From contig NZ_FNDR01000002.1 in the NCBI RefSeq assembly GCF_900099805.1, positions 558,001 to 622,000 on the forward strand: a stretch of 64,000 nt of DNA. The letters are read 5' to 3'. A program made the position numbers and the translations under genes. A model generated the notes under the pieces. That model did not search any database, had not been told where the DNA came from, and was given only the letters and a program-made list of their open reading frames with translations. This DNA is from Variovorax sp. OV700 (GTDB lineage Bacteria > Pseudomonadota > Gammaproteobacteria > Burkholderiales > Burkholderiaceae_C). Positions 1-64,000 of the stretch are shown piece by piece (within the stretch, counting starts at the first letter, position 1; the number at the start of each line of letters is the position of its first letter).

Positions 1-357
1 CTGCCCTACCAAGGCAGTTTTTTCACCCTTGAATTGCCTTCCGGAGAGGGCATGGTCACGGCAGGCATGCGCGGAAATGTTTGGCGCTCCCCTGACGCCG
101 GCAGCACCTGGCAGCAGCTTCCATCCCCTTCGGCGGCGGCCATCGTTGCCTCCGGCCTGCGCCCCGACGGCAGCTTCGTGCTTGCGAGCCAGGCAGGGCA
201 GTTGATCTCCGACACGGGCGCCTCACTGGAGGTGATGAAGCTTCCGCCGCTTCCGCCTCTCACCGGGGTGCTGCCTCTTCCCGGAGAAGCACTTCTCGCC
301 CTCAGCGTCGAGGGCGCGCATCTCTTCCCGCCCCTTGCTGGCAAGACCACCTCCTGA
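1..357 (+). CDS. YCF48-like beta-propeller protein, C-terminal part
   Basis: The frame is open from the window edge and stops with TGA at 355-357, so only the last ~118 residues are present. The text contains a BNR/YCF48-type blade: a W-R-S-x-D-x-G-x-T-W block followed by short hydrophobic strands. Proteins of this family are secreted or periplasmic beta-propellers. In Proteobacteria they often sit directly upstream of an MMPL/RND exporter gene, as here, only 5 bp away. They are thought to assist that exporter, but no biochemical role can be read from the fragment. The assignment to the YCF48/BNR fold is fairly safe; the function is unknown. Confidence 0.6.
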   Translation: MPYQGSFFTLELPSGEGMVTAGMRGNVWRSPDAGSTWQQLPSPSAAAIVASGLRPDGSFVLASQAGQLISDTGASLEVMKLPPLPPLTGVLPLPGEALLALSVEGAHLFPPLAGKTTS

Positions 358-362
358 TCATC

Positions 363-2771
363 ATGCATCCTTCCAACGGCAGCGGAGCCGATTCCGCGGC
401 GCAACTAGATCCGGCTTCCGGCTCGTTTCTCGAGCGCGCGATCTTCAATCATCGGCGGGTCATCATGTGTCTGTGCGCACTGATCACCCTCGTGCTCGGC
501 TGGCAAGCAACGCGGCTGCAGCTCAACGCGAGTTTCGAGAAAACGATTCCTGTCCATCATCCATACGTTCAGAATTATCTGAAGCACCAGACGGACCTGA
601 GCGGCCTCGGCAATGCCGTTCGGATCGCGGTAGCGAACCCCGGCGGCACGATCTACGAATCCGCGTATCTTGATGCGCTGCGCCGGCTCAGCGACGAGGT
701 ATTCCTCATCCCCGGTGTGGCACGCAACCAGATGAAGTCACTGTGGACGCCCACGACCCGCTGGGTTGGTGTCACGGAAGACGGTCTCGAAGGTGGGCCG
801 GTGATCCCCGACGGATACGACGGCTCGGCCACAAGCCTCGCGAATCTGCAATCCAATATCGCTCGATCCGGAGAAATTGGGCAGCTCGTGGCATTGGACG
901 CCCGTTCCAGCGTGATCTACGTTCCCTTGCTGGCGAAAGACCCCGAGGGACGACCTCTCGACTACACCCAGCTGGCCACCCGCCTCGAGGAACTTCGCAA
1001 CAAATACGAGGGGCAAGGCCTGACCATACATATCGTCGGCTTCGCCAAGATCGTCGGCGATCTGATCGAAGGCGTGCGCTCCGTGGTGATGTTCTTCGGC
1101 TTCGCCGTCGTGATCGCGGCAGGCATGGTCTTCTGGTACACGCGATGCCTTCGATCGACTGCGCTCGTACTGGTCGCATCCCTCACCGCCGTGGTGTGGG
1201 AGCTTGGGCTCCTCCCGACGCTCGGATTCGCGCTCGACCCGTATTCGATACTCGTGCCGTTTCTCGTCTTCGCAATCGGCATGAGCCACGGCGCGCAAAA
1301 GATGAACGGCATCATGCAGGACGTCGGCCGCGGCATGCACAAGCTGGTTGCGGCCCGACTCACGTTTCGGCGCCTCTTTCTCGCGGGCTTGACGGCGCTG
1401 CTCGCCGACGTCGTCGGGTTCGCCGTGCTCTTGGTCATCGACATCCAGTCCATCCGTGAACTGGCCATCGCGGCCAGTCTGGGAGTCGGCGCCTTGATCT
1501 TCACCAACCTGATCCTGCTGCCGGTGCTTCTAAGCTACACCGGTGTCAGCGCCAAGGCGGCCGAACGCAGCCTCAGATCGCAGCAACCCGGCCGGACGAA
1601 ACACCCCGTCTGGGCCGTGCTCGATCTGTTCACGCGCAAGCGATACGCCAGTGTGGCGGTGATCACGGGCCTGATCATGGCGGTCGCAGGGATGTTTGCG
1701 AGCACGCACCTGAAGATCGGCGATTTGGATCCAGGGGCCCCGGAGCTGCGCTCCCACAGCCGTTACAACCGCGACGTCGCCTTCATGAATGCCGCCTACG
1801 GCGCGTCCAGTGATGTGCTCGCCATCATGGTGAAGGTACCGGACGGCCAGTGTTCCGTGTACGAAACACTCAACAAGGTCGACGCGCTGGAGTGGGAGCT
1901 GCGCCAACTGGAAGGTGTCGAGAGCACCAACACGCTCGCACTGCTGAATCGACGCGTGCTCACCGGCTTGAACGAGGGAAATCCGAAATGGTTCGAGTTT
2001 CTTCCGAATCAGGACATGCTGAACACAGTGACGGCCGGCGCCCCAAGGGGTCTCTACAACGAGGCGTGCAACCTGTTGACGATGTATGTGTTTCTCAGGG
2101 ATCACCGCGCCGACACGCTGACCCGCGTGCGGGAGCACGTGGAGAATTTCGCCCGTGAGAACGACACCACTGACGTGCGCTTCCTGTTGGCTGCAGGAAA
2201 TGCTGGCATTGAAGCCACCACCAACATCGTCGTCAAGGACGCATGGCGGCAGATGCTCTTCCTCGTCTATGGCGCTGTCGTGGTCCTGTGCTTCGTCACG
2301 TTCCGGTCCTGGCGTGCAGTGGTGGTTGCCGTGCTACCACTGGTGCTCACCTCCTTCCTGGCGGAAGCCTTGATGGTTGCCTTGGGCATGGGAATCAAGG
2401 TGGCGACCCTGCCCGTCATCGCCCTGGGGGTCGGCATCGGGGTCGACTACGCGCTGTACATCCTGTCCGTGACGCTCGCGCAACTGCGAGATGGCAAGTC
2501 CTTGTCGGAGGCCTATCACCAGTCTCTGCTTTTCACCGGCAAGGTGGTGATGCTCACCGGGTTCACGCTTGCGGTGGGCGTCATTACCTGGATTGCGAGC
2601 CCGATCAAGTTTCAGGCCGACATGGGTGTGCTCCTCGCGTTCATGTTCCTCTGGAACATGCTCGGCGCGCTGGTGCTGCTGCCGGCCCTCGCGTACTTCC
2701 TGCTGCCGATGGGCGCCAAGGGCCCATCGACCGCCGCAGCCCTGCGCCCAACCGAAACCCTGAGTGTTTAG
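363..2771 (+). CDS. MMPL/RND-superfamily exporter (COG1033 type)
   Basis: This 802-residue inner-membrane protein has the two-fold RND layout. A first membrane helix lies near residues 33-52, followed by a periplasmic loop, five helices at about 235-395, a helix near 430, a second loop, and five helices at about 640-785. The G-V-G-I-G-V-D-Y-A motif near residue 690 is typical of MMPL family helices. The ATG at 363 follows the YCF48-like gene by 5 bp, so the two are probably cotranscribed. Relatives export lipids or hydrophobic compounds using the proton gradient; the substrate here cannot be told. Its stop overlaps the stop of the convergent aldehyde dehydrogenase gene by 4 bp. Confidence 0.85.
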   Translation: MHPSNGSGADSAAQLDPASGSFLERAIFNHRRVIMCLCALITLVLGWQATRLQLNASFEKTIPVHHPYVQNYLKHQTDLSGLGNAVRIAVANPGGTIYESAYLDALRRLSDEVFLIPGVARNQMKSLWTPTTRWVGVTEDGLEGGPVIPDGYDGSATSLANLQSNIARSGEIGQLVALDARSSVIYVPLLAKDPEGRPLDYTQLATRLEELRNKYEGQGLTIHIVGFAKIVGDLIEGVRSVVMFFGFAVVIAAGMVFWYTRCLRSTALVLVASLTAVVWELGLLPTLGFALDPYSILVPFLVFAIGMSHGAQKMNGIMQDVGRGMHKLVAARLTFRRLFLAGLTALLADVVGFAVLLVIDIQSIRELAIAASLGVGALIFTNLILLPVLLSYTGVSAKAAERSLRSQQPGRTKHPVWAVLDLFTRKRYASVAVITGLIMAVAGMFASTHLKIGDLDPGAPELRSHSRYNRDVAFMNAAYGASSDVLAIMVKVPDGQCSVYETLNKVDALEWELRQLEGVESTNTLALLNRRVLTGLNEGNPKWFEFLPNQDMLNTVTAGAPRGLYNEACNLLTMYVFLRDHRADTLTRVREHVENFARENDTTDVRFLLAAGNAGIEATTNIVVKDAWRQMLFLVYGAVVVLCFVTFRSWRAVVVAVLPLVLTSFLAEALMVALGMGIKVATLPVIALGVGIGVDYALYILSVTLAQLRDGKSLSEAYHQSLLFTGKVVMLTGFTLAVGVITWIASPIKFQADMGVLLAFMFLWNMLGALVLLPALAYFLLPMGAKGPSTAAALRPTETLSV

Positions 2772-4243
2772 CTGAACGCTGGCGCAAGGCCATCCCAGCA
2801 CAGGTACTTGATCTCCAGGAACTCCTCGATGCCGTGGTGCGAGCCTTCGCGCCCCAGCCCGCTCTGCTTCACGCCGCCGAACGGGGCCACTTCGTTCGAG
2901 ATCAACCCGCAGTTGATGCCGATCATCCCGGACTCGATGGCCGCCGAAGCCCGCCAGATGCGCGCGGCGTCGCGGCTGTAGAGATAGGCGGCAAGCCCGA
3001 ACTCGGTCGCGTTGGCGATCGCGTACGCCTCCTCGTCCTTCTCGAAGCGAAAGAGCGGCGCGAGAGGGCCGAAGGTCTCTTCGCGCGCCAGCGCCATCTG
3101 CGAGGTGGCACCCGCAACCACGGTGGGTTCGAAGAAGCGGCCTCCCAGCGGATGGCGGTGCCCGCCATGCAGCACGGTCGCACCGTGCGCGACGGCATCC
3201 GCGATGTGCTCTTCGACCTTCCGAACGGCCCCGTCATCGATCAACGGGCCGAGCTGCACGTCTGACTCAAGGCCATTGCCGACGCGCAGCTTGCGAACGC
3301 GCTCGACCAGCTTCGCGGCAAATGCGTCGTACACGCCCGCCTGGACGAGCACCCTGTTGGCGCTGATGCAGGCCTGGCCGGTGTTGCGGAACTTGGCCGC
3401 CACCACGCCGTCCGCGGCCGCATCCAGATCCGCATCGTCGAAGACGATGAAGGGTGCGTTGCCTCCCAGTTCCATCGAGCATTTCTTGATGGTGCCCGCG
3501 GCTTGCGCGAGCAACACGCGCCCTACTTCGGTCGAGCCGGTGAAGGTGATCTTGCGCACGAGCGGGTGCGACGTGAGCTGGCTGCCGATGTCGCGCGTGT
3601 CGTTGCCGGTCACCACATTGAACACACCCGCGGGCACGCCGGCGCGCCGGCCCAGTTCCGCCAATGCCAGTGCGGTGAGCGGCGTCTGGCTCGCGGGCTT
3701 GACGACCATGCTGCAGCCCGCGGCCAGCGCGGGACCGGCCTTGCGCGTGATCATGGCCGCGGGAAAATTCCAGGGCGTGATCGCCGCGCAGACGCCGATC
3801 GGCTCCTTCAGCACCACGATGCGCTGGGTGTCCTTGGGCGCGGGAATCAGGTCGCCGCGCACCCGCTTGGCTTCCTCGGAAAACCACTGGAGGAACGATG
3901 CCGCGTACTGCACCTCGGTCTTGGCTTCGGCCAGCGGCTTGCCCTCCTCCAGGGTGATCAAGGTCGCCAGATCGTCGCCGTGCAGGACCATGAGCTCGTA
4001 CCAGCGGCGCAGCACCTCGGAGCGGTGCTTGGCCGTGGTCTTGCGCCAGTCGAGAAAGGCGCGGTGCGCCACCTCGATGGCCTGCGCCGTCTCGTCCTGC
4101 CGGAAACGGGGGAGCTCGACAAGCGGTTCATCGGTGGCCGGGTTGCGCAAGGTGTACTTGCCGTGCGGCGTGGCATCGATCCACTCGCCGCCCACGAAGG
4201 CGGCGGCGCGGAACAGTTCGGGGTCTTTGAGCAGGTTCTTCAT
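2768..4243 (-). CDS. NAD(P)-dependent aldehyde dehydrogenase, succinate-semialdehyde dehydrogenase-like
   Basis: A complete ALDH-superfamily protein of ~491 residues of the GabD type. Counting from an ATG at 4255, the catalytic Glu is at 262 (M-E-L-G-G-N) and the nucleophile Cys at 296 (N-T-G-Q-A-C). The T-P-W-N-F-P cofactor segment is at 160-165. The frame can start at 4255, where the ATG shares one base with the stop of the preceding gene (TGATG), or at 4243. I prefer 4243 because the paralogue at 28717-30192 begins at the equivalent Met. It is last in the run DapA-like, Bug, OCD, ALDH and should oxidise a semialdehyde made by those enzymes. The true substrate is not known. Confidence 0.9.
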   Translation of the reverse strand: MKNLLKDPELFRAAAFVGGEWIDATPHGKYTLRNPATDEPLVELPRFRQDETAQAIEVAHRAFLDWRKTTAKHRSEVLRRWYELMVLHGDDLATLITLEEGKPLAEAKTEVQYAASFLQWFSEEAKRVRGDLIPAPKDTQRIVVLKEPIGVCAAITPWNFPAAMITRKAGPALAAGCSMVVKPASQTPLTALALAELGRRAGVPAGVFNVVTGNDTRDIGSQLTSHPLVRKITFTGSTEVGRVLLAQAAGTIKKCSMELGGNAPFIVFDDADLDAAADGVVAAKFRNTGQACISANRVLVQAGVYDAFAAKLVERVRKLRVGNGLESDVQLGPLIDDGAVRKVEEHIADAVAHGATVLHGGHRHPLGGRFFEPTVVAGATSQMALAREETFGPLAPLFRFEKDEEAYAIANATEFGLAAYLYSRDAARIWRASAAIESGMIGINCGLISNEVAPFGGVKQSGLGREGSHHGIEEFLEIKYLCWDGLAPAFS

Positions 4244-4254
4244 GATTCTTTGCA

Positions 4255-5298
4255 TCAGCCGATGCGCTTGGTTTCGAATCGGATCGGTAGCGGCGTCGCC
4301 AGGCCGGCGGCGCGCGCAAGATCGAGGATCATCCCGGCGACCACCACGTCCTGAAGGCCGGATCCGACCGACTTGTACATGGCCACCTCGCCTTCGCGTC
4401 GGGCGCCGCTTGCCTTGCCGGACATCAGGTCATTGAGGCTGATGCACTTGGCGTCAGGCTCGACACCGTCCCGCCGGGCCGCCAGCATGTCCCCGGACTC
4501 CTCGAGCACTTCCTCCACGTTGTCGCAGACGATGAGGCCGGCGCGGGCCACCACGCTGCTGTCGACTTCGCGCTGGTCGGGCAGCGTCGATCCGATGGAA
4601 ACCACCGTTGCATGAGGCGCGAGCCACTCGCCGTGCAGGATGGGTTCCTCGCCATAAGAACGGGCCGCCGCCAGCACGATGTCGGCGCCGCCCACGGCTT
4701 CTGCGGGCGATTCGACGGCGTGCGCACGAACCCCAAGCTCAGCGCCCAGTGCCTCGGCGAAGGCCTCGCGCTTAGCCTTCGTCGGGCTGTAGACCCTGAT
4801 CTCGTGCAGCTCGCGCACCGCGGCGATGGCGAGCGTGTGCATGCGCGCTTCCAAGCCGCTGCCGAGGACGGCGAGGCTTGCAGGGCGCTCCGGCGCCAGC
4901 CGATCCAGGGCGGCGGCCGACGTGGCGGCCGTGCGGTAGGCGGTGACGAGGTTGCCGTCCACGATCGCGGCCAGCGAGCCTGTGGTGGCATCGAACAGGA
5001 CGGCGGCGTACTCGAGCTGCCGGCCCGCCGCACCGAAGGCCATGCCCATCAGCTTGGCGCCGTAGTAGCGCGAGCCCGGCGGCACCGCGGTCATGGTCCG
5101 CAGCGAAGCACGCTCCGCGGCGCCCGCGGCAATGGTGCGCCGAGGCACCGCGTTCGGTCCCATCGGCCGTGCATAGGTGTCCTGCAAGGCACGCACCGCC
5201 GGCAGCCACTGGAAAACGGCAGCCGCGGTTTCGGAGGAGACGAACACGGGCGCTTCGGCCGCGGCGCTCTCGGGAAGTTTGGGGTTGGTGGAGCTCAT
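4255..5298 (-). CDS. Ornithine cyclodeaminase / mu-crystallin family protein
   Basis: A 347-residue OCD/mu-crystallin protein. The hallmark segments are all present: G-A-K-L-M near residue 85, D-G-N-L-V-T-A-Y-R-T-A-A-T near 120, a Rossmann nucleotide site V-L-G-S-G-L-E-A near 150, V-S-I-G-S-T-L-P near 240, and Y-K-S-V-G-S-G-L-Q-D near 315. Members act as NAD(P)-dependent ornithine cyclodeaminases, alanine dehydrogenases or reductases of cyclic imino acids such as pyrroline-2-carboxylate. A neighbouring DapA-like lyase and semialdehyde dehydrogenase favour a role on an amino or imino acid. It overlaps the Bug gene upstream by 4 bp and abuts the aldehyde dehydrogenase, showing translational coupling. 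A paralogue lies at 31243-32316. Confidence 0.85.
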   Translation of the reverse strand: MSSTNPKLPESAAAEAPVFVSSETAAAVFQWLPAVRALQDTYARPMGPNAVPRRTIAAGAAERASLRTMTAVPPGSRYYGAKLMGMAFGAAGRQLEYAAVLFDATTGSLAAIVDGNLVTAYRTAATSAAALDRLAPERPASLAVLGSGLEARMHTLAIAAVRELHEIRVYSPTKAKREAFAEALGAELGVRAHAVESPAEAVGGADIVLAAARSYGEEPILHGEWLAPHATVVSIGSTLPDQREVDSSVVARAGLIVCDNVEEVLEESGDMLAARRDGVEPDAKCISLNDLMSGKASGARREGEVAMYKSVGSGLQDVVVAGMILDLARAAGLATPLPIRFETKRIG

Positions 5299-6245
5299 TC
5301 GAATTTCAGTTTGGCTTCGTGGATGACGCGCCTGTACAGATCGGTGTCGTGGCGCACCTGATCGATCAGCAGGCTTGGAGGGCCGGAACGCGGGACCATG
5401 CCGAGTTCGCGGAAGCGGGCCTTCAGCGCTTCTTTCTGCAGGACGGTGTTCAGCGCCTGGTTCAGCCGCTCGACCACTGCCGCGGGCGTGCCCGGCGGCG
5501 CGAAGATGCCGAGCCAGGAGTTCGTCTCCATGCCCTTGAGCCCGGCTTCCGCGACGGTGGGAACGTCCGGCATGCGCGGATCGCGGTCGGTGCCCGACAC
5601 CGCGAGGATCCTGACCTTGCCGGTCTTCGCGAGTTCGAGCGCCGTGCCGTCGAAGGTGAGATCGACCCGGCCCGCGGCCACCTCGGTGAGCGCGTTCGAG
5701 GTGGACCGGAACGGCACGTGGACCAGATCGGTGCCGGTCAATGACTTGAACAGCTCGCCTCCCAGGTGCGCCCCGCTGCCCGGGCCGGCGCTGCCGTAGG
5801 TCAGCTTGCCCGGGTTCTTGCGTGCGTGGTCGACGAATTCCTGCAGCGTCTTGACGGGCAGCTGCGCATTGACGACCACCGCGATGGGATAGACCGAAGC
5901 GATGCCCACCGGTGCGGCGGCCGTTGGCGCGTCGTACTTCACCGAAGGATCGACCAGCGGGAGGATGCTGTAGGCGATGTTGGTGAGCAGCAGCGTGTTG
6001 CCGTCCGGCTTGGCGCCGAACACGGCGGAAGTTCCGATCCGCGTGCCGCCGCCTGGCCGGTTCTCGATGATCACGGGCTGTCCCAGCGCTTGGCCGAGCT
6101 GCTCGCAGATGACTCGCGCGCCGATGTCGGTGAAACCGCCCGCGGCATAAGGCACGATCACACGGACAGCCTCCGCGGCGCGCACCGATGAAAGCAGCAG
6201 GCCGCCTGCCCCGCCGATGAATGTGCGGCGTCTCAGGAATGTCAT
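5295..6245 (-). CDS. Bug/TctC-family periplasmic solute receptor
   Basis: Bug receptors capture carboxylates for tripartite tricarboxylate transporters. The protein begins with a twin-arginine-like leader (R-R-R-T-F followed by a glycine- and leucine-rich stretch). The mature domain has the family signatures: I-V-P-Y-A-A-G-G near the N-terminus, V-I-E-N-R-P-G-G, the K-L-T-Y-G-S-A-G-P-G-S-G loop, and V-P-T-V-A-E-A-G in the C-terminal half. I chose the ATG at 6245 because a GAGACA box lies before it; an upstream ATG at 6269 has no ribosome site. The stop overlaps the OCD start by 4 bp. No membrane subunits are nearby. The ligand is probably the substrate of this operon. Confidence 0.85.
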   Translation of the reverse strand: MTFLRRRTFIGGAGGLLLSSVRAAEAVRVIVPYAAGGFTDIGARVICEQLGQALGQPVIIENRPGGGTRIGTSAVFGAKPDGNTLLLTNIAYSILPLVDPSVKYDAPTAAAPVGIASVYPIAVVVNAQLPVKTLQEFVDHARKNPGKLTYGSAGPGSGAHLGGELFKSLTGTDLVHVPFRSTSNALTEVAAGRVDLTFDGTALELAKTGKVRILAVSGTDRDPRMPDVPTVAEAGLKGMETNSWLGIFAPPGTPAAVVERLNQALNTVLQKEALKARFRELGMVPRSGPPSLLIDQVRHDTDLYRRVIHEAKLKFE

Positions 6246-6288
6246 GGTCTTGTCTCGTTTTTCTAGCATTGGCTATCCAGCAACCGCG

Positions 6289-7308
6289 TCAGCAAGGATG
6301 CCGCCCGACCATGAAGGCGCTGTCCGGATCGGAGGTCACCGGCAGTCCCGAAGCCACCAGCCCCTGACGAAGCATCTTCAGGAACCGATCGGGGATGCGC
6401 ATGGCCGGAGCCCGCAGCGGCCCGCCATTGAAGCCGGCAAGCCAGTCCTGGTACTTCCACATGGTCCGGTTCAACACCGATGTGCCGCCGATGTAGGCCT
6501 GGGTGGCCGCCCCGTTGGCGCCGCGTGCCGGGTTGACCTTCCAGTACAGCTCCATCGCCTCCTCCCACTTTCCGGTGCGGGCCAGCTCGAAGGCGCGCGG
6601 ATAGTAGTCGCCCATCCACTGCGTGTTGCTGGTGCCGGAGAACTGCATCTTCATCAGGCTCATGAGCGGGATGGCGTCGCCCTCGATCGGGCAGCTGATG
6701 ACGACCTCGTCGCGAAAGTGGTGGTACATCTCGCAGATGCCGGCCGGCAGCGGAAAGCCCTGTTCCGACTTGATCGCCACGATGTTCGGGCAGGCCTCGA
6801 GCAGCCGCCGCACCAGCGCGACCGACATGCCTGCCGGATGGATGCGCTCGAAGCCCCAAGCCGGCAACGGAAACAGCATCACGCCCAGCTTGGTCGCGTC
6901 ACACAGTTCCTTGGTGTAGTCGAAGACTTCCTGCTCCGTCGTCGGCCAGAACTGCGCGGGATAGGACAGCAGCACCATGGTGGCGCCGGCCGCCTCCGCC
7001 AGCTTCACGGCCTGGATGTTCTCCGCCAGCGTGTTGAAGGCGGCATGAAAGAACAGGCCGAAGTCCGGACCCGCGGTCTCCGCTGCCCAGGCAGTGAACT
7101 GCGCGTTCTCCTCCGGCGAGATAGCGACTTCGGCGCACAGCAGCGTGTGCTTGAACCCGAGCTCCTTGGCCAGCGCGACGTCATAGCGGATGCCGCGCTC
7201 GTTCAGTCGCTTGAGATCGGCGGAATAGCTCGGGATGGTCACGGAAGAGCAGCCGACCAGGTTGTCACGGGCCCAGGCCCGGGCGTCTGCGCGCTTGTAG
7301 GGAAGCAT
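6289..7308 (-). CDS. Divergent DapA-family (dihydrodipicolinate synthase/N-acetylneuraminate lyase superfamily) protein
   Basis: A 339-residue TIM-barrel protein of the DapA superfamily, which forms a Schiff base between a lysine and a 2-oxoacid. The lysine is Lys180 in I-V-A-I-K-S-E-Q-G. Other family residues are missing. The segment that aligns with G-T-T-G-E reads L-L-C-A-E-V, and the catalytic Tyr of L-Y-N-x-P is Phe146 in M-L-F-P-L-P. The reaction is therefore likely a variant lyase or dehydratase, not dihydrodipicolinate synthesis. It is first in the run leading to Bug, OCD and aldehyde dehydrogenase. The paralogue at 30204-31223 has the same length and changes. Confidence 0.75.
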   Translation of the reverse strand: MLPYKRADARAWARDNLVGCSSVTIPSYSADLKRLNERGIRYDVALAKELGFKHTLLCAEVAISPEENAQFTAWAAETAGPDFGLFFHAAFNTLAENIQAVKLAEAAGATMVLLSYPAQFWPTTEQEVFDYTKELCDATKLGVMLFPLPAWGFERIHPAGMSVALVRRLLEACPNIVAIKSEQGFPLPAGICEMYHHFRDEVVISCPIEGDAIPLMSLMKMQFSGTSNTQWMGDYYPRAFELARTGKWEEAMELYWKVNPARGANGAATQAYIGGTSVLNRTMWKYQDWLAGFNGGPLRAPAMRIPDRFLKMLRQGLVASGLPVTSDPDSAFMVGRHPC

Positions 7309-7346
7309 GTTTGTCTCGATTCGTTTGTGGTGGATTGAAAGCTGTC

Positions 7347-7371
7347 CTCATCGAGGCACAGCAACGATGAG
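7347..7371. promoter_or_regulatory. Inverted repeat upstream of the DapA-like operon
   Basis: A perfect 6-bp inverted repeat, CTCATC at 7347-7352 and GATGAG at 7366-7371, separated by 13 bp. It lies in the 136-bp gap between the LysR gene and the DapA-like gene, about 40 bp before the latter's start. Position and spacing fit a binding site for the adjacent LysR regulator. No -10/-35 pair is obvious. The functional claim is inference. Confidence 0.4.
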
Positions 7372-7444
7372 AGGCACTTTAGGTTCGCCGTGCGCAACGA
7401 GCGAGAGTGCGCACGCGATAGCAGCTATCCACTCCGGCGAAAGC

Positions 7445-8368
7445 TCAGGCGGCGGAGCCTTCTTGCGAAAGGATCGCGGGTGCCATCGACAGAAGGAGCG
7501 CATGGATCTCTCGCGTCGCCAGCGTGTGTGGCCGGTGGCGGGCGACCGCGAGCACGATCGCGCGCGACAGCACAGGCTCCACGATTTTCAGAGCGGCGAG
7601 CCGGCCTTTGTCGTGCGCAGCGATTGACGGGGCGGTGATCGCAAAGCCGGCAGCGGACGCCGCGATCTCGTGCTGCAGGCGGATCGAGTTCGCCTCGGCG
7701 ACGACGCGCAAGCTCAGACCCATCTTGCGCGCGAGTACAACCAGCCGCTCGCGCAGCGGATGAGGTTCGGTCGGCAGCACCAGCGGCAGCCGGGTGACTT
7801 CTTCGAAGCGGATCTCCTGACGACTTGCGAGCGGGTCGCTGCTGGCGGCCACGAGGCATAGAGCGCCCTCCATCAGGACCGGCTCGTCCGCGCTCGCCTC
7901 GCCACCGTCACGCAGCAGCAAGGACAGGTCCAGTCGCCCCTGGTCCAGCATCTCCTGCAGCTGCGAACTGGAGCCCTCCGTCAGGTGCAACCGCACCTGG
8001 GGAAACTGCTGGAGGACGCGCTGGTAGAGCGGGCCCGCGAGCGACGGCACCGTCGAGGGCAACAGACCCAGGCGCACGTCGCCCACCGGCACCCCCCTGC
8101 TCGCGCGGACTTCGTCGGCAAAGCTCTCCGACTCGGCGATCAGGCGCTGAATCCGCGGGTACAGCTGCTCGCCAAGTTCGGTCAGGACCACGCCGCGCCC
8201 CGTCCGGCGAAACAAGGGGGACCCCGCGTCGCGCTCGAGTTGGGCAATGCACCGGCTCACCACCGATTGCGGAACATCCGCCGCCACGGCTGCGCGCGAC
8301 ACCGAGCCCAGCTCCGCCACCTTCACGAAGTGGTGCCAGGCCGCGTCGACGATGGACTTCATGCCCAT
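7445..8368 (-). CDS. LysR-family transcriptional regulator
   Basis: A 307-residue LysR regulator. The N-terminal helix-turn-helix spans about residues 10-65 and contains S-V-S-R-A-A and P-Q-S-V-V-S-R. A LysR substrate-binding domain follows from about residue 95 (V-G-D-V-R-L-G-L-L-P). I start it at the Met of M-G-M-K at 8368, since the open frame further upstream overlaps the FAD monooxygenase gene and is not LysR-like. It is close in sequence to the LysR at 32357-33286, which sits beside the paralogous operon, so the two regulators duplicated along with their enzymes. It probably controls the operon at 7308-2768, with a DapA- or OCD-related metabolite as effector. Confidence 0.88.
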   Translation of the reverse strand: MGMKSIVDAAWHHFVKVAELGSVSRAAVAADVPQSVVSRCIAQLERDAGSPLFRRTGRGVVLTELGEQLYPRIQRLIAESESFADEVRASRGVPVGDVRLGLLPSTVPSLAGPLYQRVLQQFPQVRLHLTEGSSSQLQEMLDQGRLDLSLLLRDGGEASADEPVLMEGALCLVAASSDPLASRQEIRFEEVTRLPLVLPTEPHPLRERLVVLARKMGLSLRVVAEANSIRLQHEIAASAAGFAITAPSIAAHDKGRLAALKIVEPVLSRAIVLAVARHRPHTLATREIHALLLSMAPAILSQEGSAA

Positions 8369-8400
8369 GATTTTCCGCCCTTCGCGACCGCGGGGGACAC

Positions 8401-9513
8401 TCACATGGGCTGGCCGAGGTACTGGTAGGTCTGCAGCATGAGCGCGGCCGATCTTTGCGGATTCGGCACCGCTTCCTGCTCGTACTTGCACAGCTGCAAC
8501 GAGGCATTCCACACCGTGGAGACGCGCTCGAACCGGCGGTTCGTATAGGCCGCCAGGGCCTCTGGGATGTTGGTCTCGCCCTTCAGGCATTGGGCGAGCA
8601 CCACGGCGTCCTCAATCGCCATGCCGCCGCCGGACGTCATCTGCGGGGTCGGCGAGTGCGCCGAATCTCCGAGCAGCACGACCCGGCCACGATGCCACGG
8701 GGCCGGCACGAGCGTGACGTCGAAAGGGCGAACCAGCACCTGCTGCGGGCTCGTGACCAGCGCCAGCGCATCCTGGATCACCGGGGCGGAGAAGCCGGCC
8801 AGCCGCTCGCGGACGAGAACATCCAGCTGGTCGTCCGGCCAATGCAGGTGCTGGGCACTGTTCTCCAGGAAGAACAGGTAGCACATCTCCTTCGACGTCG
8901 GCAGCGCGCCGACGGTGCGCTTGCCATCGGGCGAGCGATAGAGACAGAAGCCATCGACCTCGGGCGGCCGCGGTGCATTGAAGCGCCAGGCGCTCTGGCC
9001 AGCAAAACACACGCGATGCTCGGCACCGAAGAATTGCGCGCGCAGTTTCGAGTAGGCGCCGTCCGCTGCAACCACGAGATCGTAGGCAGCCTCGCGCCCA
9101 TCGGAAAACTCGACTTCCACGTGGTCTCCACGGTCGGTCACGCTCTTGGCGGTGAGGCCGCGCTCCACCTTCGCGCCCGCTTCGCCGGCTGAAGTCTCGA
9201 GGATTCGCGCAAGTTCGGGACGGCGGATGCCGATGCCGGGCGGTGTCGGGTTGGACATGTGCAATTGCCCGGCCGCATCGTATTGCTTGAACACCTCGAA
9301 GCGCAGGCCGCTCTCGAGACAAGGCTCGTCCAGGCCGATCTCCGAAAGGGCTCGCATGGTGTTGTGAAGCAGACAGATCCCCGAGCCGAGCGTCGACCTC
9401 GCCGGTTGGATGTCGATGCAATGGGTCTCCAGGCCGGCCTTGGCCAACGCATAGGCCGCGGTGGCGCCGCCGATACCGCTTCCGACCACGAGCACGCGCT
9501 TGGTCTTGTTCAT
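8401..9513 (-). CDS. FAD-dependent aromatic hydroxylase (salicylate hydroxylase/PheA-TfdB family)
   Basis: A 370-residue class A flavoprotein monooxygenase (FAD_binding_3). The ADP-binding G-S-G-I-G-G motif is at residues 11-16. The A-A-D-G-A-Y-S segment lies near 150, and the ribityl-binding motif L-L-G-D-S-A-H-S near residue 285. Such enzymes insert one oxygen atom into an activated ring using NAD(P)H. It is the fourth gene in a minus-strand series with an extradiol-type dioxygenase, a Rieske ferredoxin and an MFS transporter, which fits hydroxylation before ring cleavage. The gap to the MFS gene is 19 bp. The ring substrate cannot be identified from sequence alone. Confidence 0.82.
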   Translation of the reverse strand: MNKTKRVLVVGSGIGGATAAYALAKAGLETHCIDIQPARSTLGSGICLLHNTMRALSEIGLDEPCLESGLRFEVFKQYDAAGQLHMSNPTPPGIGIRRPELARILETSAGEAGAKVERGLTAKSVTDRGDHVEVEFSDGREAAYDLVVAADGAYSKLRAQFFGAEHRVCFAGQSAWRFNAPRPPEVDGFCLYRSPDGKRTVGALPTSKEMCYLFFLENSAQHLHWPDDQLDVLVRERLAGFSAPVIQDALALVTSPQQVLVRPFDVTLVPAPWHRGRVVLLGDSAHSPTPQMTSGGGMAIEDAVVLAQCLKGETNIPEALAAYTNRRFERVSTVWNASLQLCKYEQEAVPNPQRSAALMLQTYQYLGQPM

Positions 9514-9532
9514 GGATTTGTCTCCTGTTCAG

Positions 9533-10711
9533 TCATGTTTGTGGGTGAATCCTTGCCACCTGCGCATCGGATTGCGCAGAGTGGTTTCGCAGTTGCAGAT
9601 AGAAGCAGAAGGCCACGGCATCGATGGCCACGGCCGCCCAGCCGATGGCCCCGTAGCCGAAGAACTTCACCAGGGTGCCGCCCAGGATGGGGCCGATGGC
9701 GGAACCGATCATCAGCATGGCGGGCGTCGCGGCCACGGCTCGCCCCGAGGGGTCCAGCTTCGCCAGTGCGCCGAAGGTGAAGATGTGCGTGAAGATCACC
9801 GCGGAGACGAAGAAGGCACCGCTCGCCGCATAGGCGGGGAATGCTGTGCTTGAAACCAGGACCACCGCCAGGATGGCCTGTGCCGCCGCGCCGGCAAGCA
9901 CGACGTGGCGGGCCTCGATCCGGTGCTGCAGGAACGCGGCGACCGCGCCCGGCACCAGGTTGACGACGCCCACCGCGATCAGCACGACATGCAGATCGGA
10001 CGGTGTGAACCCGCGGTCGGCACCCATCCGCTCCATGAACGAAAACACCATGGCCTGCGTGACGTTCATCAGGCTGATGCCTGCCATGGCGCACCACGCC
10101 GCCTTCGGCAGCCGCGCCGGCCGCACGCCGGGCACAGCGGCCTCCGCCTGGGCGAGTCGCACGTTCGGGAATGCAAAAGCCGTGACGGCGCTCGCCGCGA
10201 GCATGATGGCGCCGAAGATGGCGAAGAGCCCTGCGCCTCCGACCTGCGCAATGATCTGCGGAGCGGCTGCCATGTAGGCAATGCCAAGCACGCCCACCGC
10301 GACCTGCATGAAGCCGAACAGCCGATGCGGATTGCTCGTGAGTGCGACGGTGCCATGCGTGATGCTCAACCCGACGCCCGTTGCAATGCCCGCCAGCAGA
10401 TGCAGAACCGCGAGGGTTTCGAACTGGCTGGTGCGCATGCAGGCCAGGAACGCGGCGGCCGAGACGGCATAGCCTGCGGGAACGATCCAGCGGCGGCCAC
10501 GCAAGCGATTGAAGCGCGGTGCCAGGCTCAAGCTCGCCGCAACCGCGCCCGCCAGGAACAGGGTGGCCAGCGCACCCGCCTGCTGCGGGTCGAACCCGAA
10601 CCGCGCGATGAGCGTTCCGACCCACACGGGCAGCGCAACGATGTCGATCATCCCCGCGCAGTGCGCGGCCATGAGGGCAGCACGCGCCCGCAAACCAGTT
10701 GTCGAATTCAT
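9533..10711 (-). CDS. MFS transporter
   Basis: A 392-residue major facilitator protein with about twelve hydrophobic segments and a central loop near residues 185-205. The MFS motif between helices 2 and 3 is present in degenerate form (R-F-N-R-L-R-G-R-R). The ATG at 10711 is chosen because the frame before it overlaps the Rieske ferredoxin gene and has no hydrophobic content. It lies between ferredoxin and FAD hydroxylase genes with gaps of 22 and 19 bp, so it most likely imports the aromatic acid these enzymes attack. Uptake rather than efflux is inferred from context only. Confidence 0.82.
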   Translation of the reverse strand: MNSTTGLRARAALMAAHCAGMIDIVALPVWVGTLIARFGFDPQQAGALATLFLAGAVAASLSLAPRFNRLRGRRWIVPAGYAVSAAAFLACMRTSQFETLAVLHLLAGIATGVGLSITHGTVALTSNPHRLFGFMQVAVGVLGIAYMAAAPQIIAQVGGAGLFAIFGAIMLAASAVTAFAFPNVRLAQAEAAVPGVRPARLPKAAWCAMAGISLMNVTQAMVFSFMERMGADRGFTPSDLHVVLIAVGVVNLVPGAVAAFLQHRIEARHVVLAGAAAQAILAVVLVSSTAFPAYAASGAFFVSAVIFTHIFTFGALAKLDPSGRAVAATPAMLMIGSAIGPILGGTLVKFFGYGAIGWAAVAIDAVAFCFYLQLRNHSAQSDAQVARIHPQT

Positions 10712-10733
10712 TTGGAAGCCCTCGGAAAATTTG

Positions 10734-11081
10734 TCACTTGGCGGCGTGCGGTGATGTGATCCACAACGCCCCCTCATCGCATTCCAGCGCCACAGGCGTG
10801 AGCGCCTGCCCCACGCATGGCCCCCTGGTGCAGACCCCGGTGTCGATGTCGAACACCGCGCCATGCCCATAGCAAACGATCGAATTCCCGTCGGCGCTCA
10901 GGTAGGCATCCTTGCGCCAGGCCAGCGGTGCGCCGTCGACGTGCGGGCAGGCGTCGAGCCATCCCCTCACGCGGCCGCCGTGCCGGACTACGAACATCGC
11001 TTTTCGCGAGGTGCCTTCGGGAGCGAAGCCACGAGCCGCCTGGTCAGGGAGCTCGTCGAGCCTGCACAGGTACGCGCGCAC
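10734..11081 (-). CDS. Rieske [2Fe-2S] ferredoxin-like protein
   Basis: A small 115-residue Rieske protein. The cluster ligands are visible as C45-P-H47 and C70-Y-G-H73, and nothing else is fused to the domain. Proteins of this size pass electrons to ring-hydroxylating oxygenases or act as assimilatory Rieske subunits. The next gene upstream is a VOC dioxygenase (9 bp away) and the next downstream an MFS transporter, so no oxygenase alpha subunit adjoins it. The only Rieske oxygenase in the window is at 21339 and already has a reductase with its own ferredoxin domain. The partner of this ferredoxin is therefore open. Confidence 0.8.
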   Translation of the reverse strand: MRAYLCRLDELPDQAARGFAPEGTSRKAMFVVRHGGRVRGWLDACPHVDGAPLAWRKDAYLSADGNSIVCYGHGAVFDIDTGVCTRGPCVGQALTPVALECDEGALWITSPHAAK

Positions 11082-11090
11082 GCCCGTCCT

Positions 11091-12041
11091 TCAATGCGCC
11101 TCGCCTCCCGGCGGCGGTGGGCCGCCCGGGGCCCACTTCTCGCGGTGCTGAAAGAGGAAGATCTGCGATTCATCGACCTGCATGGGTGCTTCGCGTGCGA
11201 TCCAGCTGTCGTCGTGCAGGTCCATGTCCGCGTCGTATTCCACGTGGCAGCCCACCGGGCTGTTGAAGTACCAGAACCAGTTGGAGCCGAACTTGTGCCG
11301 GCCGGGACCCCAATAGCTCTGGTAGCCCTTGGCTGCAAACGCGGTGCCGCGTTGAAGCACCGCGGTGGGACCCGAGAGATGGAATGTGAAATGCTCGACG
11401 CCCTTCATGAAGGCCGGCGTCTGGATCAGAAAGAGCGTGTGGTGGTCCAACGTTCCTGCCGGTTGCAGGAAACTGCCGGCATCGATGAATCGATCGGTGC
11501 ATCGGAAGCCGAGCCGGTCCACGTAGAACTTGGCGGCCTTGGCTTGATCGGGTACGAAGTACACGACGTGCGAGAGAGTCAGAGGCCGGTGCTCTGCATT
11601 CGGGCTTACGCCCAGGACGTTCGGGCTGCGTGCCGGCTTGCTGCCGGGCGAATTCACCGCTTCGCCAGGCAAGTCGATCTTGCGCCGAACCGAGACCTGG
11701 AACCCGAGCACGAAGCCCATGTCGTCGCTGGCTTCGATGGAACCATCAGCCAAGCGTTTCACTTCGCGGTCGCGACCAAGCTCATCGGCTATGGCGTCCA
11801 GCGACTGGCGATCCGCGACGCCATAGATCGTCTTGCGCAGCATCGTTCCAGTCTCCATGGGTGCAGGCAAGGACGCGTCGTCCCGACGTGCGATGACGAT
11901 GGAGGTGCCGTCGACAGCCTCAAAGCGGCCACCGGAATCACTGACGTCGACTGGCGTCAGGCCGTAGTCTGTGAAGTACTGAATGCAGGCTGCGACGTCA
12001 TCGACGCCAAAGACCAGAGAGTCAGGTCCGAGGATGTTCAT
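11091..12041 (-). CDS. VOC-family protein, extradiol (catechol 2,3-)dioxygenase-like
   Basis: A 316-residue protein with two vicinal-oxygen-chelate modules, at about residues 5-120 and 155-285. The second module holds what look like the 2-His-1-Glu iron ligands: H158 (L-S-H-V-V), H217 (E-H-F-T-F) and E268 (C-H-V-E-Y-D). This is the arrangement of type I extradiol dioxygenases, which open catechols next to the hydroxyls. The ATG at 12041 has an AGGAG box 6-7 bp before it. It is first in a likely operon with ferredoxin, MFS and FAD hydroxylase genes. An operator-like 17-bp inverted repeat lies 58 bp upstream. Confidence 0.75.
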   Translation of the reverse strand: MNILGPDSLVFGVDDVAACIQYFTDYGLTPVDVSDSGGRFEAVDGTSIVIARRDDASLPAPMETGTMLRKTIYGVADRQSLDAIADELGRDREVKRLADGSIEASDDMGFVLGFQVSVRRKIDLPGEAVNSPGSKPARSPNVLGVSPNAEHRPLTLSHVVYFVPDQAKAAKFYVDRLGFRCTDRFIDAGSFLQPAGTLDHHTLFLIQTPAFMKGVEHFTFHLSGPTAVLQRGTAFAAKGYQSYWGPGRHKFGSNWFWYFNSPVGCHVEYDADMDLHDDSWIAREAPMQVDESQIFLFQHREKWAPGGPPPPGGEAH

Positions 12042-12099
12042 CCTTGCTCCTTTCGAATGTTGCAAGCCCGGTCAGAGGTTGACCGCGTCGGATTCAATA

Positions 12100-12116
12100 C
12101 TAGACGACTCGTCTCG
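12100..12116. promoter_or_regulatory. Operator copy 1 (7-3-7 inverted repeat)
   Basis: CTAGACG-ACT-CGTCTCG. The inner 13 bp (AGACGA-C-TCGTCT) form a perfect palindrome. The same 7-3-7 pattern recurs at 17746, 17861 and 21280, always before a transcription unit. This copy lies 58 bp upstream of the VOC dioxygenase start. The likely binder is the TetR protein at 14195-14914, by inference. Confidence 0.6.
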
Positions 12117-12235
12117 ATAACAATTTAGGGCAAACCCTCGCGACGAAACGTCGAATCGGTCTTGTGAGATGCCTACTGCATTCGCGGCGAATACGGTCTA
12201 AGCCGCCAAAGCGCGCCTAGGTGGTTTCCCCATAT

Positions 12236-12258
12236 TTGCAATACGCAGCGTATTGCAA
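12236..12258. promoter_or_regulatory. Perfect 23-bp palindrome upstream of a Bug receptor gene
   Basis: TTGCAATACGC at 12236-12246, one central A, then the exact reverse complement GCGTATTGCAA at 12248-12258. It lies 59 bp before the Bug gene at 12318 and differs from the 17-bp operator in the same intergenic region. No T-run follows, so it is not a terminator. It is probably an operator for a dimeric regulator of unknown identity. Confidence 0.55.
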
Positions 12259-12317
12259 TAATCACCGCAAATACCTGGCGCAAATCACTCACTGCGTCGC
12301 AACTGCGGAGACAACCC

Positions 12318-13298
12318 ATGACGATCTCGAGACGGCAGGCGCTGGGCACTGGCGCCGCGATGCTGATGACACCCTTTGCAGGCCCGTCGGCAGCGCAGGA
12401 CTATCCCAACAAGCCCGTGCGCATCGTGGTCGCGAACCCACCCGGGTCGGGACTCGACGCGGATTCGCGCTTCTGGGCCGCAGGGCTGACATCTTTGCTC
12501 GGGCAGTCTGTGTTGGTCGATAACCGACCGGGTGGAGCAACGACCATAGGCACTTCGCTGGTCGCGAAGTCACCTCCGGATGGCTACACCCTGCTTGTCG
12601 GCATACCGAGTTCGCTTTGCTACATGTCGGAGCTGTACACGAAGCTTCCGTACAAGCCCGACGATTTCGAAGCCATCAGTCAGCTCACCACCTTGCGCAG
12701 CGTGATCGTTGCCCACCCGAACCTGCCCGCCTCCACGGCGTCCGAGCTTGTGGCGTTGGCCAAAGCCAAGCCAGGAGCCATTTCTGCTGGAACCCTCGGT
12801 ATCGGCACTTTCCAGCATTTGCTGGGCGAGTGGTTTGGAGCGATCACGGGAACCCGCTACCAGTTTGTGCCGTACAACACGACCAGTCCGTACACGGCGC
12901 TTCTGGGAGGCGAGACGCAAGTGATGTTTGACGCTCTTGCTGCCTCGATGAGCAATATCCAGGCAGGTAGGCTGAAGGCCTTAGCCGTGACCGGCAAGGG
13001 GCGGCATCCGCTGCTTCCGAACGTGCCGACTTTCGAGGAGTTGGGCATGGGGGAATACGACGCATCGACTTGGTTCGGCCTTCTTGCACCCGCGGGCACG
13101 CCGAAACCGATATTGGACAAGCTCGCTACTGCGTGCGCTGCTTTGGCCCGCAAGCCGGAGGTCATAAGCAGGTACCGCGACTACGGTGGAGAACCCGTGG
13201 GGAGCGCGCCTGCCGACTTCTCCACCTTCATCCGCTCTGAACGAGCGAAGTGGATTCCGGTAGTAAAGCGTTCCGGAATCAAGCTCGAGTTGACCTGA
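12318..13298 (+). CDS. Bug/TctC-family periplasmic solute receptor
   Basis: A 326-residue Bug receptor. The leader starts M-T-I-S-R-R-Q-A-L-G, a twin-arginine-like pattern, and cleavage is likely after S-A-A-Q near residue 27. Family signatures follow: R-I-V-V-A-N-P-P-G-S-G, D-N-R-P-G-G, and V-P-T-F-E-E-L-G. The usual V-P-F/Y-A-x-G-G after the leader is altered to A-N-P-P-G-S-G. It runs opposite to the VOC operon from a shared 276-bp promoter region with two palindromes. The next gene, an unexported binding-protein-like gene, follows after 21 bp. The ligand is presumably an aromatic or carboxylic acid used by this region. Confidence 0.85.
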   Translation: MTISRRQALGTGAAMLMTPFAGPSAAQDYPNKPVRIVVANPPGSGLDADSRFWAAGLTSLLGQSVLVDNRPGGATTIGTSLVAKSPPDGYTLLVGIPSSLCYMSELYTKLPYKPDDFEAISQLTTLRSVIVAHPNLPASTASELVALAKAKPGAISAGTLGIGTFQHLLGEWFGAITGTRYQFVPYNTTSPYTALLGGETQVMFDALAASMSNIQAGRLKALAVTGKGRHPLLPNVPTFEELGMGEYDASTWFGLLAPAGTPKPILDKLATACAALARKPEVISRYRDYGGEPVGSAPADFSTFIRSERAKWIPVVKRSGIKLELT

Positions 13299-13319
13299 GA
13301 CCGAATCGAACAAAACCCT

Positions 13320-14171
13320 ATGTCACCAACACTGCGAGTTCTTTGGTTCGTTCCTCCGCCGGTGGCCATCGTCGCCCAGGGATTGACGATGGCCAACGAA
13401 GTGACTGTCCTCTCCCGGCGCAACACGTCATCCGATGAACAGTTCGCTGCACTGGCGTCCGGTGAATCGGACGCCGTGGTCACGGCCATTGACAACGTCA
13501 TGGACTGGAATCTGCGCGATGGGCCGCAGGACTTTCGCGTTGTGGCGCAGCTTGAGCGCACGACGCCCTTGACCGTTGTCGGACAGCGAGATCGCACGTC
13601 CTTGGAGGATCTGCGTGGCGCCACGATCCTGGTCGATGCGCCTCGCAATGGATTCATTGTGGCTCTGCGCGCGATGCTCGCCGATGCTGAAGTTGGCCCT
13701 GAAGCGTATGTGTTGGCCCCCGTGGGCGGCGTAAAGGAAAGATACGAAGCCATCATCTCTGGGCAAGGCCACGCCACGCTGCTGGGCCCACCGTTTGACG
13801 GAATGGCCATTGCAGCGGGTCTTACCCGGCTCGCGACGGTGCAGGAACGTTACCCGGCATTTCCGGGACAGGGCCTTGTCGTGAGCTCGGCGGCTTTGGA
13901 ACGGATGCGCCCTGCTCTTTCGGCCTGGCTTCGCAACCTCGAGAATGCTCGCCAAAGCATGGGAATCGCACCTGAGGCCGCACGACAGGCACTGACGTCG
14001 GCAGGTTTCCCCGCGCCAGCGGTGGACGCCATGCTTGGTGCCACACCTGCCTCTCTGGTTCCAGATCGGGCCGGCATCGAGCTGCTCATCGAGCAGCGAC
14101 GCCGCGTTGGTCTGCCGGGAGCCAATACGAGCTACGAGGGGCTGGTGGAGAGCTCTCTGCTTGGGCGCTGA
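13320..14171 (+). CDS. Periplasmic-binding-protein-like (NMT1/SsuA-type) protein without signal peptide
   Basis: A 283-residue protein resembling type II binding proteins of the NitT/TauT or NMT1 group. It has E-Q-F-A-A-L-A-S-G-E-S-D-A-V near residue 45, the common G-E-x-D-x ligand loop, and D-L-R-G-A-T-I-L-V-D near residue 97. There is no leader peptide or lipobox: the N-terminus M-S-P-T-L-R-V-L-W-F runs straight into the first strand. It follows a Bug gene by 21 bp and has no ABC permease or ATPase beside it. It could be a cytoplasmic sensor, an enzyme with the binding-protein fold, or a receptor with a misread start. The function is unknown. Confidence 0.55.
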   Translation: MSPTLRVLWFVPPPVAIVAQGLTMANEVTVLSRRNTSSDEQFAALASGESDAVVTAIDNVMDWNLRDGPQDFRVVAQLERTTPLTVVGQRDRTSLEDLRGATILVDAPRNGFIVALRAMLADAEVGPEAYVLAPVGGVKERYEAIISGQGHATLLGPPFDGMAIAAGLTRLATVQERYPAFPGQGLVVSSAALERMRPALSAWLRNLENARQSMGIAPEAARQALTSAGFPAPAVDAMLGATPASLVPDRAGIELLIEQRRRVGLPGANTSYEGLVESSLLGR

Positions 14172-14194
14172 CGCGCACGCCCCCGCCCCCCGCC

Positions 14195-14914
14195 TCAGGC
14201 GAGCTTGCGCTTCTTGGCTTGTGTTGCGCCAGCAACCTTGCCGACGGGCGTCAGCATTTGCATGATGGCAGCGCAGTGCTGGTCTGCGAATTTCTTGTCC
14301 AATGGCAAGTGCCTCATGAGGAGCCGGAAATAGATTGGCGCATACAGGATGTCCATCTGCAACTCCGTGTCCAGGTCATCGCGTATTTCACCCAGGCGAC
14401 GCGCATCTTCAAGAACCTCGCGGACAACCGCTCGCCGCCCGTACCAGAAACGTTCACGGAACTCACGCAGTACATCTGGGTCGCTCTGCCCCTCGGCCAT
14501 GATCTGCGAAACGATGCGCCCGGACCAGCCGCTGTACTCCTCGACCAGCAGATGCACATGGCGCGTGAGGGCCTCGCGCGGGCTCTCGACCTTCGGCATG
14601 GTGGTGTGACTCAGGTGGGTGTGCAGAAATGCCTCTATGACCACCGCAGCTTTCGAGTTCCACCACCTGTAGATGGTCGCTTTGCCAACCCCTGCCTCGC
14701 GTGCGATCGATTCGATCGAGATCTGCTGCACAGGCGTCGCTTCCAGAAGCTTCAGCGTAGCTTCCAGAATGGCCATGCGCGACGAATCACTGCGAGCACG
14801 CCCGGGCGAGCGTGTTCGCGGCGCGACGGGACCTGGCGCGGCGGCCAGCTTGACTGCGGGTGAGCGGCCGCGAGCCTTGGCTGCGGTCCCTTGGGAAGAT
14901 GTTTTGGTAGGCAA
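14195..14914 (-). CDS. TetR/AcrR-family transcriptional repressor
   Basis: A 239-residue TetR-family protein. The N-terminal ~45 residues are basic, proline- and alanine-rich. The DNA-binding domain follows at about 47-95, with A-I-L-E-A-T-L-K-L-L and the helix-turn-helix I-A-R-E-A-G-V-G-K-A-T-I-Y-R-W-W. The C-terminal ligand domain resembles the TetR_C_11 type. The tail is lysine- and arginine-rich. It is convergent with the binding-protein-like gene, 23 bp apart. Four copies of a TetR-sized 7-3-7 inverted repeat lie before transcription units on both sides of it, so it is the best candidate for the regulator of the whole 8-25 kb region. The effector is unknown. Confidence 0.88.
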   Translation of the reverse strand: MPTKTSSQGTAAKARGRSPAVKLAAAPGPVAPRTRSPGRARSDSSRMAILEATLKLLEATPVQQISIESIAREAGVGKATIYRWWNSKAAVVIEAFLHTHLSHTTMPKVESPREALTRHVHLLVEEYSGWSGRIVSQIMAEGQSDPDVLREFRERFWYGRRAVVREVLEDARRLGEIRDDLDTELQMDILYAPIYFRLLMRHLPLDKKFADQHCAAIMQMLTPVGKVAGATQAKKRKLA

Positions 14915-15060
14915 GGAATTCCCGATGGCTATTTCGTAGGCATCATTATCTGGCCCCCGGCCCGTCCTAGAAAACCATCAGGTCGCGGCCGAGCGCGCCG
15001 CGGTGACTCACGCTGCTGCCAGGAACAGCGCAGCGACCGCCGAGCACAGAGGCCAGGTTT

Positions 15061-15636
15061 TCATTTCGAGCCAACTTCCGCATCGACATCCAGGTCGAGC
15101 AGGACGAAAGCCATTCGGCAGGGCTTGCCTGATCGGTTCGCCCAACTGTGGTTGGTCGCTCTCTGGATCAGGATGTCGCCGGCACGCATCAGCGTTTCCC
15201 CCTCGTCCATGAGGGCATGGATCTCGCCCTCCAACACGATGGCATAGTCCAGCGACTGCGTCTTGTGGAACCAGAAGTGACGGGCGTCGCCTTTGTCCCG
15301 AACCCCGTGCTCATCCAGGAACCGCGCCAATTTCGCCGGCTCGTAGGCCTCATCGGGCGGGAAGTCAACGACGCGAAGGAGGGACCCCCCCTTGGAGTGA
15401 AAGCCGAAGGCTTGTCCAGCGGGAGCCGGATCGGGCCCTGGTGCGGAGGCTTCGCCCGTCACCCACAGCACGTGGGCAAGGGGGGTGTTCGGATCCGTGG
15501 TGTGGTTCGGCGCCGGCCCATCCGATACGAAGACGGATTTGCCTTTCTCGTTCTCGCCGGTGACGATGCGGCGGACCGGCCGTACGTGCGCGGAGACTTT
15601 GTCGCGCAGTTGCTCGATCGTTGCTTCAGTATTCAC
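15061..15636 (-). CDS. Single-domain cupin protein
   Basis: A 191-residue protein with one cupin domain in its C-terminal half. The first metal motif is around H-F-W-F-H-K-T-x-S-x-D-Y, with a Glu in V-L-E-G-E, and the last His is in T-N-H-S-W. The N-terminal half starts R-R-I-V-T-G and carries V-F-V-S-D-G-P. The paralogue at 27129-27710 shares this layout, including a W-A-N-R-S-G-K-P-C-R-M block. It lies upstream of the TetR gene and downstream of two FAH-fold genes (67-bp gap) on the same strand. Relatives include gentisate-dioxygenase-like and small regulatory cupins. The enzyme activity is not certain. Confidence 0.75.
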   Translation of the reverse strand: MNTEATIEQLRDKVSAHVRPVRRIVTGENEKGKSVFVSDGPAPNHTTDPNTPLAHVLWVTGEASAPGPDPAPAGQAFGFHSKGGSLLRVVDFPPDEAYEPAKLARFLDEHGVRDKGDARHFWFHKTQSLDYAIVLEGEIHALMDEGETLMRAGDILIQRATNHSWANRSGKPCRMAFVLLDLDVDAEVGSK

Positions 15637-15703
15637 GCCCAGTTCCCTTTTCAGTATCGGTATTTCGAGTTGTTCGGTTGCGCGAAGTGCGCGAGCTGCG
15701 CGA

Positions 15704-16714
15704 TCAGGCCGGCTGCGGTGTCAAGGGTCCGACACACGCATTGCGCTGGCTGCCAAGCCCTTCGATGGACGACTCCATCAGGTCACCCTCGCGGAGGAAT
15801 CGGTTGTAGTGGGTGCCGTTCCCGGCAGGCGACCCGGTCGCGACGAGGTCGCCGGGCCAGAGTTGCACATGCGCGGTGATGTATTCGATCTGCCGGGCCA
15901 CGTCGAACAGCATGTCAGCCGTGGACTCGTCCTGCATGGTCTGCCCGTTCAGCTTCAGCGTGATGCGCAGATCCTGCGCATCGGGCACGAAGCAGGCGGG
16001 CACGAGTACGGGGCCGAAGGGCATGAAACTCGGCGCAGACTTGGACCTGAGCCAGTCGGTTCCCAACATCTTGTAATCCGTGCGTGCGATCAGGTCGCGC
16101 GCAGACACGTCGTTCACGATCGCGTAGCCCGCTATGTAGTCGAGCGCGCGCTCGCGGGTCACGTTGCGAGCGGGGCGGCCCATGATGACGGCGAGCTCCA
16201 GTTCCCAGTCGGGCTTGAGGGTGGTTGCAGGAAGCACGACGGAGTCGAACGCTCCCGTGATGGCCGACGGCAGTTTCGGAAAGACGTAGGGCTCGCCGTT
16301 CGCTTTCCGTTCATCCATCATGTCTTCGGCCCACTTGCGCAGTGCCGGCCCTTCGAGCCCCGGTGGCCCTACACCCATGTCCAGCGTCAGATCGACCACA
16401 TGCTTGCGGTAATTGGCTCCGGTGCAAAGCACCTGCCGAGGCAGATCGACGGGAGGATGCACCCGCAGGTTCGACATGGGCACCTCACAAGTGTGCTGCG
16501 CAGGGATGCGCTCCCGCAGCGCGCGCAGCACCATCAGGTTGCGATCCCAGTCCTGCAGCAGGTCGAGCACAGATGCATTCGCGGACCATTCGGCCCCGTA
16601 TTCCAGCGCCACGGTGTACAGGGCATGCAGGGGCAAGACACGATCGCCGATGCACATGCCGGCAAATCGATCGCCTCCTTCGTGAGAGAAGGTTCCCAGG
16701 GAGAAAGTCTTCAT
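15704..16714 (-). CDS. Fumarylacetoacetate hydrolase (FAH) fold protein
   Basis: A 336-residue FAH-superfamily protein. The metal-binding acids are in W-E-L-E-L-A-V-I-M-G near residue 170 and D-V-S-A-R-D near residue 205. The C-terminus has P-G-D-L-V-A-T-G-S-P-A-G. Members hydrolyse acylpyruvates or act as hydratases and decarboxylases after ring cleavage. The ATG at 16714 is chosen because homology begins there; an open frame further upstream overlaps the next FAH gene. It starts 7 bp after the stop of that gene, so the two are cotranscribed and may be partners or act on successive intermediates. Confidence 0.82.
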   Translation of the reverse strand: MKTFSLGTFSHEGGDRFAGMCIGDRVLPLHALYTVALEYGAEWSANASVLDLLQDWDRNLMVLRALRERIPAQHTCEVPMSNLRVHPPVDLPRQVLCTGANYRKHVVDLTLDMGVGPPGLEGPALRKWAEDMMDERKANGEPYVFPKLPSAITGAFDSVVLPATTLKPDWELELAVIMGRPARNVTRERALDYIAGYAIVNDVSARDLIARTDYKMLGTDWLRSKSAPSFMPFGPVLVPACFVPDAQDLRITLKLNGQTMQDESTADMLFDVARQIEYITAHVQLWPGDLVATGSPAGNGTHYNRFLREGDLMESSIEGLGSQRNACVGPLTPQPA

Positions 16715-16721
16715 TGGCTGC

Positions 16722-17720
16722 TCACATGAAAGGCTTGCGCGGGGTCGGCCACCAGGTGTCTTGCTCCCGCGGTCCCATGCGGTTGCGCAGCACGCCCACA
16801 CCCGAGACCTCCAGTTCCACCACGTCGCCAGGACTGAGGCTGCGACCGAGTTCAAGCGCAGAACCGTTGCCCATCGTGCCGGAACCGATCACGTCGCCAG
16901 GCTGCACATAGTCGCCCAGGGATACGTAGGCGATCAGCTCTTCGACGCTCCAGAGCATCTCCGAACTGTCGCCTTCGCCCCATGTCTCGCCGTTCACTCG
17001 AACGGACATACCGATGCGGTTGAGGTCAGGGAATTCATCGATCGTAGTGATCCAGGGGCCGATGCCATAAGCAAAGTCCTTGCTCTTCGTTGGACCCATG
17101 CCAATCGCAAACTCGTTGGCCTGCAGATCGCGAGCCGAGAAGTCATTGAAGATCGTTACGCCGAACAGGTGCGAGCGTGCTGTATCGGGGGTGATGTTGT
17201 GGGCGGTGCGTCCCATGACCCACCCAATCTCCAACTCGTAGTCCATCTTCTCAGCGCGCGCCGGCCAAGGCACCTCGGCCTCGTGCCCGATCACCGTCCA
17301 GGGCGAGCCCTTGAAATAGCCGGGCACTTGCAGCAACGCAGGCGCAGGCGTGAGCTTCATTCGCTCATGAAACTGGCGGATGTGCTTCACGAACGTGAGG
17401 CCGTCGCGCACCACGGACGGGTCACAAGCCGCGGCCCATTGCAAGCCTTCGATCGACTTCGAGGCATCGTTCCCAAACCGGGTGGCGGCTTCGTGAGCCG
17501 TCTCAAGGAACTCCTCGCCAAGAGCAATGGCTGCCGACATGCTCTCAGGGAACACGGCCGAGGCGTAGCGCAGTGCGGCGTCGCGGCTTGCCCCGCGCGA
17601 CTGCTGCCTCAGGACTTCCGCGGCGCGCAGGTCGATGACACGAGATTGCTCCGGCTGCACCAGGCAAATGCGTTGAACGGGGCCATCGACCCCTTGCATC
17701 ACAAATCTTCCGAGCTTCAC
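16722..17720 (-). CDS. Fumarylacetoacetate hydrolase (FAH) fold protein
   Basis: A 332-residue FAH-superfamily protein starting with GTG at 17720, preceded by AGGAGT at a normal distance. Metal ligands lie in M-D-Y-E-L-E-I-G-W-V-M-G near residue 160 and in F-N-D-F-S-A-R-D near residue 190. The C-terminus carries Q-P-G-D-V-I-G-S-G-T-M-G-N-G-S. It is first in a minus-strand operon with a second FAH gene and a cupin. A 17-bp operator-like repeat lies 26-42 bp before its start. Likely role: hydrolysis of a ring-cleavage product such as an acylpyruvate; the exact substrate is unknown. Confidence 0.83.
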   Translation of the reverse strand: MKLGRFVMQGVDGPVQRICLVQPEQSRVIDLRAAEVLRQQSRGASRDAALRYASAVFPESMSAAIALGEEFLETAHEAATRFGNDASKSIEGLQWAAACDPSVVRDGLTFVKHIRQFHERMKLTPAPALLQVPGYFKGSPWTVIGHEAEVPWPARAEKMDYELEIGWVMGRTAHNITPDTARSHLFGVTIFNDFSARDLQANEFAIGMGPTKSKDFAYGIGPWITTIDEFPDLNRIGMSVRVNGETWGEGDSSEMLWSVEELIAYVSLGDYVQPGDVIGSGTMGNGSALELGRSLSPGDVVELEVSGVGVLRNRMGPREQDTWWPTPRKPFM

Positions 17721-17745
17721 TGCGACTCCTGTAGTTGGACAATTA

Positions 17746-17762
17746 CGATACTGTACGTCTCG
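17746..17762. promoter_or_regulatory. Operator copy 2 (7-3-7 inverted repeat)
   Basis: CGATACT-GTA-CGTCTCG. It lies 26-42 bp upstream of the GTG start of the FAH-fold gene, a position that would block RNA polymerase. It shares the CGATAC and CGTCTCG half-sites with the copy at 17861. Both sit in the same divergent promoter region. Confidence 0.6.
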
Positions 17763-17860
17763 TTTTCTACGTGGTATTTCAGTGTTTACCCTAGGAAGAC
17801 TTCTGGGATTTTGGACTCACCTCCAGTTGACTTGACCGCACATGGATCATATAGTCATTT

Positions 17861-17877
17861 CGATACGGCTCGTCTCG
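17861..17877. promoter_or_regulatory. Operator copy 3 (7-3-7 inverted repeat)
   Basis: CGATACG-GCT-CGTCTCG, the closest copy to the consensus CGAKACG-N3-CGTMTCG. It lies 71 bp upstream of the BKACE gene in the 228-bp divergent region shared with the FAH operon. Binding by the TetR protein at 14195 is inferred. Confidence 0.62.
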
Positions 17878-17948
17878 TACAAGTTCGGGAGCGCGCAACC
17901 ACGGTGCCGCTCCAGCCACTCCTTCACCTCAACCCTTGGCAGTCATAC

Positions 17949-18833
17949 ATGAGCAAGCGTTCCCCCGTCATCATTTCTTGTGCCTTGACCGGCGCCGCAG
18001 ACACCCGGGCGAAAAACCCCGCCGTTCCCGCGTCGCCTCAGGAAATAGCGGACCAGGCCATCAATGCCGCGAAAGCTGGTGCGTCTATCGTCCACATCCA
18101 CGTGAGAGACCCGGAGACGGGCAAGTCTTCCACCAAATTCGCCTACTACGAGGAAGTCGTGCAGCGCATCCGCGCCTCCCGGTGCGACGTGCTGATCAAC
18201 CTCACGACCGGTCCGGGCACGATGCTGACGGTGCCTACCGATGCTCCGTTTCGAGTGGCACCAATTCCCAACGCGGAACTCATGACGCCAAGCGAACGGG
18301 TCGCGCACGTCGTCAAACTCAGGCCGGACATCTGCAGCCTCGACGTCGCCACCATGAGCTTTGGCGACGCGGTCTTCGTCAATCCAGCCAATCATCTGCG
18401 CGAAATGGCTGCGCAAATTCAGGCGTGCGGCGTCACCATGGAATTGGAAGTCTTCGACTTCGGCCATGCGCGCCTGGCGAGCCATCTGATTGCGACTGGT
18501 GCTATTCCAAAAAGCGCGTACTTCCAGCTTTGCATGTCAGTCCCCTGGGGCGCACCCGCCACGCCGACAGTCCTGGCCGAGATGCAGCGCCTGCTTCCCC
18601 CGGGAGCGCATTGGAGCGCCTTTGGTGTCGGCCCGGAGCAGTTTCCGACGGTAGCGGTGGCTGCCATCCTCGGCGGGCACGTACGCGTCGGCCTCGAGGA
18701 CAACCTGTACGTCGCGCCCGGCATGCTCGCGCGCGACAACGCGGAGCTCGTCACCAAGGCCGCAAGAATCGTCGAGGACCTCGGATTTCAAGTCGCCACG
18801 CCCGACTATGCGCGCTCGACCCTTTTGGGCTGA
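17949..18833 (+). CDS. BKACE-family beta-keto acid cleavage enzyme (DUF849)
   Basis: A 294-residue protein of the BKACE family, zinc TIM-barrel enzymes. They condense a beta-keto acid with acetyl-CoA, releasing acetoacetate and a new CoA ester; the type enzyme is Kce of lysine fermentation. Zinc ligands H49 and H51 lie in V-H-I-H-V-R-D, and the late Glu is E250 in G-L-E-D-N. The N-terminal S-C-A-L-T-G-A is also typical. It is the first plus-strand gene after the double-operator region, followed 17 bp later by a thioesterase. It could cleave a beta-keto acid formed from the ring-cleavage product. The specificity is unknown. Confidence 0.85.
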   Translation: MSKRSPVIISCALTGAADTRAKNPAVPASPQEIADQAINAAKAGASIVHIHVRDPETGKSSTKFAYYEEVVQRIRASRCDVLINLTTGPGTMLTVPTDAPFRVAPIPNAELMTPSERVAHVVKLRPDICSLDVATMSFGDAVFVNPANHLREMAAQIQACGVTMELEVFDFGHARLASHLIATGAIPKSAYFQLCMSVPWGAPATPTVLAEMQRLLPPGAHWSAFGVGPEQFPTVAVAAILGGHVRVGLEDNLYVAPGMLARDNAELVTKAARIVEDLGFQVATPDYARSTLLG

Positions 18834-18850
18834 GCCGGGAGTGAAGCGAG

Positions 18851-19318
18851 ATGTCGGAAACCCAGCCAGCGGCAGACAATCCAACCCGTTCCTACATCGC
18901 AGAGGCGGTAGCCTCTGGAGGGCGAAACATTCCCCTGGAGGTCAATCCCGCACTGGCCGGCTTGTCTGCCCTGCTGGTCGAGAGCGATGAAAGCGAACTC
19001 GTGATCAGGTTCACCGCGCCGCACAGTGCTACGCAGGGCAACGGCGTGGTGGGTGGCGGCACGCTGGCAAACATGCTGGACCTCTCGATGGCGATGGGAG
19101 TGCTGTCGCGGCTCCAGCCCGGCTACACCTGCGCCACCGTTAGCCTGACCATCAACATGCAGAGCGCCGGCCACCAGGGCCATTTCGTCGCGGTGGCGGG
19201 CGTGGACAGGGTCGGACGGCAGATTGCCTTTGCGCACGCGAAGCTCTTTGATGCAGATCGCTCTCGCCTGATCGCGAGCGGGACCTCATCGCTCGTGGTA
19301 ATGCCCGTTCGGGCGTGA
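18851..19318 (+). CDS. PaaI-like hotdog-fold thioesterase
   Basis: A 155-residue single hotdog domain of the PaaI/YdiI group. Visible marks are the A-T-Q-G-N-G-V-V-G-G-G-T-L-A-N-M-L-D segment near residues 60-77, where the catalytic acid is Asp77, and T-V-S-L-T-I-N-M-Q near 95. Such enzymes hydrolyse acyl- or aryl-CoA thioesters, often to rescue CoA from dead-end intermediates. It follows the BKACE gene by 17 bp, and BKACE makes a CoA ester, so it may release that product or protect the CoA pool. The substrate is not known. Confidence 0.82.
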   Translation: MSETQPAADNPTRSYIAEAVASGGRNIPLEVNPALAGLSALLVESDESELVIRFTAPHSATQGNGVVGGGTLANMLDLSMAMGVLSRLQPGYTCATVSLTINMQSAGHQGHFVAVAGVDRVGRQIAFAHAKLFDADRSRLIASGTSSLVVMPVRA

Positions 19319-19425
19319 TGCGATGCGGACCGAAGAATCATCATTGCGGAGTAACGATCGCTGGGGCCGCCGAGATGAATGCCCAGCCTTGAACCTCTCA
19401 CCGTTGCAACTCATCCACGACCTCG

Positions 19426-20217
19426 ATGCCACAAGTCAACGCAAACGGCGCGCGCCTCCACTACCGATTGGAAGGCGACCCGTCCAAGCCAAGCCTGCTC
19501 CTGGTGCATCCCGTCGGTTCAGACCTCAGCCTCTGGGACCAAGTCGTTCCCGGGCTTCTCAAGCACTTTCAAGTGCTCCGGTTCGATTTGCGCGGACACG
19601 GCGGCAGCGAGGCAACTTCCGGCGAATACACATTGGCCCTGCTTGCCGAGGACATCCTGCACGTTGCCAGCAAGCTGGGACTCCCGCGGTTTGCCACCTG
19701 CGGCGTCTCCATCGGTGGCATGGCCGCGGTGCAAGCGGCGAGTCTGGCGCCGGAACGAGTCACCGCATTGGTGATCTGCAGCACCGCGTCGCGGCTCTCG
19801 CCTCCCCCCGGTGGATGGGACGCGCGCGCAAAGGCGGCCATGGAGTTTGGCATGGAGCCGCTGGCGTCAGCCATGATCGAGCGGATGGTCAGCGGCCCGT
19901 TTCGCAGCGGAGGACATCCGGAAATTCACACGGTTCGGAACGTCTTCGCGGCGATGGACCCTCAAGGTTACGCGAGCGCATGCGCAGTGCTTCGAGATAC
20001 CGACCTGGGGCCTCTTTTGGCTTCGCTGAGCACGCCCACGCTGGTTGTATCGGGCGACTTGGACGTCTTGGTGCCGCCGGAGGTAGGAAGCGGCATTGCA
20101 GAAAAACTGCCGCACGGGAAGCATGTCGTGTTGTCGTGCGGTCACTTCCCCCCCTTGGAAGCGCCCAACGCGTTTGTCGAGCTGCTCCGCGAATATTGCA
20201 GTTCTCCCGGGCGCTGA
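19426..20217 (+). CDS. Alpha/beta hydrolase, 3-oxoadipate enol-lactonase-like
   Basis: A 263-residue alpha/beta hydrolase. The nucleophile is Ser95 in C-G-V-S-I-G-G-M, the acid is in S-G-D-L-D-V-L-V near residue 210, and the His is in C-G-H-F-P-P near residue 240. The overall text, including R-F-D-L-R-G-H-G-G-S-E, is like PcaD, the enol-lactonase of the beta-ketoadipate pathway, though no other pca gene is nearby. It lies 107 bp after the thioesterase on the same strand. A lactone or C-C hydrolase acting after aromatic ring cleavage is the likely role. No clear ribosome site precedes the ATG. Confidence 0.8.
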   Translation: MPQVNANGARLHYRLEGDPSKPSLLLVHPVGSDLSLWDQVVPGLLKHFQVLRFDLRGHGGSEATSGEYTLALLAEDILHVASKLGLPRFATCGVSIGGMAAVQAASLAPERVTALVICSTASRLSPPPGGWDARAKAAMEFGMEPLASAMIERMVSGPFRSGGHPEIHTVRNVFAAMDPQGYASACAVLRDTDLGPLLASLSTPTLVVSGDLDVLVPPEVGSGIAEKLPHGKHVVLSCGHFPPLEAPNAFVELLREYCSSPGR

Positions 20218-20255
20218 AACCATGACCGAGTGACGCGCAGAGCAACCTTGGAGAA

Positions 20256-21200
20256 TCATCGACCGCGGCCGTGGTCGGGATAGCCTTCGAAAGTCCGCTT
20301 TACCAGTTCACGAATCCAGATCACCGCAGGATCGTGATGGAAGCGAGGGTGCCAGTGCTGGTTGAGAGCATAGGGCACCAGTTCCACGGGTGCCCGGACA
20401 ACGCGCACGGTGCCATACCGTTGAAAAACGTTTGCCAACTCCAAGGGCACGGTGGCGATCAGGTCAGGTTCTTGCTCCAGCAACAACGGCACGGTCAGAA
20501 AGTGCGGGGTCGCCAAAAAGACGGTCCTCTTGATGCCCTGCTCCTCGATCGCGCTGTCGTAGGCGTCACCATGGCGCCCGGCGAGCGATACGACAACATG
20601 AGACATCTTCTCGAATTGCCTGAGTGTCAATCGCTGCCCCACATCTCGATTGCGGGCACTCACGATCGTCACCAGGGAGTGCATGAACAACCGTTGACGA
20701 TACAGGCCTTCGGGCGCTGTACGGATAGATCCGAGCGCAAGATCCGCCTCCCCGGCGGCAAGCAAGCCTTCTATTTGCTCGGAGGGGACCTGCAGCGTTC
20801 GAACACGGCAGTTGGGGGCAAGAGCTCGCAACTGCTTGAGCAGCGGCGGCAGAAAGACCAGTTCACCCATATCTGTCATGCAAAGCGTAAAAGCTCTTCG
20901 CGATGTGGCCGGATCAAACGCCGCCTCTGACAGGATGCGCTGCCTGACGGCGGCCACAACGTCGACAACCGCAGCTCTCAATGCTTCCGCTTTGCGGGTG
21001 GGGACCATGCCCTCTGGCGCCTTGACAAACAACTGATCATCGAAGAAGTCGCGCAATCTGTTCAACGCATGGCTGATCGCACTTTGCGTGACTCCCAGAC
21101 CCTCGGCCGCGCGTGTGACGCTCTGCTCGCGCAGGAGCGCGTCAAAGATCGTCAGCAAATTGAGATCCAGTTGCCTGAGGCGTGCATCGTTTGTCGGCAT
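20256..21200 (-). CDS. LysR-family transcriptional regulator (NahR/NodD-like group)
   Basis: A 314-residue LysR protein. The helix-turn-helix lies at about residues 8-66: L-D-L-N-L-L-T-I-F-D-A-L then V-T-R-A-A and T-Q-S-A-I-S-H-A-L. This start pattern is typical of the NahR/NodD/LinR group, which often answers to aromatic compounds. The ATG at 21200 is preceded by AGGAAG at good spacing. It is divergent from the Rieske oxygenase genes and separated from them by 138 bp with two GAATGAG-like inverted repeats. It probably activates the oxygenase operon in response to the aromatic substrate. Confidence 0.88.
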   Translation of the reverse strand: MPTNDARLRQLDLNLLTIFDALLREQSVTRAAEGLGVTQSAISHALNRLRDFFDDQLFVKAPEGMVPTRKAEALRAAVVDVVAAVRQRILSEAAFDPATSRRAFTLCMTDMGELVFLPPLLKQLRALAPNCRVRTLQVPSEQIEGLLAAGEADLALGSIRTAPEGLYRQRLFMHSLVTIVSARNRDVGQRLTLRQFEKMSHVVVSLAGRHGDAYDSAIEEQGIKRTVFLATPHFLTVPLLLEQEPDLIATVPLELANVFQRYGTVRVVRAPVELVPYALNQHWHPRFHHDPAVIWIRELVKRTFEGYPDHGRGR

Positions 21201-21229
21201 AGCGCTTCCTGAGCATTCGGGAGCCATTT

Positions 21230-21277
21230 GAATGAGCAACTCTCATTCTATTTATGAGCACCATGAGGTTGACTCAT
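21230..21277. promoter_or_regulatory. Two LysR-type inverted repeats in the oxygenase promoter
   Basis: GAATGAG at 21230-21236 pairs perfectly with CTCATTC at 21242-21248 (5-bp spacer). ATGAG at 21263-21267 pairs with CTCAT at 21273-21277, again with a 5-bp spacer. A recognition site plus an activation site upstream of the target promoter is the usual LysR arrangement. The neighbouring LysR protein at 20256-21200 is the obvious binder. Confidence 0.5.
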
Positions 21278-21279
21278 TT

Positions 21280-21296
21280 CGATCCCAATCGTATCG
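21280..21296. promoter_or_regulatory. Operator copy 4 (degenerate 7-3-7 inverted repeat)
   Basis: CGATCCC-AAT-CGTATCG. The right half is a perfect consensus half-site and the left half keeps CGAT. It lies 43 bp before the Rieske oxygenase start, just after the LysR repeats. It is weaker than copies 1-3 and could be fortuitous, but its position before another aromatic operon fits. Confidence 0.42.
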
Positions 21297-21338
21297 TTAA
21301 TGCTCGCCTGCGCAAGTTGGGCACCTTAGGAGACAAGC

Positions 21339-22421
21339 ATGTTTATCAAGAACACCTGGTACGTAGCGGCCTGGGATCACGAAGTCAAAACGGACGGTCT
21401 GTTCGCACGGACGATCATCGGTGTACCCATCCTCATGTACCGCACGTCCGACGGCAAGCTGACCGTCTTGGAAGATCGTTGCTGCCATCGGGGCGCCCCG
21501 CTGTCGATGGGAAAGCGCGAGGGCGACTGCGTGCGGTGCATGTATCACGGCCTCAAATTCGACGCGTCCGGACAATGCATCGAGGCGCCCGCCCAGCCCA
21601 GAGTTCCCCCGCAGGCAAAGGTTCGAACCTTTCCTGTGGTGCAGCAACACCGTTGGATCTGGATATGGATGGGTGATCCCGCAAAGGCTGATCCCGCGCT
21701 GATTCCCGAAACCCCTTGGCTGGACCATCCTGATTGGCGAGGGCTCGATGGGTACATCCACTACGACGTCAACTATCTCCTTATCTGCGACAACCTCCTG
21801 GACTTCTCGCATCTGCCCTTCGTACATCCGACCACTCTGGGCGGGGGCGTGGACTACGCCGAGCATCCTCCCAAGGTCGAGCGGCTCGAAGACGGCGTCC
21901 GCATCACGCGTTGGGCGCTGAATACTGAACCGCCTCCATTTGTGAAGGCGGTGAAGGACTGGAATGGAAAGGTCGACCGCTGGAACATCTACAACTTCAC
22001 CATCCCCGCCATCCTTTTGATGGACTCGGGAAACGCGCCGGCCGGCACCGGCGCACCGGAAGGCCGCCGCGTTGACGCAGCGGAGTTTCGCGGCTGCCAA
22101 GCGATCACTCCCGAGACGGAAAACTCGACCCACTATTTCTTCTCGCACCCGCACAACTTCTCGATCGACAAACCGGAAGTGACGAAGTCGATTCACCAGA
22201 ATGTGGTCACCGCCTTCGAAGAAGACCGAGCCATCATCTCCGCCCAACAGAAGAATCTCTCACTGGACCCGGCATTCAAGATGATGCCCTTTGCCATGGA
22301 TGCTGCGCTGTCCCAGTTCCGCTGGGCCGTCAAACGTCGCTTGGAGCAAGAGGCCGCCGAGGCCTCATCAGCGGCGGGCGTGACCGAGCAGTCGATCGCT
22401 CCGCCCCGCCGGGGCACATGA
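21339..22421 (+). CDS. Rieske aromatic oxygenase, vanillate O-demethylase VanA-like
   Basis: A 360-residue oxygenase component. The Rieske ligands are C48-x-H50 and C67-x-x-H70. The mononuclear iron site is seen in D-N-L-L-D-F-S-H-L-P-F-V-H near residues 150-162. Length and motif text match the VanA group, which demethylates methoxy-aromatics or hydroxylates small aromatic acids. A reductase gene overlaps its end by 4 bp (ATGA), giving the usual VanAB pair. The operon is divergent from a LysR gene and has both LysR-type repeats and an operator copy in front. Vanillate itself is not implied; the family accepts many methoxy-, toluene- or phthalate-type substrates. Confidence 0.85.
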   Translation: MFIKNTWYVAAWDHEVKTDGLFARTIIGVPILMYRTSDGKLTVLEDRCCHRGAPLSMGKREGDCVRCMYHGLKFDASGQCIEAPAQPRVPPQAKVRTFPVVQQHRWIWIWMGDPAKADPALIPETPWLDHPDWRGLDGYIHYDVNYLLICDNLLDFSHLPFVHPTTLGGGVDYAEHPPKVERLEDGVRITRWALNTEPPPFVKAVKDWNGKVDRWNIYNFTIPAILLMDSGNAPAGTGAPEGRRVDAAEFRGCQAITPETENSTHYFFSHPHNFSIDKPEVTKSIHQNVVTAFEEDRAIISAQQKNLSLDPAFKMMPFAMDAALSQFRWAVKRRLEQEAAEASSAAGVTEQSIAPPRRGT

Positions 22422-23368
22422 TGATGTTGGACGTCGTTGTGTCACGCCTCACGCATGAGGCCGAGGCGGTGGTGGGCGTTGAATTGCGTTCCGCTGATGG
22501 CGGACTGCTTCCCGCCTTCACCGCGGGCTCACATGTGGACGTGCATTTGCCTGGAGGACTGTGCCGGCAATACTCACTCACCAATGCGCCCCACGAGCGG
22601 GAGCGCTACTGCATCGGGGTCGGCTTTGCGCATGATTCCCGCGGCGGCTCGCGACATGTGCATGAACGGCTGCGCGAAGGCGACCGGCTCGAGATCAGTG
22701 CGCCGCGGTCCTTGTTCGGTCTCGATCTTCAGGCCGAGGAGCATGTGTTCATCGCTGGGGGCATCGGCATCACGCCGATCATGAGCATGATTGAAGCCTG
22801 CAAGGCCGATGGTCAGAGCTGGCGTCTCCTCTACTCCGTACGCACGCGCGCCCGGGCAGCCTACCTTTGGAGGCTGGCCGAGCACTACGACCAAGTCCAC
22901 CTGCACGTCGACGAAGAGCAAGGGGGACCTCCCAGTCTTGCTCACCTCCTGTCTTCCGTGCCGAATGCTGCTCACCTCTACTGTTGTGGCCCTGGGCCCC
23001 TGATGGATGCAGTCGAAACCGCAGCCGCAGACCGTCTGTCTGGCTCCGTGCATTTCGAACGATTCTCGGCTCAGGGCGCAAAGGTCGACGCCGCTGCGGA
23101 TGGCGCGTTTCGAATCAAGCTGAGCCGTAAAGGCACCACATTGATGGTGCCAGCTGGGCGCTCGATCCTCCAGACGCTTGAGGACAACGGGATAGAGCTG
23201 CCGTGCTCATGTCGTGAAGGTTTGTGCCGCACCTGTGAGACCCCGCTGCTCGCGGGCAAGGCAGACCATCGCGACTTCGTCCTGAGTGAGGAAGAGCGCA
23301 GCGCCAACACCTCCATCATCCTTTGCGTGTCTCGCGCGCTCGACGCCGAGCTGGTGCTGGATCTCTGA
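22418..23368 (+). CDS. Oxygenase reductase, VanB-like (FMN/NAD plus C-terminal 2Fe-2S)
   Basis: A 316-residue class IA reductase. A flavin-binding barrel (Q-Y-S-L-T-N) comes first, then the NAD site with G-G-I-G-I-T-P near residue 110, and a plant-type ferredoxin domain at the C-terminus. Its iron-sulfur Cys residues lie in C-S-C-R-E-G-L-C-R-T-C plus a later L-C-V-S. It moves electrons from NAD(P)H to the Rieske oxygenase encoded just upstream. The start codon overlaps the oxygenase stop by 4 bp, and three ATG codons in a row make the exact start uncertain by 3-6 bp. Confidence 0.88.
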   Translation: MMMLDVVVSRLTHEAEAVVGVELRSADGGLLPAFTAGSHVDVHLPGGLCRQYSLTNAPHERERYCIGVGFAHDSRGGSRHVHERLREGDRLEISAPRSLFGLDLQAEEHVFIAGGIGITPIMSMIEACKADGQSWRLLYSVRTRARAAYLWRLAEHYDQVHLHVDEEQGGPPSLAHLLSSVPNAAHLYCCGPGPLMDAVETAAADRLSGSVHFERFSAQGAKVDAAADGAFRIKLSRKGTTLMVPAGRSILQTLEDNGIELPCSCREGLCRTCETPLLAGKADHRDFVLSEEERSANTSIILCVSRALDAELVLDL

Positions 23369-23459
23369 GAAAAATCAAGCAGCTAGGAAGGGTTGTCGAA
23401 GACTAGAACGCTCTGCCAACTCTCAAGCCTGGCACTCGCCGACTACAACAATCAAAAAA

Positions 23460-24797
23460 ATGTCAAACAATTCAGTTGAAAGCAATGAGATGGATTTGAT
23501 TGATCACACCCACGATCCCGCGCGACGCAGTTGGGTGCAGTCCGCCAACGGGCACAGTGAGTTTCCTATTCAGAACCTGCCGTTCGGCGTCTTCAAGCAA
23601 GGCGGCCGCCAGCGAGGGGGAGTCGCCATTGGCGATCAGATCCTGGACCTTGACGCCGCGTTGGAACTCGGGGCCTTCTCCGGAGACGTTGTGGACATCG
23701 CAAGGACTGCCTCGCTCGATAGGCTGAACAAGTTCATGGCGATGGGGAAGGAGGCGTCCACGTCCCTGCGTAGCGCGCTTTCTGAACTCCTCAGCGAGCA
23801 CAACCCGAATGCCGGCAAGCTGACTCAAGCCCTCATACCCCAATCCGATGCTTCGATGCAGCTGCCCTGTGACATCGGCGACTTCACCGACTTCCTGACC
23901 TCGCTGCCGCATACAGACCGGCTGGGGCGGCTCAAAGGTCTGGCAGAGCCTGTTCCTGCAGCCTTCAAAAGTTTGCCCGTTGCGTACCACGGCAGAAGCT
24001 CGACCATCAGGGTTAACGGCACGCCGGTCGTTCGTCCTACAGGGCAATGGCGCCGTGCCGATGGAAAACTCGTGTGCGCGCCTGTCGAGTCCTTGGACTA
24101 CGAGGTCGAACTTGGCGCACTGATCGGACGAGGCAACGAGCTGGCTGTTCCAATTCCAGTCGGTCAGGCGCAGCAACACATCTTCGGGTACTGCCTCGTG
24201 AACGACTGGTCTGCCAAAGGCATTCAATGGTTCGAGCAGATATTGGGACCGTTCCTGGGCAAGAGCTTCATGACCAGCGTGTCGCCTTGGGTCGTCACCT
24301 CGCAGGCGCTGGTGCCATTCCGCTCACCGGCCAGAGTGCGCACCGACGACGATCCGACGCTCTTTCCTTATCTCGTGTCTGAAGCCGATCTCGCTTCGGG
24401 ACGTCTCGCTGTCGAGTTGTCCGCTAACCTGCGTACGGCGGCCATGCGCGAGCAGGGCGCACCTGGTCGCCGCGTGAATGTCTCGGATCTCCAGTGCATG
24501 TACTGGACGTTCGCGCAAATGCTGTCACACCACACCAGCAACGGCTGCAGCCTGCGTGCTGGCGACCTATTGGCGAGTGGCACCCTGTCCGGCGAGACGC
24601 CCGACAGCATGGCCTGCCTGTCCGAGCGCACTGCGGGCGGCACCAAGCCACTCGACCTGGGCAACGGCGAAGTGCGCGGTTGGCTGCTTGATGGGGACGA
24701 AGTTGTCATCGAAGGGCACGCGCACAAGGCGGGGTTCGTTTCCATCGGATTTGGCAGCTGCGGCGGCGTAGTGAAACCAGCTCTGTACAAGGACTAA
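23460..24797 (+). CDS. Fumarylacetoacetase-like protein
   Basis: A 445-residue protein like fumarylacetoacetase (FahA). The N-terminal domain has S-W-V-Q-S-A-N-G-H-S-E-F-P-I-Q-N-L-P-F-G-V-F, as in true fumarylacetoacetases. The catalytic domain has A-Y-H-G-R-S-S near residue 175, L-D-Y-E-V-E-L-G near 205 and V-N-D-W-S-A-K near 240. The substrate should be a 4-fumaryl- or related acyl-beta-diketo acid. No homogentisate dioxygenase or maleylacetoacetate isomerase is present in the window. The ATG at 23460 has no clear ribosome site; one at 23490 is possible. It follows the oxygenase reductase by 91 bp and is probably part of that operon. Confidence 0.85.
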   Translation: MSNNSVESNEMDLIDHTHDPARRSWVQSANGHSEFPIQNLPFGVFKQGGRQRGGVAIGDQILDLDAALELGAFSGDVVDIARTASLDRLNKFMAMGKEASTSLRSALSELLSEHNPNAGKLTQALIPQSDASMQLPCDIGDFTDFLTSLPHTDRLGRLKGLAEPVPAAFKSLPVAYHGRSSTIRVNGTPVVRPTGQWRRADGKLVCAPVESLDYEVELGALIGRGNELAVPIPVGQAQQHIFGYCLVNDWSAKGIQWFEQILGPFLGKSFMTSVSPWVVTSQALVPFRSPARVRTDDDPTLFPYLVSEADLASGRLAVELSANLRTAAMREQGAPGRRVNVSDLQCMYWTFAQMLSHHTSNGCSLRAGDLLASGTLSGETPDSMACLSERTAGGTKPLDLGNGEVRGWLLDGDEVVIEGHAHKAGFVSIGFGSCGGVVKPALYKD

Positions 24798-24900
24798 CCA
24801 GGCCGGGCGAAAAGCGGCACGGTTCAACGCATCCGGCGGGAACGTCGCCTTTTGATCCATGGCCCACGGGTCATGCAACACAGAGGTTTGGAAAGAGACG

Positions 24901-25098
24901 ATGAAAGTTGCAGTGGTAGGGTGCGGCGCGATGGGAACCATCTTCGCGGGTCTGTTGGCTTGTGCTGGAAATCAGGTCACCGTCGTGCATCGCAATGCGA
25001 ACGACGTTGCCAAGATCAACGCACGCGGCCTGCGGATCAAGAGGGCAAGTGGGGATCGCACGGCCACGTTCACGGTCGAGCTGCCTCCGGTGAACTGA
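24901..25098 (+). pseudogene. Truncated ketopantoate reductase (ApbA/PanE) remnant
   Basis: A 65-residue reading frame equal to the N-terminal Rossmann part of ApbA/PanE proteins: M-K-V-A-V-V-G-C-G-A-M-G-T then V-T-V-V-H-R. Family members are about 300 residues, so some four fifths of the gene is gone. It ends in a TGA directly before the 3' end of the convergent epimerase gene, with no continuation in other frames. A deletion that joined two neighbouring loci explains it. It is not expected to be functional, since the catalytic Lys and the C-terminal domain are absent. Confidence 0.7.
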
Positions 25099-25125
25099 GC
25101 GCGCCGAAGCCGCGGCTCGCTGAAA

Positions 25126-26067
25126 TCAGTGGATCTCGCCTAATGCCCGGCGCACCAACTCGTCCGCCGAGCCATCGTCCCGCAGCCCCAGCGCGCGGGC
25201 CGATGCATCGTCGAGGCGCGGATAGCGCCCGAACACCGTCTCCACGTCAGGTCGGGGCTCGAATGCTACCAACGCGCGACGGGACTCGCCGTAGCGGGCC
25301 GAGCACGTGTCGATGATGTCCCCGATCGAGAGACGCAGCACAGGCAGTGGCCAAGCCCGCCCGGGGTCAGCGTGCGAGACATCCATCACCGCCGCATGGG
25401 CCAAGTTCTCGGCGCAGCGCCGCGCCGACATCCACCACGCCGTGGCCTCGGGACCTACCGGACAGGTGAAAGGGACGCCCGCCTTCAGCGCATGCAGGAT
25501 ATCGCTCATGAACGCGGAGGTGAGCCCCGTGCTGCTCTTCGCGCGAGCGACGATGCCGGGGAGTCGGACCGATCGGCCTTCGAGAAGACGACGGCGTGTG
25601 AAATCCGCCAGCAAGATCTCGCACACCTGCTTATGGGCACCATACGTGAGCGGCGGTCGCAGCGGCATTGTCGGCGTGACAAGTTCCGGCAGGTCAGTGC
25701 CGTACACCGCGATGCTGCTCGCATACACGACGGTGGGTCTCGTGCCGGTCGCAGCCAGGGCTTCGAAAAGCGCAAGCGATGCATCGAGGTTGACCCGCCG
25801 CCCGAGCGCGTAGTCGGCCTCGGACGCACCTCCAGGGACGGCCGCAAGGTGAAAGGCCACGTCGGGCCGGAACGCCGCGATCTCCGCCATCACGGCAGGC
25901 TCCCCAAGATCGCCGCGGATGGCGCCCTCCTCTGCCGTGTCCGGCAAGCTCTGATCGGCGAGCGCCAGTGCTTCGATGCGCCGGCCGCCGAGTTCGCCGC
26001 GCTCACGCAGCAGGTCGGCGAGGTGGGCGCCGATGAAGCCGCCACCGCCGGTGATAAGGATTCGCAT
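25126..26067 (-). CDS. NAD-dependent epimerase/dehydratase, D-erythronate dehydrogenase-like
   Basis: A 313-residue extended short-chain dehydrogenase. The N-terminal glycine motif is G-G-G-G-F-I-G at residues 7-13, and the acid-loop A-L-A-D-Q follows near 40. The catalytic Tyr-Lys pair is in Y-G-A-H-K near residues 147-151. The text, including L-L-R-E-R-G-E-L and V-F-H-L-A-A-V-P-G-G-A-S-E-A-D, resembles DenD, which oxidises D-erythronate at carbon 2. It is the last gene of a minus-strand operon with FAH, cupin, Bug, aldehyde dehydrogenase, DapA-like and OCD genes. A hydroxyacid dehydrogenase role is likely; the substrate is inferred. Confidence 0.75.
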   Translation of the reverse strand: MRILITGGGGFIGAHLADLLRERGELGGRRIEALALADQSLPDTAEEGAIRGDLGEPAVMAEIAAFRPDVAFHLAAVPGGASEADYALGRRVNLDASLALFEALAATGTRPTVVYASSIAVYGTDLPELVTPTMPLRPPLTYGAHKQVCEILLADFTRRRLLEGRSVRLPGIVARAKSSTGLTSAFMSDILHALKAGVPFTCPVGPEATAWWMSARRCAENLAHAAVMDVSHADPGRAWPLPVLRLSIGDIIDTCSARYGESRRALVAFEPRPDVETVFGRYPRLDDASARALGLRDDGSADELVRRALGEIH

Positions 26068-26102
26068 CGGATTCAACCCAGTTGATGGTGCATACGTGCC
26101 GC

Positions 26103-27092
26103 TCACGCCTGCGGCGGCGTGGGCGCGCGAACGATGCGCTGGTCGATGGCGCCGAAAACCGGTCCGCCGTCCTGGCGCGCCTCCATTCGGACGCGATCGC
26201 CGAAGCGCATGAACGGCGTCTTCGGGGCCCCGTGTTCGATGGTCTCGATGGCACGGCGCTCCGCGATGCAGGCCGAGCCTTTCCGCCCGCCTGCGTTCGA
26301 GACCGTCCCGCTGCCGATGATCGTGCCCGCGGACAGGCGGCGCGTCGCGGCCGCATGCGCGATCAGCTCGTCGAAGCCGAAGTTCATCTCTGCGCCGTTC
26401 GGGTTGCCGAACCATGTGCCGTTGCATTCGATGCGGAGGTCCAGGTGCACGCGCGCATCCCGCCAATGCTCGCCGATCTCGTCCGGCGTCACCGCCACCG
26501 GCGCGAAACTGGAGGAAGGCTTCGCCTGGAAGAATCCGAAGCCGGTTTTCATCTCGCGTGGGCCGAAGGCACGCAGGCTCACGTCGTTGATCTGTACCAG
26601 CAGCACGATGCGGCTGCGCGCAAGTTGCGCCGAAGCGCCAAGCGGTACCTCGCGCACGATCACGCCGTATTCGCCTTCGAAATCGATGCCATGCGCCTCG
26701 TCCGGCAGCGGGATGTCGTCGGTAGCGCCCAGGAAGTCGTCGGAGCCGCCCTGGTAGATCAACGGGATCGTCTCCATGTCGGGGATCGGTGAGAGGTTGA
26801 ATGCCGTCTCCATCAGGCGGCCGTGGTTCAGGAAGGCCGAGCCGTCGCACCACTGCGGCGCCCTCGGCAGCGGCGCGGCAGCCTGGCGCGGATCGAACGC
26901 GGATGCGCCATCCACGTGCCCCGCATTGAGCCGTGCATAAAGTTTCTGAAGCCGCGGCTCGCATTCGGCCCAGCGTTCCAGCGCGTCGAGCAGGGTCGGC
27001 GCGATCGCCCGCGCGTCCACCGATTGCTGCAGATCGCGCGACACAACGACGAGGCGGCCGTCCTTGCCGCCCTTCAGGGATGCCAATTTCAT
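26103..27092 (-). CDS. FAH-fold hydrolase (fumarylacetoacetate hydrolase family)
   Basis: A 329-residue FAH-superfamily protein with an N-terminal extra domain of about 80 residues. Metal acids lie in I-D-F-E-G-E-Y-G-V-I near residue 135 and Q-I-N-D-V-S near 165; the C-terminal part has I-I-G-S-G-T-V-S-N. It differs from the pair at 15704-17720 and follows a cupin gene on the same strand by 36 bp, with the DenD-like gene 35 bp after it. It may cleave an acylpyruvate or dehydrate/decarboxylate a 2-oxoacid made in this operon. Exact activity unknown. Confidence 0.82.
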   Translation of the reverse strand: MKLASLKGGKDGRLVVVSRDLQQSVDARAIAPTLLDALERWAECEPRLQKLYARLNAGHVDGASAFDPRQAAAPLPRAPQWCDGSAFLNHGRLMETAFNLSPIPDMETIPLIYQGGSDDFLGATDDIPLPDEAHGIDFEGEYGVIVREVPLGASAQLARSRIVLLVQINDVSLRAFGPREMKTGFGFFQAKPSSSFAPVAVTPDEIGEHWRDARVHLDLRIECNGTWFGNPNGAEMNFGFDELIAHAAATRRLSAGTIIGSGTVSNAGGRKGSACIAERRAIETIEHGAPKTPFMRFGDRVRMEARQDGGPVFGAIDQRIVRAPTPPQA

Positions 27093-27128
27093 GCTTTTCT
27101 CAGTTCGAAGAGCATCGCAACATTCGCC

Positions 27129-27710
27129 TCAGCCCCGCCCGGCCAGCGCCTGACCGATGGCGGGATCGTACGCGCCGTCGATCAGGACGAAGAGCATCCG
27201 GCATGGCTTGCCGGAGCGGTTGGCCCAGGCATGGTTGGTGCCGCGTTGCACAACGACGCTGCCGGCACGCAGCTGCACCTCGCCCTGGTCCAGCACCAGC
27301 GTGATCTCGCCCTCCATCACGACGCCGTAGTCAACGCTTTCCGTGCGGTGCATCAGCGGATGCGGCGCGCCACGGTCGGCCGTGGAGGCCGCCATGTCCC
27401 CGATCTCGCTGAAACCTGCGCGCAGCTGGTCGGCGCTGCGGCTGAACAGCTCGTCGCTGTCCGGCGGAATGTCCACGAAGCGGAAGCGCGTTCCAAGCGC
27501 CGGCGGCGGCAGCGTCAGCGCTCCGGTGGTCGGGTCCGGGCCGTTGTCGACGCGCACCGGCGCGCCCGTGGTCGCCCAGACCTCGTGGAAGACCGTGCCC
27601 GGAATGGCCTTGATCTCTGCCACGACCGGCAGCGGTCCATCGCTGGTGATGACGGCATTGCCGAGGGCGTCGTGGCCGGTGACCACGCGATGGATGGCTG
27701 GAAGATTCAT
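27129..27710 (-). CDS. Single-domain cupin protein
   Basis: A 193-residue cupin. The metal motif is in H-R-T-E-S-V-D-Y near residue 120, with V-M-E-G-E shortly after and the last His in T-N-H-A-W near residue 165. It is a clear paralogue of the cupin at 15061-15636: both begin with R-x-V-T-G, share S-D-G-P, and end in W-A-N-R-S-G-K-P-C-R-M. The stop of the Bug gene lies 8 bp upstream. A cupin next to an FAH-fold gene in two separate clusters suggests the two proteins act together. Function beyond metal binding is not known. Confidence 0.75.
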   Translation of the reverse strand: MNLPAIHRVVTGHDALGNAVITSDGPLPVVAEIKAIPGTVFHEVWATTGAPVRVDNGPDPTTGALTLPPPALGTRFRFVDIPPDSDELFSRSADQLRAGFSEIGDMAASTADRGAPHPLMHRTESVDYGVVMEGEITLVLDQGEVQLRAGSVVVQRGTNHAWANRSGKPCRMLFVLIDGAYDPAIGQALAGRG

Positions 27711-27718
27711 GATGTTTC

Positions 27719-28687
27719 TCATTCGAATTGGAGCTTGGACTCTTTGGCGATCCCGCGATAGAGCACGAGGTCGTCGCGTATCGCGTCGGCAAAGCGGGCG
27801 GAGCTGCCGCCCTCGGGCCGCAGCCCGAGTTCTGCGAACCGCTTCTGCACCGCGGGGTCGGCCAAAGCCGCAGCGGCTGCCTTGTTCAGCTTCTCGAGTA
27901 CCGGCTGAGGGGTGGTTGCAGGCGCCAGCAAGCCCACCCAGGATTCGAGCACGAAGGACTTGACCCCGGCCTCGGTTGCCGTTGGCGTGCCAGGAAAGCG
28001 CGGATCGCGCTGCCTGCTGGTGACCGCCAGCAGCTTGACATGCCCTGCGTCGACCAGCGGCTTGGCCGACGCATCGAACGCCATGTCCAGCTGGCCACCG
28101 GCGACATCGTTCAGCGCCCCTGCCGTGGACCGGTAGGGAATGTGCACGAGAAACGTTCCGGTCAGCGACTTGAAGTACTCGCCGGCAAAATGCGCGCCGC
28201 TGCCCATGCCCGCGCTGCCGTAGCTGAGCTTGCCGGGATTCTTTTTCGCATACGCGATGAAATCGGCCAGCGTGTTCGCGGGTATGTCCTTCTTCGTGAC
28301 GATCTGCAGGCCATAGGTGGCTGCCATGCTGACCGGCGCCAGCGCCTTCGCGGGATCGAAGGAAATCTTCGGATCGACCACCGGGAGGATGCTGTAGCTC
28401 GAATTGGTGAACAACAGCGTCGTGCCGTCGCCGGGCGCCTTGATGACGGCCTCGACACCCAGCCGGCTGCCGGCGCCGGGCCTGTTGTCGATGATGATGA
28501 CCTGGCCGAGCTGGCGGCCCATGTGTTCCGCCATGATGCGCGCCACCTGGTCGGTGACGCCGCCGGCCGGAAAGGGCACGACCATCTTGGCCACGTTCGG
28601 CTGTGCACGGGCCATGCTGGTCATGGCAACCATGGCGATCGCGGCAAAAAGCAAGTAAAGCCACGCGGGGCGAAGCTGTTGCTTCAT
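27719..28687 (-). CDS. Bug/TctC-family periplasmic solute receptor
   Basis: A 322-residue receptor with a signal peptide (positive residues, then a hydrophobic run to A-R-A-Q near residue 27). Family marks are M-V-V-P-F-P-A-G-G-V, D-N-R-P-G-A-G, K-L-S-Y-G-S-A-G-M-G-S-G and T-P-T-A-T-E-A-G. The ATG at 28687 has an AGGAGA box 5-10 bp before it. It is equivalent to the Bug receptor at 5295 in the paralogous module, but the gene order differs: here it follows the aldehyde dehydrogenase and precedes the cupin. It likely feeds the pathway substrate to a TctAB membrane complex encoded elsewhere. Confidence 0.86.
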   Translation of the reverse strand: MKQQLRPAWLYLLFAAIAMVAMTSMARAQPNVAKMVVPFPAGGVTDQVARIMAEHMGRQLGQVIIIDNRPGAGSRLGVEAVIKAPGDGTTLLFTNSSYSILPVVDPKISFDPAKALAPVSMAATYGLQIVTKKDIPANTLADFIAYAKKNPGKLSYGSAGMGSGAHFAGEYFKSLTGTFLVHIPYRSTAGALNDVAGGQLDMAFDASAKPLVDAGHVKLLAVTSRQRDPRFPGTPTATEAGVKSFVLESWVGLLAPATTPQPVLEKLNKAAAAALADPAVQKRFAELGLRPEGGSSARFADAIRDDLVLYRGIAKESKLQFE

Positions 28688-28716
28688 TTTTTGTCTCCTG
28701 GTTTTTCTGGAAGGCG

Positions 28717-30192
28717 TCAACCGAAGGCGGGCGCCAGCCCGTCCCAGCAAAGGTACTTGATCTCGAGGAATTCCTCTATGCCGTGGTGCGAGCCCTCGCG
28801 GCCGAGGCCGCTCTGCTTCACGCCGCCGAAGGGGGCCACCTCGTTGGAGATCAGGCCGCAGTTGATTCCGATCATTCCCGATTCGATGGCAGAAGAGGCG
28901 CGCCAGATGCGGGCCGCGTCGCGGCTGTACAAATAGGCGGCGAGGCCGAATTCGGTGGCATTCGCAAGCTCGAAAGCTTCCTCGTCATGCTCGAAGCGGA
29001 ACAGCGGCGCAACGGGACCGAAGGTTTCCTCGCGAGCCACGGCCATCCCTGACGTCGCTCCCAAGATGATTGTCGGCTCATGGAAGCGGCCGCCCAGCGC
29101 ATGGCGCTTGCCGCCGTGCAAGACGGTGGCGCCGTTGGCAATCGCATCGGCGATGTGTTCCTCGACCTTCGCCACGGCCGCGTCGTCGATCAGCGGTCCC
29201 AGCTGCACGCCCGCTTCCAGGCCGTTTCCGACACGGAGCTTGGCCACGCGCTCCACGAGCTTGGCCGCGAAGGCGTCGTATACACCCGACTGGACCAGCA
29301 CCCGGTTGGCGCTGATGCAAGCCTGGCCGGTGTTGCGGAACTTCGCAGCGACGACACCATCCGCGGCCTCGTCAAGATCCGCGTCGTCGAAGACGATGAA
29401 CGGCGCGTTGCCGCCCAGCTCCATGGAGCACTTCTTGACCGTCCCCGCGGCCTGCGCGAGCAGCAGGCGGCCGACTTCCGTCGACCCGGTGAAGGTGATC
29501 TTGCGCACAAGGGGATGCGATGTCAGCTGATTCCCGATGTAGCGGGTGTCGTTTCCCGTCAGGACGTTGAACACCCCCGCGGGCACACCGGCGCGCCGGG
29601 CCAGTTCGGCCAGCGCCAGAGCGGTGAGCGGCGTCTGGCTCGCGGGCTTGACCACCATGCTGCAGCCGGCCGCCAGCGCCGGCCCCGCCTTGCGCGTGAT
29701 CATCGCCGCAGGGAAATTCCAGGGCGTGATGGCCGCGCAGACCCCGATCGGCTCCTTCAGCACCACGATGCGCTGGGTGTCCTTCGGTGCCGGGATCACA
29801 TCTCCGCGCACCCGCTTGGCTTCCTCGGAGAACCACTGCAAGAAGGAGGCCGCGTAGTCGATCTCCACCTTCGCCTCGGCGAGCGGCTTGCCCTCTTCCA
29901 GCGTGATCAGCGTTGCAAGATCGTCGCGGTGCTGGATCATTAGTTCGTACCAGCGGCGGAGCACTTCCGAACGGTGCTTGGCCGTGGTCTTGCGCCAGGA
30001 CAGAAAAGCCGCGTGGGCAACTTCGATCGCGTTGGCGGTCTCTGCCTCCCTGAAGCGGGGAAGCTCGGCCAGGACGGCGTTGTCGGCCGGATTGCGCAGC
30101 GTGTACGTGCCGTGCGGCGTGGCGCCGATCCACTCGCCGCCCACATGGGCAGCGGCGCGGAAGAGTTCCGGGTCCTTGAGGAGGTGGCGCAT
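28717..30192 (-). CDS. NAD(P)-dependent aldehyde dehydrogenase, succinate-semialdehyde dehydrogenase-like
   Basis: A 491-residue aldehyde dehydrogenase very close to the one at 2768-4243. Most of the text is the same, with an identical R-N-T-G-Q-A-C-I-S-A-N-R block around the catalytic Cys and M-E-L-G-G-N-A-P around the catalytic Glu. The start is M-R-H-L-L-K-D-P-E-L-F at 30192, preceded by AAGG. It lies 11 bp after the DapA-like gene and 29 bp before the Bug gene. The two copies plus their neighbours mark a duplicated pathway that ends in oxidation of a semialdehyde. Confidence 0.9.
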   Translation of the reverse strand: MRHLLKDPELFRAAAHVGGEWIGATPHGTYTLRNPADNAVLAELPRFREAETANAIEVAHAAFLSWRKTTAKHRSEVLRRWYELMIQHRDDLATLITLEEGKPLAEAKVEIDYAASFLQWFSEEAKRVRGDVIPAPKDTQRIVVLKEPIGVCAAITPWNFPAAMITRKAGPALAAGCSMVVKPASQTPLTALALAELARRAGVPAGVFNVLTGNDTRYIGNQLTSHPLVRKITFTGSTEVGRLLLAQAAGTVKKCSMELGGNAPFIVFDDADLDEAADGVVAAKFRNTGQACISANRVLVQSGVYDAFAAKLVERVAKLRVGNGLEAGVQLGPLIDDAAVAKVEEHIADAIANGATVLHGGKRHALGGRFHEPTIILGATSGMAVAREETFGPVAPLFRFEHDEEAFELANATEFGLAAYLYSRDAARIWRASSAIESGMIGINCGLISNEVAPFGGVKQSGLGREGSHHGIEEFLEIKYLCWDGLAPAFG

Positions 30193-30203
30193 GGTGCCTT
30201 CTT

Positions 30204-31223
30204 TCAGCACGGGTGGCGGCCGACCATGTAGGCGCTGTCCGGGTCCTTGGTGACCGGCAGGCCGGACGCCACCAGACCTTGGCGCAGCATCTTCATGAGG
30301 CGGTCCGGGACACGCATCGCCGGCGCACGCAGGGGCCCGCCATTGAAGCCCGCCAGCCAATCTTGGTACTTCCACATCGTGCGGTTCAACACGCCGGTTC
30401 CGCCGGCGTAGCTCTGGGCGGCGGCGCCGTTGGCGCTGCGCGCCGGATTGGCTTTCCAATACAGCTCCATTGCGGCTTCCCACTCGCCCTTGCTCGCCAG
30501 CTCGAAGGCGCGCGGGTAGTAGGTGCTCATCCATTGCGTGTTGCTGGTTCCGGAGAACTGCAGCTTCATCACGCTCATGAGCGGAATGGCATCGCCCTCG
30601 ATGGGGCAGCTGATCACCACCTCGTCGCGGAAGTGGTGGTACATCTCGCACAAGCCCGCAGGCAGCGGGAACCCCTGCTCCGATTTGATCGCCACGATGT
30701 TGGGGCAGTCCTTCAGCAGGCGGCGCACCAGCTCGACGGACATGCCGGCCGGGTGGACGCGCTCGAAGCCCCAGAGCGGAATCGGGAACAGCATCACGGC
30801 CAGGTCCGTCGCATCGCAGAACTGCTTGGTGTAGTCGTAGATCTCCTGCTCTGTCGTCGGCCAGAACTGCGGGGGATAGGACAGCAGCACGATGTCCGCG
30901 CCCGCCTTCTCCGCGAGCTTCACGGCCTGGATGTTTTCCGCGAGCGTGCCGAAAGCCGCATGGAAAAAAAGGCCCAGGCCACTGCCCACCGTGTCGCGCG
31001 CCCAGGCCGTGAACTGCGCATTCTCTTCGGGCGTGATCGCCACTTCGGCGCAAAGAAGCGTGTAGCTGTAGCCGAGTTCCTTGGCAAGCGCGATGTCGTG
31101 GCGAATGCCCTTCTCGTTCAGCTTGCTCAGGTCCGCGGAGTAGCTGGGTATGGTGACGGCGGAGCAGCCGACGAGGTGTTCGCGCGCCCAGGCGCGGGCG
31201 TCTTTGCGTTGATAGTTGGGCAT
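30204..31223 (-). CDS. Divergent DapA-family protein (paralogue of 6289-7308)
   Basis: A 339-residue DapA-superfamily protein, the same length as the copy at 6289-7308 and highly similar throughout. The Schiff-base Lys is in I-V-A-I-K-S-E-Q-G. Again the G-T-T-G-E loop is replaced by L-L-C-A-E-V and the catalytic Tyr position is Phe (M-L-F-P-I-P). Conservation of these losses in both copies says the changes are functional, not decay. It sits between OCD (19 bp upstream) and aldehyde dehydrogenase genes. A lyase or dehydratase acting on a 2-oxoacid derived from an amino or imino acid is plausible but unproven. Confidence 0.75.
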   Translation of the reverse strand: MPNYQRKDARAWAREHLVGCSAVTIPSYSADLSKLNEKGIRHDIALAKELGYSYTLLCAEVAITPEENAQFTAWARDTVGSGLGLFFHAAFGTLAENIQAVKLAEKAGADIVLLSYPPQFWPTTEQEIYDYTKQFCDATDLAVMLFPIPLWGFERVHPAGMSVELVRRLLKDCPNIVAIKSEQGFPLPAGLCEMYHHFRDEVVISCPIEGDAIPLMSVMKLQFSGTSNTQWMSTYYPRAFELASKGEWEAAMELYWKANPARSANGAAAQSYAGGTGVLNRTMWKYQDWLAGFNGGPLRAPAMRVPDRLMKMLRQGLVASGLPVTKDPDSAYMVGRHPC

Positions 31224-31242
31224 GGTTTTCCTTGGGTATGAA

Positions 31243-32316
31243 TTACTTGGCGACCGGCACAATGCTGTGGGCGAGCTCGGTACCGACTCCCATGGCGCGC
31301 GCGCGCGCCAGCAGCATCTCGGCGGTGATGACGTCCTGCAGCGCGGAGCCGACGGACTTGTAGAGAACGATGTCGTCCGGCTTTCGCGTGGCCTTGCGAC
31401 CCACCAGATCGGCCAGCGAGACCAGCTTGGCGGCGAACTGCACGCCCGCGCGGGTCGCTGCCAGCATGTCGCCGGTGTCGTGGGCGACTTCTTCGGGCAT
31501 GTCGGCAACGATCAGGGACGCACGGGCGATGGCCTGCTCATCGACCTCGCGCTGCTCGGGCAGCGTAGAGCCGATCGACACCACGGTCATGCCGGGCGCC
31601 AGCCATTCGCCGCGGATCACGGGTGACTCGTCGCGGCTGCGCGCGGCGCAGAGCACGACGTCCGCGCCATCGATCGCTTCGGACGCCGACGCAGCAGCTT
31701 CGATGTGAAGGCCGTACTCCTCGTGAATGGTCGAAGCAAATCTCTGCCGGTTCACGGGCGTCGGGCTGAAGACACGAACGCGTGCGACATCTCGAACGGC
31801 GGCCAGGGCCACGAGGAGTCCCTTCGCTTCGAATCCCGACCCGATGACCGCGACCTTCAGCGGCTTGCAAGGTGCCGCAGCATCAACCGCGACCGCGGCG
31901 GTGACGGCGGTGCGGATGCCCGTGATGCGGTTGCCGTCGATGAGAGCGGCCAGGCCCATTGTTTCCTGGTCGAAGAGCGAGATGAGATAGCTGGCACGAC
32001 GGGCCTTCATGCTGGCGGAGATCAATTTGCAGCCCATGTGCCTGCCGCTTGGCGACACGGCCGTGAGCCCGCGCAGCCAGGTGCCGTCGCCGCGAGCCAT
32101 GGAGCGCGGCGGCACCATGGACGCGGCAATGGTGCTGGCGTATGCAGCGCGCAAGGCATCGAAGGCGGCACGCCAGTCCGTCAGCCGAGCAACGTCTGCA
32201 TCCGTGAGAAATAGGGTCGGCGGCACCTGGATGGTGTCTGCAAATAGGGGGGTGCCCAAAGCGATGTCTCCTGTAATGGACACGATCGTAGGCAACCGCC
32301 CTCCTCCTGACGACAC
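31243..32316 (-). CDS. Ornithine cyclodeaminase / mu-crystallin family protein (paralogue)
   Basis: A 357-residue OCD-family protein, paralogous to the one at 4255-5298. It has G-C-K-L-I, D-G-N-R-I-T-G-I-R-T-A-V-T, V-I-G-S-G-F-E-A, V-S-I-G-S-T-L-P and Y-K-S-V-G-S-A-L-Q-D. The N-terminus is uncertain: the first ATG is at 32316, but a TTG at 32259 has an AGGAG box 8 bp before it and would give 338 residues, nearer the paralogue's domain start. It is first in the minus-strand operon after the LysR gene. Likely an NAD(P)-linked imino- or amino-acid enzyme. Confidence 0.83.
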   Translation of the reverse strand: MSSGGGRLPTIVSITGDIALGTPLFADTIQVPPTLFLTDADVARLTDWRAAFDALRAAYASTIAASMVPPRSMARGDGTWLRGLTAVSPSGRHMGCKLISASMKARRASYLISLFDQETMGLAALIDGNRITGIRTAVTAAVAVDAAAPCKPLKVAVIGSGFEAKGLLVALAAVRDVARVRVFSPTPVNRQRFASTIHEEYGLHIEAAASASEAIDGADVVLCAARSRDESPVIRGEWLAPGMTVVSIGSTLPEQREVDEQAIARASLIVADMPEEVAHDTGDMLAATRAGVQFAAKLVSLADLVGRKATRKPDDIVLYKSVGSALQDVITAEMLLARARAMGVGTELAHSIVPVAK

Positions 32317-32336
32317 GGCAGCGATGAAAGCAGCTT

Positions 32337-32349
32337 TCCCGATTCGGGA
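32337..32349. promoter_or_regulatory. 13-bp palindrome before the second module
   Basis: TCCCGA-T-TCGGGA is a perfect palindrome in the gap between the LysR and OCD genes. If the OCD protein starts at the TTG (32259), the palindrome is about 80 bp upstream of the start, a normal operator distance. It is short enough to occur by chance. Confidence 0.3.
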
Positions 32350-32356
32350 TATCTGG

Positions 32357-33286
32357 TTAGCTCTGTCGTGCCGACTTGAGCATGGCTGGCGCCATGGACT
32401 TCAGCAGGCGCATGACTTCCCAGGTTGCCTTGGTATGCGCACGGTGTTGGGTGACCCCGAGCACGACCGCGCGCGACAGCGCGGGACGGACGATGCGAAC
32501 AGCCGCGAGCCGGCGCGCCTCGTTGGCCGTCAGCGTGCCGGCCGTGATCGCGTATCCGCCGCCACTGGCCGTGATCTCGTGCTGCAGCCGGATCGAGTCG
32601 GCCTCCAGCACCTGCGTGAGCGTCAGGCCCTTCTGCCGCGCGAGTTTCCCGAGGCGTGCGCGCAGCGGGTGCGGCTCGCTCGGCAGCACCAACGGCAAGC
32701 CCGCGACGTCATCGAAGTCGATCGTCTTTCGTCCGGCCAGCGGGTCCTTGGCCGGCACCACCAGATAGAGCGGCAGACGCGTGAGCACCGTCTCTTCCGG
32801 CGCGGCAGTGTCTTCTTCCCGCAGCAGCAAGGCAAGGTCGAGACGGCCCTGGGTCAGCCACTCCTCCAGTTGAGCGCTCGATCCTTCGGTGAGATGCAAT
32901 CTGACCTGAGGCCAGGACTTGCGGACGGCCGAGAACAAGGGGCCGGCCAGTACGGCCACCGTGGACGGCAGCAGGCCGAAGCGCACGTCGCCCACCGGCG
33001 TTCCGCTGTTCGTGCGCATGTCATCGGCCAGTTGCTCCGCATCGCGAATCAACGCCATCACCCGCGGGTAGACCTGCTGCCCGAATTCAGTCAGAACGAC
33101 GCCGCGGCCCGTCCGGCGGAACAGGCGCGTCCCGGACTCCTGCTCCAAGCGCGTGATGTGCCGGCTCACCACCGACTGCTGCATGTCGAGCGCAAGCGCC
33201 GCGCCCGAGACGCTGCCAGCGTCCGCCACTTTCACGAACAGTTGCCATTTGGGGTCGAGGATGTTCTGCACGCCGGCATTGTGCAT
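32357..33286 (-). CDS. LysR-family transcriptional regulator
   Basis: A 309-residue LysR protein with its helix-turn-helix at about residues 13-70 (V-A-D-A-G-S-V-S-G-A-A, M-Q-Q-S-V-V-S-R-H). A substrate-binding domain starts near residue 95 with V-G-D-V-R-F-G-L-L-P-S-T. It is paralogous to the LysR at 7445-8368, sharing F-R-R-T-G-R-G-V-V-L-T-E and the P-S-E/T-P-H-P-L-R block. Both sit upstream of a DapA/OCD/ALDH/Bug module on the same strand, so regulator and enzymes duplicated as one unit. It presumably controls 25126-32316. Confidence 0.88.
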   Translation of the reverse strand: MHNAGVQNILDPKWQLFVKVADAGSVSGAALALDMQQSVVSRHITRLEQESGTRLFRRTGRGVVLTEFGQQVYPRVMALIRDAEQLADDMRTNSGTPVGDVRFGLLPSTVAVLAGPLFSAVRKSWPQVRLHLTEGSSAQLEEWLTQGRLDLALLLREEDTAAPEETVLTRLPLYLVVPAKDPLAGRKTIDFDDVAGLPLVLPSEPHPLRARLGKLARQKGLTLTQVLEADSIRLQHEITASGGGYAITAGTLTANEARRLAAVRIVRPALSRAVVLGVTQHRAHTKATWEVMRLLKSMAPAMLKSARQS

Positions 33287-33392
33287 GGGCCGCTATGTGC
33301 GGCGCATCAAGCCGGACAATGCAGACCCGCATCACTGCAGGGCGCCCGACACCAATTAATTCCGTTCGCTGGAACTTTTCCGTATGTCAAAC

Positions 33393-34952
33393 CTATCGTT
33401 CCAACCGGCGTGCCCCGGCGCTCTGTCGTATCACGTCCATCACGGTGCCGTCGCGGTATTGGACGACGCCAACGATCCGCGCATCCTGTTGACTCGGAGC
33501 ATGGAGCTGCGGACTGCTGATGCTGGAGAGCGCGCGTGCCCTGAGCTGTTCGATTCCGAGCACCTCGAGTCCGGCGGCGCGCAAGCGATCACGAAGATCC
33601 TCGCGAGACGGATGCACGGCGACGCCAGCTTCGGTCACCACGGCGTCGATGGTCGCGCCGGGCGTCGTGATGCAGCCCACCCGTTCCACGATCTTCGGCC
33701 CTGCGTTGGCGGCGAGTCGGGTTGCCACCAGCGCCAGCTTGGCGCCGGCCGCCGTATCGGCGTGCCCCCCAGATCCGCCGAGGATGATGCCGTCCGTCCC
33801 GGTCGTCACGTTGACGTTGAAGTCGAGATCGATTTCGGCGGCGCCGAGCAGCATCGCGTCGAGCTGATCGACCACAGGACCGCGGTTGTGCGGATTGGCG
33901 TATAGCGAGGCGGACATCGCCTGATGCCTGCGGTCCGTCCTGTAGGACTCGACGGCCTTCAGATCGAAGCACTGCACGTCGAAAACGGTCCGGAACAGCC
34001 CGGCCTCCAGCATGTCGACGAGGTAGCCGGTGACACCCCCTGCGCCGAAGCTGCCCTGTACCTTGCCTTCGATCATCAGCGACTTCACGTAGATCGAGGT
34101 GGCGAGCGACACACCGCCAGCACCGGTCTGGAAGGAGAAGCCTTCACGCAGCAACCCCGACGCCGCAATCACCTGGGCGGCGGTGGAGGCGATCTGCAGA
34201 CCCACCGCCTCGGTGGTCGGCCGCGTGCTGCCCGAGAGAATTCCTGCCGGGTCCCCGATCGAAGCAACGCGAACAACGAAGTCGACCTTCTCCTGAGAAA
34301 TATCCACCGGGCACACCGAGTGTGGAAGCATATGGTCCGTAACGGCAACGACCCGATCGGCGTACTGGACGTCGACCATTGCATAGCCGAGCGGCCCGCA
34401 GGCCGCCGGCCCCAAGGCGCCACTCAGGTTGCCATGCCGGTCCGCCGCCGGCGCGGCTACGAAGGCGACATCGATATGCAGTTCGCCAGCCTCGATCGCC
34501 CGTGCCCGCCCACCGTGAGTCTGCATGACCACCGGCGTTGCCAGCGCGCCTTGTGACAAAGCCACAGCCACCGGCCCCGAAACGTAGGCAGTGGCGAGCC
34601 GCGAGACAACGCCGCTGCGCATGTGCTCGACAAGCGGCGCATGCACCGGGAATAGCGAGCTCGCGGCGATCCCGAGGTCTTTGAGCCCGCGCCGCGCTGC
34701 GACGGCAAGCACCTGATTGAGCACCTGGTCGCCGTTGCGCAGGTGGTGGTGGAACGACAGGGTCGCGCCATCGCCGATGTTGCAGGCATCGAAGGCTGCC
34801 TCGATGTCGCGCAACATCTTGTCCCGGCCGGCGACGGCGGGACAGACCCTCGCCGCTGCCCGCGTGATCACGGCTGGGGCCTGCGCCAGCCCTTGGAACG
34901 GCCGTACCGGGCCGAATCCTTCGATGAAAGCAGGAAGTTCGCGAGAGCTCAT
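33393..34952 (-). CDS. Citrate lyase alpha subunit (CitF)-like CoA-transferase
   Basis: A 519-residue protein of the CitF family, which transfers an acyl-carrier or CoA group between acetate and citrate. Visible marks are F-H-H-H-L-R-N-G-D near residue 68, F-Q-T-G-A-G-G near 270, G-S-F-G-A-G-G-V near 293 and I-I-L-G-G-S-G-G-H near 390. It starts 6 bp after the CitE-like gene. The third subunit CitD (the acyl carrier) and the CitC/CitX/CitG maturation genes are not in the window, so classic citrate lyase is doubtful. It may instead act as a free CoA-transferase in this operon. Confidence 0.83.
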   Translation of the reverse strand: MSSRELPAFIEGFGPVRPFQGLAQAPAVITRAAARVCPAVAGRDKMLRDIEAAFDACNIGDGATLSFHHHLRNGDQVLNQVLAVAARRGLKDLGIAASSLFPVHAPLVEHMRSGVVSRLATAYVSGPVAVALSQGALATPVVMQTHGGRARAIEAGELHIDVAFVAAPAADRHGNLSGALGPAACGPLGYAMVDVQYADRVVAVTDHMLPHSVCPVDISQEKVDFVVRVASIGDPAGILSGSTRPTTEAVGLQIASTAAQVIAASGLLREGFSFQTGAGGVSLATSIYVKSLMIEGKVQGSFGAGGVTGYLVDMLEAGLFRTVFDVQCFDLKAVESYRTDRRHQAMSASLYANPHNRGPVVDQLDAMLLGAAEIDLDFNVNVTTGTDGIILGGSGGHADTAAGAKLALVATRLAANAGPKIVERVGCITTPGATIDAVVTEAGVAVHPSREDLRDRLRAAGLEVLGIEQLRARALSSISSPQLHAPSQQDARIVGVVQYRDGTVMDVIRQSAGARRLER

Positions 34953-34958
34953 GGCAAC

Positions 34959-35810
34959 TCAACCTGCCAGCCGGCCGCCGACTCGCGCGAGCGTGCGGCG
35001 AGCCTGGAGCACGACGGGAAGATCCACCATGCGCCCGTCAAGCTGCACGGCCGCACCGCCCGAGGCCGCATCGGCGGCAAGCACGCGTTCGGCCCATGCC
35101 ACCTCCGCTGCACTGGGCGACATCGACTCGTGAACCACTGCAATCTGGTGCGGATGAATGCAAAGCTTGCCACCAAAGCCCAGTCGAAGCGCGCGCCGCG
35201 TATCGCCGCGCAACAACTCGTCGTTCGCGATGTCGATGGTGACGCCATCCACGGCGGGCGCCAGCTTGTGGGCACGCGTTGCCATGGCGACGGCGAAGCG
35301 CAGGGGCATCAGCTCGGGCTCCCCTTCGGAGCACTGCAAACCGGTGTCAGCCATGAAATCGATATGACCCACCACCAAGCGAAGCACATTCGCCGCGCCT
35401 GCAAGCGAATCAAGTGCAGCGTATCCCGCCGCGCTTTCAATCAGCGGAAGGATTGCCGCCGTTGGCGCGCTCGCAGCCACGTGAGACAGAGCTTCCACGG
35501 ATTCCGCCTTCGGAACCATGACCGCATCGGGTGCCTTCAGCTCCGCCAGCCATTCAAGATCTTCACGTCCCGCCACCTGGTCGGCGGAGTTGATGCGAAT
35601 CACGAGCGGGATGGAATACTTCCTGAGACCCTGCCACGCTTGGGCAATGGCCTCGCGCGCCGTGGGCTTGGCCGCCGCCGGCACACTGTCCTCGAGGTCG
35701 ATCACAACGGCATCTGCGCCGCTTTGGAATGCCTTCTCGAAGCGCTCGGGGCGGTTGCCTGGAACGAACAGGAAGGTTCTTGCCGTCGCAAGGGCATTGG
35801 TCGGTGTCAT
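34959..35810 (-). CDS. HpcH/HpaI-family lyase, CitE/citramalyl-CoA lyase-like
   Basis: A 283-residue CitE-like protein. Key segments are F-V-P-G-N-R-P-E-R near residue 15, V-I-D-L-E-D-S-V-P near 36, the metal/CoA helix V-M-V-P-K-A-E-S near 95, and G-F-G-G-K-L-C-I-H-P near 215. Members cleave citryl-, citramalyl- or malyl-CoA to acetyl-CoA plus an oxoacid. It starts at ATG 35810, following an alpha/beta hydrolase gene by 22 bp. In this operon with a CaiB transferase and MaoC hydratase, citramalyl-CoA lyase is at least as likely as citrate lyase beta. Confidence 0.85.
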   Translation of the reverse strand: MTPTNALATARTFLFVPGNRPERFEKAFQSGADAVVIDLEDSVPAAAKPTAREAIAQAWQGLRKYSIPLVIRINSADQVAGREDLEWLAELKAPDAVMVPKAESVEALSHVAASAPTAAILPLIESAAGYAALDSLAGAANVLRLVVGHIDFMADTGLQCSEGEPELMPLRFAVAMATRAHKLAPAVDGVTIDIANDELLRGDTRRALRLGFGGKLCIHPHQIAVVHESMSPSAAEVAWAERVLAADAASGGAAVQLDGRMVDLPVVLQARRTLARVGGRLAG

Positions 35811-35832
35811 AGGTTTGGTCAGGTCAGGCAGC

Positions 35833-36498
35833 TCAGCCTGCGAAATGGGACAGCACCAGGGTGCGCAGGACGTGCAGCCGTCCGGTGAAGAAATGGTCGG
35901 CACCCGGCACCACGACGACGGGCTGCAGCTGCGGCCTTGCCCAGTCGAAGACGGAGGCCAGCGGCACGCGCTCGTCTCTCTCGCCGTGGATGACGAGTGC
36001 ATCTGGAACATTCGCGGGTGTGTCGTAGTGGCGCTGCCCTGCGACCTCGCCCGCCGGCATGCCGGCGAGGCAGACCCGCCACGCCGGAGATCCGTCCTCG
36101 GCGAGTGCGCTTGCCACGCGCGCCTGGACGAAGGCGCCGAAAGAAAAGCCGAACAGACCGAGACGCAATGAAGGATAGTCATCCACCAGGTGTTTGCGCA
36201 ACGCCAGCACGTCGTCCGTCTCGCCGATGCCTTCGCCATGCGTGCCTGCACTGCGCCCTACGCCCCGGAAGTTCGGCCGCGCGACCAGCCATCCGGCCTC
36301 GCAGAGCGCCCGGGCGATCAGGTGAGGCACCTTGTGCATGGCATTGCCGCCCAGTAGCGGCTGCGGATGGGCCACGATCGCGATGCCGAGTGGCGAACGA
36401 ACCGGGACATCGAAGATGACCTCCATGTCGCCCGCAGCGCCCTGCAGCAGCCGAGGGCCGCTCTGCCGAAGCTCAAGGCTGCGCGCGGCGGTGTCCAT
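35833..36498 (-). CDS. Alpha/beta hydrolase (serine hydrolase family)
   Basis: A 221-residue alpha/beta hydrolase of the dienelactone/COG2945 type. The nucleophile is Ser119 in G-F-S-F-G, the likely acid is in H-G-E-R-D-E near residue 175, and the His in G-A-D-H-F-F-T near 204. An N-terminal V-A-H-P-Q-P-L-L-G-G sits near residue 42. It lies 4 bp after the EtfA gene. A thioesterase or ester-hydrolase role in the CoA pathway is possible, but nothing in the sequence fixes the substrate. Confidence 0.75.
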   Translation of the reverse strand: MDTAARSLELRQSGPRLLQGAAGDMEVIFDVPVRSPLGIAIVAHPQPLLGGNAMHKVPHLIARALCEAGWLVARPNFRGVGRSAGTHGEGIGETDDVLALRKHLVDDYPSLRLGLFGFSFGAFVQARVASALAEDGSPAWRVCLAGMPAGEVAGQRHYDTPANVPDALVIHGERDERVPLASVFDWARPQLQPVVVVPGADHFFTGRLHVLRTLVLSHFAG

Positions 36499-36502
36499 GG
36501 TC

Positions 36503-37450
36503 CTAGTCCAGCGATGCAACCAGTTCCGGCATCGCCGTGAACAGGTCGGCCACAAGCCCGTAGTCGGCCACCGAGAAGATCGGCGCTTCTTCGTCCTTGT
36601 TGATCGCCACGATCACCTTGGAGTCCTTCATGCCGGCCAGATGCTGGATGGCCCCCGAGATGCCGCAGGCGATGTACAGCTGCGGCGCCACGATCTTGCC
36701 GGTCTGGCCCACTTGCCAGTCGTTGGGTGCGTAGCCTGCATCGACAGCCGCGCGGCTGGCGCCCAGGCCGGCGTTCAGCTTGTCGGCCAGAGGCGTCATC
36801 ACTTCGGTGAACTTCTCGGCGCTGCCCAGCGCCCGGCCACCGGAGACGATGATCTTGGCGGCGGTGAGTTCGGGGCGGTCGCTCTTGGTGACTTCGCGGC
36901 CCACGAAGCTGGACTTGCCCGAATCGGCCACGCCTTCGGCGGTTTCGACAGTTGCACTACCGCCGGTGGAGGCTGCGGCGTCGAAGCCGGTGGTACGCAC
37001 GGTGATCACCTTGGTGGCGTCAGTGCTCTGCACGGTGGCGATGGCGTTGCCGGCGTAGATCGGGCGCTCGAAGGTGTCGGGGCTCACAACCAAAGTGATG
37101 TCGGAGATCTGCGCCACGTCCAGCTTGGCGGCCACGCGCGGCGCGACGTTCTTGCCGTTGGCGGTCGAGGGGAACAGGATGTGGCTGTAGTTGGCCGCCC
37201 CACTTCCCTGTAAAGCCAGCACCTGGGCGGCAACGTTCTCGGCCAGGTTCTCGGCCAGGCTGGGGCTGTCGGCCACGATGACCTTGGCCACGCCCACGAT
37301 CTGGGCGGCGGCCTTGCCGGCTTCGGCGGCATTGGCACCGGCGACGAGCACGTGCACGTCGCCGCCGCAGGCGAGCGCTGCGGTCACGGTGTTGAGGGTC
37401 GCGGGCTTGACGGTCGCGTGGTCGTGTTCGGCAATAACTAGTGCGGTCAT
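36503..37450 (-). CDS. etfA: Electron transfer flavoprotein alpha subunit
   Basis: A 315-residue EtfA/FixB protein. The C-terminal FAD domain carries V-S-G-G-R-A-L-G near residue 203, S-R-A-A-V-D-A-G near 232, and [15 protein letters not shown] near 268. With EtfB it accepts electrons from acyl-CoA dehydrogenases and passes them to ETF:ubiquinone oxidoreductase. The gene follows etfB by 13 bp. The acyl-CoA dehydrogenase at 40470 lies in the same operon and is the likely partner. The sequence looks like a housekeeping Burkholderiales ETF, so it may also serve other dehydrogenases. Confidence 0.93.
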
Positions 37451-37463
37451 GTCGTTGTCTTCC

Positions 37464-38213
37464 TCAGATCACTTTGGCTTCGTTCTTGAGCTTGTCCACC
37501 AGGGTGGCGACGTCGGGCACCTTGATGCCGGCGCCGCGCTTGGGCGGCTCGCTGACCTTGAGGGTCTTCAGGCGGGGCTTGACGTCCACGCCCAGGTCTT
37601 CGGGCTTGAAGACGTCCAGCTGCTTCTTCTTGGCCTTCATGATGTTGGGCAAGGTGACGTAGCGCGGCTCGTTCAGGCGCAGGTCGGTCGTGATGACGGC
37701 CGGCAGGCTCAGCTGGATGGTTTCCAGGCCGCCGTCGACTTCGCGGGTCACGGTGGCCTTGCCGTCGGCCACTTCGACCTTGGAGGCGAAGGTGGCTTGC
37801 GGCAGGTCGGTCAGGGCGGCGAGCATCTGGCCGGTCTGGTTGGCGTCGTCGTCGATGGCCTGCTTGCCCAGGATGATGAGTTGTGGCTGTTCCTTCTCGA
37901 CCAGCGCCTTGAGCAGCTTGGCCACGGCCAGGGGTTGCAGCTCTTCGGTGGTCTCGACCAGGATGCCGCGGTCGGCGCCGATGGCCATGGCGGTGCGCAG
38001 AGTTTCCTGGCACTTGGCATCGCCGCAGGAGACGGCGATGACCTCGGTGACCACGCCCTTTTCTTTCAGGCGAACGGCTTCTTCCACGGCGATCTCGTCG
38101 AACGGGTTCATGCTCATCTTGACGTTGGCAATGTCCACCCCGGTGCCGTCGCTCTTCACGCGCACCTTGACGTTGTAATCGACGACCCGTTTGACGGGGA
38201 CCAGGACCTTCAT
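37464..38213 (-). CDS. etfB: Electron transfer flavoprotein beta subunit
   Basis: A 249-residue EtfB/FixA protein beginning [13 protein letters not shown]. It has the AMP-site text [10 protein letters not shown] near residue 40 and the ETF-beta signature around [13 protein letters not shown] near 180. The start at 38213 is chosen because AAAGGAGAG sits 5 bp upstream; an in-frame ATG two codons earlier lacks that spacing. It follows the Bug gene by 42 bp and precedes etfA. The pair handles electrons from the acyl-CoA dehydrogenase of this operon. Confidence 0.94.
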
Positions 38214-38255
38214 GGGCACTCTCCTTTACAGCTGCATGTCACGCGCTATGGCGCA

Positions 38256-39245
38256 TCAGTCGGCGAATTGGCCTGCCGCCTTGATGACGGGTTCGTATCG
38301 CGTCGTCTCCTGCTGGAGCCACGTCTGAAGACCCGCCGGCGTCAACTTTGCATCGCTGGGAACGACTGCCCCAAGTTCCACCAGGCGCTGGGCAACCGTG
38401 GGATCCTTCAGCGCGGTCTTCAGTGCGGCACCGAACTTGTCCACCGCTTCCTTGGGCGTCCCCTTTGGCGCATAGATGCCGTGCCAGACGACGACCTGAA
38501 AGTCCTTCAGCCCCTGCTCGGCTAGCGTTGGCGTGTCGGGAAGCGTCTTGAGTCGGGACGACGTCGTGACGCCATAGAGCTTGATGGAGCCCGCCTTGAT
38601 GTATGGCGTGGTCGAAGTGGTCTGATCACACAGCAAGTCGACCTGCCCAGCCAGCAGTGCATTCATGGCAGGGCCGGTGCCCTGATAAGGCACGGTGGTC
38701 ATCGACACACCCATTGCCTGGCGCAACAGGACGCCGCACAGATGGGAGACCGCGCCCAACCCTGCATGGGCAAGGTTGATCTTGTCGCCGTTCGCCTTCG
38801 CGTAGACCATCAGCTCCTTGAAGTCCTTGGCCGGCAGGTCCTTGCGTCCTACCAGCGTCATCGGCACATCGATCACCTGGCTGACGTATTCGAAATCGGA
38901 GAGCGGCTTGTAGTTGAGCTTTCGGTAGAGGACTGGCGCCGTCGCCATGCCGTTGTGATGGATCAGGAAGGTGTAGCCGTCGGGGTTGGCCCGTGCGGTG
39001 TAGGCGGCGGCAATGGTGCCGCCTGCGCCCGTCTTGTTCTCCACGATCACCGACTGGCCAAGCGTCTTGGTCATGGCCGCGCCCAAAGTCCGCGCCACGA
39101 CGTCCGTCGGACCGCCCGCAGCAAAAGGAACCACCAGGGTAATTGGCTTGGTCGGGTAGCCCTGCGCCGAGGCGGCACAAGACAAGGTCAACCCGACAAC
39201 CGTCGAGACGGTCATCTTCCAGACCGGCGTTTGATTCAGCTTCAT
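38256..39245 (-). CDS. Bug/TctC-family periplasmic solute receptor
   Basis: A 329-residue receptor with an N-terminal leader ending near A-S-A-Q-G at residues 26-30. Family text: T-L-V-V-P-F-A-A-G-G-P-T-D-V, V-E-N-K-T-G-A-G-G, K-I-N-L-A-H-A-G-L-G-A and T-P-T-L-A-E-Q-G. A-H-A-G is used where most Bug proteins have Y-G-S-x-G. It lies between etfB and the CaiB transferase in the CoA operon, so its ligand should be a dicarboxylate activated by that transferase. As with the other receptors in the window, no TctA or TctB gene is near. Confidence 0.86.
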   Translation of the reverse strand: MKLNQTPVWKMTVSTVVGLTLSCAASAQGYPTKPITLVVPFAAGGPTDVVARTLGAAMTKTLGQSVIVENKTGAGGTIAAAYTARANPDGYTFLIHHNGMATAPVLYRKLNYKPLSDFEYVSQVIDVPMTLVGRKDLPAKDFKELMVYAKANGDKINLAHAGLGAVSHLCGVLLRQAMGVSMTTVPYQGTGPAMNALLAGQVDLLCDQTTSTTPYIKAGSIKLYGVTTSSRLKTLPDTPTLAEQGLKDFQVVVWHGIYAPKGTPKEAVDKFGAALKTALKDPTVAQRLVELGAVVPSDAKLTPAGLQTWLQQETTRYEPVIKAAGQFAD

Positions 39246-39274
39246 GTCACTTGTCTCCAGTATTTGTTAAGAGT

Positions 39275-40453
39275 TCAGATAGCGCCCGCGCTGCGCATAG
39301 ACGCGATGGCCACGCTCGACCACCCGAGCTCCTGCAAAATGGCGTCAGTGTTCTCACCGAGACCCGGCACAGCGTCCATGCGCGGTGCGTAGGCCTGCGT
39401 CTTGCCCGGGGGCAACAGCGCGGAGATGAGCCCGCTCGGCGTCGGAACCGTGGTCCAGCGATTGCGCGCCTTCAGCTGGGGGTGGTCCCAGACGTCGTGC
39501 ATGTCATTCACGCTCGCATTGGCGATCTGCGCTGTGTCCAGTCGCTGGACAACCTGCTCCACTGTCAGCGACGAGAACCCGTCCGCGATGAGCGCTCGCA
39601 GTGCATCCCTGTTGGCCACACGCCTGGAATTGGAAGCAAAGCGCTCGTCAGTCGCCAGTTCGGGCCGTTCCAAGACGGTCTTGCAGAAGGCGCCCCACTC
39701 CCGCTCGTTCTGAAGGCCGAGCATGACCGTGCCGTCGCTGGCCGGGAAGGGGCCGTACGGATAGATCGTGGCGTGAGCGGCACCCGCCCGCGGGGGCGGC
39801 GCCGCACCCTCGTAGGCGTAGTAGAGCGGATAGCTCATCCACTCCACCATGCTCTCCAGCATCGACACGTCGATCCGACTGCCCTCGCCGGTCTTGTCGC
39901 GCTGGATCAGCGCAGCGAGGATGCCGGTGTATGCATACATTCCCGCGGCAATGTCGGCGATGGAGCACCCAGCCTTCGCAGGCTCCGCGTCCGAACCGGT
40001 CACCGACAGGAATCCCGACTCGCTCTGAATCAGCAGGTCGTAGGCTTTCTTGTCGCGGTATGGACCATCGTCGCCGTAGCCGGAGATGTCGCACACGATG
40101 AGCCTCGGATGCATCTCGTGCAAGGCTTCGAATGAGAGCCCCAGTCTTGCAGCTGCACCGGGCGCCAGGTTTTGCACGAGCACGTCAGCGTCTTCGAGCA
40201 GCTTGGCGAGCACCTCCTGGGCGACGGGCTGCTTGACGTCCAGCGTCAAGCTCTCCTTCGACCGGTTAGTCCAGACGAAGTGCGATGCCATGCCCTGTAC
40301 TCGCTCATCGTAGGCGCGCGCAAAGTCGCCCACCCCAGGCCGTTCCACCTTGATCACGCGGGCACCGAGATCCGCCAGTTGCCGGGTGCAGAAGGGAGCC
40401 GCGATCGCGTGCTCCAGCGTGACGACCGTCACTCCATCCAAGGGTCGTTTCAT
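39275..40453 (-). CDS. CaiB/BaiF family (class III) CoA-transferase
   Basis: A 392-residue family III CoA-transferase. The N-terminal block L-D-G-V-T-V-V-T-L-E-H-A-I-A-A-P is typical. K-V-E-R-P-G-V-G-D-F-A-R follows near residue 36. The catalytic Asp is probably the one in A-K-A-G-C-S-I-A-D-I near residue 170. These enzymes move CoA between carboxylates. AAGGAGAT stands before the ATG at 40453. It is between the Bug receptor and acyl-CoA dehydrogenase genes, so it likely activates the imported acid. Close relatives act on oxalate, succinate/mesaconate or itaconate; the acid used here is not known. Confidence 0.87.
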   Translation of the reverse strand: MKRPLDGVTVVTLEHAIAAPFCTRQLADLGARVIKVERPGVGDFARAYDERVQGMASHFVWTNRSKESLTLDVKQPVAQEVLAKLLEDADVLVQNLAPGAAARLGLSFEALHEMHPRLIVCDISGYGDDGPYRDKKAYDLLIQSESGFLSVTGSDAEPAKAGCSIADIAAGMYAYTGILAALIQRDKTGEGSRIDVSMLESMVEWMSYPLYYAYEGAAPPPRAGAAHATIYPYGPFPASDGTVMLGLQNEREWGAFCKTVLERPELATDERFASNSRRVANRDALRALIADGFSSLTVEQVVQRLDTAQIANASVNDMHDVWDHPQLKARNRWTTVPTPSGLISALLPPGKTQAYAPRMDAVPGLGENTDAILQELGWSSVAIASMRSAGAI

Positions 40454-40469
40454 GAAGGATCTCCTTGGA

Positions 40470-41630
40470 TCAGAACGACCGCGGCAGCCCGAGCACGTGC
40501 TCGGCCACGTAGGCATAGATGAGGTTGGTGGAGATCGGCGCAACCTGGTAGAGCCGTGTCTCGCGGAACTTGCGCTCGATGTCGTACTCGTTCGCAAAGC
40601 CGAAGCCGCCGTGCGTCTGCATGCAGACGTTGGCCGCCTCCCAGCTCGCCTTGGCCGCCAGGAACTTGGCCATGTTGGCCTGCGCGCCGCAGTCCTGGTG
40701 CGCATCGAAGCGCCGCGCCGCCTCGAAACGCATCAGGTTGGCCGCCTCCACCTCGATGAAGGCGTCGGCGATCGGGAACTGAACGCCCTGGTTCTTGCCT
40801 ATGGGGCGGTCGAAAACGATGCGCTCGCAGGCGTACTTGCGTGCGCGCTCGATGAACCAGTAGCCGTCGCCGATGCATTCGGCGGCGATCAGCGTGCGCT
40901 CGGCGTTCAGGCCGTCCAGGATGTACTTGAAGCCCCTGCCCTCCTCGCCGATGAGGTTCTCTTCCGGGATCTCCAGGTTCTCGAAGAACAGCTCGTTGGT
41001 CTCGTGGTTGACCAGGTTGGGAATGGGCCGCACCGTCAGGCCGTTGCCGATGGCCTGCTTCAGGTCGACGATGAAGATCGACATGCCTTCGGATTTCTTC
41101 TTCACCTCTGCCAGCGGCGTGGTGCGCGCCAGCAAGATCATCAGGTCCGAGTGCTGCACGCGCGAGATCCACACCTTCTGCCCGTTGACGACGTAGCGGC
41201 CGTCCTTCTTGACCGCGGTGGTCTTGATCTTGGTCGTGTCGGTGCCCGTCGTGGGTTCGGTCACCGCCATCGACTGGATGCGCAGCTTGCCGGCCGCGAT
41301 GCCCGGCAGGTACTTGTCCTTCTGGGCCTTGCTGCCATTGCGCAGCAACGTGCCCATGTTGTACATCTGGCCGTGCACCGCGCCCGCATTGCCGCCCGAG
41401 CGATTGATCTCTTCCATGATCACCGTCGCGGCAGTGAGCCCGAGGCCGGTCCCGCCATATTCCTCGGGGATCATCGCGGCCAGCCAGCCGGCCTCCATCA
41501 ACGCGTCGACAAAGGTCTCCGGATAGGCCTTCTGCTCGTCGACCTTGCGGAAGTATTCGTCGGGGAACTGCCGGCACAGTGCGCGCACGGCGTCGCGGAT
41601 TTCCTGGTGGTCGTCGGTCTCGTTGAACAT
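40470..41630 (-). CDS. Acyl-CoA dehydrogenase
   Basis: A 386-residue flavin dehydrogenase with the usual helical, barrel and helical domains: A-M-I-P-E-E-Y-G-G-T-G near residue 55, M-A-V-T-E-P-T-T-G-T-D near 120, and Q-T-H-G-G-F-G-F-A-N-E-Y near 340. The usual catalytic Glu of the C-terminal I-Y-E-G-T segment is missing (L-Y-Q-V-A-P). A Glu in L-N-A-E-R-T near residue 236 matches the helix-G position used by isovaleryl-CoA dehydrogenase. Branched or methyl-substituted acyl-CoA substrates would fit. It lies 16 bp from the CaiB gene and should reduce the EtfAB of this operon. Confidence 0.87.
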   Translation of the reverse strand: MFNETDDHQEIRDAVRALCRQFPDEYFRKVDEQKAYPETFVDALMEAGWLAAMIPEEYGGTGLGLTAATVIMEEINRSGGNAGAVHGQMYNMGTLLRNGSKAQKDKYLPGIAAGKLRIQSMAVTEPTTGTDTTKIKTTAVKKDGRYVVNGQKVWISRVQHSDLMILLARTTPLAEVKKKSEGMSIFIVDLKQAIGNGLTVRPIPNLVNHETNELFFENLEIPEENLIGEEGRGFKYILDGLNAERTLIAAECIGDGYWFIERARKYACERIVFDRPIGKNQGVQFPIADAFIEVEAANLMRFEAARRFDAHQDCGAQANMAKFLAAKASWEAANVCMQTHGGFGFANEYDIERKFRETRLYQVAPISTNLIYAYVAEHVLGLPRSF

Positions 41631-41652
41631 GTGTGTCTCCTTGAAGGTGCGT

Positions 41653-42504
41653 TCAATACAGGTTGGCAGTTGCTTCCATCGCAAGATGGCCTTCCGGGGT
41701 ACGCGCCCAGAGCTTCACCGTCTCTGCATCCTCCTGGAGGCCGCAAACGGTAAAGGGCGCAATGTCGAATAGCGGCTTGACAGCCCGGAACGAGAAGGCC
41801 TTGACCGCCGCGCCGGGCAGGTTGCGCCGCAACAGGTCCAGCAGCAACGTGGCGATCAGGGGACCGTGCACGATGAGGCCGGGGTAGCCCTCCACCTCGG
41901 TCACGTACTTGCGGTCGTAGTGAATGCGGTGACCGTTGAACGTGAGCGCTGAGTAGCGGAACAGAAGAACATCGTCCGGCACGATGTCGCGCGTCCACGC
42001 GGCTTCATTCGGCGCGGGCTGCGGCGCGGGCATGGGGTCGCCCGGCTTCGGGTTGTCGCGGTACACGATGTCGTGGCGCTCCACGACGGCCAGCTCGCCG
42101 TCCGCTCGGATCTCATGGTCCACGTTGACGAAGACCAGGGGCCCGGTGCGCCCCTCCTTCATTCGCACGTCAGCAATGCGGGAGGTGCGCGAAATCGCTT
42201 GGCCGACGCGCAGCGGGCCCAGGAATCGAAGTTGACTTCCAGCCCACATCCTGCGCGGCAACGGCACCGGGGGCAGGAAGCCGCCCCGCATCGGATGGCC
42301 ATCGGGACCGATCTCGGATTGCCGATGCATCGGCAGGAAGTAGAGCCAATGCCAGCAAGGCGGCAACGCGTCGGCTGGCGCGGTCGGCGGATCGTCTCGA
42401 TCTAGGGTCGCGGTCATTGCGCGAAGCGGCGCGGGGGTCACGACGTCTTCGATGACTGCTGTGCGGTCCATCCACGTGCGCAGATGCTCGATGTCAATGC
42501 TCAT
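41653..42504 (-). CDS. MaoC-family hydratase, itaconyl-CoA/mesaconyl-C4-CoA hydratase-like
   Basis: A 283-residue double-hotdog hydratase. The N-terminal half has G-G-F-L-P-P-V-P-L-P-R-R-M-W-A-G-S near residue 75, typical of the mesaconyl-C4-CoA/itaconyl-CoA hydratase group. The C-terminal MaoC half has the catalytic Asp and His in F-N-G-H-R-I-H-Y-D near residue 195. Such enzymes add water to itaconyl- or mesaconyl-C4-CoA, giving citramalyl-CoA. It is first in the operon, 171 bp from the divergent LysR gene. Together with a CitE-like lyase downstream it supports a citramalyl-CoA route. Confidence 0.8.
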   Translation of the reverse strand: MSIDIEHLRTWMDRTAVIEDVVTPAPLRAMTATLDRDDPPTAPADALPPCWHWLYFLPMHRQSEIGPDGHPMRGGFLPPVPLPRRMWAGSQLRFLGPLRVGQAISRTSRIADVRMKEGRTGPLVFVNVDHEIRADGELAVVERHDIVYRDNPKPGDPMPAPQPAPNEAAWTRDIVPDDVLLFRYSALTFNGHRIHYDRKYVTEVEGYPGLIVHGPLIATLLLDLLRRNLPGAAVKAFSFRAVKPLFDIAPFTVCGLQEDAETVKLWARTPEGHLAMEATANLY

Positions 42505-42574
42505 GATCTTGTCTCCTGGTTGCTCAATTCTGGGTTGCGCACCGATATATTGGAAATACCGATTTCAGCTATCG

Positions 42575-42595
42575 GCTATCGCCCAATCGGATAGC
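42575..42595. promoter_or_regulatory. LysR box (ATC-N9-GAT) in the divergent region
   Basis: GCTATC at 42575-42580 pairs exactly with GATAGC at 42590-42595 across nine bases, containing the classic ATC-N9-GAT pattern. It sits between the MaoC-type hydratase and LysR genes, 71 bp upstream of the hydratase start and 80 bp upstream of the LysR start. Binding by the LysR product at 42676 is likely. Confidence 0.5.
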
Positions 42596-42675
42596 CCGGG
42601 CATCGCTGACCAAGAGCGGCGAGGTACTTGGAGAATGGATAATCTGGCCATCAGCTAGACCGGGATCCGATAGCG

Positions 42676-43632
42676 ATGGAACTGCGACAACTTCGGTACT
42701 TCATTGGAGCAAGCGAGGCCGGGAGCCTGCTCAAGGCTTCTGGCAAGCTGCACGTGGCTCAGCCGGCGCTCAGCCATCAGATCGCCGCACTGGAGCGCGA
42801 ACTTGGGGCCCAATTGTTCGATCGGTCGAGCCGCGGCATCACGCTGACCGAAGCCGGAAAGGTCTTCCTCGAGCATGCGAAGGTCGTGCTTGCCGACCTC
42901 GACCGCGCCCGCTCGGCGGTGAGGGAATGCGACACGGTGCCCCGGGGAGATGTCGCGATCGGCTTCCCTACGACCGTGGCCTTGACGGCAACCATGCCCA
43001 TCCTCAGCGCGTGTCGGACACAGCTGCCGGAAGTTCGTTTGAAGATCATTGAAGCCTACAGCGGCTTCCTTCGCGAATGGCTTCAGTCGGGCAGGCTCGA
43101 CCTTGCCCTGATGTACGGCGATGAGCCCGAGGCCGGGCTCTCCAAACGCCCCCTGCTCGACGACAAGCTCGTGCTGGTATCGGGCGTATCTACAGGACGA
43201 ATGCCACGAAAGCTCTTGCTGTCCTCCTTGGCCGGTCGCCCCTTGGTGCTTCCCGGTAGAGATCACGGCTTGCGACGCATCATCGATGAGGCGTGCGCCC
43301 CACTGAACCTGCAATTGAATGTGGTAGCGGAGATCGAATCGCTCGGAAGCGTCAAGCGTGCCGCGGAGGCGGGGATTGGCGAAACGATCCTGCCCCTTGG
43401 ATCCGTGGCTGAAGAAGTGGCAGCAGGACGGCTTCGTACCGCCGTGATCGACAGTCCCGCAATGTCGAGGCGGGTGGTCTGCGCAACCAATACGGCGAGG
43501 CCGGACACCTTGGCGAAATCTGCAGTCGGCGTGCTCGTGCATGATGTTCTGCGACAGATGGTTCACTCAGGCGCCTGGCCCGCTCGATGGATCGGAAACT
43601 CGAGTTCACGCGTTGAACGGCGTGGCCCGTAG
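42676..43632 (+). CDS. LysR-family transcriptional regulator (Nac/CynR-like)
   Basis: A 318-residue LysR protein starting M-E-L-R-Q-L-R-Y-F. The helix-turn-helix lies at about residues 3-60 with A-Q-P-A-L-S-H-Q-I. An effector domain follows near residue 92 (G-D-V-A-I-G-F-P). It is divergent from the CoA-pathway operon at 33393-42504 and shares a 171-bp region with an ATC-N9-GAT box. Its 3' end overlaps the 3' end of the convergent flavin dehydrogenase gene by 27 bp. It probably senses a carboxylate or CoA intermediate of the operon. Confidence 0.88.
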   Translation: MELRQLRYFIGASEAGSLLKASGKLHVAQPALSHQIAALERELGAQLFDRSSRGITLTEAGKVFLEHAKVVLADLDRARSAVRECDTVPRGDVAIGFPTTVALTATMPILSACRTQLPEVRLKIIEAYSGFLREWLQSGRLDLALMYGDEPEAGLSKRPLLDDKLVLVSGVSTGRMPRKLLLSSLAGRPLVLPGRDHGLRRIIDEACAPLNLQLNVVAEIESLGSVKRAAEAGIGETILPLGSVAEEVAAGRLRTAVIDSPAMSRRVVCATNTARPDTLAKSAVGVLVHDVLRQMVHSGAWPARWIGNSSSRVERRGP

Positions 43633-45051
43633 GATTTTTCCGGGGTTCATCAGGCTCGATGGGTCAAAGGTCGCCTTTATCATCCGCATCATCTGCAGGT
43701 CGATGGCCGGCTTGAACAGCTCCAGGCGCTCGACGTGCATCCTGCCGATGCCATGCTCTGCGCTGATGCTGCCGCCCAGTTCCACGCTCGCTTCATGGAC
43801 GATCAGGTTGACCTTCGCGGCCGCTTCTTCGCACTGCTCCGGCGTGCCATGGACCGAACGCGACAGCACCGCGATGACGTGGATGTTGCCATCGCCGATG
43901 TGTCCCGCGTGACACACCGCGGCCCCCGCCACCTGCTGCTCGATGCGCTCGGTCACGAGATCGATGAAGCGAGGGAGCTTGGAGACCGGCACCGAGGTGT
44001 CGTTCGAGACGGTGAAGCCCGCGCGCTTGTTGGCCTCCGAGATGTTGTGCCGCAGTTCCCAAATGCGGTTGGCCTTGGCCACGTCGGTGGCGACCGCCGC
44101 GTTGGTGATCAATTCGCGCTCGAAGGCGGTCTCGAGCGTCTTTTCGAGCTCGGCAACGGCATCCCACTGCGGCGAGCTGTCCGCGATCTCCATCAGCACG
44201 AACCACGGACTGTCCATTTCGATCGGCGATTGGAGGCCGTGACCATGCTTCAGCACCATCTCGACCTGCGAACGCGACATGATCTCGAATGCCTCGATCC
44301 GGTTGCCCACCTGTTGCTGCATGAAGCGCAGGAGGTCGACCGCCTGCTGGACACCCGTCAGCGCCACCATGGCAGTTGCGGAGACATTGAGACGGGGAAA
44401 GAGCTTCAGCACCGCGGCCGTCACCACGCCCAGCGTGCCCTCGGCGCCGATGAACAGCTGCTTCAGGTCATAGCCGGCGTTGTCCTTTCGCAGCGCCCGC
44501 AGGCCGTCCCATACCCGGCCATCGGGTAGCACCACCTCGAGGCCCATCACCAGCTCTCGCATGTTGCCGTAACGCAGCACGCCGGTGCCCCCGGCATTGG
44601 TCGACACCAGGCCACCGATCTCGCAGCTGCCGACGCTGCCCAGCAGCAGTGGGAACTGGCGCTGGCGCTCATCGGCGGCCTCCCGCACGTTCGCCAGGAT
44701 GCAGCCGGCCTCGGCTGTCAGCGAGTTGTTTGTTGCATCGATGTCCCGAATCCGGTTCATGCGCGAGAGGTTGAGGATCACGGCCGGCCGCTCGGCGCCC
44801 GCCACAGCACCGCCCGTCAGGCCCGTGTTGCCGCCTTGCGGAACAATCGCCACCCCCAGGCTCGCGCAGGCCTTCACGAGCTCCGCCACCTCGCTCGTGC
44901 TGCCGGGCATCAGGACCGCGAGGGCCGCGCCCTTGTACCGGCCGCGCCAGTCCTGCTGATAAGGTTGCGTGTCGCCCGGATCAGTCAACACGCGTGCGGG
45001 GCCGACAACCCCGGCGAATCGCTCCAGCAATGCGGCGGTCTTGAGCATCAT
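43606..45051 (-). CDS. FAD-binding 2-hydroxyacid dehydrogenase (GlcD/D-lactate dehydrogenase family)
   Basis: A 481-residue VAO/GlcD-family flavoprotein. The FAD site is in V-P-Q-G-G-N-T-G-L-T-G-G near residue 75. The cap and C-terminal segment with C-H-A-G-H-I-G-D-G-N-I-H near residue 395 and E-H-G-I-G near 445 are also present. These enzymes oxidise D-lactate, glycolate, D-2-hydroxyglutarate or related 2-hydroxyacids to 2-oxoacids and pass electrons to the respiratory chain. It is last in an operon with a Bug receptor, aldehyde dehydrogenase and ComDE-like decarboxylase. It may start at 45051 or 45048. Confidence 0.87.
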   Translation of the reverse strand: MMLKTAALLERFAGVVGPARVLTDPGDTQPYQQDWRGRYKGAALAVLMPGSTSEVAELVKACASLGVAIVPQGGNTGLTGGAVAGAERPAVILNLSRMNRIRDIDATNNSLTAEAGCILANVREAADERQRQFPLLLGSVGSCEIGGLVSTNAGGTGVLRYGNMRELVMGLEVVLPDGRVWDGLRALRKDNAGYDLKQLFIGAEGTLGVVTAAVLKLFPRLNVSATAMVALTGVQQAVDLLRFMQQQVGNRIEAFEIMSRSQVEMVLKHGHGLQSPIEMDSPWFVLMEIADSSPQWDAVAELEKTLETAFERELITNAAVATDVAKANRIWELRHNISEANKRAGFTVSNDTSVPVSKLPRFIDLVTERIEQQVAGAAVCHAGHIGDGNIHVIAVLSRSVHGTPEQCEEAAAKVNLIVHEASVELGGSISAEHGIGRMHVERLELFKPAIDLQMMRMIKATFDPSSLMNPGKILRATPFNA

Positions 45052-45080
45052 GCTCTCTCCAGTGTGATGGCACACATGGC

Positions 45081-46076
45081 TCACTCCCTCTTGAGACCGC
45101 CGATGGACTTGATGACCGCGCCCCATTTGCCGAGTTCGGACTTGACCAGCGCATCCAGCACTTCGGGCGTCGACCCTACCGGCACTGCGCTCAGGTCCTT
45201 CAACTTCGCCTGCACGTCCGGCATCGCCACCACCGCCTGCAACTCGCGGCTCAACAACTCGACCAGCGGGCGCTGCAGCTTTGCGGGCCCGAAAACGGCA
45301 TTCCAGGTATAGGTTTCATATCCGGGAAGACCCGCTTCGGCCAGGGTCGGAACGTCCGGAAAGGACGGCGAGCGTTTGCTGGTGGTTACCGCCAGCGCAC
45401 GCGCTGAACCGGCGCGGATGTGCGATGCCGCCCCCGTCAGGACGTCGAACAGGATGGGAATGTGGCCGCCGACCAGATCGGTCATGGCCGGCCCACCACC
45501 CTTGTAGGGCACGTGACCGATGTCCACGCCGGCCATGGACTTGAACAACTCCCCCGACAGATGCGGGGGTGTACCCACACCGGACGAGCCGTAGCTGAAT
45601 TTGCCCGGCTGTGCCTTGAGCTGGGCAATGAGCTCTTGCACGTTCTGTGCCTTGACGGAGGCGCTCACAAGCAGAACGTTGGGCACGGTCGCGATGAGCG
45701 AGATGGGCGCGAAGTCGCGCTGGGCATCGTAGGGGGATGGCGGCGTCGACAGCGGATTGATCGCGTGCGTCGCGACCGTGCCCATCAGCAGCACGCTGCC
45801 ATCGGCTGCGGCCTTCGCCACCTTGGCGGCACCGATGGCGCCGCCGCCGCCGGCGGCGTTCTCCACGACCACGCTGTGCGCGATGCGCTCCGACAGCTTT
45901 TGCGCGACCAGGCGGGAAACCACGTCGGTGGCGCCCCCGGCGGAGAAGGGAACCACCAGCGTGATCGGTCCCTTGGGCAGGACCGACTGTGCAAAGGCGT
46001 GCGGCAGGGGCGCGCCCAGCGTGGCGGCCACGCCCCATTTCATCAGGTCGCGCCGGGATAGCGTCGATGCACTCAT
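45081..46076 (-). CDS. Bug/TctC-family periplasmic solute receptor
   Basis: A 331-residue receptor with a twin-arginine-like leader (S-R-R-D-L-M-K-W-G), cleaved near A-F-A-Q. Family marks: T-L-V-V-P-F-S-A-G-G-A-T-D, V-V-E-N-A-A-G-G-G-G, K-F-S-Y-G-S-S-G-V-G-T and V-P-T-L-A-E-A-G. It lies 29 bp upstream of the flavin dehydrogenase and 31 bp downstream of the aldehyde dehydrogenase. The ligand is expected to be the 2-hydroxyacid used by this operon. Confidence 0.87.
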   Translation of the reverse strand: MSASTLSRRDLMKWGVAATLGAPLPHAFAQSVLPKGPITLVVPFSAGGATDVVSRLVAQKLSERIAHSVVVENAAGGGGAIGAAKVAKAAADGSVLLMGTVATHAINPLSTPPSPYDAQRDFAPISLIATVPNVLLVSASVKAQNVQELIAQLKAQPGKFSYGSSGVGTPPHLSGELFKSMAGVDIGHVPYKGGGPAMTDLVGGHIPILFDVLTGAASHIRAGSARALAVTTSKRSPSFPDVPTLAEAGLPGYETYTWNAVFGPAKLQRPLVELLSRELQAVVAMPDVQAKLKDLSAVPVGSTPEVLDALVKSELGKWGAVIKSIGGLKRE

Positions 46077-46107
46077 GCTCTTGTCTCCGTCTATTGATTC
46101 GAATGTG

Positions 46108-47586
46108 TCAGCGCATCACGAAAGGGTTGCCTGTGACCGCACCGCTGTTGATCCACACGCACTTGGTCTGCAGGTATTCGCGGATCGCGTCGATGCCGTT
46201 CTCGCGACCCAGGCCGGAATCCTTGTAACCGCCGAACGGCGCCATGAAGCTCACGGCACGGTAGGTGTTGACCCACACGGTGCCGGCCTGCAGCTTCTCG
46301 GACATGCGGATGGCGCGCCCGATGTCCTTGGTCCAGACGGCCGCCGCCAGGCCGAAACGCACGTCGTTGGCGATGCGCAGTGCGTCGGCCTCGTCCTTGA
46401 AGCGGATAATCGACAGCACCGGGCCGAACACCTCCTCCTGTGCAATGCGCATGTCATTGCGCACGCCGGTGAAGATCGTCGGCTGCACGAACCAGCCCTT
46501 GCCGCACTCGGGCGCGCTCCCCTTCTCGCCGCCGAGCACGGCGGTTGCGCCTTCGCTGCGGGCAATGTCGATGTACTCCAGCACCTTCTTGTACTGCGGC
46601 GGCGTGGTCACCGGGCCCACCTGGGTGTCCGGACTCATCGGATCGCCCATGCGGGCGGCACGCGCCACCGCGAGCAGGCGCTCGACGAAGGCGTCGTGAA
46701 TGCTGTCTTGCACCAGCAGACGCGAACCCGCAATGCAGGTCTGGCCCGTCGCGGCAAAGATGCCCGAAATGGCGCCAAAGGCAGCCTGTTCCAGATCGGC
46801 ATCCTCGAACACCACGTTGGGCGACTTGCCACCCAGCTCCATCGCTGTGTGCTTGAGGTGGCGACCCGCCTTCTCGTTGATCAGGCGACCCGTGCTGTCC
46901 GAGCCGGTGAAACTGATCTTGCTCACCAGCGGGTGCTCGACCAGCGGCGTGCCCACCTCGGCACCGAATCCCGTGACGACGTTGAACACGCCCGGCGGAA
47001 AGCCCGCCTCCTCGAAAAGCTCCGCAAGCTCCAGTGTGGAGGCGGAAGTGAACTCCGAGGGCTTGACCACGATGGTGCAGCCTGCGGCCAGGGCGGGAGC
47101 GACCTTCCAGGTCAGCAGCATCAACGGCGAATTCCAGGGCGTGATGGCTGCCACCACACCGACCGGCTCATGGCGGGTGAAGGCGAAATACCCCTTCTTG
47201 TCGAGCGGCAGCGTGCTGCCCTGCACCTTGTCGGCCAGACCGCCGTAGTAGTGGAACCACTGCGGAATGTAGTTAAGCTGCCCCTGCATCTCCGCCAGCA
47301 GCTTGCCGTTGTCGCGAACCTCGGTCGTGGCGAGCTTGACGGCGTCGCGAGCGATCAGGTCGGCGAGCTTGCGCATCAGGGCGCCGCGCTGGGTTGCCGT
47401 GAGCTCGGCCCACGGACCTTGCGTCAGCGCCTGGTGCGCGGCCTGAACGGCGGCATCCACATCGCTCGCATCGCCGCGCGGAATCTGCGCCCAGGTTTCG
47501 CCGGTGAAAGGGTTCTGTGTGTCAAACCACTGGCCGCCGCGAGGTTCGCAGGCCTGGCCGCCGATGCGCAGCAGATAGCGCTTCAT
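46108..47586 (-). CDS. NAD(P)-dependent aldehyde dehydrogenase
   Basis: A 492-residue aldehyde dehydrogenase of the broad-range (betaine/benzaldehyde/HMSD-like) type, clearly different from the two GabD-like copies. The NAD site has T-P-W-N-S-P near residue 148. The catalytic Glu lies in M-E-L-G-G-K-S-P near 250 and the Cys in A-T-G-Q-T-C-I-A-G-S-R near 285. GGAGACGGC precedes the chosen ATG at 47586; a second ATG is at 47601. It follows the two decarboxylase subunit genes, so it should oxidise the aldehyde they release. Confidence 0.9.
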   Translation of the reverse strand: MKRYLLRIGGQACEPRGGQWFDTQNPFTGETWAQIPRGDASDVDAAVQAAHQALTQGPWAELTATQRGALMRKLADLIARDAVKLATTEVRDNGKLLAEMQGQLNYIPQWFHYYGGLADKVQGSTLPLDKKGYFAFTRHEPVGVVAAITPWNSPLMLLTWKVAPALAAGCTIVVKPSEFTSASTLELAELFEEAGFPPGVFNVVTGFGAEVGTPLVEHPLVSKISFTGSDSTGRLINEKAGRHLKHTAMELGGKSPNVVFEDADLEQAAFGAISGIFAATGQTCIAGSRLLVQDSIHDAFVERLLAVARAARMGDPMSPDTQVGPVTTPPQYKKVLEYIDIARSEGATAVLGGEKGSAPECGKGWFVQPTIFTGVRNDMRIAQEEVFGPVLSIIRFKDEADALRIANDVRFGLAAAVWTKDIGRAIRMSEKLQAGTVWVNTYRAVSFMAPFGGYKDSGLGRENGIDAIREYLQTKCVWINSGAVTGNPFVMR

Positions 47587-47629
47587 GCCGTCTCCATTCA
47601 TTGTCTTTCCAAGCGCGATGGCCGGGGTT

Positions 47630-48226
47630 TCAGAACGGCTTGAGGCCGAGCGCGGCACGGAACCTGTTCTTGATGAACGGGCCATCGCGCGGCGGCAGTG
47701 CGCGCGGCGGCTCATCGGCTTCGATGAACACCTGCACAAAGGCCAGCCCTCGGCGCGCATTGATGCCCTGAGCAATCTCGTCGACGAGATCGACGCTGCT
47801 GGTCGAATAGGCGTCGGCGATCCCGAAACCCTTGGCGATGGCCACCAGGTCTGCTCCGAGGCTGGAGTGACTGCGCTGCATGCCCGTCTCACCGAAATGC
47901 CCGTTGTCCAGCACGACGATCGTGAGGTTCTTGGGTTGCTTCACCGCGATCGAGCCCAAGCTGCCGATGCCCATCAGTTGTTCGCCGTCGCCGGTGATCA
48001 CGACCACCGGCTTGTCGGACTGCGCCAAGGCCAGGCCCAGGCCCAGCGACGTGGCACCGCCCATGGCGCCCCAGAGGTAATAGTTCTTGTCCCGATCGCC
48101 GGCGGCGAACACGTCGTAAGAAGCCGAGCCCAGGCCAGTGACGACCAGGGCATCAGGGGTCGCAGCCAAGAGCTTGGCTACGAATTCGCGGCGATCCGCG
48201 CGCTTGTTCAATGCGTCTCGACTCAT
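47630..48226 (-). CDS. TPP-dependent 2-oxoacid decarboxylase, C-terminal subunit (sulfopyruvate decarboxylase beta, ComE-like)
   Basis: A 198-residue thiamine-pyrophosphate-binding subunit. The TPP motif starts at G-D-G-E-Q-L near residue 77 and ends about 28 residues later at L-D-N-G. The segment Y-L-W-G-A-M-G-G-A-T-S-L-G-L-G-L-A near 50 is typical of the decarboxylase/ComE group, which removes CO2 from sulfopyruvate or phosphonopyruvate. Its start shares one base with the stop of the other subunit gene (TGATG), indicating coupled translation of a two-subunit enzyme. Confidence 0.85.
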   Translation of the reverse strand: MSRDALNKRADRREFVAKLLAATPDALVVTGLGSASYDVFAAGDRDKNYYLWGAMGGATSLGLGLALAQSDKPVVVITGDGEQLMGIGSLGSIAVKQPKNLTIVVLDNGHFGETGMQRSHSSLGADLVAIAKGFGIADAYSTSSVDLVDEIAQGINARRGLAFVQVFIEADEPPRALPPRDGPFIKNRFRAALGLKPF

Positions 48227-48762
48227 CACTTGCGCTCCCACTTCTTGCGGCCGATCAGTTCTTGTCCCAACAGCACGGCGACCTTTTCGCCGGCCTCGAA
48301 CGCGGCATCGAAGCCCGCGCTGACGATCTCTTCCACTTCCTCGGGCTTCGAAGCTCGGAGTACGTGGATGCCCATCAGCTCCAGGGCAGCCTGCGTGGCC
48401 TTGCCCATCGGCCCCTGCCACGGATTGAACTCGGCATACTCCCCGCGCATGGTGACGAGCGTGAAGAACGGGAAGTCGGCCGCCTGCAGCAGCGAGAACA
48501 TGTTCACGCAGTTGCCTACGCCGCTGCTTTGCATCAGAAGCACGGCACGATCGCCGCCAAGCCATGCGCCGCTGCAAACGGCGACGCCTTCTTCCTCCGT
48601 CGTGAGAACGACATCCTGGATGTCGGGGTCGGCAATCGCGCTGCGAATGACGTGCGAATGGCCGGCATCGGGAACGTACGCGATCTGATTGACGCCCCCC
48701 TCCTTGAGAACCTTGAAGATGACCTCCTGCCAGGCAGGGGCCGGTGCGGGTGTGTGATTCAT
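48226..48762 (-). CDS. TPP-dependent 2-oxoacid decarboxylase, N-terminal subunit (sulfopyruvate decarboxylase alpha, ComD-like)
   Basis: A ~178-residue pyrimidine-binding TPP subunit resembling ComD. The catalytic Glu is in T-T-E-E-E-G-V-A near residue 58, followed by the C-S-G-A-W-L-G-G and Q-S-S-G-V-G-N-C-V-N segments typical of this group. The frame is open to 48870, but the upstream part overlaps a likely LysR site, so the start is probably 48762 (M-N-H-T-P) or 48804 (M-I-P-A-P). It is the first gene of the operon that runs to 43606. Sulfopyruvate is only one candidate substrate. Confidence 0.83.
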   Translation of the reverse strand: MNHTPAPAPAWQEVIFKVLKEGGVNQIAYVPDAGHSHVIRSAIADPDIQDVVLTTEEEGVAVCSGAWLGGDRAVLLMQSSGVGNCVNMFSLLQAADFPFFTLVTMRGEYAEFNPWQGPMGKATQAALELMGIHVLRASKPEEVEEIVSAGFDAAFEAGEKVAVLLGQELIGRKKWERK

Positions 48763-48814
48763 AGCCGTGTCGAGCCTTTGGGTGGTATCGGGTGCAGGAA
48801 TCATAGTTTTTGAT

Positions 48815-48833
48815 CTATCCTCATGAGAAATAG
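48815..48833. promoter_or_regulatory. LysR-type site before the decarboxylase operon
   Basis: CTAT at 48815-48818 and ATAG at 48830-48833 flank an 8-bp palindrome, CTCATGAG (48820-48827), giving a T-N11-A-like element. It lies between the divergent LysR gene (start 48873) and the ComD-like gene. The LysR at 48873-49811 is the natural binder. The centre of the element is about 60 bp from the chosen decarboxylase start. Confidence 0.38.
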
Positions 48834-48872
48834 AAATTCGGCATTCAACCATCACGATTCGAGATTCCATCC

Positions 48873-49811
48873 ATGGACTTCAAACAGCTGCGCGCCTTTC
48901 TCACCGTGGCCGAGACCGGCAACGTCACCCGGGCCGCCGAGGTCCTGCATCTCGTGCAACCCGCGGTCTCGCGCCAACTGCGCCTTCTCGAAGAGGACAT
49001 CGGCGCACCTCTTTTCGACCGTGGCCGGCACGGCATGGTGCTGACGCCGGCCGGCCAGTCGCTGATGGGCTATGCGCGCCGGGCGATGCTGGAACTCGAG
49101 CGCGCCCGCGCGGAGATCGGCGGCAGCGACAACGGCAATGGCGTGAGCGGCCTGGTCACCCTGGGCCTCCTGCCCAGCACCATCGACATGCTGTCCAGCC
49201 CGCTCGTCGCGGCCATGGCAGCCGAATATCCGGGTGTCCGCGTCCGCATCGCGATGGGTTACGCGGGCACGCTCCTGCGCTGGCTCGAATGCGGCGAGGT
49301 GGATGCAGCCCTGCTCTACGGCGCCGCACGCTCGGCCGAAGTCCAGACCACACCACTGATCGAAGAGTCGCTCTGGGTCATCGGCCCGAAGGAAGCCAAG
49401 CTGCGCAAGAGCAAGCCGATGCCTCTGGCGAAGCTCGCCGGAAAGAAAGTCGTGCTGCCCAGCGCGCCGCATGGAATCCGGGCACTGGTGGAGCATGCGT
49501 GCGCGGTTGCCAATGTCACGCTGGACATTTGCGCAGAGACCAACGCACTGAGCGTGCAGCGCAGTCTCGTCCTCGGTGGCCACGGCCTGACCATCCTTCC
49601 ACCGATCGCCGTGGCCGAGGACCTCCGCACCGGCAAGCTGTCGGGCGCGCCCCTGGCCGATCCGCCGATCGCCCGCACCATCGTGCTCGCCCTTCCGGCC
49701 GACCGCGCGACGGGGCGGCATGTACGCTGCGCGGTGGACCTGCTGGTCAGGGAAGCGCGGCGCGCGATCGACTCCGGCACATGGCTGGAGGGACGTTGGC
49801 TCGGCCCCTGA
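48873..49811 (+). CDS. LysR-family transcriptional regulator
   Basis: A 312-residue LysR protein with a clear helix-turn-helix at residues 1-60: M-D-F-K-Q-L-R-A-F-L-T-V-A, V-T-R-A-A, Q-P-A-V-S-R-Q-L. An effector domain starts near residue 90 (V-T-L-G-L-L-P). It is transcribed away from the ComD/ComE operon, from a shared region of about 110 bp, and should control it. The inducer is likely a 2-hydroxy- or 2-oxoacid. Confidence 0.88.
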   Translation: MDFKQLRAFLTVAETGNVTRAAEVLHLVQPAVSRQLRLLEEDIGAPLFDRGRHGMVLTPAGQSLMGYARRAMLELERARAEIGGSDNGNGVSGLVTLGLLPSTIDMLSSPLVAAMAAEYPGVRVRIAMGYAGTLLRWLECGEVDAALLYGAARSAEVQTTPLIEESLWVIGPKEAKLRKSKPMPLAKLAGKKVVLPSAPHGIRALVEHACAVANVTLDICAETNALSVQRSLVLGGHGLTILPPIAVAEDLRTGKLSGAPLADPPIARTIVLALPADRATGRHVRCAVDLLVREARRAIDSGTWLEGRWLGP

Positions 49812-49825
49812 GACCGACGCCTCCA

Positions 49826-49958
49826 TCAGCCCAACTCGAACAACACCTCGTCGTAACCGACGAGCGCCCCGCTTTGCTGCGGCCTGCCGGATGGCGACGG
49901 CATCGTGATCGAAAAGGATCGGCGCAAGCAGTGTTCGCGGAACAGCCGGGCTGCCGCT
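49826..49958 (-). pseudogene. Possible 3' remnant of a CaiB-type CoA-transferase gene
   Basis: On the minus strand about 44 codons end with V-G-Y-D-E-V-L-F-E-L-G and a TGA. This resembles the C-terminal G-x-x-T-D-E-V-L-x-E-L-G tail of CaiB/BaiF transferases, and P-S-P-S-G-R-P-Q precedes it as in that family. Nothing upstream continues it; the gltI-like gene occupies the next bases. It may be the end of a deleted gene, but the match is short. Confidence 0.25.
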
Positions 49959-50855
49959 TCAGACGCCCCGGTTGTTCGGGTTCCTGTAGGCCTCTTTGAC
50001 GGCGTTTGACATCGGGAGATTGATGTTCGCTCCAGCCGGAGGCACGGGCCGGGTGAACCACTTCGCATACAGCTCATTGATCTCACCGCTCTTCATGAGC
50101 GAAGCGAGCGTCGCATCAACCAGCGCCTTGAACTGCGGATCGTCCTTGCGATACATGAACCCATAGGGTTCTTCTCGAAGGCGCTCGTCGAGGATCTTGT
50201 ACTCACCCGGGTTGCTCGTTCGCGCGATCAAGCCGGCCAACTGCACGTCTTCCACGATCATGGCCGTCGCGCGGTCGGAGGAAAGGAGCAGGAACGCATC
50301 CGACGTGTCCTTTGCCGAGATCTCGTTGATCTCGAGCTTCTCATTCTTGCGGAAAGCGCGAAGCAGCTGGATCGAGGTGCTTCCGGTGACGGTTGCCACC
50401 GTCTTGCCTTCGAGTTGGGCCATGCTGTTGATTCCCGAACTCTTCTTGACGGCGGCGGCCACGCTGGCCACGAAGTGCGTCGGCGCGAACTCCACCTGCT
50501 GCGCGCGGGCGACGGTGTTCGTCGTCGTGCTGCACTCGAGGTCCACGGCGCCATTCTGCACCAGCGGTATGCGGTTGGTGGGCGTGACGATGGTGTAGTG
50601 CACCTTCAGGTTCGGCATGCCCAGCTTGGCTTTCACCGCGTCGACAACCTTCATGCAGAGGTCGGCAGAGAAGCCGACCGGGTTGTCGTCCGAACTCAGC
50701 TTGTACGAGAACGGAAAGGATGCCTCCCGACCGCCGAGATTGATGACGCCTGTTTCCTTGATCTTCTGCAAGGTGTCCTTGGGCTGCGCATGCGCCGCCC
50801 CCAGCGCCTGCAGCCCCACGATTGCAACGACGGTAATGGCCTCGATAAGTTTCAT
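49959..50855 (-). CDS. Amino-acid ABC transporter substrate-binding protein (GltI-like)
   Basis: A 298-residue family 3 solute-binding protein with a signal peptide to about A-H-A-Q at residue 24. Family text: F-P-F-S-Y, G-F-S-A-D-L-C near residue 65, P-L-V-Q-N-G-A-V-D-L-E-C near 100, and A-V-K-K-S-S-G-I near 140. Close relatives (GltI) bind glutamate and aspartate. The usual gltJKL permease and ATPase genes are absent, so it is an orphan receptor. A clear ribosome site is lacking. Confidence 0.85.
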   Translation of the reverse strand: MKLIEAITVVAIVGLQALGAAHAQPKDTLQKIKETGVINLGGREASFPFSYKLSSDDNPVGFSADLCMKVVDAVKAKLGMPNLKVHYTIVTPTNRIPLVQNGAVDLECSTTTNTVARAQQVEFAPTHFVASVAAAVKKSSGINSMAQLEGKTVATVTGSTSIQLLRAFRKNEKLEINEISAKDTSDAFLLLSSDRATAMIVEDVQLAGLIARTSNPGEYKILDERLREEPYGFMYRKDDPQFKALVDATLASLMKSGEINELYAKWFTRPVPPAGANINLPMSNAVKEAYRNPNNRGV

Positions 50856-50975
50856 GACGGCTTTCAGAAGTGGTTGACTTGAGGAGCCTGTGCCCCTGCG
50901 GTCGACATTCTGAGATTTGATTGATGGAAGCATGAAATAGTTATTGCTGATTGCTCCATCACTGATCAGCATGCC

Positions 50976-51212
50976 ATGTCACCCCGGAACCTGCGATCAG
51001 CCGTCGCCGTTGTAGAGCGCGTCGAACTGCTGCGCGATCGCTACGCTGTGGTTGTGCGGATAGAGCACCCGATGGCCAAGGGGCCGAAGGCGGCGGATGT
51101 CCGCATGACCATCCAGGATCTGCGGCGCCTGGAGTATGTGGCCGAGCGCTCCCACCCCAACCCGCGCTTCCGGACCAAAGCATTGGTTCAACACGGCTGC
51201 ACTACGTTTTAG
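50976..51212 (+). CDS. Small hypothetical protein
   Basis: A 78-residue frame with a mixed sequence (V-V-E-R-V-E-L-L-R-D-R-Y-A-V-V-V-R-I) that could form two beta strands and a helix. It lies in the ~345-bp gap between the gltI-like gene and the LysR gene and overlaps the end of the latter by 11 bp. No recognisable domain, no good ribosome site, and the opposite strand is also open, so it may not be a gene. Confidence 0.25.
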   Translation: MSPRNLRSAVAVVERVELLRDRYAVVVRIEHPMAKGPKAADVRMTIQDLRRLEYVAERSHPNPRFRTKALVQHGCTTF

Positions 51213-52131
51213 CAGCCGCCACTTGCTGAGTGAATGACAGCGCCAGGAAGTCCACGAAGGCCCGGACCCGGGCGGCCAGCTGGTGCCGCTGCGGGTACAC
51301 GGCGTAGATGTCCGCGTCGGGCGTGTAGTACTGCGGAAGGACCGGCACCAGCCGGCCGTTGCGAAGATAGCGTTCGATGTCCCACTCGGCCCGCATCAGG
51401 ATGCCGTGGCCGTCGAGCGCCCAGTTGACCGCGATCTCGCCATCGTTGGTCGCCAGGTTGCCGCGCGTCTTGACCGCTTCGGTGTTGGCGCTGCGGCCCC
51501 TCCCGCTTGCCAGCCGCCAGACGCCGTAGGCTTCCTCGCCCTGGCGGATGCCGATGCAGTTGTGCGTCGTCAGGTCGTTCGGAACCTTCGGGATGCCGTG
51601 CTTTGCGAGATAGGCCGGCGCCGCGCACAGCAGGCGGCGGTTGGCCGCGATGCGCCTTGCGATGACGCGGCTGTCCGGCGGCGCGCCGAAGCGCACGCAG
51701 ACGTCGAAGAGGTCTTCGGTCGGCGCCGGAGGATTGACCGACAACTGCAGTTGCACCTCGACTTGCCGGTATTTGCGCACGAACCGCGAGATCAGCGGTG
51801 CCACGTGGCTGCGCCCGAAGCCCAGCGTGGCATTCACCCGCAACAGGCCCTGCGGCGTCGCCTTGGAAACCCCAAGAACCTCCCCCATGCCGTCGATGTC
51901 GCCGAGGATCCGGCGCGCGTGGTCGAGGTATACCTCACCTTCGGGCGTCAGGCTCATGCGGCGCGTCGACCGGTTGACCAGCGACACCCCGATGCGCGAC
52001 TCCATCAAGGCAAGGTGCTTGCTCACCGCGGGCGTGGTGATGCCGAGTTCCCGCGCTGCGGCGCTGAGACTTCCGGCACTGGCGAGGGTAGAAAAGAACC
52101 CCAGGTCTGCCGGCAGGATTGCAGAGGTCAT
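51202..52131 (-). CDS. dmlR: LysR-family regulator, DmlR-like
   Basis: A 309-residue LysR protein of the CrgA/DmlR subgroup. The helix-turn-helix lies at about residues 8-62 with L-S-A-A-A-R-E-L-G-I-T-T-P-A-V-S-K-H-L, then S-T-R-R-M-S-L-T-P-E-G. It is divergent from the tartrate/D-malate dehydrogenase gene. In E. coli, DmlR activates dmlA, a D-malate dehydrogenase of the same family. A T-N11-A element lies between the two genes and again at 58889 before a Bug gene, so its regulon here may be wider. Assignment by family and position. Confidence 0.8.
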   Translation of the reverse strand: MTSAILPADLGFFSTLASAGSLSAAARELGITTPAVSKHLALMESRIGVSLVNRSTRRMSLTPEGEVYLDHARRILGDIDGMGEVLGVSKATPQGLLRVNATLGFGRSHVAPLISRFVRKYRQVEVQLQLSVNPPAPTEDLFDVCVRFGAPPDSRVIARRIAANRRLLCAAPAYLAKHGIPKVPNDLTTHNCIGIRQGEEAYGVWRLASGRGRSANTEAVKTRGNLATNDGEIAVNWALDGHGILMRAEWDIERYLRNGRLVPVLPQYYTPDADIYAVYPQRHQLAARVRAFVDFLALSFTQQVAAAKT

Positions 52132-52143
52132 GGTCGCTCCACT

Positions 52144-52174
52144 GTTGAACTCAGGTTAACAATGGATTCACTTT
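52144..52174. promoter_or_regulatory. DmlR-type operator, copy A
   Basis: GTTGAACTCAGGTTAAC (52144-52160) contains GTT-N11-AAC, a LysR T-N11-A pattern, followed by GGATTCA and CTTT. The same order of blocks is found at 58889-58920. It lies 13 bp from the regulator gene and about 90 bp from the dehydrogenase gene. Confidence 0.6.
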
Positions 52175-52249
52175 AACGCCGCGCCGATGGGGAGTCGAAT
52201 TCTTACAGTACCGCTACCCCTTCAACACCACCCCCTCGGAGACAAACCC

Positions 52250-53338
52250 ATGAAGACGTACAAGATCGCAACCATTCCTGGCGACGGCATCGGCAAGGAA
52301 GTCGTGCCCGCCGGCCAGCAAGTGCTGGAAGCCCTGGCCTCGGCCGGCAGCAGCTTCAAGTTCGAGTTCGAGAACTTCGACTGGGGTGGCGACTATTTCC
52401 GCGAGCACGGCGTCATGATGCCGGACGACGGCCTGAACGCCATTCGCGACAAGGACGCGATCCTGTTCGGCTCGGCCGGCGATCCGCACATCCCCGACCA
52501 CATCACTCTGTGGGGCCTGCGCCTGAAGATCTGCCAGGGCTTCGACCAGTACGCCAACGTGCGCCCGACGCGCATCCTTCCCGGCATCGACGGGCCGCTC
52601 AAGCGCTGCGGCCCGGACGATCTCAACTGGGTGATCGTGCGCGAGAACTCCGAAGGCGAGTACGCCGGCGTCGGCGGCCGCGTGCACCAGGGCCACCCGA
52701 TCGAGGCCGCCACCGACGTGTCGATGATGACCCGTGCCGGCGTCGAGCGCATCATGCGCTTCGCCTTCAAGCTGGCGCAATCGCGCCCCCGCAAGCTGCT
52801 GACCGTCATCACCAAGAGCAATGCCCAGCGCCACGCGATGGTGATGTGGGACGAGATCGCACTGCAGATCAGCAAGGAGTTCCCGGACGTCACCTGGGAC
52901 AAGGAGCTCGTCGACGCATCGACGGCCCGCATGATCAACAACCCGGCGTCGCTCGACACCATCGTCGCGACGAACCTGCACGCCGACATCCTGAGCGACC
53001 TGGCAGCGGCGCTGGCCGGCAGCCTGGGCATCGCACCCACCGGCAACATCGACCCCGAGCGCCGCTACCCGTCGATGTTCGAGCCGATTCACGGCTCCGC
53101 CTTCGACATCATGGGCAAAGGCCTCGCCAACCCGGTGGGCACCTTCTGGTCGGTCGTGATGCTGCTGGAGCATCTGGGCGAGGCCGAGGCCGCCCGGCGC
53201 GTCATGCAGGCCATCGAGAAGGTCACTGCCGACAAGTCGCTGCACACGCGCGACCTGGGCGGCACGGCGACGACGGCGCAAGTCACCAAGGCCGTGTGCG
53301 ACCAGGTGGCCGGCAGCGCGCAGCGCAAGGCGGCCTGA
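52250..53338 (+). CDS. ttuC: Tartrate dehydrogenase / D-malate dehydrogenase (decarboxylating)
   Basis: A 362-residue isocitrate/isopropylmalate-dehydrogenase-family protein. The N-terminus is I-A-T-I-P-G-D-G-I-G-K-E-V, the cofactor- and substrate-binding text V-R-E-N-S-E-G-E-Y near residue 140, and the metal-site region N-L-H-A-D-I-L-S-D near 245. F-E-P-I-H-G-S-A-F-D follows near 282. TtuC/DmlA enzymes oxidise tartrate and D-malate, and decarboxylate meso-tartrate to D-glycerate. GGAGACAAA stands before the ATG at 52250. First gene of the tartrate operon. Confidence 0.9.
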   Translation: MKTYKIATIPGDGIGKEVVPAGQQVLEALASAGSSFKFEFENFDWGGDYFREHGVMMPDDGLNAIRDKDAILFGSAGDPHIPDHITLWGLRLKICQGFDQYANVRPTRILPGIDGPLKRCGPDDLNWVIVRENSEGEYAGVGGRVHQGHPIEAATDVSMMTRAGVERIMRFAFKLAQSRPRKLLTVITKSNAQRHAMVMWDEIALQISKEFPDVTWDKELVDASTARMINNPASLDTIVATNLHADILSDLAAALAGSLGIAPTGNIDPERRYPSMFEPIHGSAFDIMGKGLANPVGTFWSVVMLLEHLGEAEAARRVMQAIEKVTADKSLHTRDLGGTATTAQVTKAVCDQVAGSAQRKAA

Positions 53339-53484
53339 CGGCCCCTACCCCCAGCCATCGGCGGCCGGGCTTTCCATTGAACTGAACCGAGGGGCCGCGC
53401 GGCACGCGCCGCCTCTCATCCCGAAGCGGCCGCCAAGCGCCGCAGGGGCGAACTCGTGCCTACACATCCACCAGGAGACAAACC

Positions 53485-54840
53485 ATGCGCCGCTTCTTCG
53501 GAAAGCTGTACGTCCAGGTGCTCATCGGCGTGTTCGCCGGCGCAGCCCTCGGCTTCTTCGTCCCCCACATCGGCAGCGAATTCAAGCCGCTGGGCGACAT
53601 CTTCATCAAACTGATCAAGATGGTGTTCGCACCGATCATCTTCGCCACCGTGGTGCTCGGCATCGCCAGGATGGAGAACATGAAGGAGCTCGGCCGCGTC
53701 GGCGTCCGGGCGTTGATCTATTTCGAGATCCTGTCGACCTTCGCGCTGGCGCTCGGCCTGGTGGTGGTCAATGTCGTCGGTCCGGGCAACGGCATGAACA
53801 TCGACCCCACGCAGCTCGATACCAAGGCCATCGCCGGTTACACCGCCGCTGGCGCCAAATCCGACGGCTTCATCGACTTCCTCATGCACCTGGTGCCGAC
53901 GAGCGTCGTGGATGCGCTAGCCCGCAACGACATCCTGCAGATCCTGGTCTTCGCCACCATGTTCGGGGTTGCACTGTCCCACATCGGGCCGCGCGCCAAG
54001 CCCGTGGTCGACTTCCTCGACTCGTTCACGCACGGCGTGTTCGCGGTGGTCGGAATGATCATGCGGCTGGCGCCGCTGGCAGCCTTCGGCGCCATGGCCT
54101 TCACGGTCGGCAAGTACGGCCTGGGCTCGGTCGTCTCGCTGGGCAAGCTGATGGGCACGATGTACATCACCTGCCTCCTGTTCGTCGCGATCGTTCTCGG
54201 CATCATCGCGCGGATGTCAGGGTTCAGCCTGTGGAAGTTCCTCAAGTACATCAAGGACGAACTCTTCACGGTGCTGGGCACGAGCTCATCCGAATCCGTG
54301 GTGCCGCAGCTGATGCGCAAGCTGGAGCATGCCGGCGTCTCGAAGCCGGTGGTCGGCCTGGTCGTTCCGGCCGGCCTGACCTTCAACCCGGATGGCCAGT
54401 GCATCTACTACACGATGGCGGCGATCTTCATCGCGCAGGCCACCAACACGCCGCTGACGATGACCGATCAGCTGGTGGTGCTGGGCGTGCTGCTGCTCAC
54501 CTCCAAGGGCTCCGCTGGCGTCACGGGCTCCGGCTTCATCACGCTCGCCGCCACGCTGGCCTCGATGGGCAAGATCCCGGTCGCCGGCATGGTGCTTTTG
54601 CTCGGCGTTGACCGCTTCATGTCGGAAGCGCGTGCCATCACCAACACCATCGGCAACGCGGTAGGCACCATCGCGATCGCCCGCTGGGTCGGGGCGGTTG
54701 ACCGCGATCGGCTGACTCAGGTGCTCGACGGCAAGAGCGATCCCGAGAACCTGGACGAGCTGTACGAAGGGGACAACGACGAGGCGAGCGGCGTCAAGCC
54801 GATTCGCGTCGAGCTCGACGGCGCGCGGATCGCGGCCTGA
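53485..54840 (+). CDS. dctA: C4-dicarboxylate:cation symporter (DctA family)
   Basis: A 451-residue DAACS symporter with about eight membrane helices and re-entrant loops. The family serine-rich loop appears as [10 protein letters not shown] near residue 268 and the P-x-G-x-x-F-N-x-D-G motif as [10 protein letters not shown] near 295. It imports C4 dicarboxylates such as malate or fumarate, and in this context very likely tartrate. GGAGACAAACC precedes the start. It follows ttuC by 146 bp and the glycerate kinase starts 5 bp after its stop. Confidence 0.92.
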
Positions 54841-54845
54841 ACCGC

Positions 54846-56162
54846 ATGACCGCCGCCATGAATCCCGCGGACATCCGCAACCTGCTGCGCACCATGTTCG
54901 ACGCCGCGATCGCCGCTGCCCAGCCCGCGCTATGCGTGCCGCGGCATCTTCCGGCGCCGCCCAAGGGCCGGCTGGTGGTGATCGGCGCCGGCAAGGCCTC
55001 GGCCGCGATGGCCCGCGCCGTGGAAGCGAATTGGCACGGGCCGCTCGGTGGCTTGGTCGTGACGCGCTACGGCTACGCCGTGCCCTGCGAGCGCATCGAG
55101 ATCGTCGAAGCCGCGCATCCGGTGCCCGATGCGGCCGGCGAGCTCGCGGCAGCGCGCATGCTGAAGGCGGTCCGGGGCCTCACGAGCGACGACCTGGTGC
55201 TGTGCCTGATCTCCGGCGGCGGCTCCTCGCTGCTGCCGCTCGCGCTGCCGGGCCTCACGCTGGAAGACAAGCAGGCGCTCAGCCGGGCCCTGCTCGCCAG
55301 TGGAGCCAGCATCGGCGAGATGAACTGCGTGCGGCGCCATCTGTCGGCCATCAAGGGCGGACGACTGGCCGCGGCATGCCATCCGGCACGCGTGGTCAAT
55401 CTGCTGCTGTCCGACGTGCCGGGCGACGACCCGATCGACATCGCCTCCGGGCCGACCGTGCCCGACCGCACCACCTGCGCCGACGCGCTGGAGATCCTTC
55501 GTCGCTACGAGATCGACGTGCCGTCACGGGCACGTGCGCTGCTCGAAACCGGCGAGGGCGAGACGCTGAAGGCGGACGACCCGCGCCTGCCTTCCATCGA
55601 GACCCGCTTCATCGTGACCCCGCAGATGGCGCTGGAGGCCGCGGCGGCGGCCGCCCGCGTCGCGGGGCTGGAGGCCTGCATCCTCGGCGACGCGATCGAA
55701 GGCGAAGCGCGCGAGGTGGCGCGGACCCTGGCCGGCATCGCGCTGCAGGTGGCACGGCACGGCCAGCCGGTGGCGGCGCCGTGCGTGCTGCTGTCCGGCG
55801 GTGAGACCACGGTCACCCTGCGCGGACGCGGGCGCGGCGGACGCAACGTCGAATTCCTGCTGGCCCTGGGTATCGCATTGAACGGCGAGCCCGGCATCCA
55901 CGCGCTCGCCGGCGATACCGACGGGGTCGATGGCCAGGAAGAAATCGCCGGCGCGCTGCTTGCGCCCGACACGCTGGCCCGCGCCCGTGCGCAAGGCTTG
56001 AGGCCGCGCGAGCGCCTCGACGACAACGACGGACACGGCTTCTTCGAGGCGCTCGGCGACTCGGTGCTCACCGGTCCGACGCTGACCAATGTGAACGACT
56101 TTCGCGCGATCGTGATCGCTGCCGGCCCCGGCAGCACCGAGCGTGCCCACAGGAGAAATTGA
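54846..56162 (+). CDS. ttuD: Glycerate 2-kinase (TtuD/GckA, MOFRL family)
   Basis: A 438-residue MOFRL protein. Family text: V-I-G-A-G-K-A-S-A-A-M near residue 45, I-S-G-G-G-S-S-L-L-P-L near 121, S-D-V-P-G-D-D-P-I near 195, and the C-terminal MOFRL segment G-G-R-N-V-E-F-L-L-A-L and A-G-D-T-D-G-V-D-G near 330-360. Older annotation calls TtuD a hydroxypyruvate reductase, but the family phosphorylates D-glycerate at carbon 2. It would make 2-phosphoglycerate for the enolase encoded in the same operon. Confidence 0.9.
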   Translation: MTAAMNPADIRNLLRTMFDAAIAAAQPALCVPRHLPAPPKGRLVVIGAGKASAAMARAVEANWHGPLGGLVVTRYGYAVPCERIEIVEAAHPVPDAAGELAAARMLKAVRGLTSDDLVLCLISGGGSSLLPLALPGLTLEDKQALSRALLASGASIGEMNCVRRHLSAIKGGRLAAACHPARVVNLLLSDVPGDDPIDIASGPTVPDRTTCADALEILRRYEIDVPSRARALLETGEGETLKADDPRLPSIETRFIVTPQMALEAAAAAARVAGLEACILGDAIEGEAREVARTLAGIALQVARHGQPVAAPCVLLSGGETTVTLRGRGRGGRNVEFLLALGIALNGEPGIHALAGDTDGVDGQEEIAGALLAPDTLARARAQGLRPRERLDDNDGHGFFEALGDSVLTGPTLTNVNDFRAIVIAAGPGSTERAHRRN

Positions 56163-56163
56163 G

Positions 56164-57579
56164 ATGCGAAGAACCAAGCACGCGAAGATCGTCGCGACCC
56201 TCGGCCCGGCAAGCGACGAGCGGCAGACCATCCAGGCGTTGTTCGATGCAGGCGCCGATGTGTTCCGGCTCAACTTCAGCCACGGGACGCACGAAGACCA
56301 CAAGCGGCGCCTCGACCTGATCCGCGAAGTCGAGCGCGAGAGCGGGCGCCCCATCGGCGTGCTGCTCGACCTGCAAGGGCCCAAGCTGCGCATCGGCACC
56401 TTCCCCGATGGTCCGATTGACCTGGTCGAAGGCAAGCCCTTCAGGCTCGACCTGGATACGAAGACCCCGGGCAGCGCAGCGCGCGTCGCACTGCCGCACC
56501 CCGAGATCTTCGCGGCGCTCGAAGCGGGCGCCGATCTGCTGCTGGACGACGGCCGCCTCCGGCTGCGGGTGGAGAAATTTGGCAAGGATTTCGCCGAGAC
56601 GCGCGTGGTGACCGGCGGCAGGCTGTCGGATCGCAAGGGCGTGAACGTCCCCGGCGTCGTGCTGCCGCTTTCCGCCATGACCGCGAAGGACCGCGCCGAC
56701 CTGGCCTACGGGCTCACGCTCGGCATCGACTGGGTCGCGCTGTCGTTCGTGCAGCGTGCCGAAGACATCACCGAAGCCCGCGCCATCATCGGCGCGCGCG
56801 CCGGGATCGTGGCCAAGCTTGAGAAGCCGGCAGCCATTGCGTCGCTCGATGCCATCGTGGCCGAGACGGATGCGGTGATGGTCGCCCGCGGCGACCTCGG
56901 CGTCGAGATGCCTGCCGAGCAGGTGCCCTCGATCCAGAAGCGGATCATCCGCGCCTGCCGGCGGGCCGGCAAACCGGTGATCGTCGCCACCCAGATGCTC
57001 GAATCGATGGTCAGTGCGCCGGTGCCCACGCGGGCCGAAGCCTCGGACGTGGCGACTGCAATCTACGAAGGCGCCGACGCGGTCATGCTGTCGGCGGAAT
57101 CGGCCAGCGGGCGCTATCCGGTCGAGGCGGTGAAGATGATGAGCAGCATCATCGCGCACACCGAGAGCGACCCGAACTACCGCACCGCGATCGATTCATC
57201 GCGCGCCGAGCCGCTGGCGCGCACGGCCGACGCCATCGGCTCGGCGATGCGCGACATCACGGGCTTGCTCAACGCAGCGGCCACCGTCGCCTACACCAGC
57301 TCGGGCTACTCTGCGCTGCGCATGGCGCGCGAGCGGCCAAGCGCGCCCATCATCGGCATGACGCCGCGGCTCGCCACGGCGCGTCGCCTGGCGCTCGCAT
57401 GGGGCGTCCACGCCGTGCTCTGCCACGAAGTGGTGGACGTGCCCGAGATGAGCGAGCTCGCCTGCCGCACCGCGCAGAAGGAAGGCTTCGGCGCCGCCGG
57501 GCAAACCATCGTGATCTCGGCCGGCATGCCCTTCGGCACCTCCGGCACCACCAACCTGCTGCGCATCGCGCAGATCTGA
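56164..57579 (+). CDS. pyk: Pyruvate kinase (TtuE-like)
   Basis: A 471-residue pyruvate kinase. The N-terminal R-R-T-K-H-A-K-I-V-A-T-L-G-P-A-S, the substrate loop V-F-R-L-N-F-S-H-G near residue 35, the active-site helix with A-K-L-E-K-P-A-A near 220, and M-V-A-R-G-D-L-G-V-E near 240 are all present. It turns phosphoenolpyruvate into pyruvate and ATP. GGAGAAATTGAG precedes the ATG, and the stop of ttuD is directly upstream. In tartrate operons (ttuABCDE) this position belongs to ttuE. Confidence 0.93.
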   Translation: MRRTKHAKIVATLGPASDERQTIQALFDAGADVFRLNFSHGTHEDHKRRLDLIREVERESGRPIGVLLDLQGPKLRIGTFPDGPIDLVEGKPFRLDLDTKTPGSAARVALPHPEIFAALEAGADLLLDDGRLRLRVEKFGKDFAETRVVTGGRLSDRKGVNVPGVVLPLSAMTAKDRADLAYGLTLGIDWVALSFVQRAEDITEARAIIGARAGIVAKLEKPAAIASLDAIVAETDAVMVARGDLGVEMPAEQVPSIQKRIIRACRRAGKPVIVATQMLESMVSAPVPTRAEASDVATAIYEGADAVMLSAESASGRYPVEAVKMMSSIIAHTESDPNYRTAIDSSRAEPLARTADAIGSAMRDITGLLNAAATVAYTSSGYSALRMARERPSAPIIGMTPRLATARRLALAWGVHAVLCHEVVDVPEMSELACRTAQKEGFGAAGQTIVISAGMPFGTSGTTNLLRIAQI

Positions 57580-58875
<1,296 letters not shown>

Positions 58876-58888
58876 GATCGCCTGTACC

Positions 58889-58920
58889 GTTGAACTTGAG
58901 TTAACGGCGGATCCAACTTT
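58889..58920. promoter_or_regulatory. DmlR-type operator, copy B
   Basis: GTTGAACTTGAGTTAAC (58889-58905) then GGATCCA and ACTTT. Fourteen of the first 17 bases match copy A at 52144, and the following blocks match in order. It lies in the 109-bp gap between eno and the Bug gene, 79 bp before the latter's start. Confidence 0.6.
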
Positions 58921-58984
58921 CGGTATGCATTGAACACCTCGCGGCTGCCTACAGTCGCTTCACAACCATAAGGAGACAACCATC

Positions 58985-59962
58985 ATGAAGACTTCGACAT
59001 TCCGCCCCCGCACCGCACTGACGGCCATCGCTTTCGGCTTCGCCGCATCGCTCGCTGCCGCGCAGGCCTGGCCCGCGAAGCCAATCACACTGGTCGTGCC
59101 GTTTCCGCCTGGCGGCAGTTCGGACGCGCTGGCCCGCGCCATCACCACGCCGCTGTCGCAAAGCCTCGGCCAGCCGGTGATCGTCGAGAGCAAGCCGGGC
59201 GCCGGCGCAACGGTCGGCGCGGACTACGTGTCGAAGGCCAAGCCCGACGGCTACACGCTGCTCATGGGCGCGGTGCACCACACGATCGCCACCAGCGTCT
59301 ACAAGAAGCTGCCCTACGACTTCGAGAAGAGCTTCGCGCCCGTCACCACGGTGGCCTTGGTGCCCAACGTGCTGGTGGTCAATGCGAAGTCTCCGGCCAC
59401 TGACGTCAAGAGCCTGGTCGCGCTGGCGAAGGCTTCGCCCGGCAAGCTGTCGTACGGCTCGAACGGCAACGGCACGGTGCAGCACCTGATCGGGACGCAG
59501 TTCTCCGGCATTGCCGGAGTGGACCTGCTGCACGTGCCTTACAAAGGCAGCGCGCCGCTGACCACCGACCTGCTCGGCGGCCAGGTCGACATGTCCTTCG
59601 ACACGCTGACGCCGCTGGTGCAGCACATCAAGGCGGGCAAGCTGCGCGCGCTGGCGGTGACCACCGCGAAGCGTTCGAGCACCTTGCCCGATGTGCCCAC
59701 GCTGGCCGAATCCGGCATCAAGGATTTCAACCAGGGCACCTGGTTCGGCATCCTGGCGCCAGCCGCGACGCCCAAGGAAGTGGTCGATAAGCTCAACGCC
59801 GAGATGGTGAAGATCATCAAGTCGCCCGAGTTCAAGAAGCGCATGGAAGAAATCGGCGCCGAGCCCGTCGGCGACACTCCGGCCCAGATGGCGACTCAGA
59901 TCAAGGACGACACAGCGAAGTACTCCCGGCTCGTCAAGGATGCCAAGGTTGCAATCGAGTGA
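58985..59962 (+). CDS. Bug/TctC-family periplasmic solute receptor
   Basis: A 325-residue receptor with a leader cleaved near A-A-A-Q-A-W at about residue 27. Family text: T-L-V-V-P-F-P-P-G-G-S-S-D, V-E-S-K-P-G-A-G, K-L-S-Y-G-S-N-G-N-G-T and V-P-T-L-A-E-S-G. It is preceded by a DmlR-type operator that nearly copies the one before ttuC, so it is probably induced with the tartrate operon. It may bind tartrate or malate for a TctAB-type transporter encoded elsewhere, beside the DctA symporter. Confidence 0.87.
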   Translation: MKTSTFRPRTALTAIAFGFAASLAAAQAWPAKPITLVVPFPPGGSSDALARAITTPLSQSLGQPVIVESKPGAGATVGADYVSKAKPDGYTLLMGAVHHTIATSVYKKLPYDFEKSFAPVTTVALVPNVLVVNAKSPATDVKSLVALAKASPGKLSYGSNGNGTVQHLIGTQFSGIAGVDLLHVPYKGSAPLTTDLLGGQVDMSFDTLTPLVQHIKAGKLRALAVTTAKRSSTLPDVPTLAESGIKDFNQGTWFGILAPAATPKEVVDKLNAEMVKIIKSPEFKKRMEEIGAEPVGDTPAQMATQIKDDTAKYSRLVKDAKVAIE

Positions 59963-60229
59963 ATTGCAGCCGGGTCACCTTGAGGTGTGCGGCTAAGGCC
60001 GGATAGAAGGCAGAGCCGAGTCGTCTAACAATAGGCCAATAGGCCGCTGCGGGGCAGCCGCGCTGCTATCAATGCATTGGGTTGGTCATGAACGCGACCA
60101 GCCATGCGCCGGCGTGTTCGGATGCTTGGGTGGCTCGTGCCTCGCACAATCCCCCGCGGCCTGTTAACACCCTTTGACCTGCCCCCTTCTGCCGTGCCAT
60201 TCATAACGAGGAAGTCCGGGGTTGCAAGA

Positions 60230-61083
60230 TTAATTGATCTCGGTGGTTGTTGAGCTGGTTCGAGCTGCATCGCCAGCGCGCCGGCGATGCAGCTCGGCGA
60301 ACTTCGCCGGTGGCATTCGCTGGCAACTGCTGTGCGGCTGACCTCGTTGTAGTCCTGGCGCCAGAGCGTGATGGCCGACCAGGCCTGCTGCAGCGTCTCG
60401 AACCACTGCTCGTTCAGGCACTCGTCCCTGAACTTCCCGTTGAAGCTCTCGATGTAGCCGTTCTGCATGGGCCGTCCCGGCTCGATCAGGATGTGGCGAA
60501 TGCCATGGGTCTGCGCCCAGCCCATGAAGGCACGACTGGTGAACTCCGGACCGTTGTCTGTGCGCACGGCCAGCGGGTAGCCCCTGAAGACAGCCGCCTG
60601 GTCGAGCAAACGCGTGACGTATTGGCCCGAGATGCCCCAGTCCACCGAGATGCTCACACACTCGTGGCTGAAGTCATCGGCCACGGTCAAGCACTTGATG
60701 CGCCGTCCCGTGCTCAGGCTGTCGCTGACGAAATCCATGCTCCACACCTCATTGACCGTCGTGGCCAGTTGCAGCGGCACGCGTTCGCTGACGGGGCGTT
60801 TGACCTTCTTGCGCTTGCGCACAGCCAGGTTGGCAGCGCTGTACAGACGGTAGACGCGCTTGTGGTTCACGCCCGGGAAGTGCGGGCGCAGCATGTCGTG
60901 GATACGCCGATAGCCGAAGCGCCGACGTGCATGCGCGATCTCGACGATCTTGCTGCTGCGCTCTCGCGTCATGGCATCGGCCTCGGGTGGATTGCGATAG
61001 CTGTCGCGGGAGAGCCCCACAAGCCTGCATGCGCGCCGTTCGCTCAGATCGCATTGCTCGACGGCGGCACGCTTGGCCTGTGG
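60230..61083 (-). pseudogene. IS3-family transposase OrfB, frameshifted
   Basis: A retroviral-integrase-type transposase with the DDE segments visible: W-S-M-D-F-V, R-T-D-N-G-P-E-F and G-Y-I-E-S-F-N-G-K-F-R-D-E. Near 60340, after D-Y-N-E-V, the frame slips by one base. The expected tail (P-H-S-S-C-Q-R-M-P-P-A-K-F-A-E-L) continues in the next frame to a TAA at 60230-60232. The frame before the break runs on without homology. The catalytic core is intact but the gene is broken, in an element that is also truncated at the orfA end. Confidence 0.8.
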
Positions 61084-61085
61084 GC

Positions 61086-61220
61086 CTAACGCTTTATCCC
61101 GAAGGCGGTGTTCAACGCGTGGATGTCCAGGTGGGCCTCGGCCAACAGCTTCTTGAGCTTGTTGTTCTCGGCCTCGAGTTCACGCAGTCGCCTGGCATCG
61201 GGCACGTCTGAGGCATCCCA
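61086..61220 (-). pseudogene. IS3-family OrfA, C-terminal fragment
   Basis: On the minus strand the last ~44 codons of an IS3 OrfA are readable: W-D-A-S-D-V-P then R-R-L-R-E-L-E-A-E-N-N-K-L-K-K-L-L-A-E with a leucine-zipper spacing, ending A-F-G-I-K-R before a stop. The helix-turn-helix half is missing; the text before 61220 is unrelated. The join marks the break point of the element. Confidence 0.65.
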
Positions 61221-61470
61221 TTCCTGGGAGTGTGCCGTGCAGCAAATCTTCGACCGCAGGCTTCTTGCTCAGATGGCGCCGCCGGCGCTTCTCGCTCCGA
61301 ATCTCCGCGCCAGGTTCTTCATGGTGCTCGGCGCGCGCAAGGCCTAACAAACTGTTCGAGGAACCTAGCTCTTATCGATAAAAGATAAAATTGACGATAG
61401 AAATTTTCTGCGTTTTGGACAGATAGCCCCGTCGGTGACCCAAGCGCCATTCAGTCAAAGGAACTCGGTC

Positions 61471-61941
<471 letters not shown>

Positions 61942-62113
61942 GCTGTATCTGTTCATCCGAGTTGAGTTTAAGAGACTGGAATCGCCGCACCCCCTGTTTT
62001 CTCGAGAGCACCCAACCAGAGAACATTCATAAGAATGCCCGATTGACCCTGCTGCGTCGAATCGAGATGCCGAAGGTAGAGAACGGGGAGCTCGTGGTCG
62101 AAAATGGATTCTT

Positions 62114-62349
62114 GCGCGCCTGGGCAATCGGCGCTTCAACCTGGGCGAACTCGACCGCGCGATCGCCGAGCTGCTGGTCGATCTGAACCAGCGCCCGTTC
62201 AAGAGGCTGCCGGGTCGTCAGCGCAGTGCCTTTGAGATGCTGGATGCGCCAGCTCTGCGCCCGCTGCCGGCCACGCGCTTCGAGGTTTGGCTATGGAGAA
62301 GCGCCAAGGTGAACATCGACTACCAAGTCGAGTTCGATGGCCGCTACTA
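62114..62349 (+). pseudogene. IS21-family IstA transposase, C-terminal fragment
   Basis: Reading from 62114 gives [13 protein letters not shown] then [32 protein letters not shown] and [14 protein letters not shown]. This is the region near the C-terminus of IstA in IS21 elements. The DDE core is absent and the frame breaks off at 62349 where IS66 text starts. No start codon of its own. Confidence 0.7.
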
Positions 62350-62862
62350 CGCAAGTTCCACGAACTCTGGGCCAATCACGGCAGCCTGGTCGGCGAGCAC
62401 TACGCCGTCGAACGCGAGGTCGCCGAATTGATCCCTGAGGAGCGAAGGCGAATACGCCAGGAGAGGTCGCGCAAGGTGGCTGATGCCCTCCAGCAATGGC
62501 TCGCCGGGCAACGGCAAAGAGTACCGGATGGCTCGATAACGGCCAGGGCAATCGACTACAGCCTGAAGCGCTGGCACGCGCTCACGCGCTACATCGACAA
62601 CGGGGATCTGCCGGCGGACAACTACTGGGTGGAGAACCAGATCCGCCCGATCGCCATCGGACGATCCAACTGGCTGTTCGCGGGATCGCTAAGGGCGGGC
62701 CAGCGCGCTGCAGCCATCATGAGCTTGATCCAGTCGGCGAAGCTCAATGGACACGAGCCGCACGCGTACCTCAGCGACATTCTTGAGCGCCTGCCCACGC
62801 AGCCGGCCAGCCGCGTCGGAGAGTTGCTGCCGCACCGCTGGCAGCCAACCGCAGTGCGCTGA
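62350..62862 (+). pseudogene. IS66-family transposase (TnpC), C-terminal fragment
   Basis: From 62350 the frame reads [16 protein letters not shown], then E-R-R-R-I-R-Q-E-R-S-R-K, D-Y-S-L-K-R-W-H-A-L-T-R-Y, N-Y-W-V-E-N-Q-I-R-P-I and L-L-P-H-R-W-Q-P before TGA. This is the end of an IS66 transposase. A short stretch after G-S-L-V-G-E seems deleted compared with intact relatives. The 5' two thirds are missing and the join to IstA text is at 62350. Inactive remnant. Confidence 0.78.
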
Positions 62863-63166
62863 TCGAAGGACCGTCGTCAAGACGGGATCACCGCGCGTAC
62901 ATGGACGCCCCCTATGCCACGCTCTCAGTTCGTAACGGTTCGAAGGTAAAGATTGCACCCGTACATCCGGACTTTGTTTCAGTGCTTTTTGGCTCTGCTG
63001 TCCCTGATGGGAGTTGCTGACTGGCTTCTCCATCGCTTACACGCACTCGAGGTGCTACGCGCGGTGCGGGCTTTGCCAGTCACGGTCCAACCTGTCTTGC
63101 CATCACTTCATGATCGCCTGAGCAATCGGTGGTTCGTTCTCCCTGATCTCGTTGCTTTTCAGATAG
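62863..63166. other. Noncoding gap between IS66 and IS110 remnants
   Basis: 304 bp between the IS66 fragment and the IS110-type transposase. It must contain the IS66 right end and the IS110 3' end, but I cannot place either border. A plus-strand open frame here runs into antisense IS110 sequence and has no homology I recognise. Nothing else seen. Confidence 0.4.
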
Positions 63167-64000
63167 TCAAACGGTCGTTGCCTGGCGGACGTAGCCTGCG
63201 TCAAAGTTGCGACCGTGCGCTAGCAGAGCCCAGACGATCCGAGCATTCTTGTTCGCCAGCGCGACTGCCGCTATGTTCTTGTTGCGCTGTTTGACCACGC
63301 CGGCGATCCAGCCACATGCCTCAGTCTTCTGGCCGACTCGGTAGATCACCGAGCGCGCGCCGTGTATCAGAAGCGTTCGAAGGTAGGTGTCGCCCCGCTT
63401 ACTCATCCCCAGTAGGCCGGCCTTGCCGCCCGAAGAGTGCTGCTTCGGCACGAGGCCAAGCCACGCTGCCACCTGACGACCGCTGTCAAAGTTCTTCGCA
63501 TCTCCGATCGAGGCGACCAGTGCGCTGGCCGTGATCGGCCCGATGCCCGGAACTTCGGCGAGTTTGCGACTGAGCTCACTGCCTCGGTGCCATGCATGAA
63601 TCTTTGCTTCGAGTTCTTCGACTTGGCGGTCCAGGTCCTTGAGGTGATCGAGCAACCGTTGCACCAGCAGTCGAAACGCGCCACGGAGGTAGTTGGCGCC
63701 ATCTTCGATCAGTTCAGGAACACGGTTGGCGATGTATCCGATGCCCTGCGGGATGACGATGCCAAACTCGCCGAGCAGTCCACGGATCTGGTTGGCTTGG
63801 GCCGTGCGCGCCCTGACGAAGGCTTGGCGTACGCGATGCAGGGCGAGCACCGCTTGCTGTTCGACATTCTTGACCGGCACGAAGCGCATATTGGGGCGCC
63901 CCACCGCCTCGCAAATGGCCTCAGCGTCAGCCGCATCGTTCTTATTTGTCTTGACGTAGGGTGCTATAGATCCGGTATCGTCTTCCCAGGGTTCATAAGG
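63167..64000 (-). CDS. IS110-family transposase, partial at the window edge
   Basis: The frame is open to the right window edge. It reads Y-V-K-T-N-K-N-D-A-A-D-A-E-A-I, P-N-M-R-F-V-P-V-K and Q-Q-A-V-L-A-L-H-R. The C-terminal transposase_20 domain contains V-P-G-I-G-P-I-T-A-S-A-L near residue 160 from the edge and A-W-L-G-L-V-P-K-Q-H-S-S-G-G-K. These are IS110-family signs (DEDD transposase, no terminal repeats needed). The residues before Y-V-K-T-N-K-N-D do not look like the family, so the 5' end may be replaced. Size and activity cannot be judged from this window. Confidence 0.75.
   Translation of the reverse strand, partial: PYEPWEDDTGSIAPYVKTNKNDAADAEAICEAVGRPNMRFVPVKNVEQQAVLALHRVRQAFVRARTAQANQIRGLLGEFGIVIPQGIGYIANRVPELIEDGANYLRGAFRLLVQRLLDHLKDLDRQVEELEAKIHAWHRGSELSRKLAEVPGIGPITASALVASIGDAKNFDSGRQVAAWLGLVPKQHSSGGKAGLLGMSKRGDTYLRTLLIHGARSVIYRVGQKTEACGWIAGVVKQRNKNIAAVALANKNARIVWALLAHGRNFDAGYVRQATTV

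What the first reader, a model, noticed from the sequence alone, without database searches (positions are those of the whole stretch)
12100..21296. Four copies of one 17-bp inverted repeat define a TetR regulon across about 9 kb
The sequence shows CTAGACG-ACT-CGTCTCG (12100), CGATACT-GTA-CGTCTCG (17746), CGATACG-GCT-CGTCTCG (17861) and CGATCCC-AAT-CGTATCG (21280). All have a 7-3-7 layout and all lie 20-80 bp before a start codon: VOC dioxygenase, FAH pair, BKACE and Rieske oxygenase. TetR-type operators have this size, and one TetR gene (14195-14914) sits in the middle. If right, aromatic hydroxylation, ring cleavage, FAH steps and BKACE cleavage form a single pathway under one repressor. Copy 4 is the weakest.
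Basis: partly seen in the sequence, partly recalled or inferred. Interest (0 to 1): 0.75.

Follow-up and report, generated by a model that had tools for sequence, protein, structure and literature searches.

The report
Repressor regulon for isoflavone breakdown genes
Seven copies of one DNA palindrome lie in front of a bacterium's genes that are predicted to break down aromatic compounds, likely plant isoflavones, and they are predicted to be the binding sites of a TetR repressor encoded in the same cluster, which would give the pathway a single on/off switch.

Summary
The four sites are real, lie where stated, and are not chance. They belong to a larger set: seven 17-bp palindromes (consensus CGATACG-N3-CGTATCG, A/T flanks), including 12239 in the window and two just upstream of it, before DUF1302/DUF1329 and YCF48/MMPL genes. 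A matrix built from other genera's sites ranks these seven first to seventh in 100 kb, with a clear gap to the eighth. The same palindrome occurs in 22 of 22 loci of other records with a 50-83% relative of the TetR (67 sites; 0 in a reversed-sequence control), and is absent at four related ring-cleavage genes outside such clusters. In 101 genomes of the genus, the close TetR and FAH1 occur in the same 7. The related repressor PhlF of Pseudomonas has the same palindrome between phlF and phlA. The TetR gene ends the FAH1-FAH2-cupin operon behind 17746, so it is probably autoregulated. Gene content resembles the Variovorax isoflavone (ifc) cluster, whose regulator is not named in the parts of that paper I read. 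Site 21280 is not the weakest copy here but is poorly conserved across genera.

The parts
12100..12116 (.). operator 1, CTAGACG-ACT-CGTCTCG, before the VOC operon (minus strand)
   Evidence: aligned with operators in 4 other Variovorax genomes
   Evidence: the same position holds an operator in 4 other Variovorax genomes; rank 6 with the matrix from other genera
17746..17762 (.). operator 2, CGATACT-GTA-CGTCTCG, before the FAH1-FAH2-cupin-TetR operon (minus strand)
17861..17877 (.). operator 3, CGATACG-GCT-CGTCTCG, before BKACE (plus strand)
21280..21296 (.). operator 4, CGATCCC-AAT-CGTATCG, between the LysR gene and the Rieske oxygenase gene
   Evidence: conserved in Variovorax YR216 (25.1), degenerate in three Burkholderia loci (7.4 each)
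17827..17855 (+). sigma-70-like promoter TTGACT-17-TATAGT; operator 3 follows the -10 hexamer after 5 bases
   Evidence: sequence; TTGAC and the first TA of the -10 box invariant in six Variovorax genomes, the own one included
17782..17791 (.). conserved element GTGTTTACCC, starting 36 bp after the start of operator 2; same element, same distance, at the operator G000:C13:557027
   Evidence: role unknown
14195..14914 (-). TetR repressor (TetR_N + TetR_C_11), last gene of the FAH1 operon
   Evidence: order FAH1-FAH2-cupin-TetR kept in OAS795, JS1663, G325, G378; FMO inserted in G314; rearranged in YR216
15061..15636 (-). cupin, IfcD-like
15704..16714 (-). FAA hydrolase FAH2
16722..17720 (-). 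FAA hydrolase FAH1
17949..18833 (+). BKACE (PF05853)
   Evidence: the ORF 17936-18844 is a wrong frame
18851..19318 (+). 4HBT thioesterase
19426..20217 (+). alpha/beta hydrolase
11091..12041 (-). VOC (putative ring-cleavage dioxygenase), IfcB/FdeC-like
10734..11081 (-). small Rieske-domain protein
9533..10711 (-). MFS transporter
8401..9513 (-). FAD monooxygenase, IfcA-like
12318..13298 (+). TctC-type substrate-binding protein
13320..14171 (+). conserved protein without Pfam match; relatives in 13 of the 22 loci L058-L079
21339..22421 (+). Rieske oxygenase (VanA_C type)
22418..23368 (+). oxygenase reductase
363..2771 (+). MMPL transporter, second gene behind the operator pair upstream of the window

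Best explanation
Seven copies of one palindrome (CGATACG-N3-CGTATCG type) lie in the promoter regions of this predicted catabolic cluster and are likely the operators of the cluster's own PhlF-type TetR repressor (14195-14914), which is predicted to keep the pathway off until an aromatic inducer, probably an isoflavone, removes it. Shown by sequence: at two divergent promoter regions the plus-strand operator follows the -10 hexamer of a TTGAC-17-TAnnnT type promoter after 5 or 6 bases, so a bound dimer would cover the likely transcription start. Shown by sequence: three divergent gene pairs each carry two operators, 115-139 bp apart (VOC/TctC, FAH1/BKACE, DUF1302/YCF48), and the LysR/Rieske region carries one. 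Inferred: binding by this TetR, repression, autoregulation (its gene ends the operon behind 17746), and release by an isoflavone-type flavonoid or an early breakdown product. Inferred: the enzymes form one A-ring-cleaving route (FAD monooxygenase, VOC dioxygenase, FAH hydrolases, cupin, BKACE), and the DUF1302/DUF1329/YCF48/MMPL proteins serve transport.
For: Conservation: with a matrix from six own sites, 22 of 22 loci of other records carrying a 50-83% TetR relative have sites of score 18 or more (67 sites in 410 kb; 0 in the reversed control). Sites of score 14 or more within 350 bp before the gene: FAH1 14 of 15 (the miss is a 28% paralog), VOC 13 of 15, own genes included. A matrix from 53 sites in other genera puts the seven own sites at ranks 1-7 of 100 kb (16.7-31.9; rank 8 is 11.5; reversed control maximum 11.8). 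Footprints: operators largely invariant, most of the other intergenic DNA diverged. Co-occurrence: FAH1 is in 7 of 101 genus genomes, the same 7 that have the TetR at 76% or more. Natural control: 4 VOC relatives (56-70%) outside such clusters have no site within 1.5 kb (maximum 6.5); 7 of 7 inside have one (at least 22.6; five directly before VOC, two before the MFS gene ahead of it). Reader: the genome's two other TetR_C_11 proteins above cut-off have different recognition helices. PhlF: the recalled PhlF operator core was found in 6 of 298 Pseudomonas genomes (2 exact, 4 with one mismatch), each time between a phlA-like and a phlF-like gene; that TetR is 30-32% identical, helix GASKPTIYRWWGNK against GVGKATIYRWWNSK. 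Substrate: FMO 74% to one of Acidovorax A79, TetR 65% to GmRootV118_59560 of Variovorax V118, strains that by name are daidzein degraders in PMC11069340.
Against: No binding, expression or induction data. The loci were found through peptides of the TetR's recognition helix, and the 53 training sites were picked with the matrix of the own sites, so these tests are not fully independent; some loci share a genome. Site 21280 is degenerate (7.4) at the same promoter in three Burkholderia loci, and 2 of 11 Rieske genes carry a site, the own one included. Loose matches are at control level genome-wide, and one good-looking intergenic site lies elsewhere (C13:258986). The window's tetR has no site within 350 bp before it; autoregulation rests on the operon reading. 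TetR proteins of this genome without a TetR_C_11 match above cut-off were not compared. The sequences of the characterised Ifc enzymes were not in hand. Five loci carry two TetR relatives (L062, L069, L071, L075, L076), so one-repressor control may not hold everywhere.
Confidence: 0.75

Rival explanations
1. Another regulator binds the palindromes, for instance one of the LysR proteins (7445-8368 or 20256-21200), and the TetR is a bystander.
For: Two LysR genes lie in the cluster, and site 21280 lies in the LysR/Rieske intergenic region.
Against: A close LysR1 relative is in 1 of the 22 other loci (L058, 88%) and a LysR2 relative (60-63%) in 3 of 22 (L069, L075, L076), while sites are in 22 of 22. 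LysR boxes are usually of the T-N11-A type (recalled). In many distant TetR loci the palindrome lies close before tetR.
Confidence: 0.08
2. The regulon is as described, but the substrate and inducer are another aromatic (a flavanone, another phenylpropanoid or an acylphloroglucinol), not isoflavones.
For: VOC and FMO relatives also serve naringenin breakdown (fde). PhlF and PhlH answer to acylphloroglucinols, and PhlH binds the flavonoid phloretin. The window adds a VanA_C-type Rieske oxygenase not among the enzymes named ifc.
Against: Three VOC genes with a 36-37% FMO neighbour in related genomes (36.3% is the identity the paper gives for FdeE against IfcA) lack the sites, while the window's FMO is 74% to that of a daidzein degrader.
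Confidence: 0.35
3. Site 21280 is not a TetR operator but part of the LysR-controlled Rieske promoter.
For: TATCGTTA at its right end is kept in three Burkholderia loci while the rest of the palindrome is lost. Only 2 of 11 Rieske genes have a site.
Against: It scores 28.6, second of seven, with the matrix from other genera, and Variovorax YR216 has an intact site there (25.1). In OAS795 the Rieske gene lies in the BKACE operon behind an operator.
Confidence: 0.2
4. The palindromes are chance or a dispersed repeat without function.
For: Genome-wide counts at up to 2 mismatches (bare) or 3 (flanked) are at control level.
Against: Cross-genus conservation with 0 control hits at score 18 and footprints.
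Confidence: 0.01

Closest known systems
PhlF and its operator phO (Pseudomonas 2,4-diacetylphloroglucinol cluster)
   Same: TetR_N + TetR_C_11 protein, similar recognition helix, 17-bp 7-3-7 palindrome CGAAACG-TAC (or TGC)-CGTATCG between phlF and phlA. phO lies downstream of the phlA start site (review PMC8003664, passages), as the BKACE operator probably does. By my count PhlF Phe165, reported to stack on the phloroglucinol moiety (PMC11878095, passages), aligns with a Tyr here.
   Different: 30-32% identity. PhlF guards antibiotic synthesis; this one would guard a catabolic pathway with seven operators.
ifc isoflavone catabolism cluster of Variovorax V35 (PMC11069340; abstract, Results and Discussion sections and passages read)
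   Same: FAD monooxygenase, VOC/glyoxalase and cupin as in ifcA, ifcB, ifcD; cluster upregulated by daidzein in V35. Strains named there as daidzein degraders (A79, V118) have relatives of the window's FMO and TetR.
   Different: 'TetR' does not occur in its main text except inside tetracycline, and 'operator' and 'repress' not at all. The window adds a Rieske oxygenase and DUF1302/DUF1329/YCF48/MMPL genes; whether V35 has these was not checked.
fde naringenin cluster with FdeR (Herbaspirillum)
   Same: 8-hydroxylation and A-ring dioxygenation by FMO and glyoxalase-type enzymes.
   Different: FdeR is a naringenin-dependent activator (abstract start in a search listing; LysR type recalled). Probable fde-type VOC genes in related genomes lack the palindromes.
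Flavonoid-responsive TetR proteins such as FrrA, QdoR/LmrA, TtgR (recalled)
   Same: TetR repressors said to answer to flavonoids.
   Different: Not compared by sequence here; the 29 structure-sequence matches of the window's TetR bear mostly generic names and none of these. Their known targets are mainly efflux or quercetin genes (recalled).

Membership tests
PhlF-type TetR repressor | TetR_N helix-turn-helix plus TetR_C_11 (PF16859) | tested here: met
   (E 4.5e-10 and 8.6e-25); the PhlF-like protein of L168 is also PF16859
PhlF-type TetR repressor | 17-bp 7-3-7 palindrome of the PhlF-operator type at target promoters | tested here: met
PhlF-type TetR repressor | binds that DNA and is released by a phenolic ligand | not testable with these tools
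   needs EMSA/ITC
PhlF-type TetR repressor | ligand-stacking Phe165 of PhlF | tested here: inconclusive
   aligned residue is Tyr: aromatic, but not the same residue
ifc isoflavone cluster | IfcA-type FAD monooxygenase | tested here: inconclusive
   74% to an FMO of Acidovorax A79; the IfcA sequence itself was not in hand
ifc isoflavone cluster | IfcB-type VOC dioxygenase and IfcD-type cupin | tested here: inconclusive
   families and neighbourhood fit; cupin 77% to one of Paraburkholderia steynii, named in the paper as an ifc carrier; IfcB and IfcD sequences not in hand
ifc isoflavone cluster | induced by and degrading daidzein | not testable with these tools
   needs culture work
fde naringenin cluster | FMO close to FdeE rather than IfcA | tested here: inconclusive
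   the window FMO is 36-37% to FMO genes beside three unregulated VOC relatives, the identity level the paper gives for FdeE against IfcA; no FdeE sequence in hand

The most novel reading that the evidence does not exclude
The cluster's TetR is the missing isoflavone sensor of the ifc pathway in root bacteria. It belongs to a clade of repressors that has kept one operator word, CGATACG-N3-CGTATCG, from Pseudomonas antibiotic control (PhlF) to Cyanobacteria, Actinomycetota, Chloroflexota and Bacillota, while the ligand and the regulated pathway changed: 24 of the 35 loci with the most distant TetRs (29-46% identity) carry the palindrome at score 18 or more (39 sites against 1 in the control).
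Probability: 0.45. Interest if true: 0.65.

Novelty: new member of a known kind. Interest (0 to 1): 0.5.

Why it matters
If right, it supplies the regulator and the operator code of a pathway by which root-associated bacteria consume the signals and antibacterials that legumes secrete, and makes the inducer question directly testable. It gives an operator word that would predict targets of many unnamed TetR proteins, and a part related to the PhlF switch used in synthetic biology. It extends the pathway's likely gene list (FAH hydrolases, BKACE, Rieske oxygenase, DUF1302/DUF1329/YCF48/MMPL genes); the ifc paper left the enzyme for its step X2 to X3 unidentified, and the co-regulated FAH hydrolases are candidates (inference).

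Tried and rejected
Bare consensus genome scan (CGAKACG-N3-CGTMTCG, 2 mismatches): uninformative, 153 places against 151 in the reversed control. With A/T flanks at up to 3 mismatches: 31 against 40 in the control; of its 8 places at up to 2 mismatches, 6 are in the cluster, one is intergenic elsewhere, one is in an ORF (no separate control for 2 mismatches). ORF coverage as a test of the one-mismatch places: rejected, since mechanical ORFs also cover the cluster site 557144.

BKACE as bait: the first frame taken (17936-18844) was wrong, which wasted one scan. The right frame gave, besides the own gene, only relatives of 44-55% in the family; the three of 24 other genomes' loci that I scanned for the motif had no sites.

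Family-wide TetR search: one true relative (57%) besides the own genome in 299; five further TetRs are 33-35% and stand beside other genes. Three of the five have a palindrome of score 19-21 at the tetR start, two only 12.6. In the genus, three more genomes have 40-46% TetRs beside other genes, with one or two sites each.

Site 4 as weakest copy: rejected within the genome, but it is poorly conserved across genera.

Literature (open-licence PMC library only): the listings (15 of 2,082, 2 of 2, 1 of 1 and 8 of 175 papers shown) show no paper that by title or abstract start couples a TetR repressor to ifc or to isoflavone breakdown. The PhlF operator letters were not found in the library text; the primary PhlF paper is not held.
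Full report
The observation. The four palindromes are in the window at the stated coordinates. Three reach at least 13 of 14 consensus positions, against about 0.1 expected per 64 kb. The 3-kb loci of the other eight score at most 11.6 with a matrix from other genera. Looser matching is at control level.

More sites. Reading just outside the window showed a divergent promoter between DUF1302/DUF1329 genes and YCF48/MMPL genes with two more palindromes, at G000:C13:557027 and 557144. They are 117 bp apart; the pair 17746/17861 is 115 bp apart, and in both pairs the element GTGTTTACCC starts 36 bp after the start of the first site. Comparison with other Variovorax genomes showed that 12239, a perfect 7-3-7 palindrome before the TctC gene, is the partner of 12100. 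A matrix from 53 sites of other genera (picked with the own-site matrix) ranks exactly these seven first in the 100 kb around (16.7-31.9; eighth 11.5; reversed control maximum 11.8).

Anatomy. By sequence, operator 17861 follows the -10 hexamer of TTGACT-17-TATAGT after 5 bases, and 557144 that of TTGACG-17-TAATAT after 6. In six Variovorax genomes (own included) the two operators, GTGTTT[A/T]CCC, TTGAC and the start of the -10 box are most of what stays invariant in the FAH1/BKACE intergenic region. Genes behind the sites on the minus strand: VOC, a small Rieske protein, MFS, FAD monooxygenase and further genes to an aldehyde dehydrogenase (2768-4243); and FAH1, FAH2, cupin, TetR. On the plus strand: TctC; BKACE, thioesterase, alpha/beta hydrolase; Rieske oxygenase and reductase. 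Operons are read from spacing, not from transcripts; gene calls are from my own script.

Conservation. A scan of one genome per species with the TetR as bait gave 78 loci. In the 22 loci with TetRs of 50-83% identity (L058-L079) all 22 have sites of score 18 or more, 67 in all, 0 in the reversed control. For L080-L100 it is 9 of 21 loci (21 sites, control 1), for L101-L135 24 of 35 (39 sites, control 1). Loci are not all independent: L066/L070 share a genome, L077/L078 overlap, L058/L059 are Variovorax genomes used again below, and L063 is the record of G150. Sites of score 14 or more within 350 bp before the gene, own genes included: FAH1 14 of 15, VOC 13 of 15, cupin 6 of 10, MFS 6 of 9, tetR 17 of 28, Rieske 2 of 11, FMO 2 of 14, FAH2 0 of 16; FAH2 and FMO mostly stand inside operons. 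VOC relatives occur in 10 genomes; the four copies outside such clusters have no site (maximum 6.5), including a second copy in G383, a genome that does have the TetR cluster. An exact consensus search in 14 genomes found 14 places in 10 of them, with one control place; by coordinates seven of the 14 fall in the cluster.

Which protein. The bait was the TetR's recognition helix, so co-occurrence alone would be circular; the genus search with FAH1 is not. Further support: the genome's two other TetR_C_11 proteins above cut-off have other helices (a fourth, sub-threshold match was not read). The PhlF operator core, recalled from memory, was found in 6 of 298 Pseudomonas genomes, each time between a PhlA-like gene and a TetR gene 30-32% identical to ours; in the one locus put to Pfam these are a ketosynthase-III and a TetR_C_11 protein, with a DAPG hydrolase beyond. 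PhlF binding at an inverted repeat downstream of the phlA start is reported (PMC8003664, passages), and its release by 2,4-diacetylphloroglucinol and its binding of pyoluteorin (PMC11878095, passages).

Which pathway. PMC11069340 describes the daidzein-induced ifc cluster: FMO IfcA, VOC IfcB, cupins IfcD1/D2. The window has all three families. Its FMO is 74% identical to one of Acidovorax A79 and its TetR 65% to GmRootV118_59560; strains of these names degrade daidzein in that paper. The paper's main text has no TetR regulator or operator by word search, and the listings showed no such paper.

Verdict. Binding, repression and the isoflavone inducer remain inferences.

Noticed in passing
window 17782-17791; G000:C13:557064-557073: Element GTGTTTACCC at the same distance (36 bp) from the FAH1-side and DUF1302-side operators; the FAH1-side one is kept in six Variovorax genomes (one with T for A). 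An activator site or unusual promoter core is possible. AGGGCAAACCCT at 12127-12138 lies similarly near operator 12100.
   Followed up: partly
G000:C13:258986-259008: One further A/T-flanked palindrome (AAACGATACTGGCCGTCTTGTTT) far from the cluster, intergenic in my gene call, with no clear target gene.
   Followed up: partly
window 27150-33274: A second set of genes resembling those at 2768-8368: aldehyde dehydrogenase (90%), DHDPS-like (83%), LysR (60%), TctC (49%), ornithine-cyclodeaminase-like (46%), without operators of this type; suggests a duplicated module.
   Followed up: partly
L186, L187, L188: Variovorax VOC genes (67-69%) beside a 36-37% FMO, probably fde-type naringenin clusters, without the palindrome.
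   Followed up: partly
L062, L069, L071, L075, L076: Two TetR relatives per locus in Pseudomonas, Burkholderia and Paraburkholderia, possibly two sensors on one operator word.
   Followed up: no
L116, L117, L128, L130 and others of L101-L135: The palindrome close before tetR-like genes in distant phyla (Actinomycetota, Chloroflexota, Bacillota; phylum names recalled), at several loci as two copies.
   Followed up: partly
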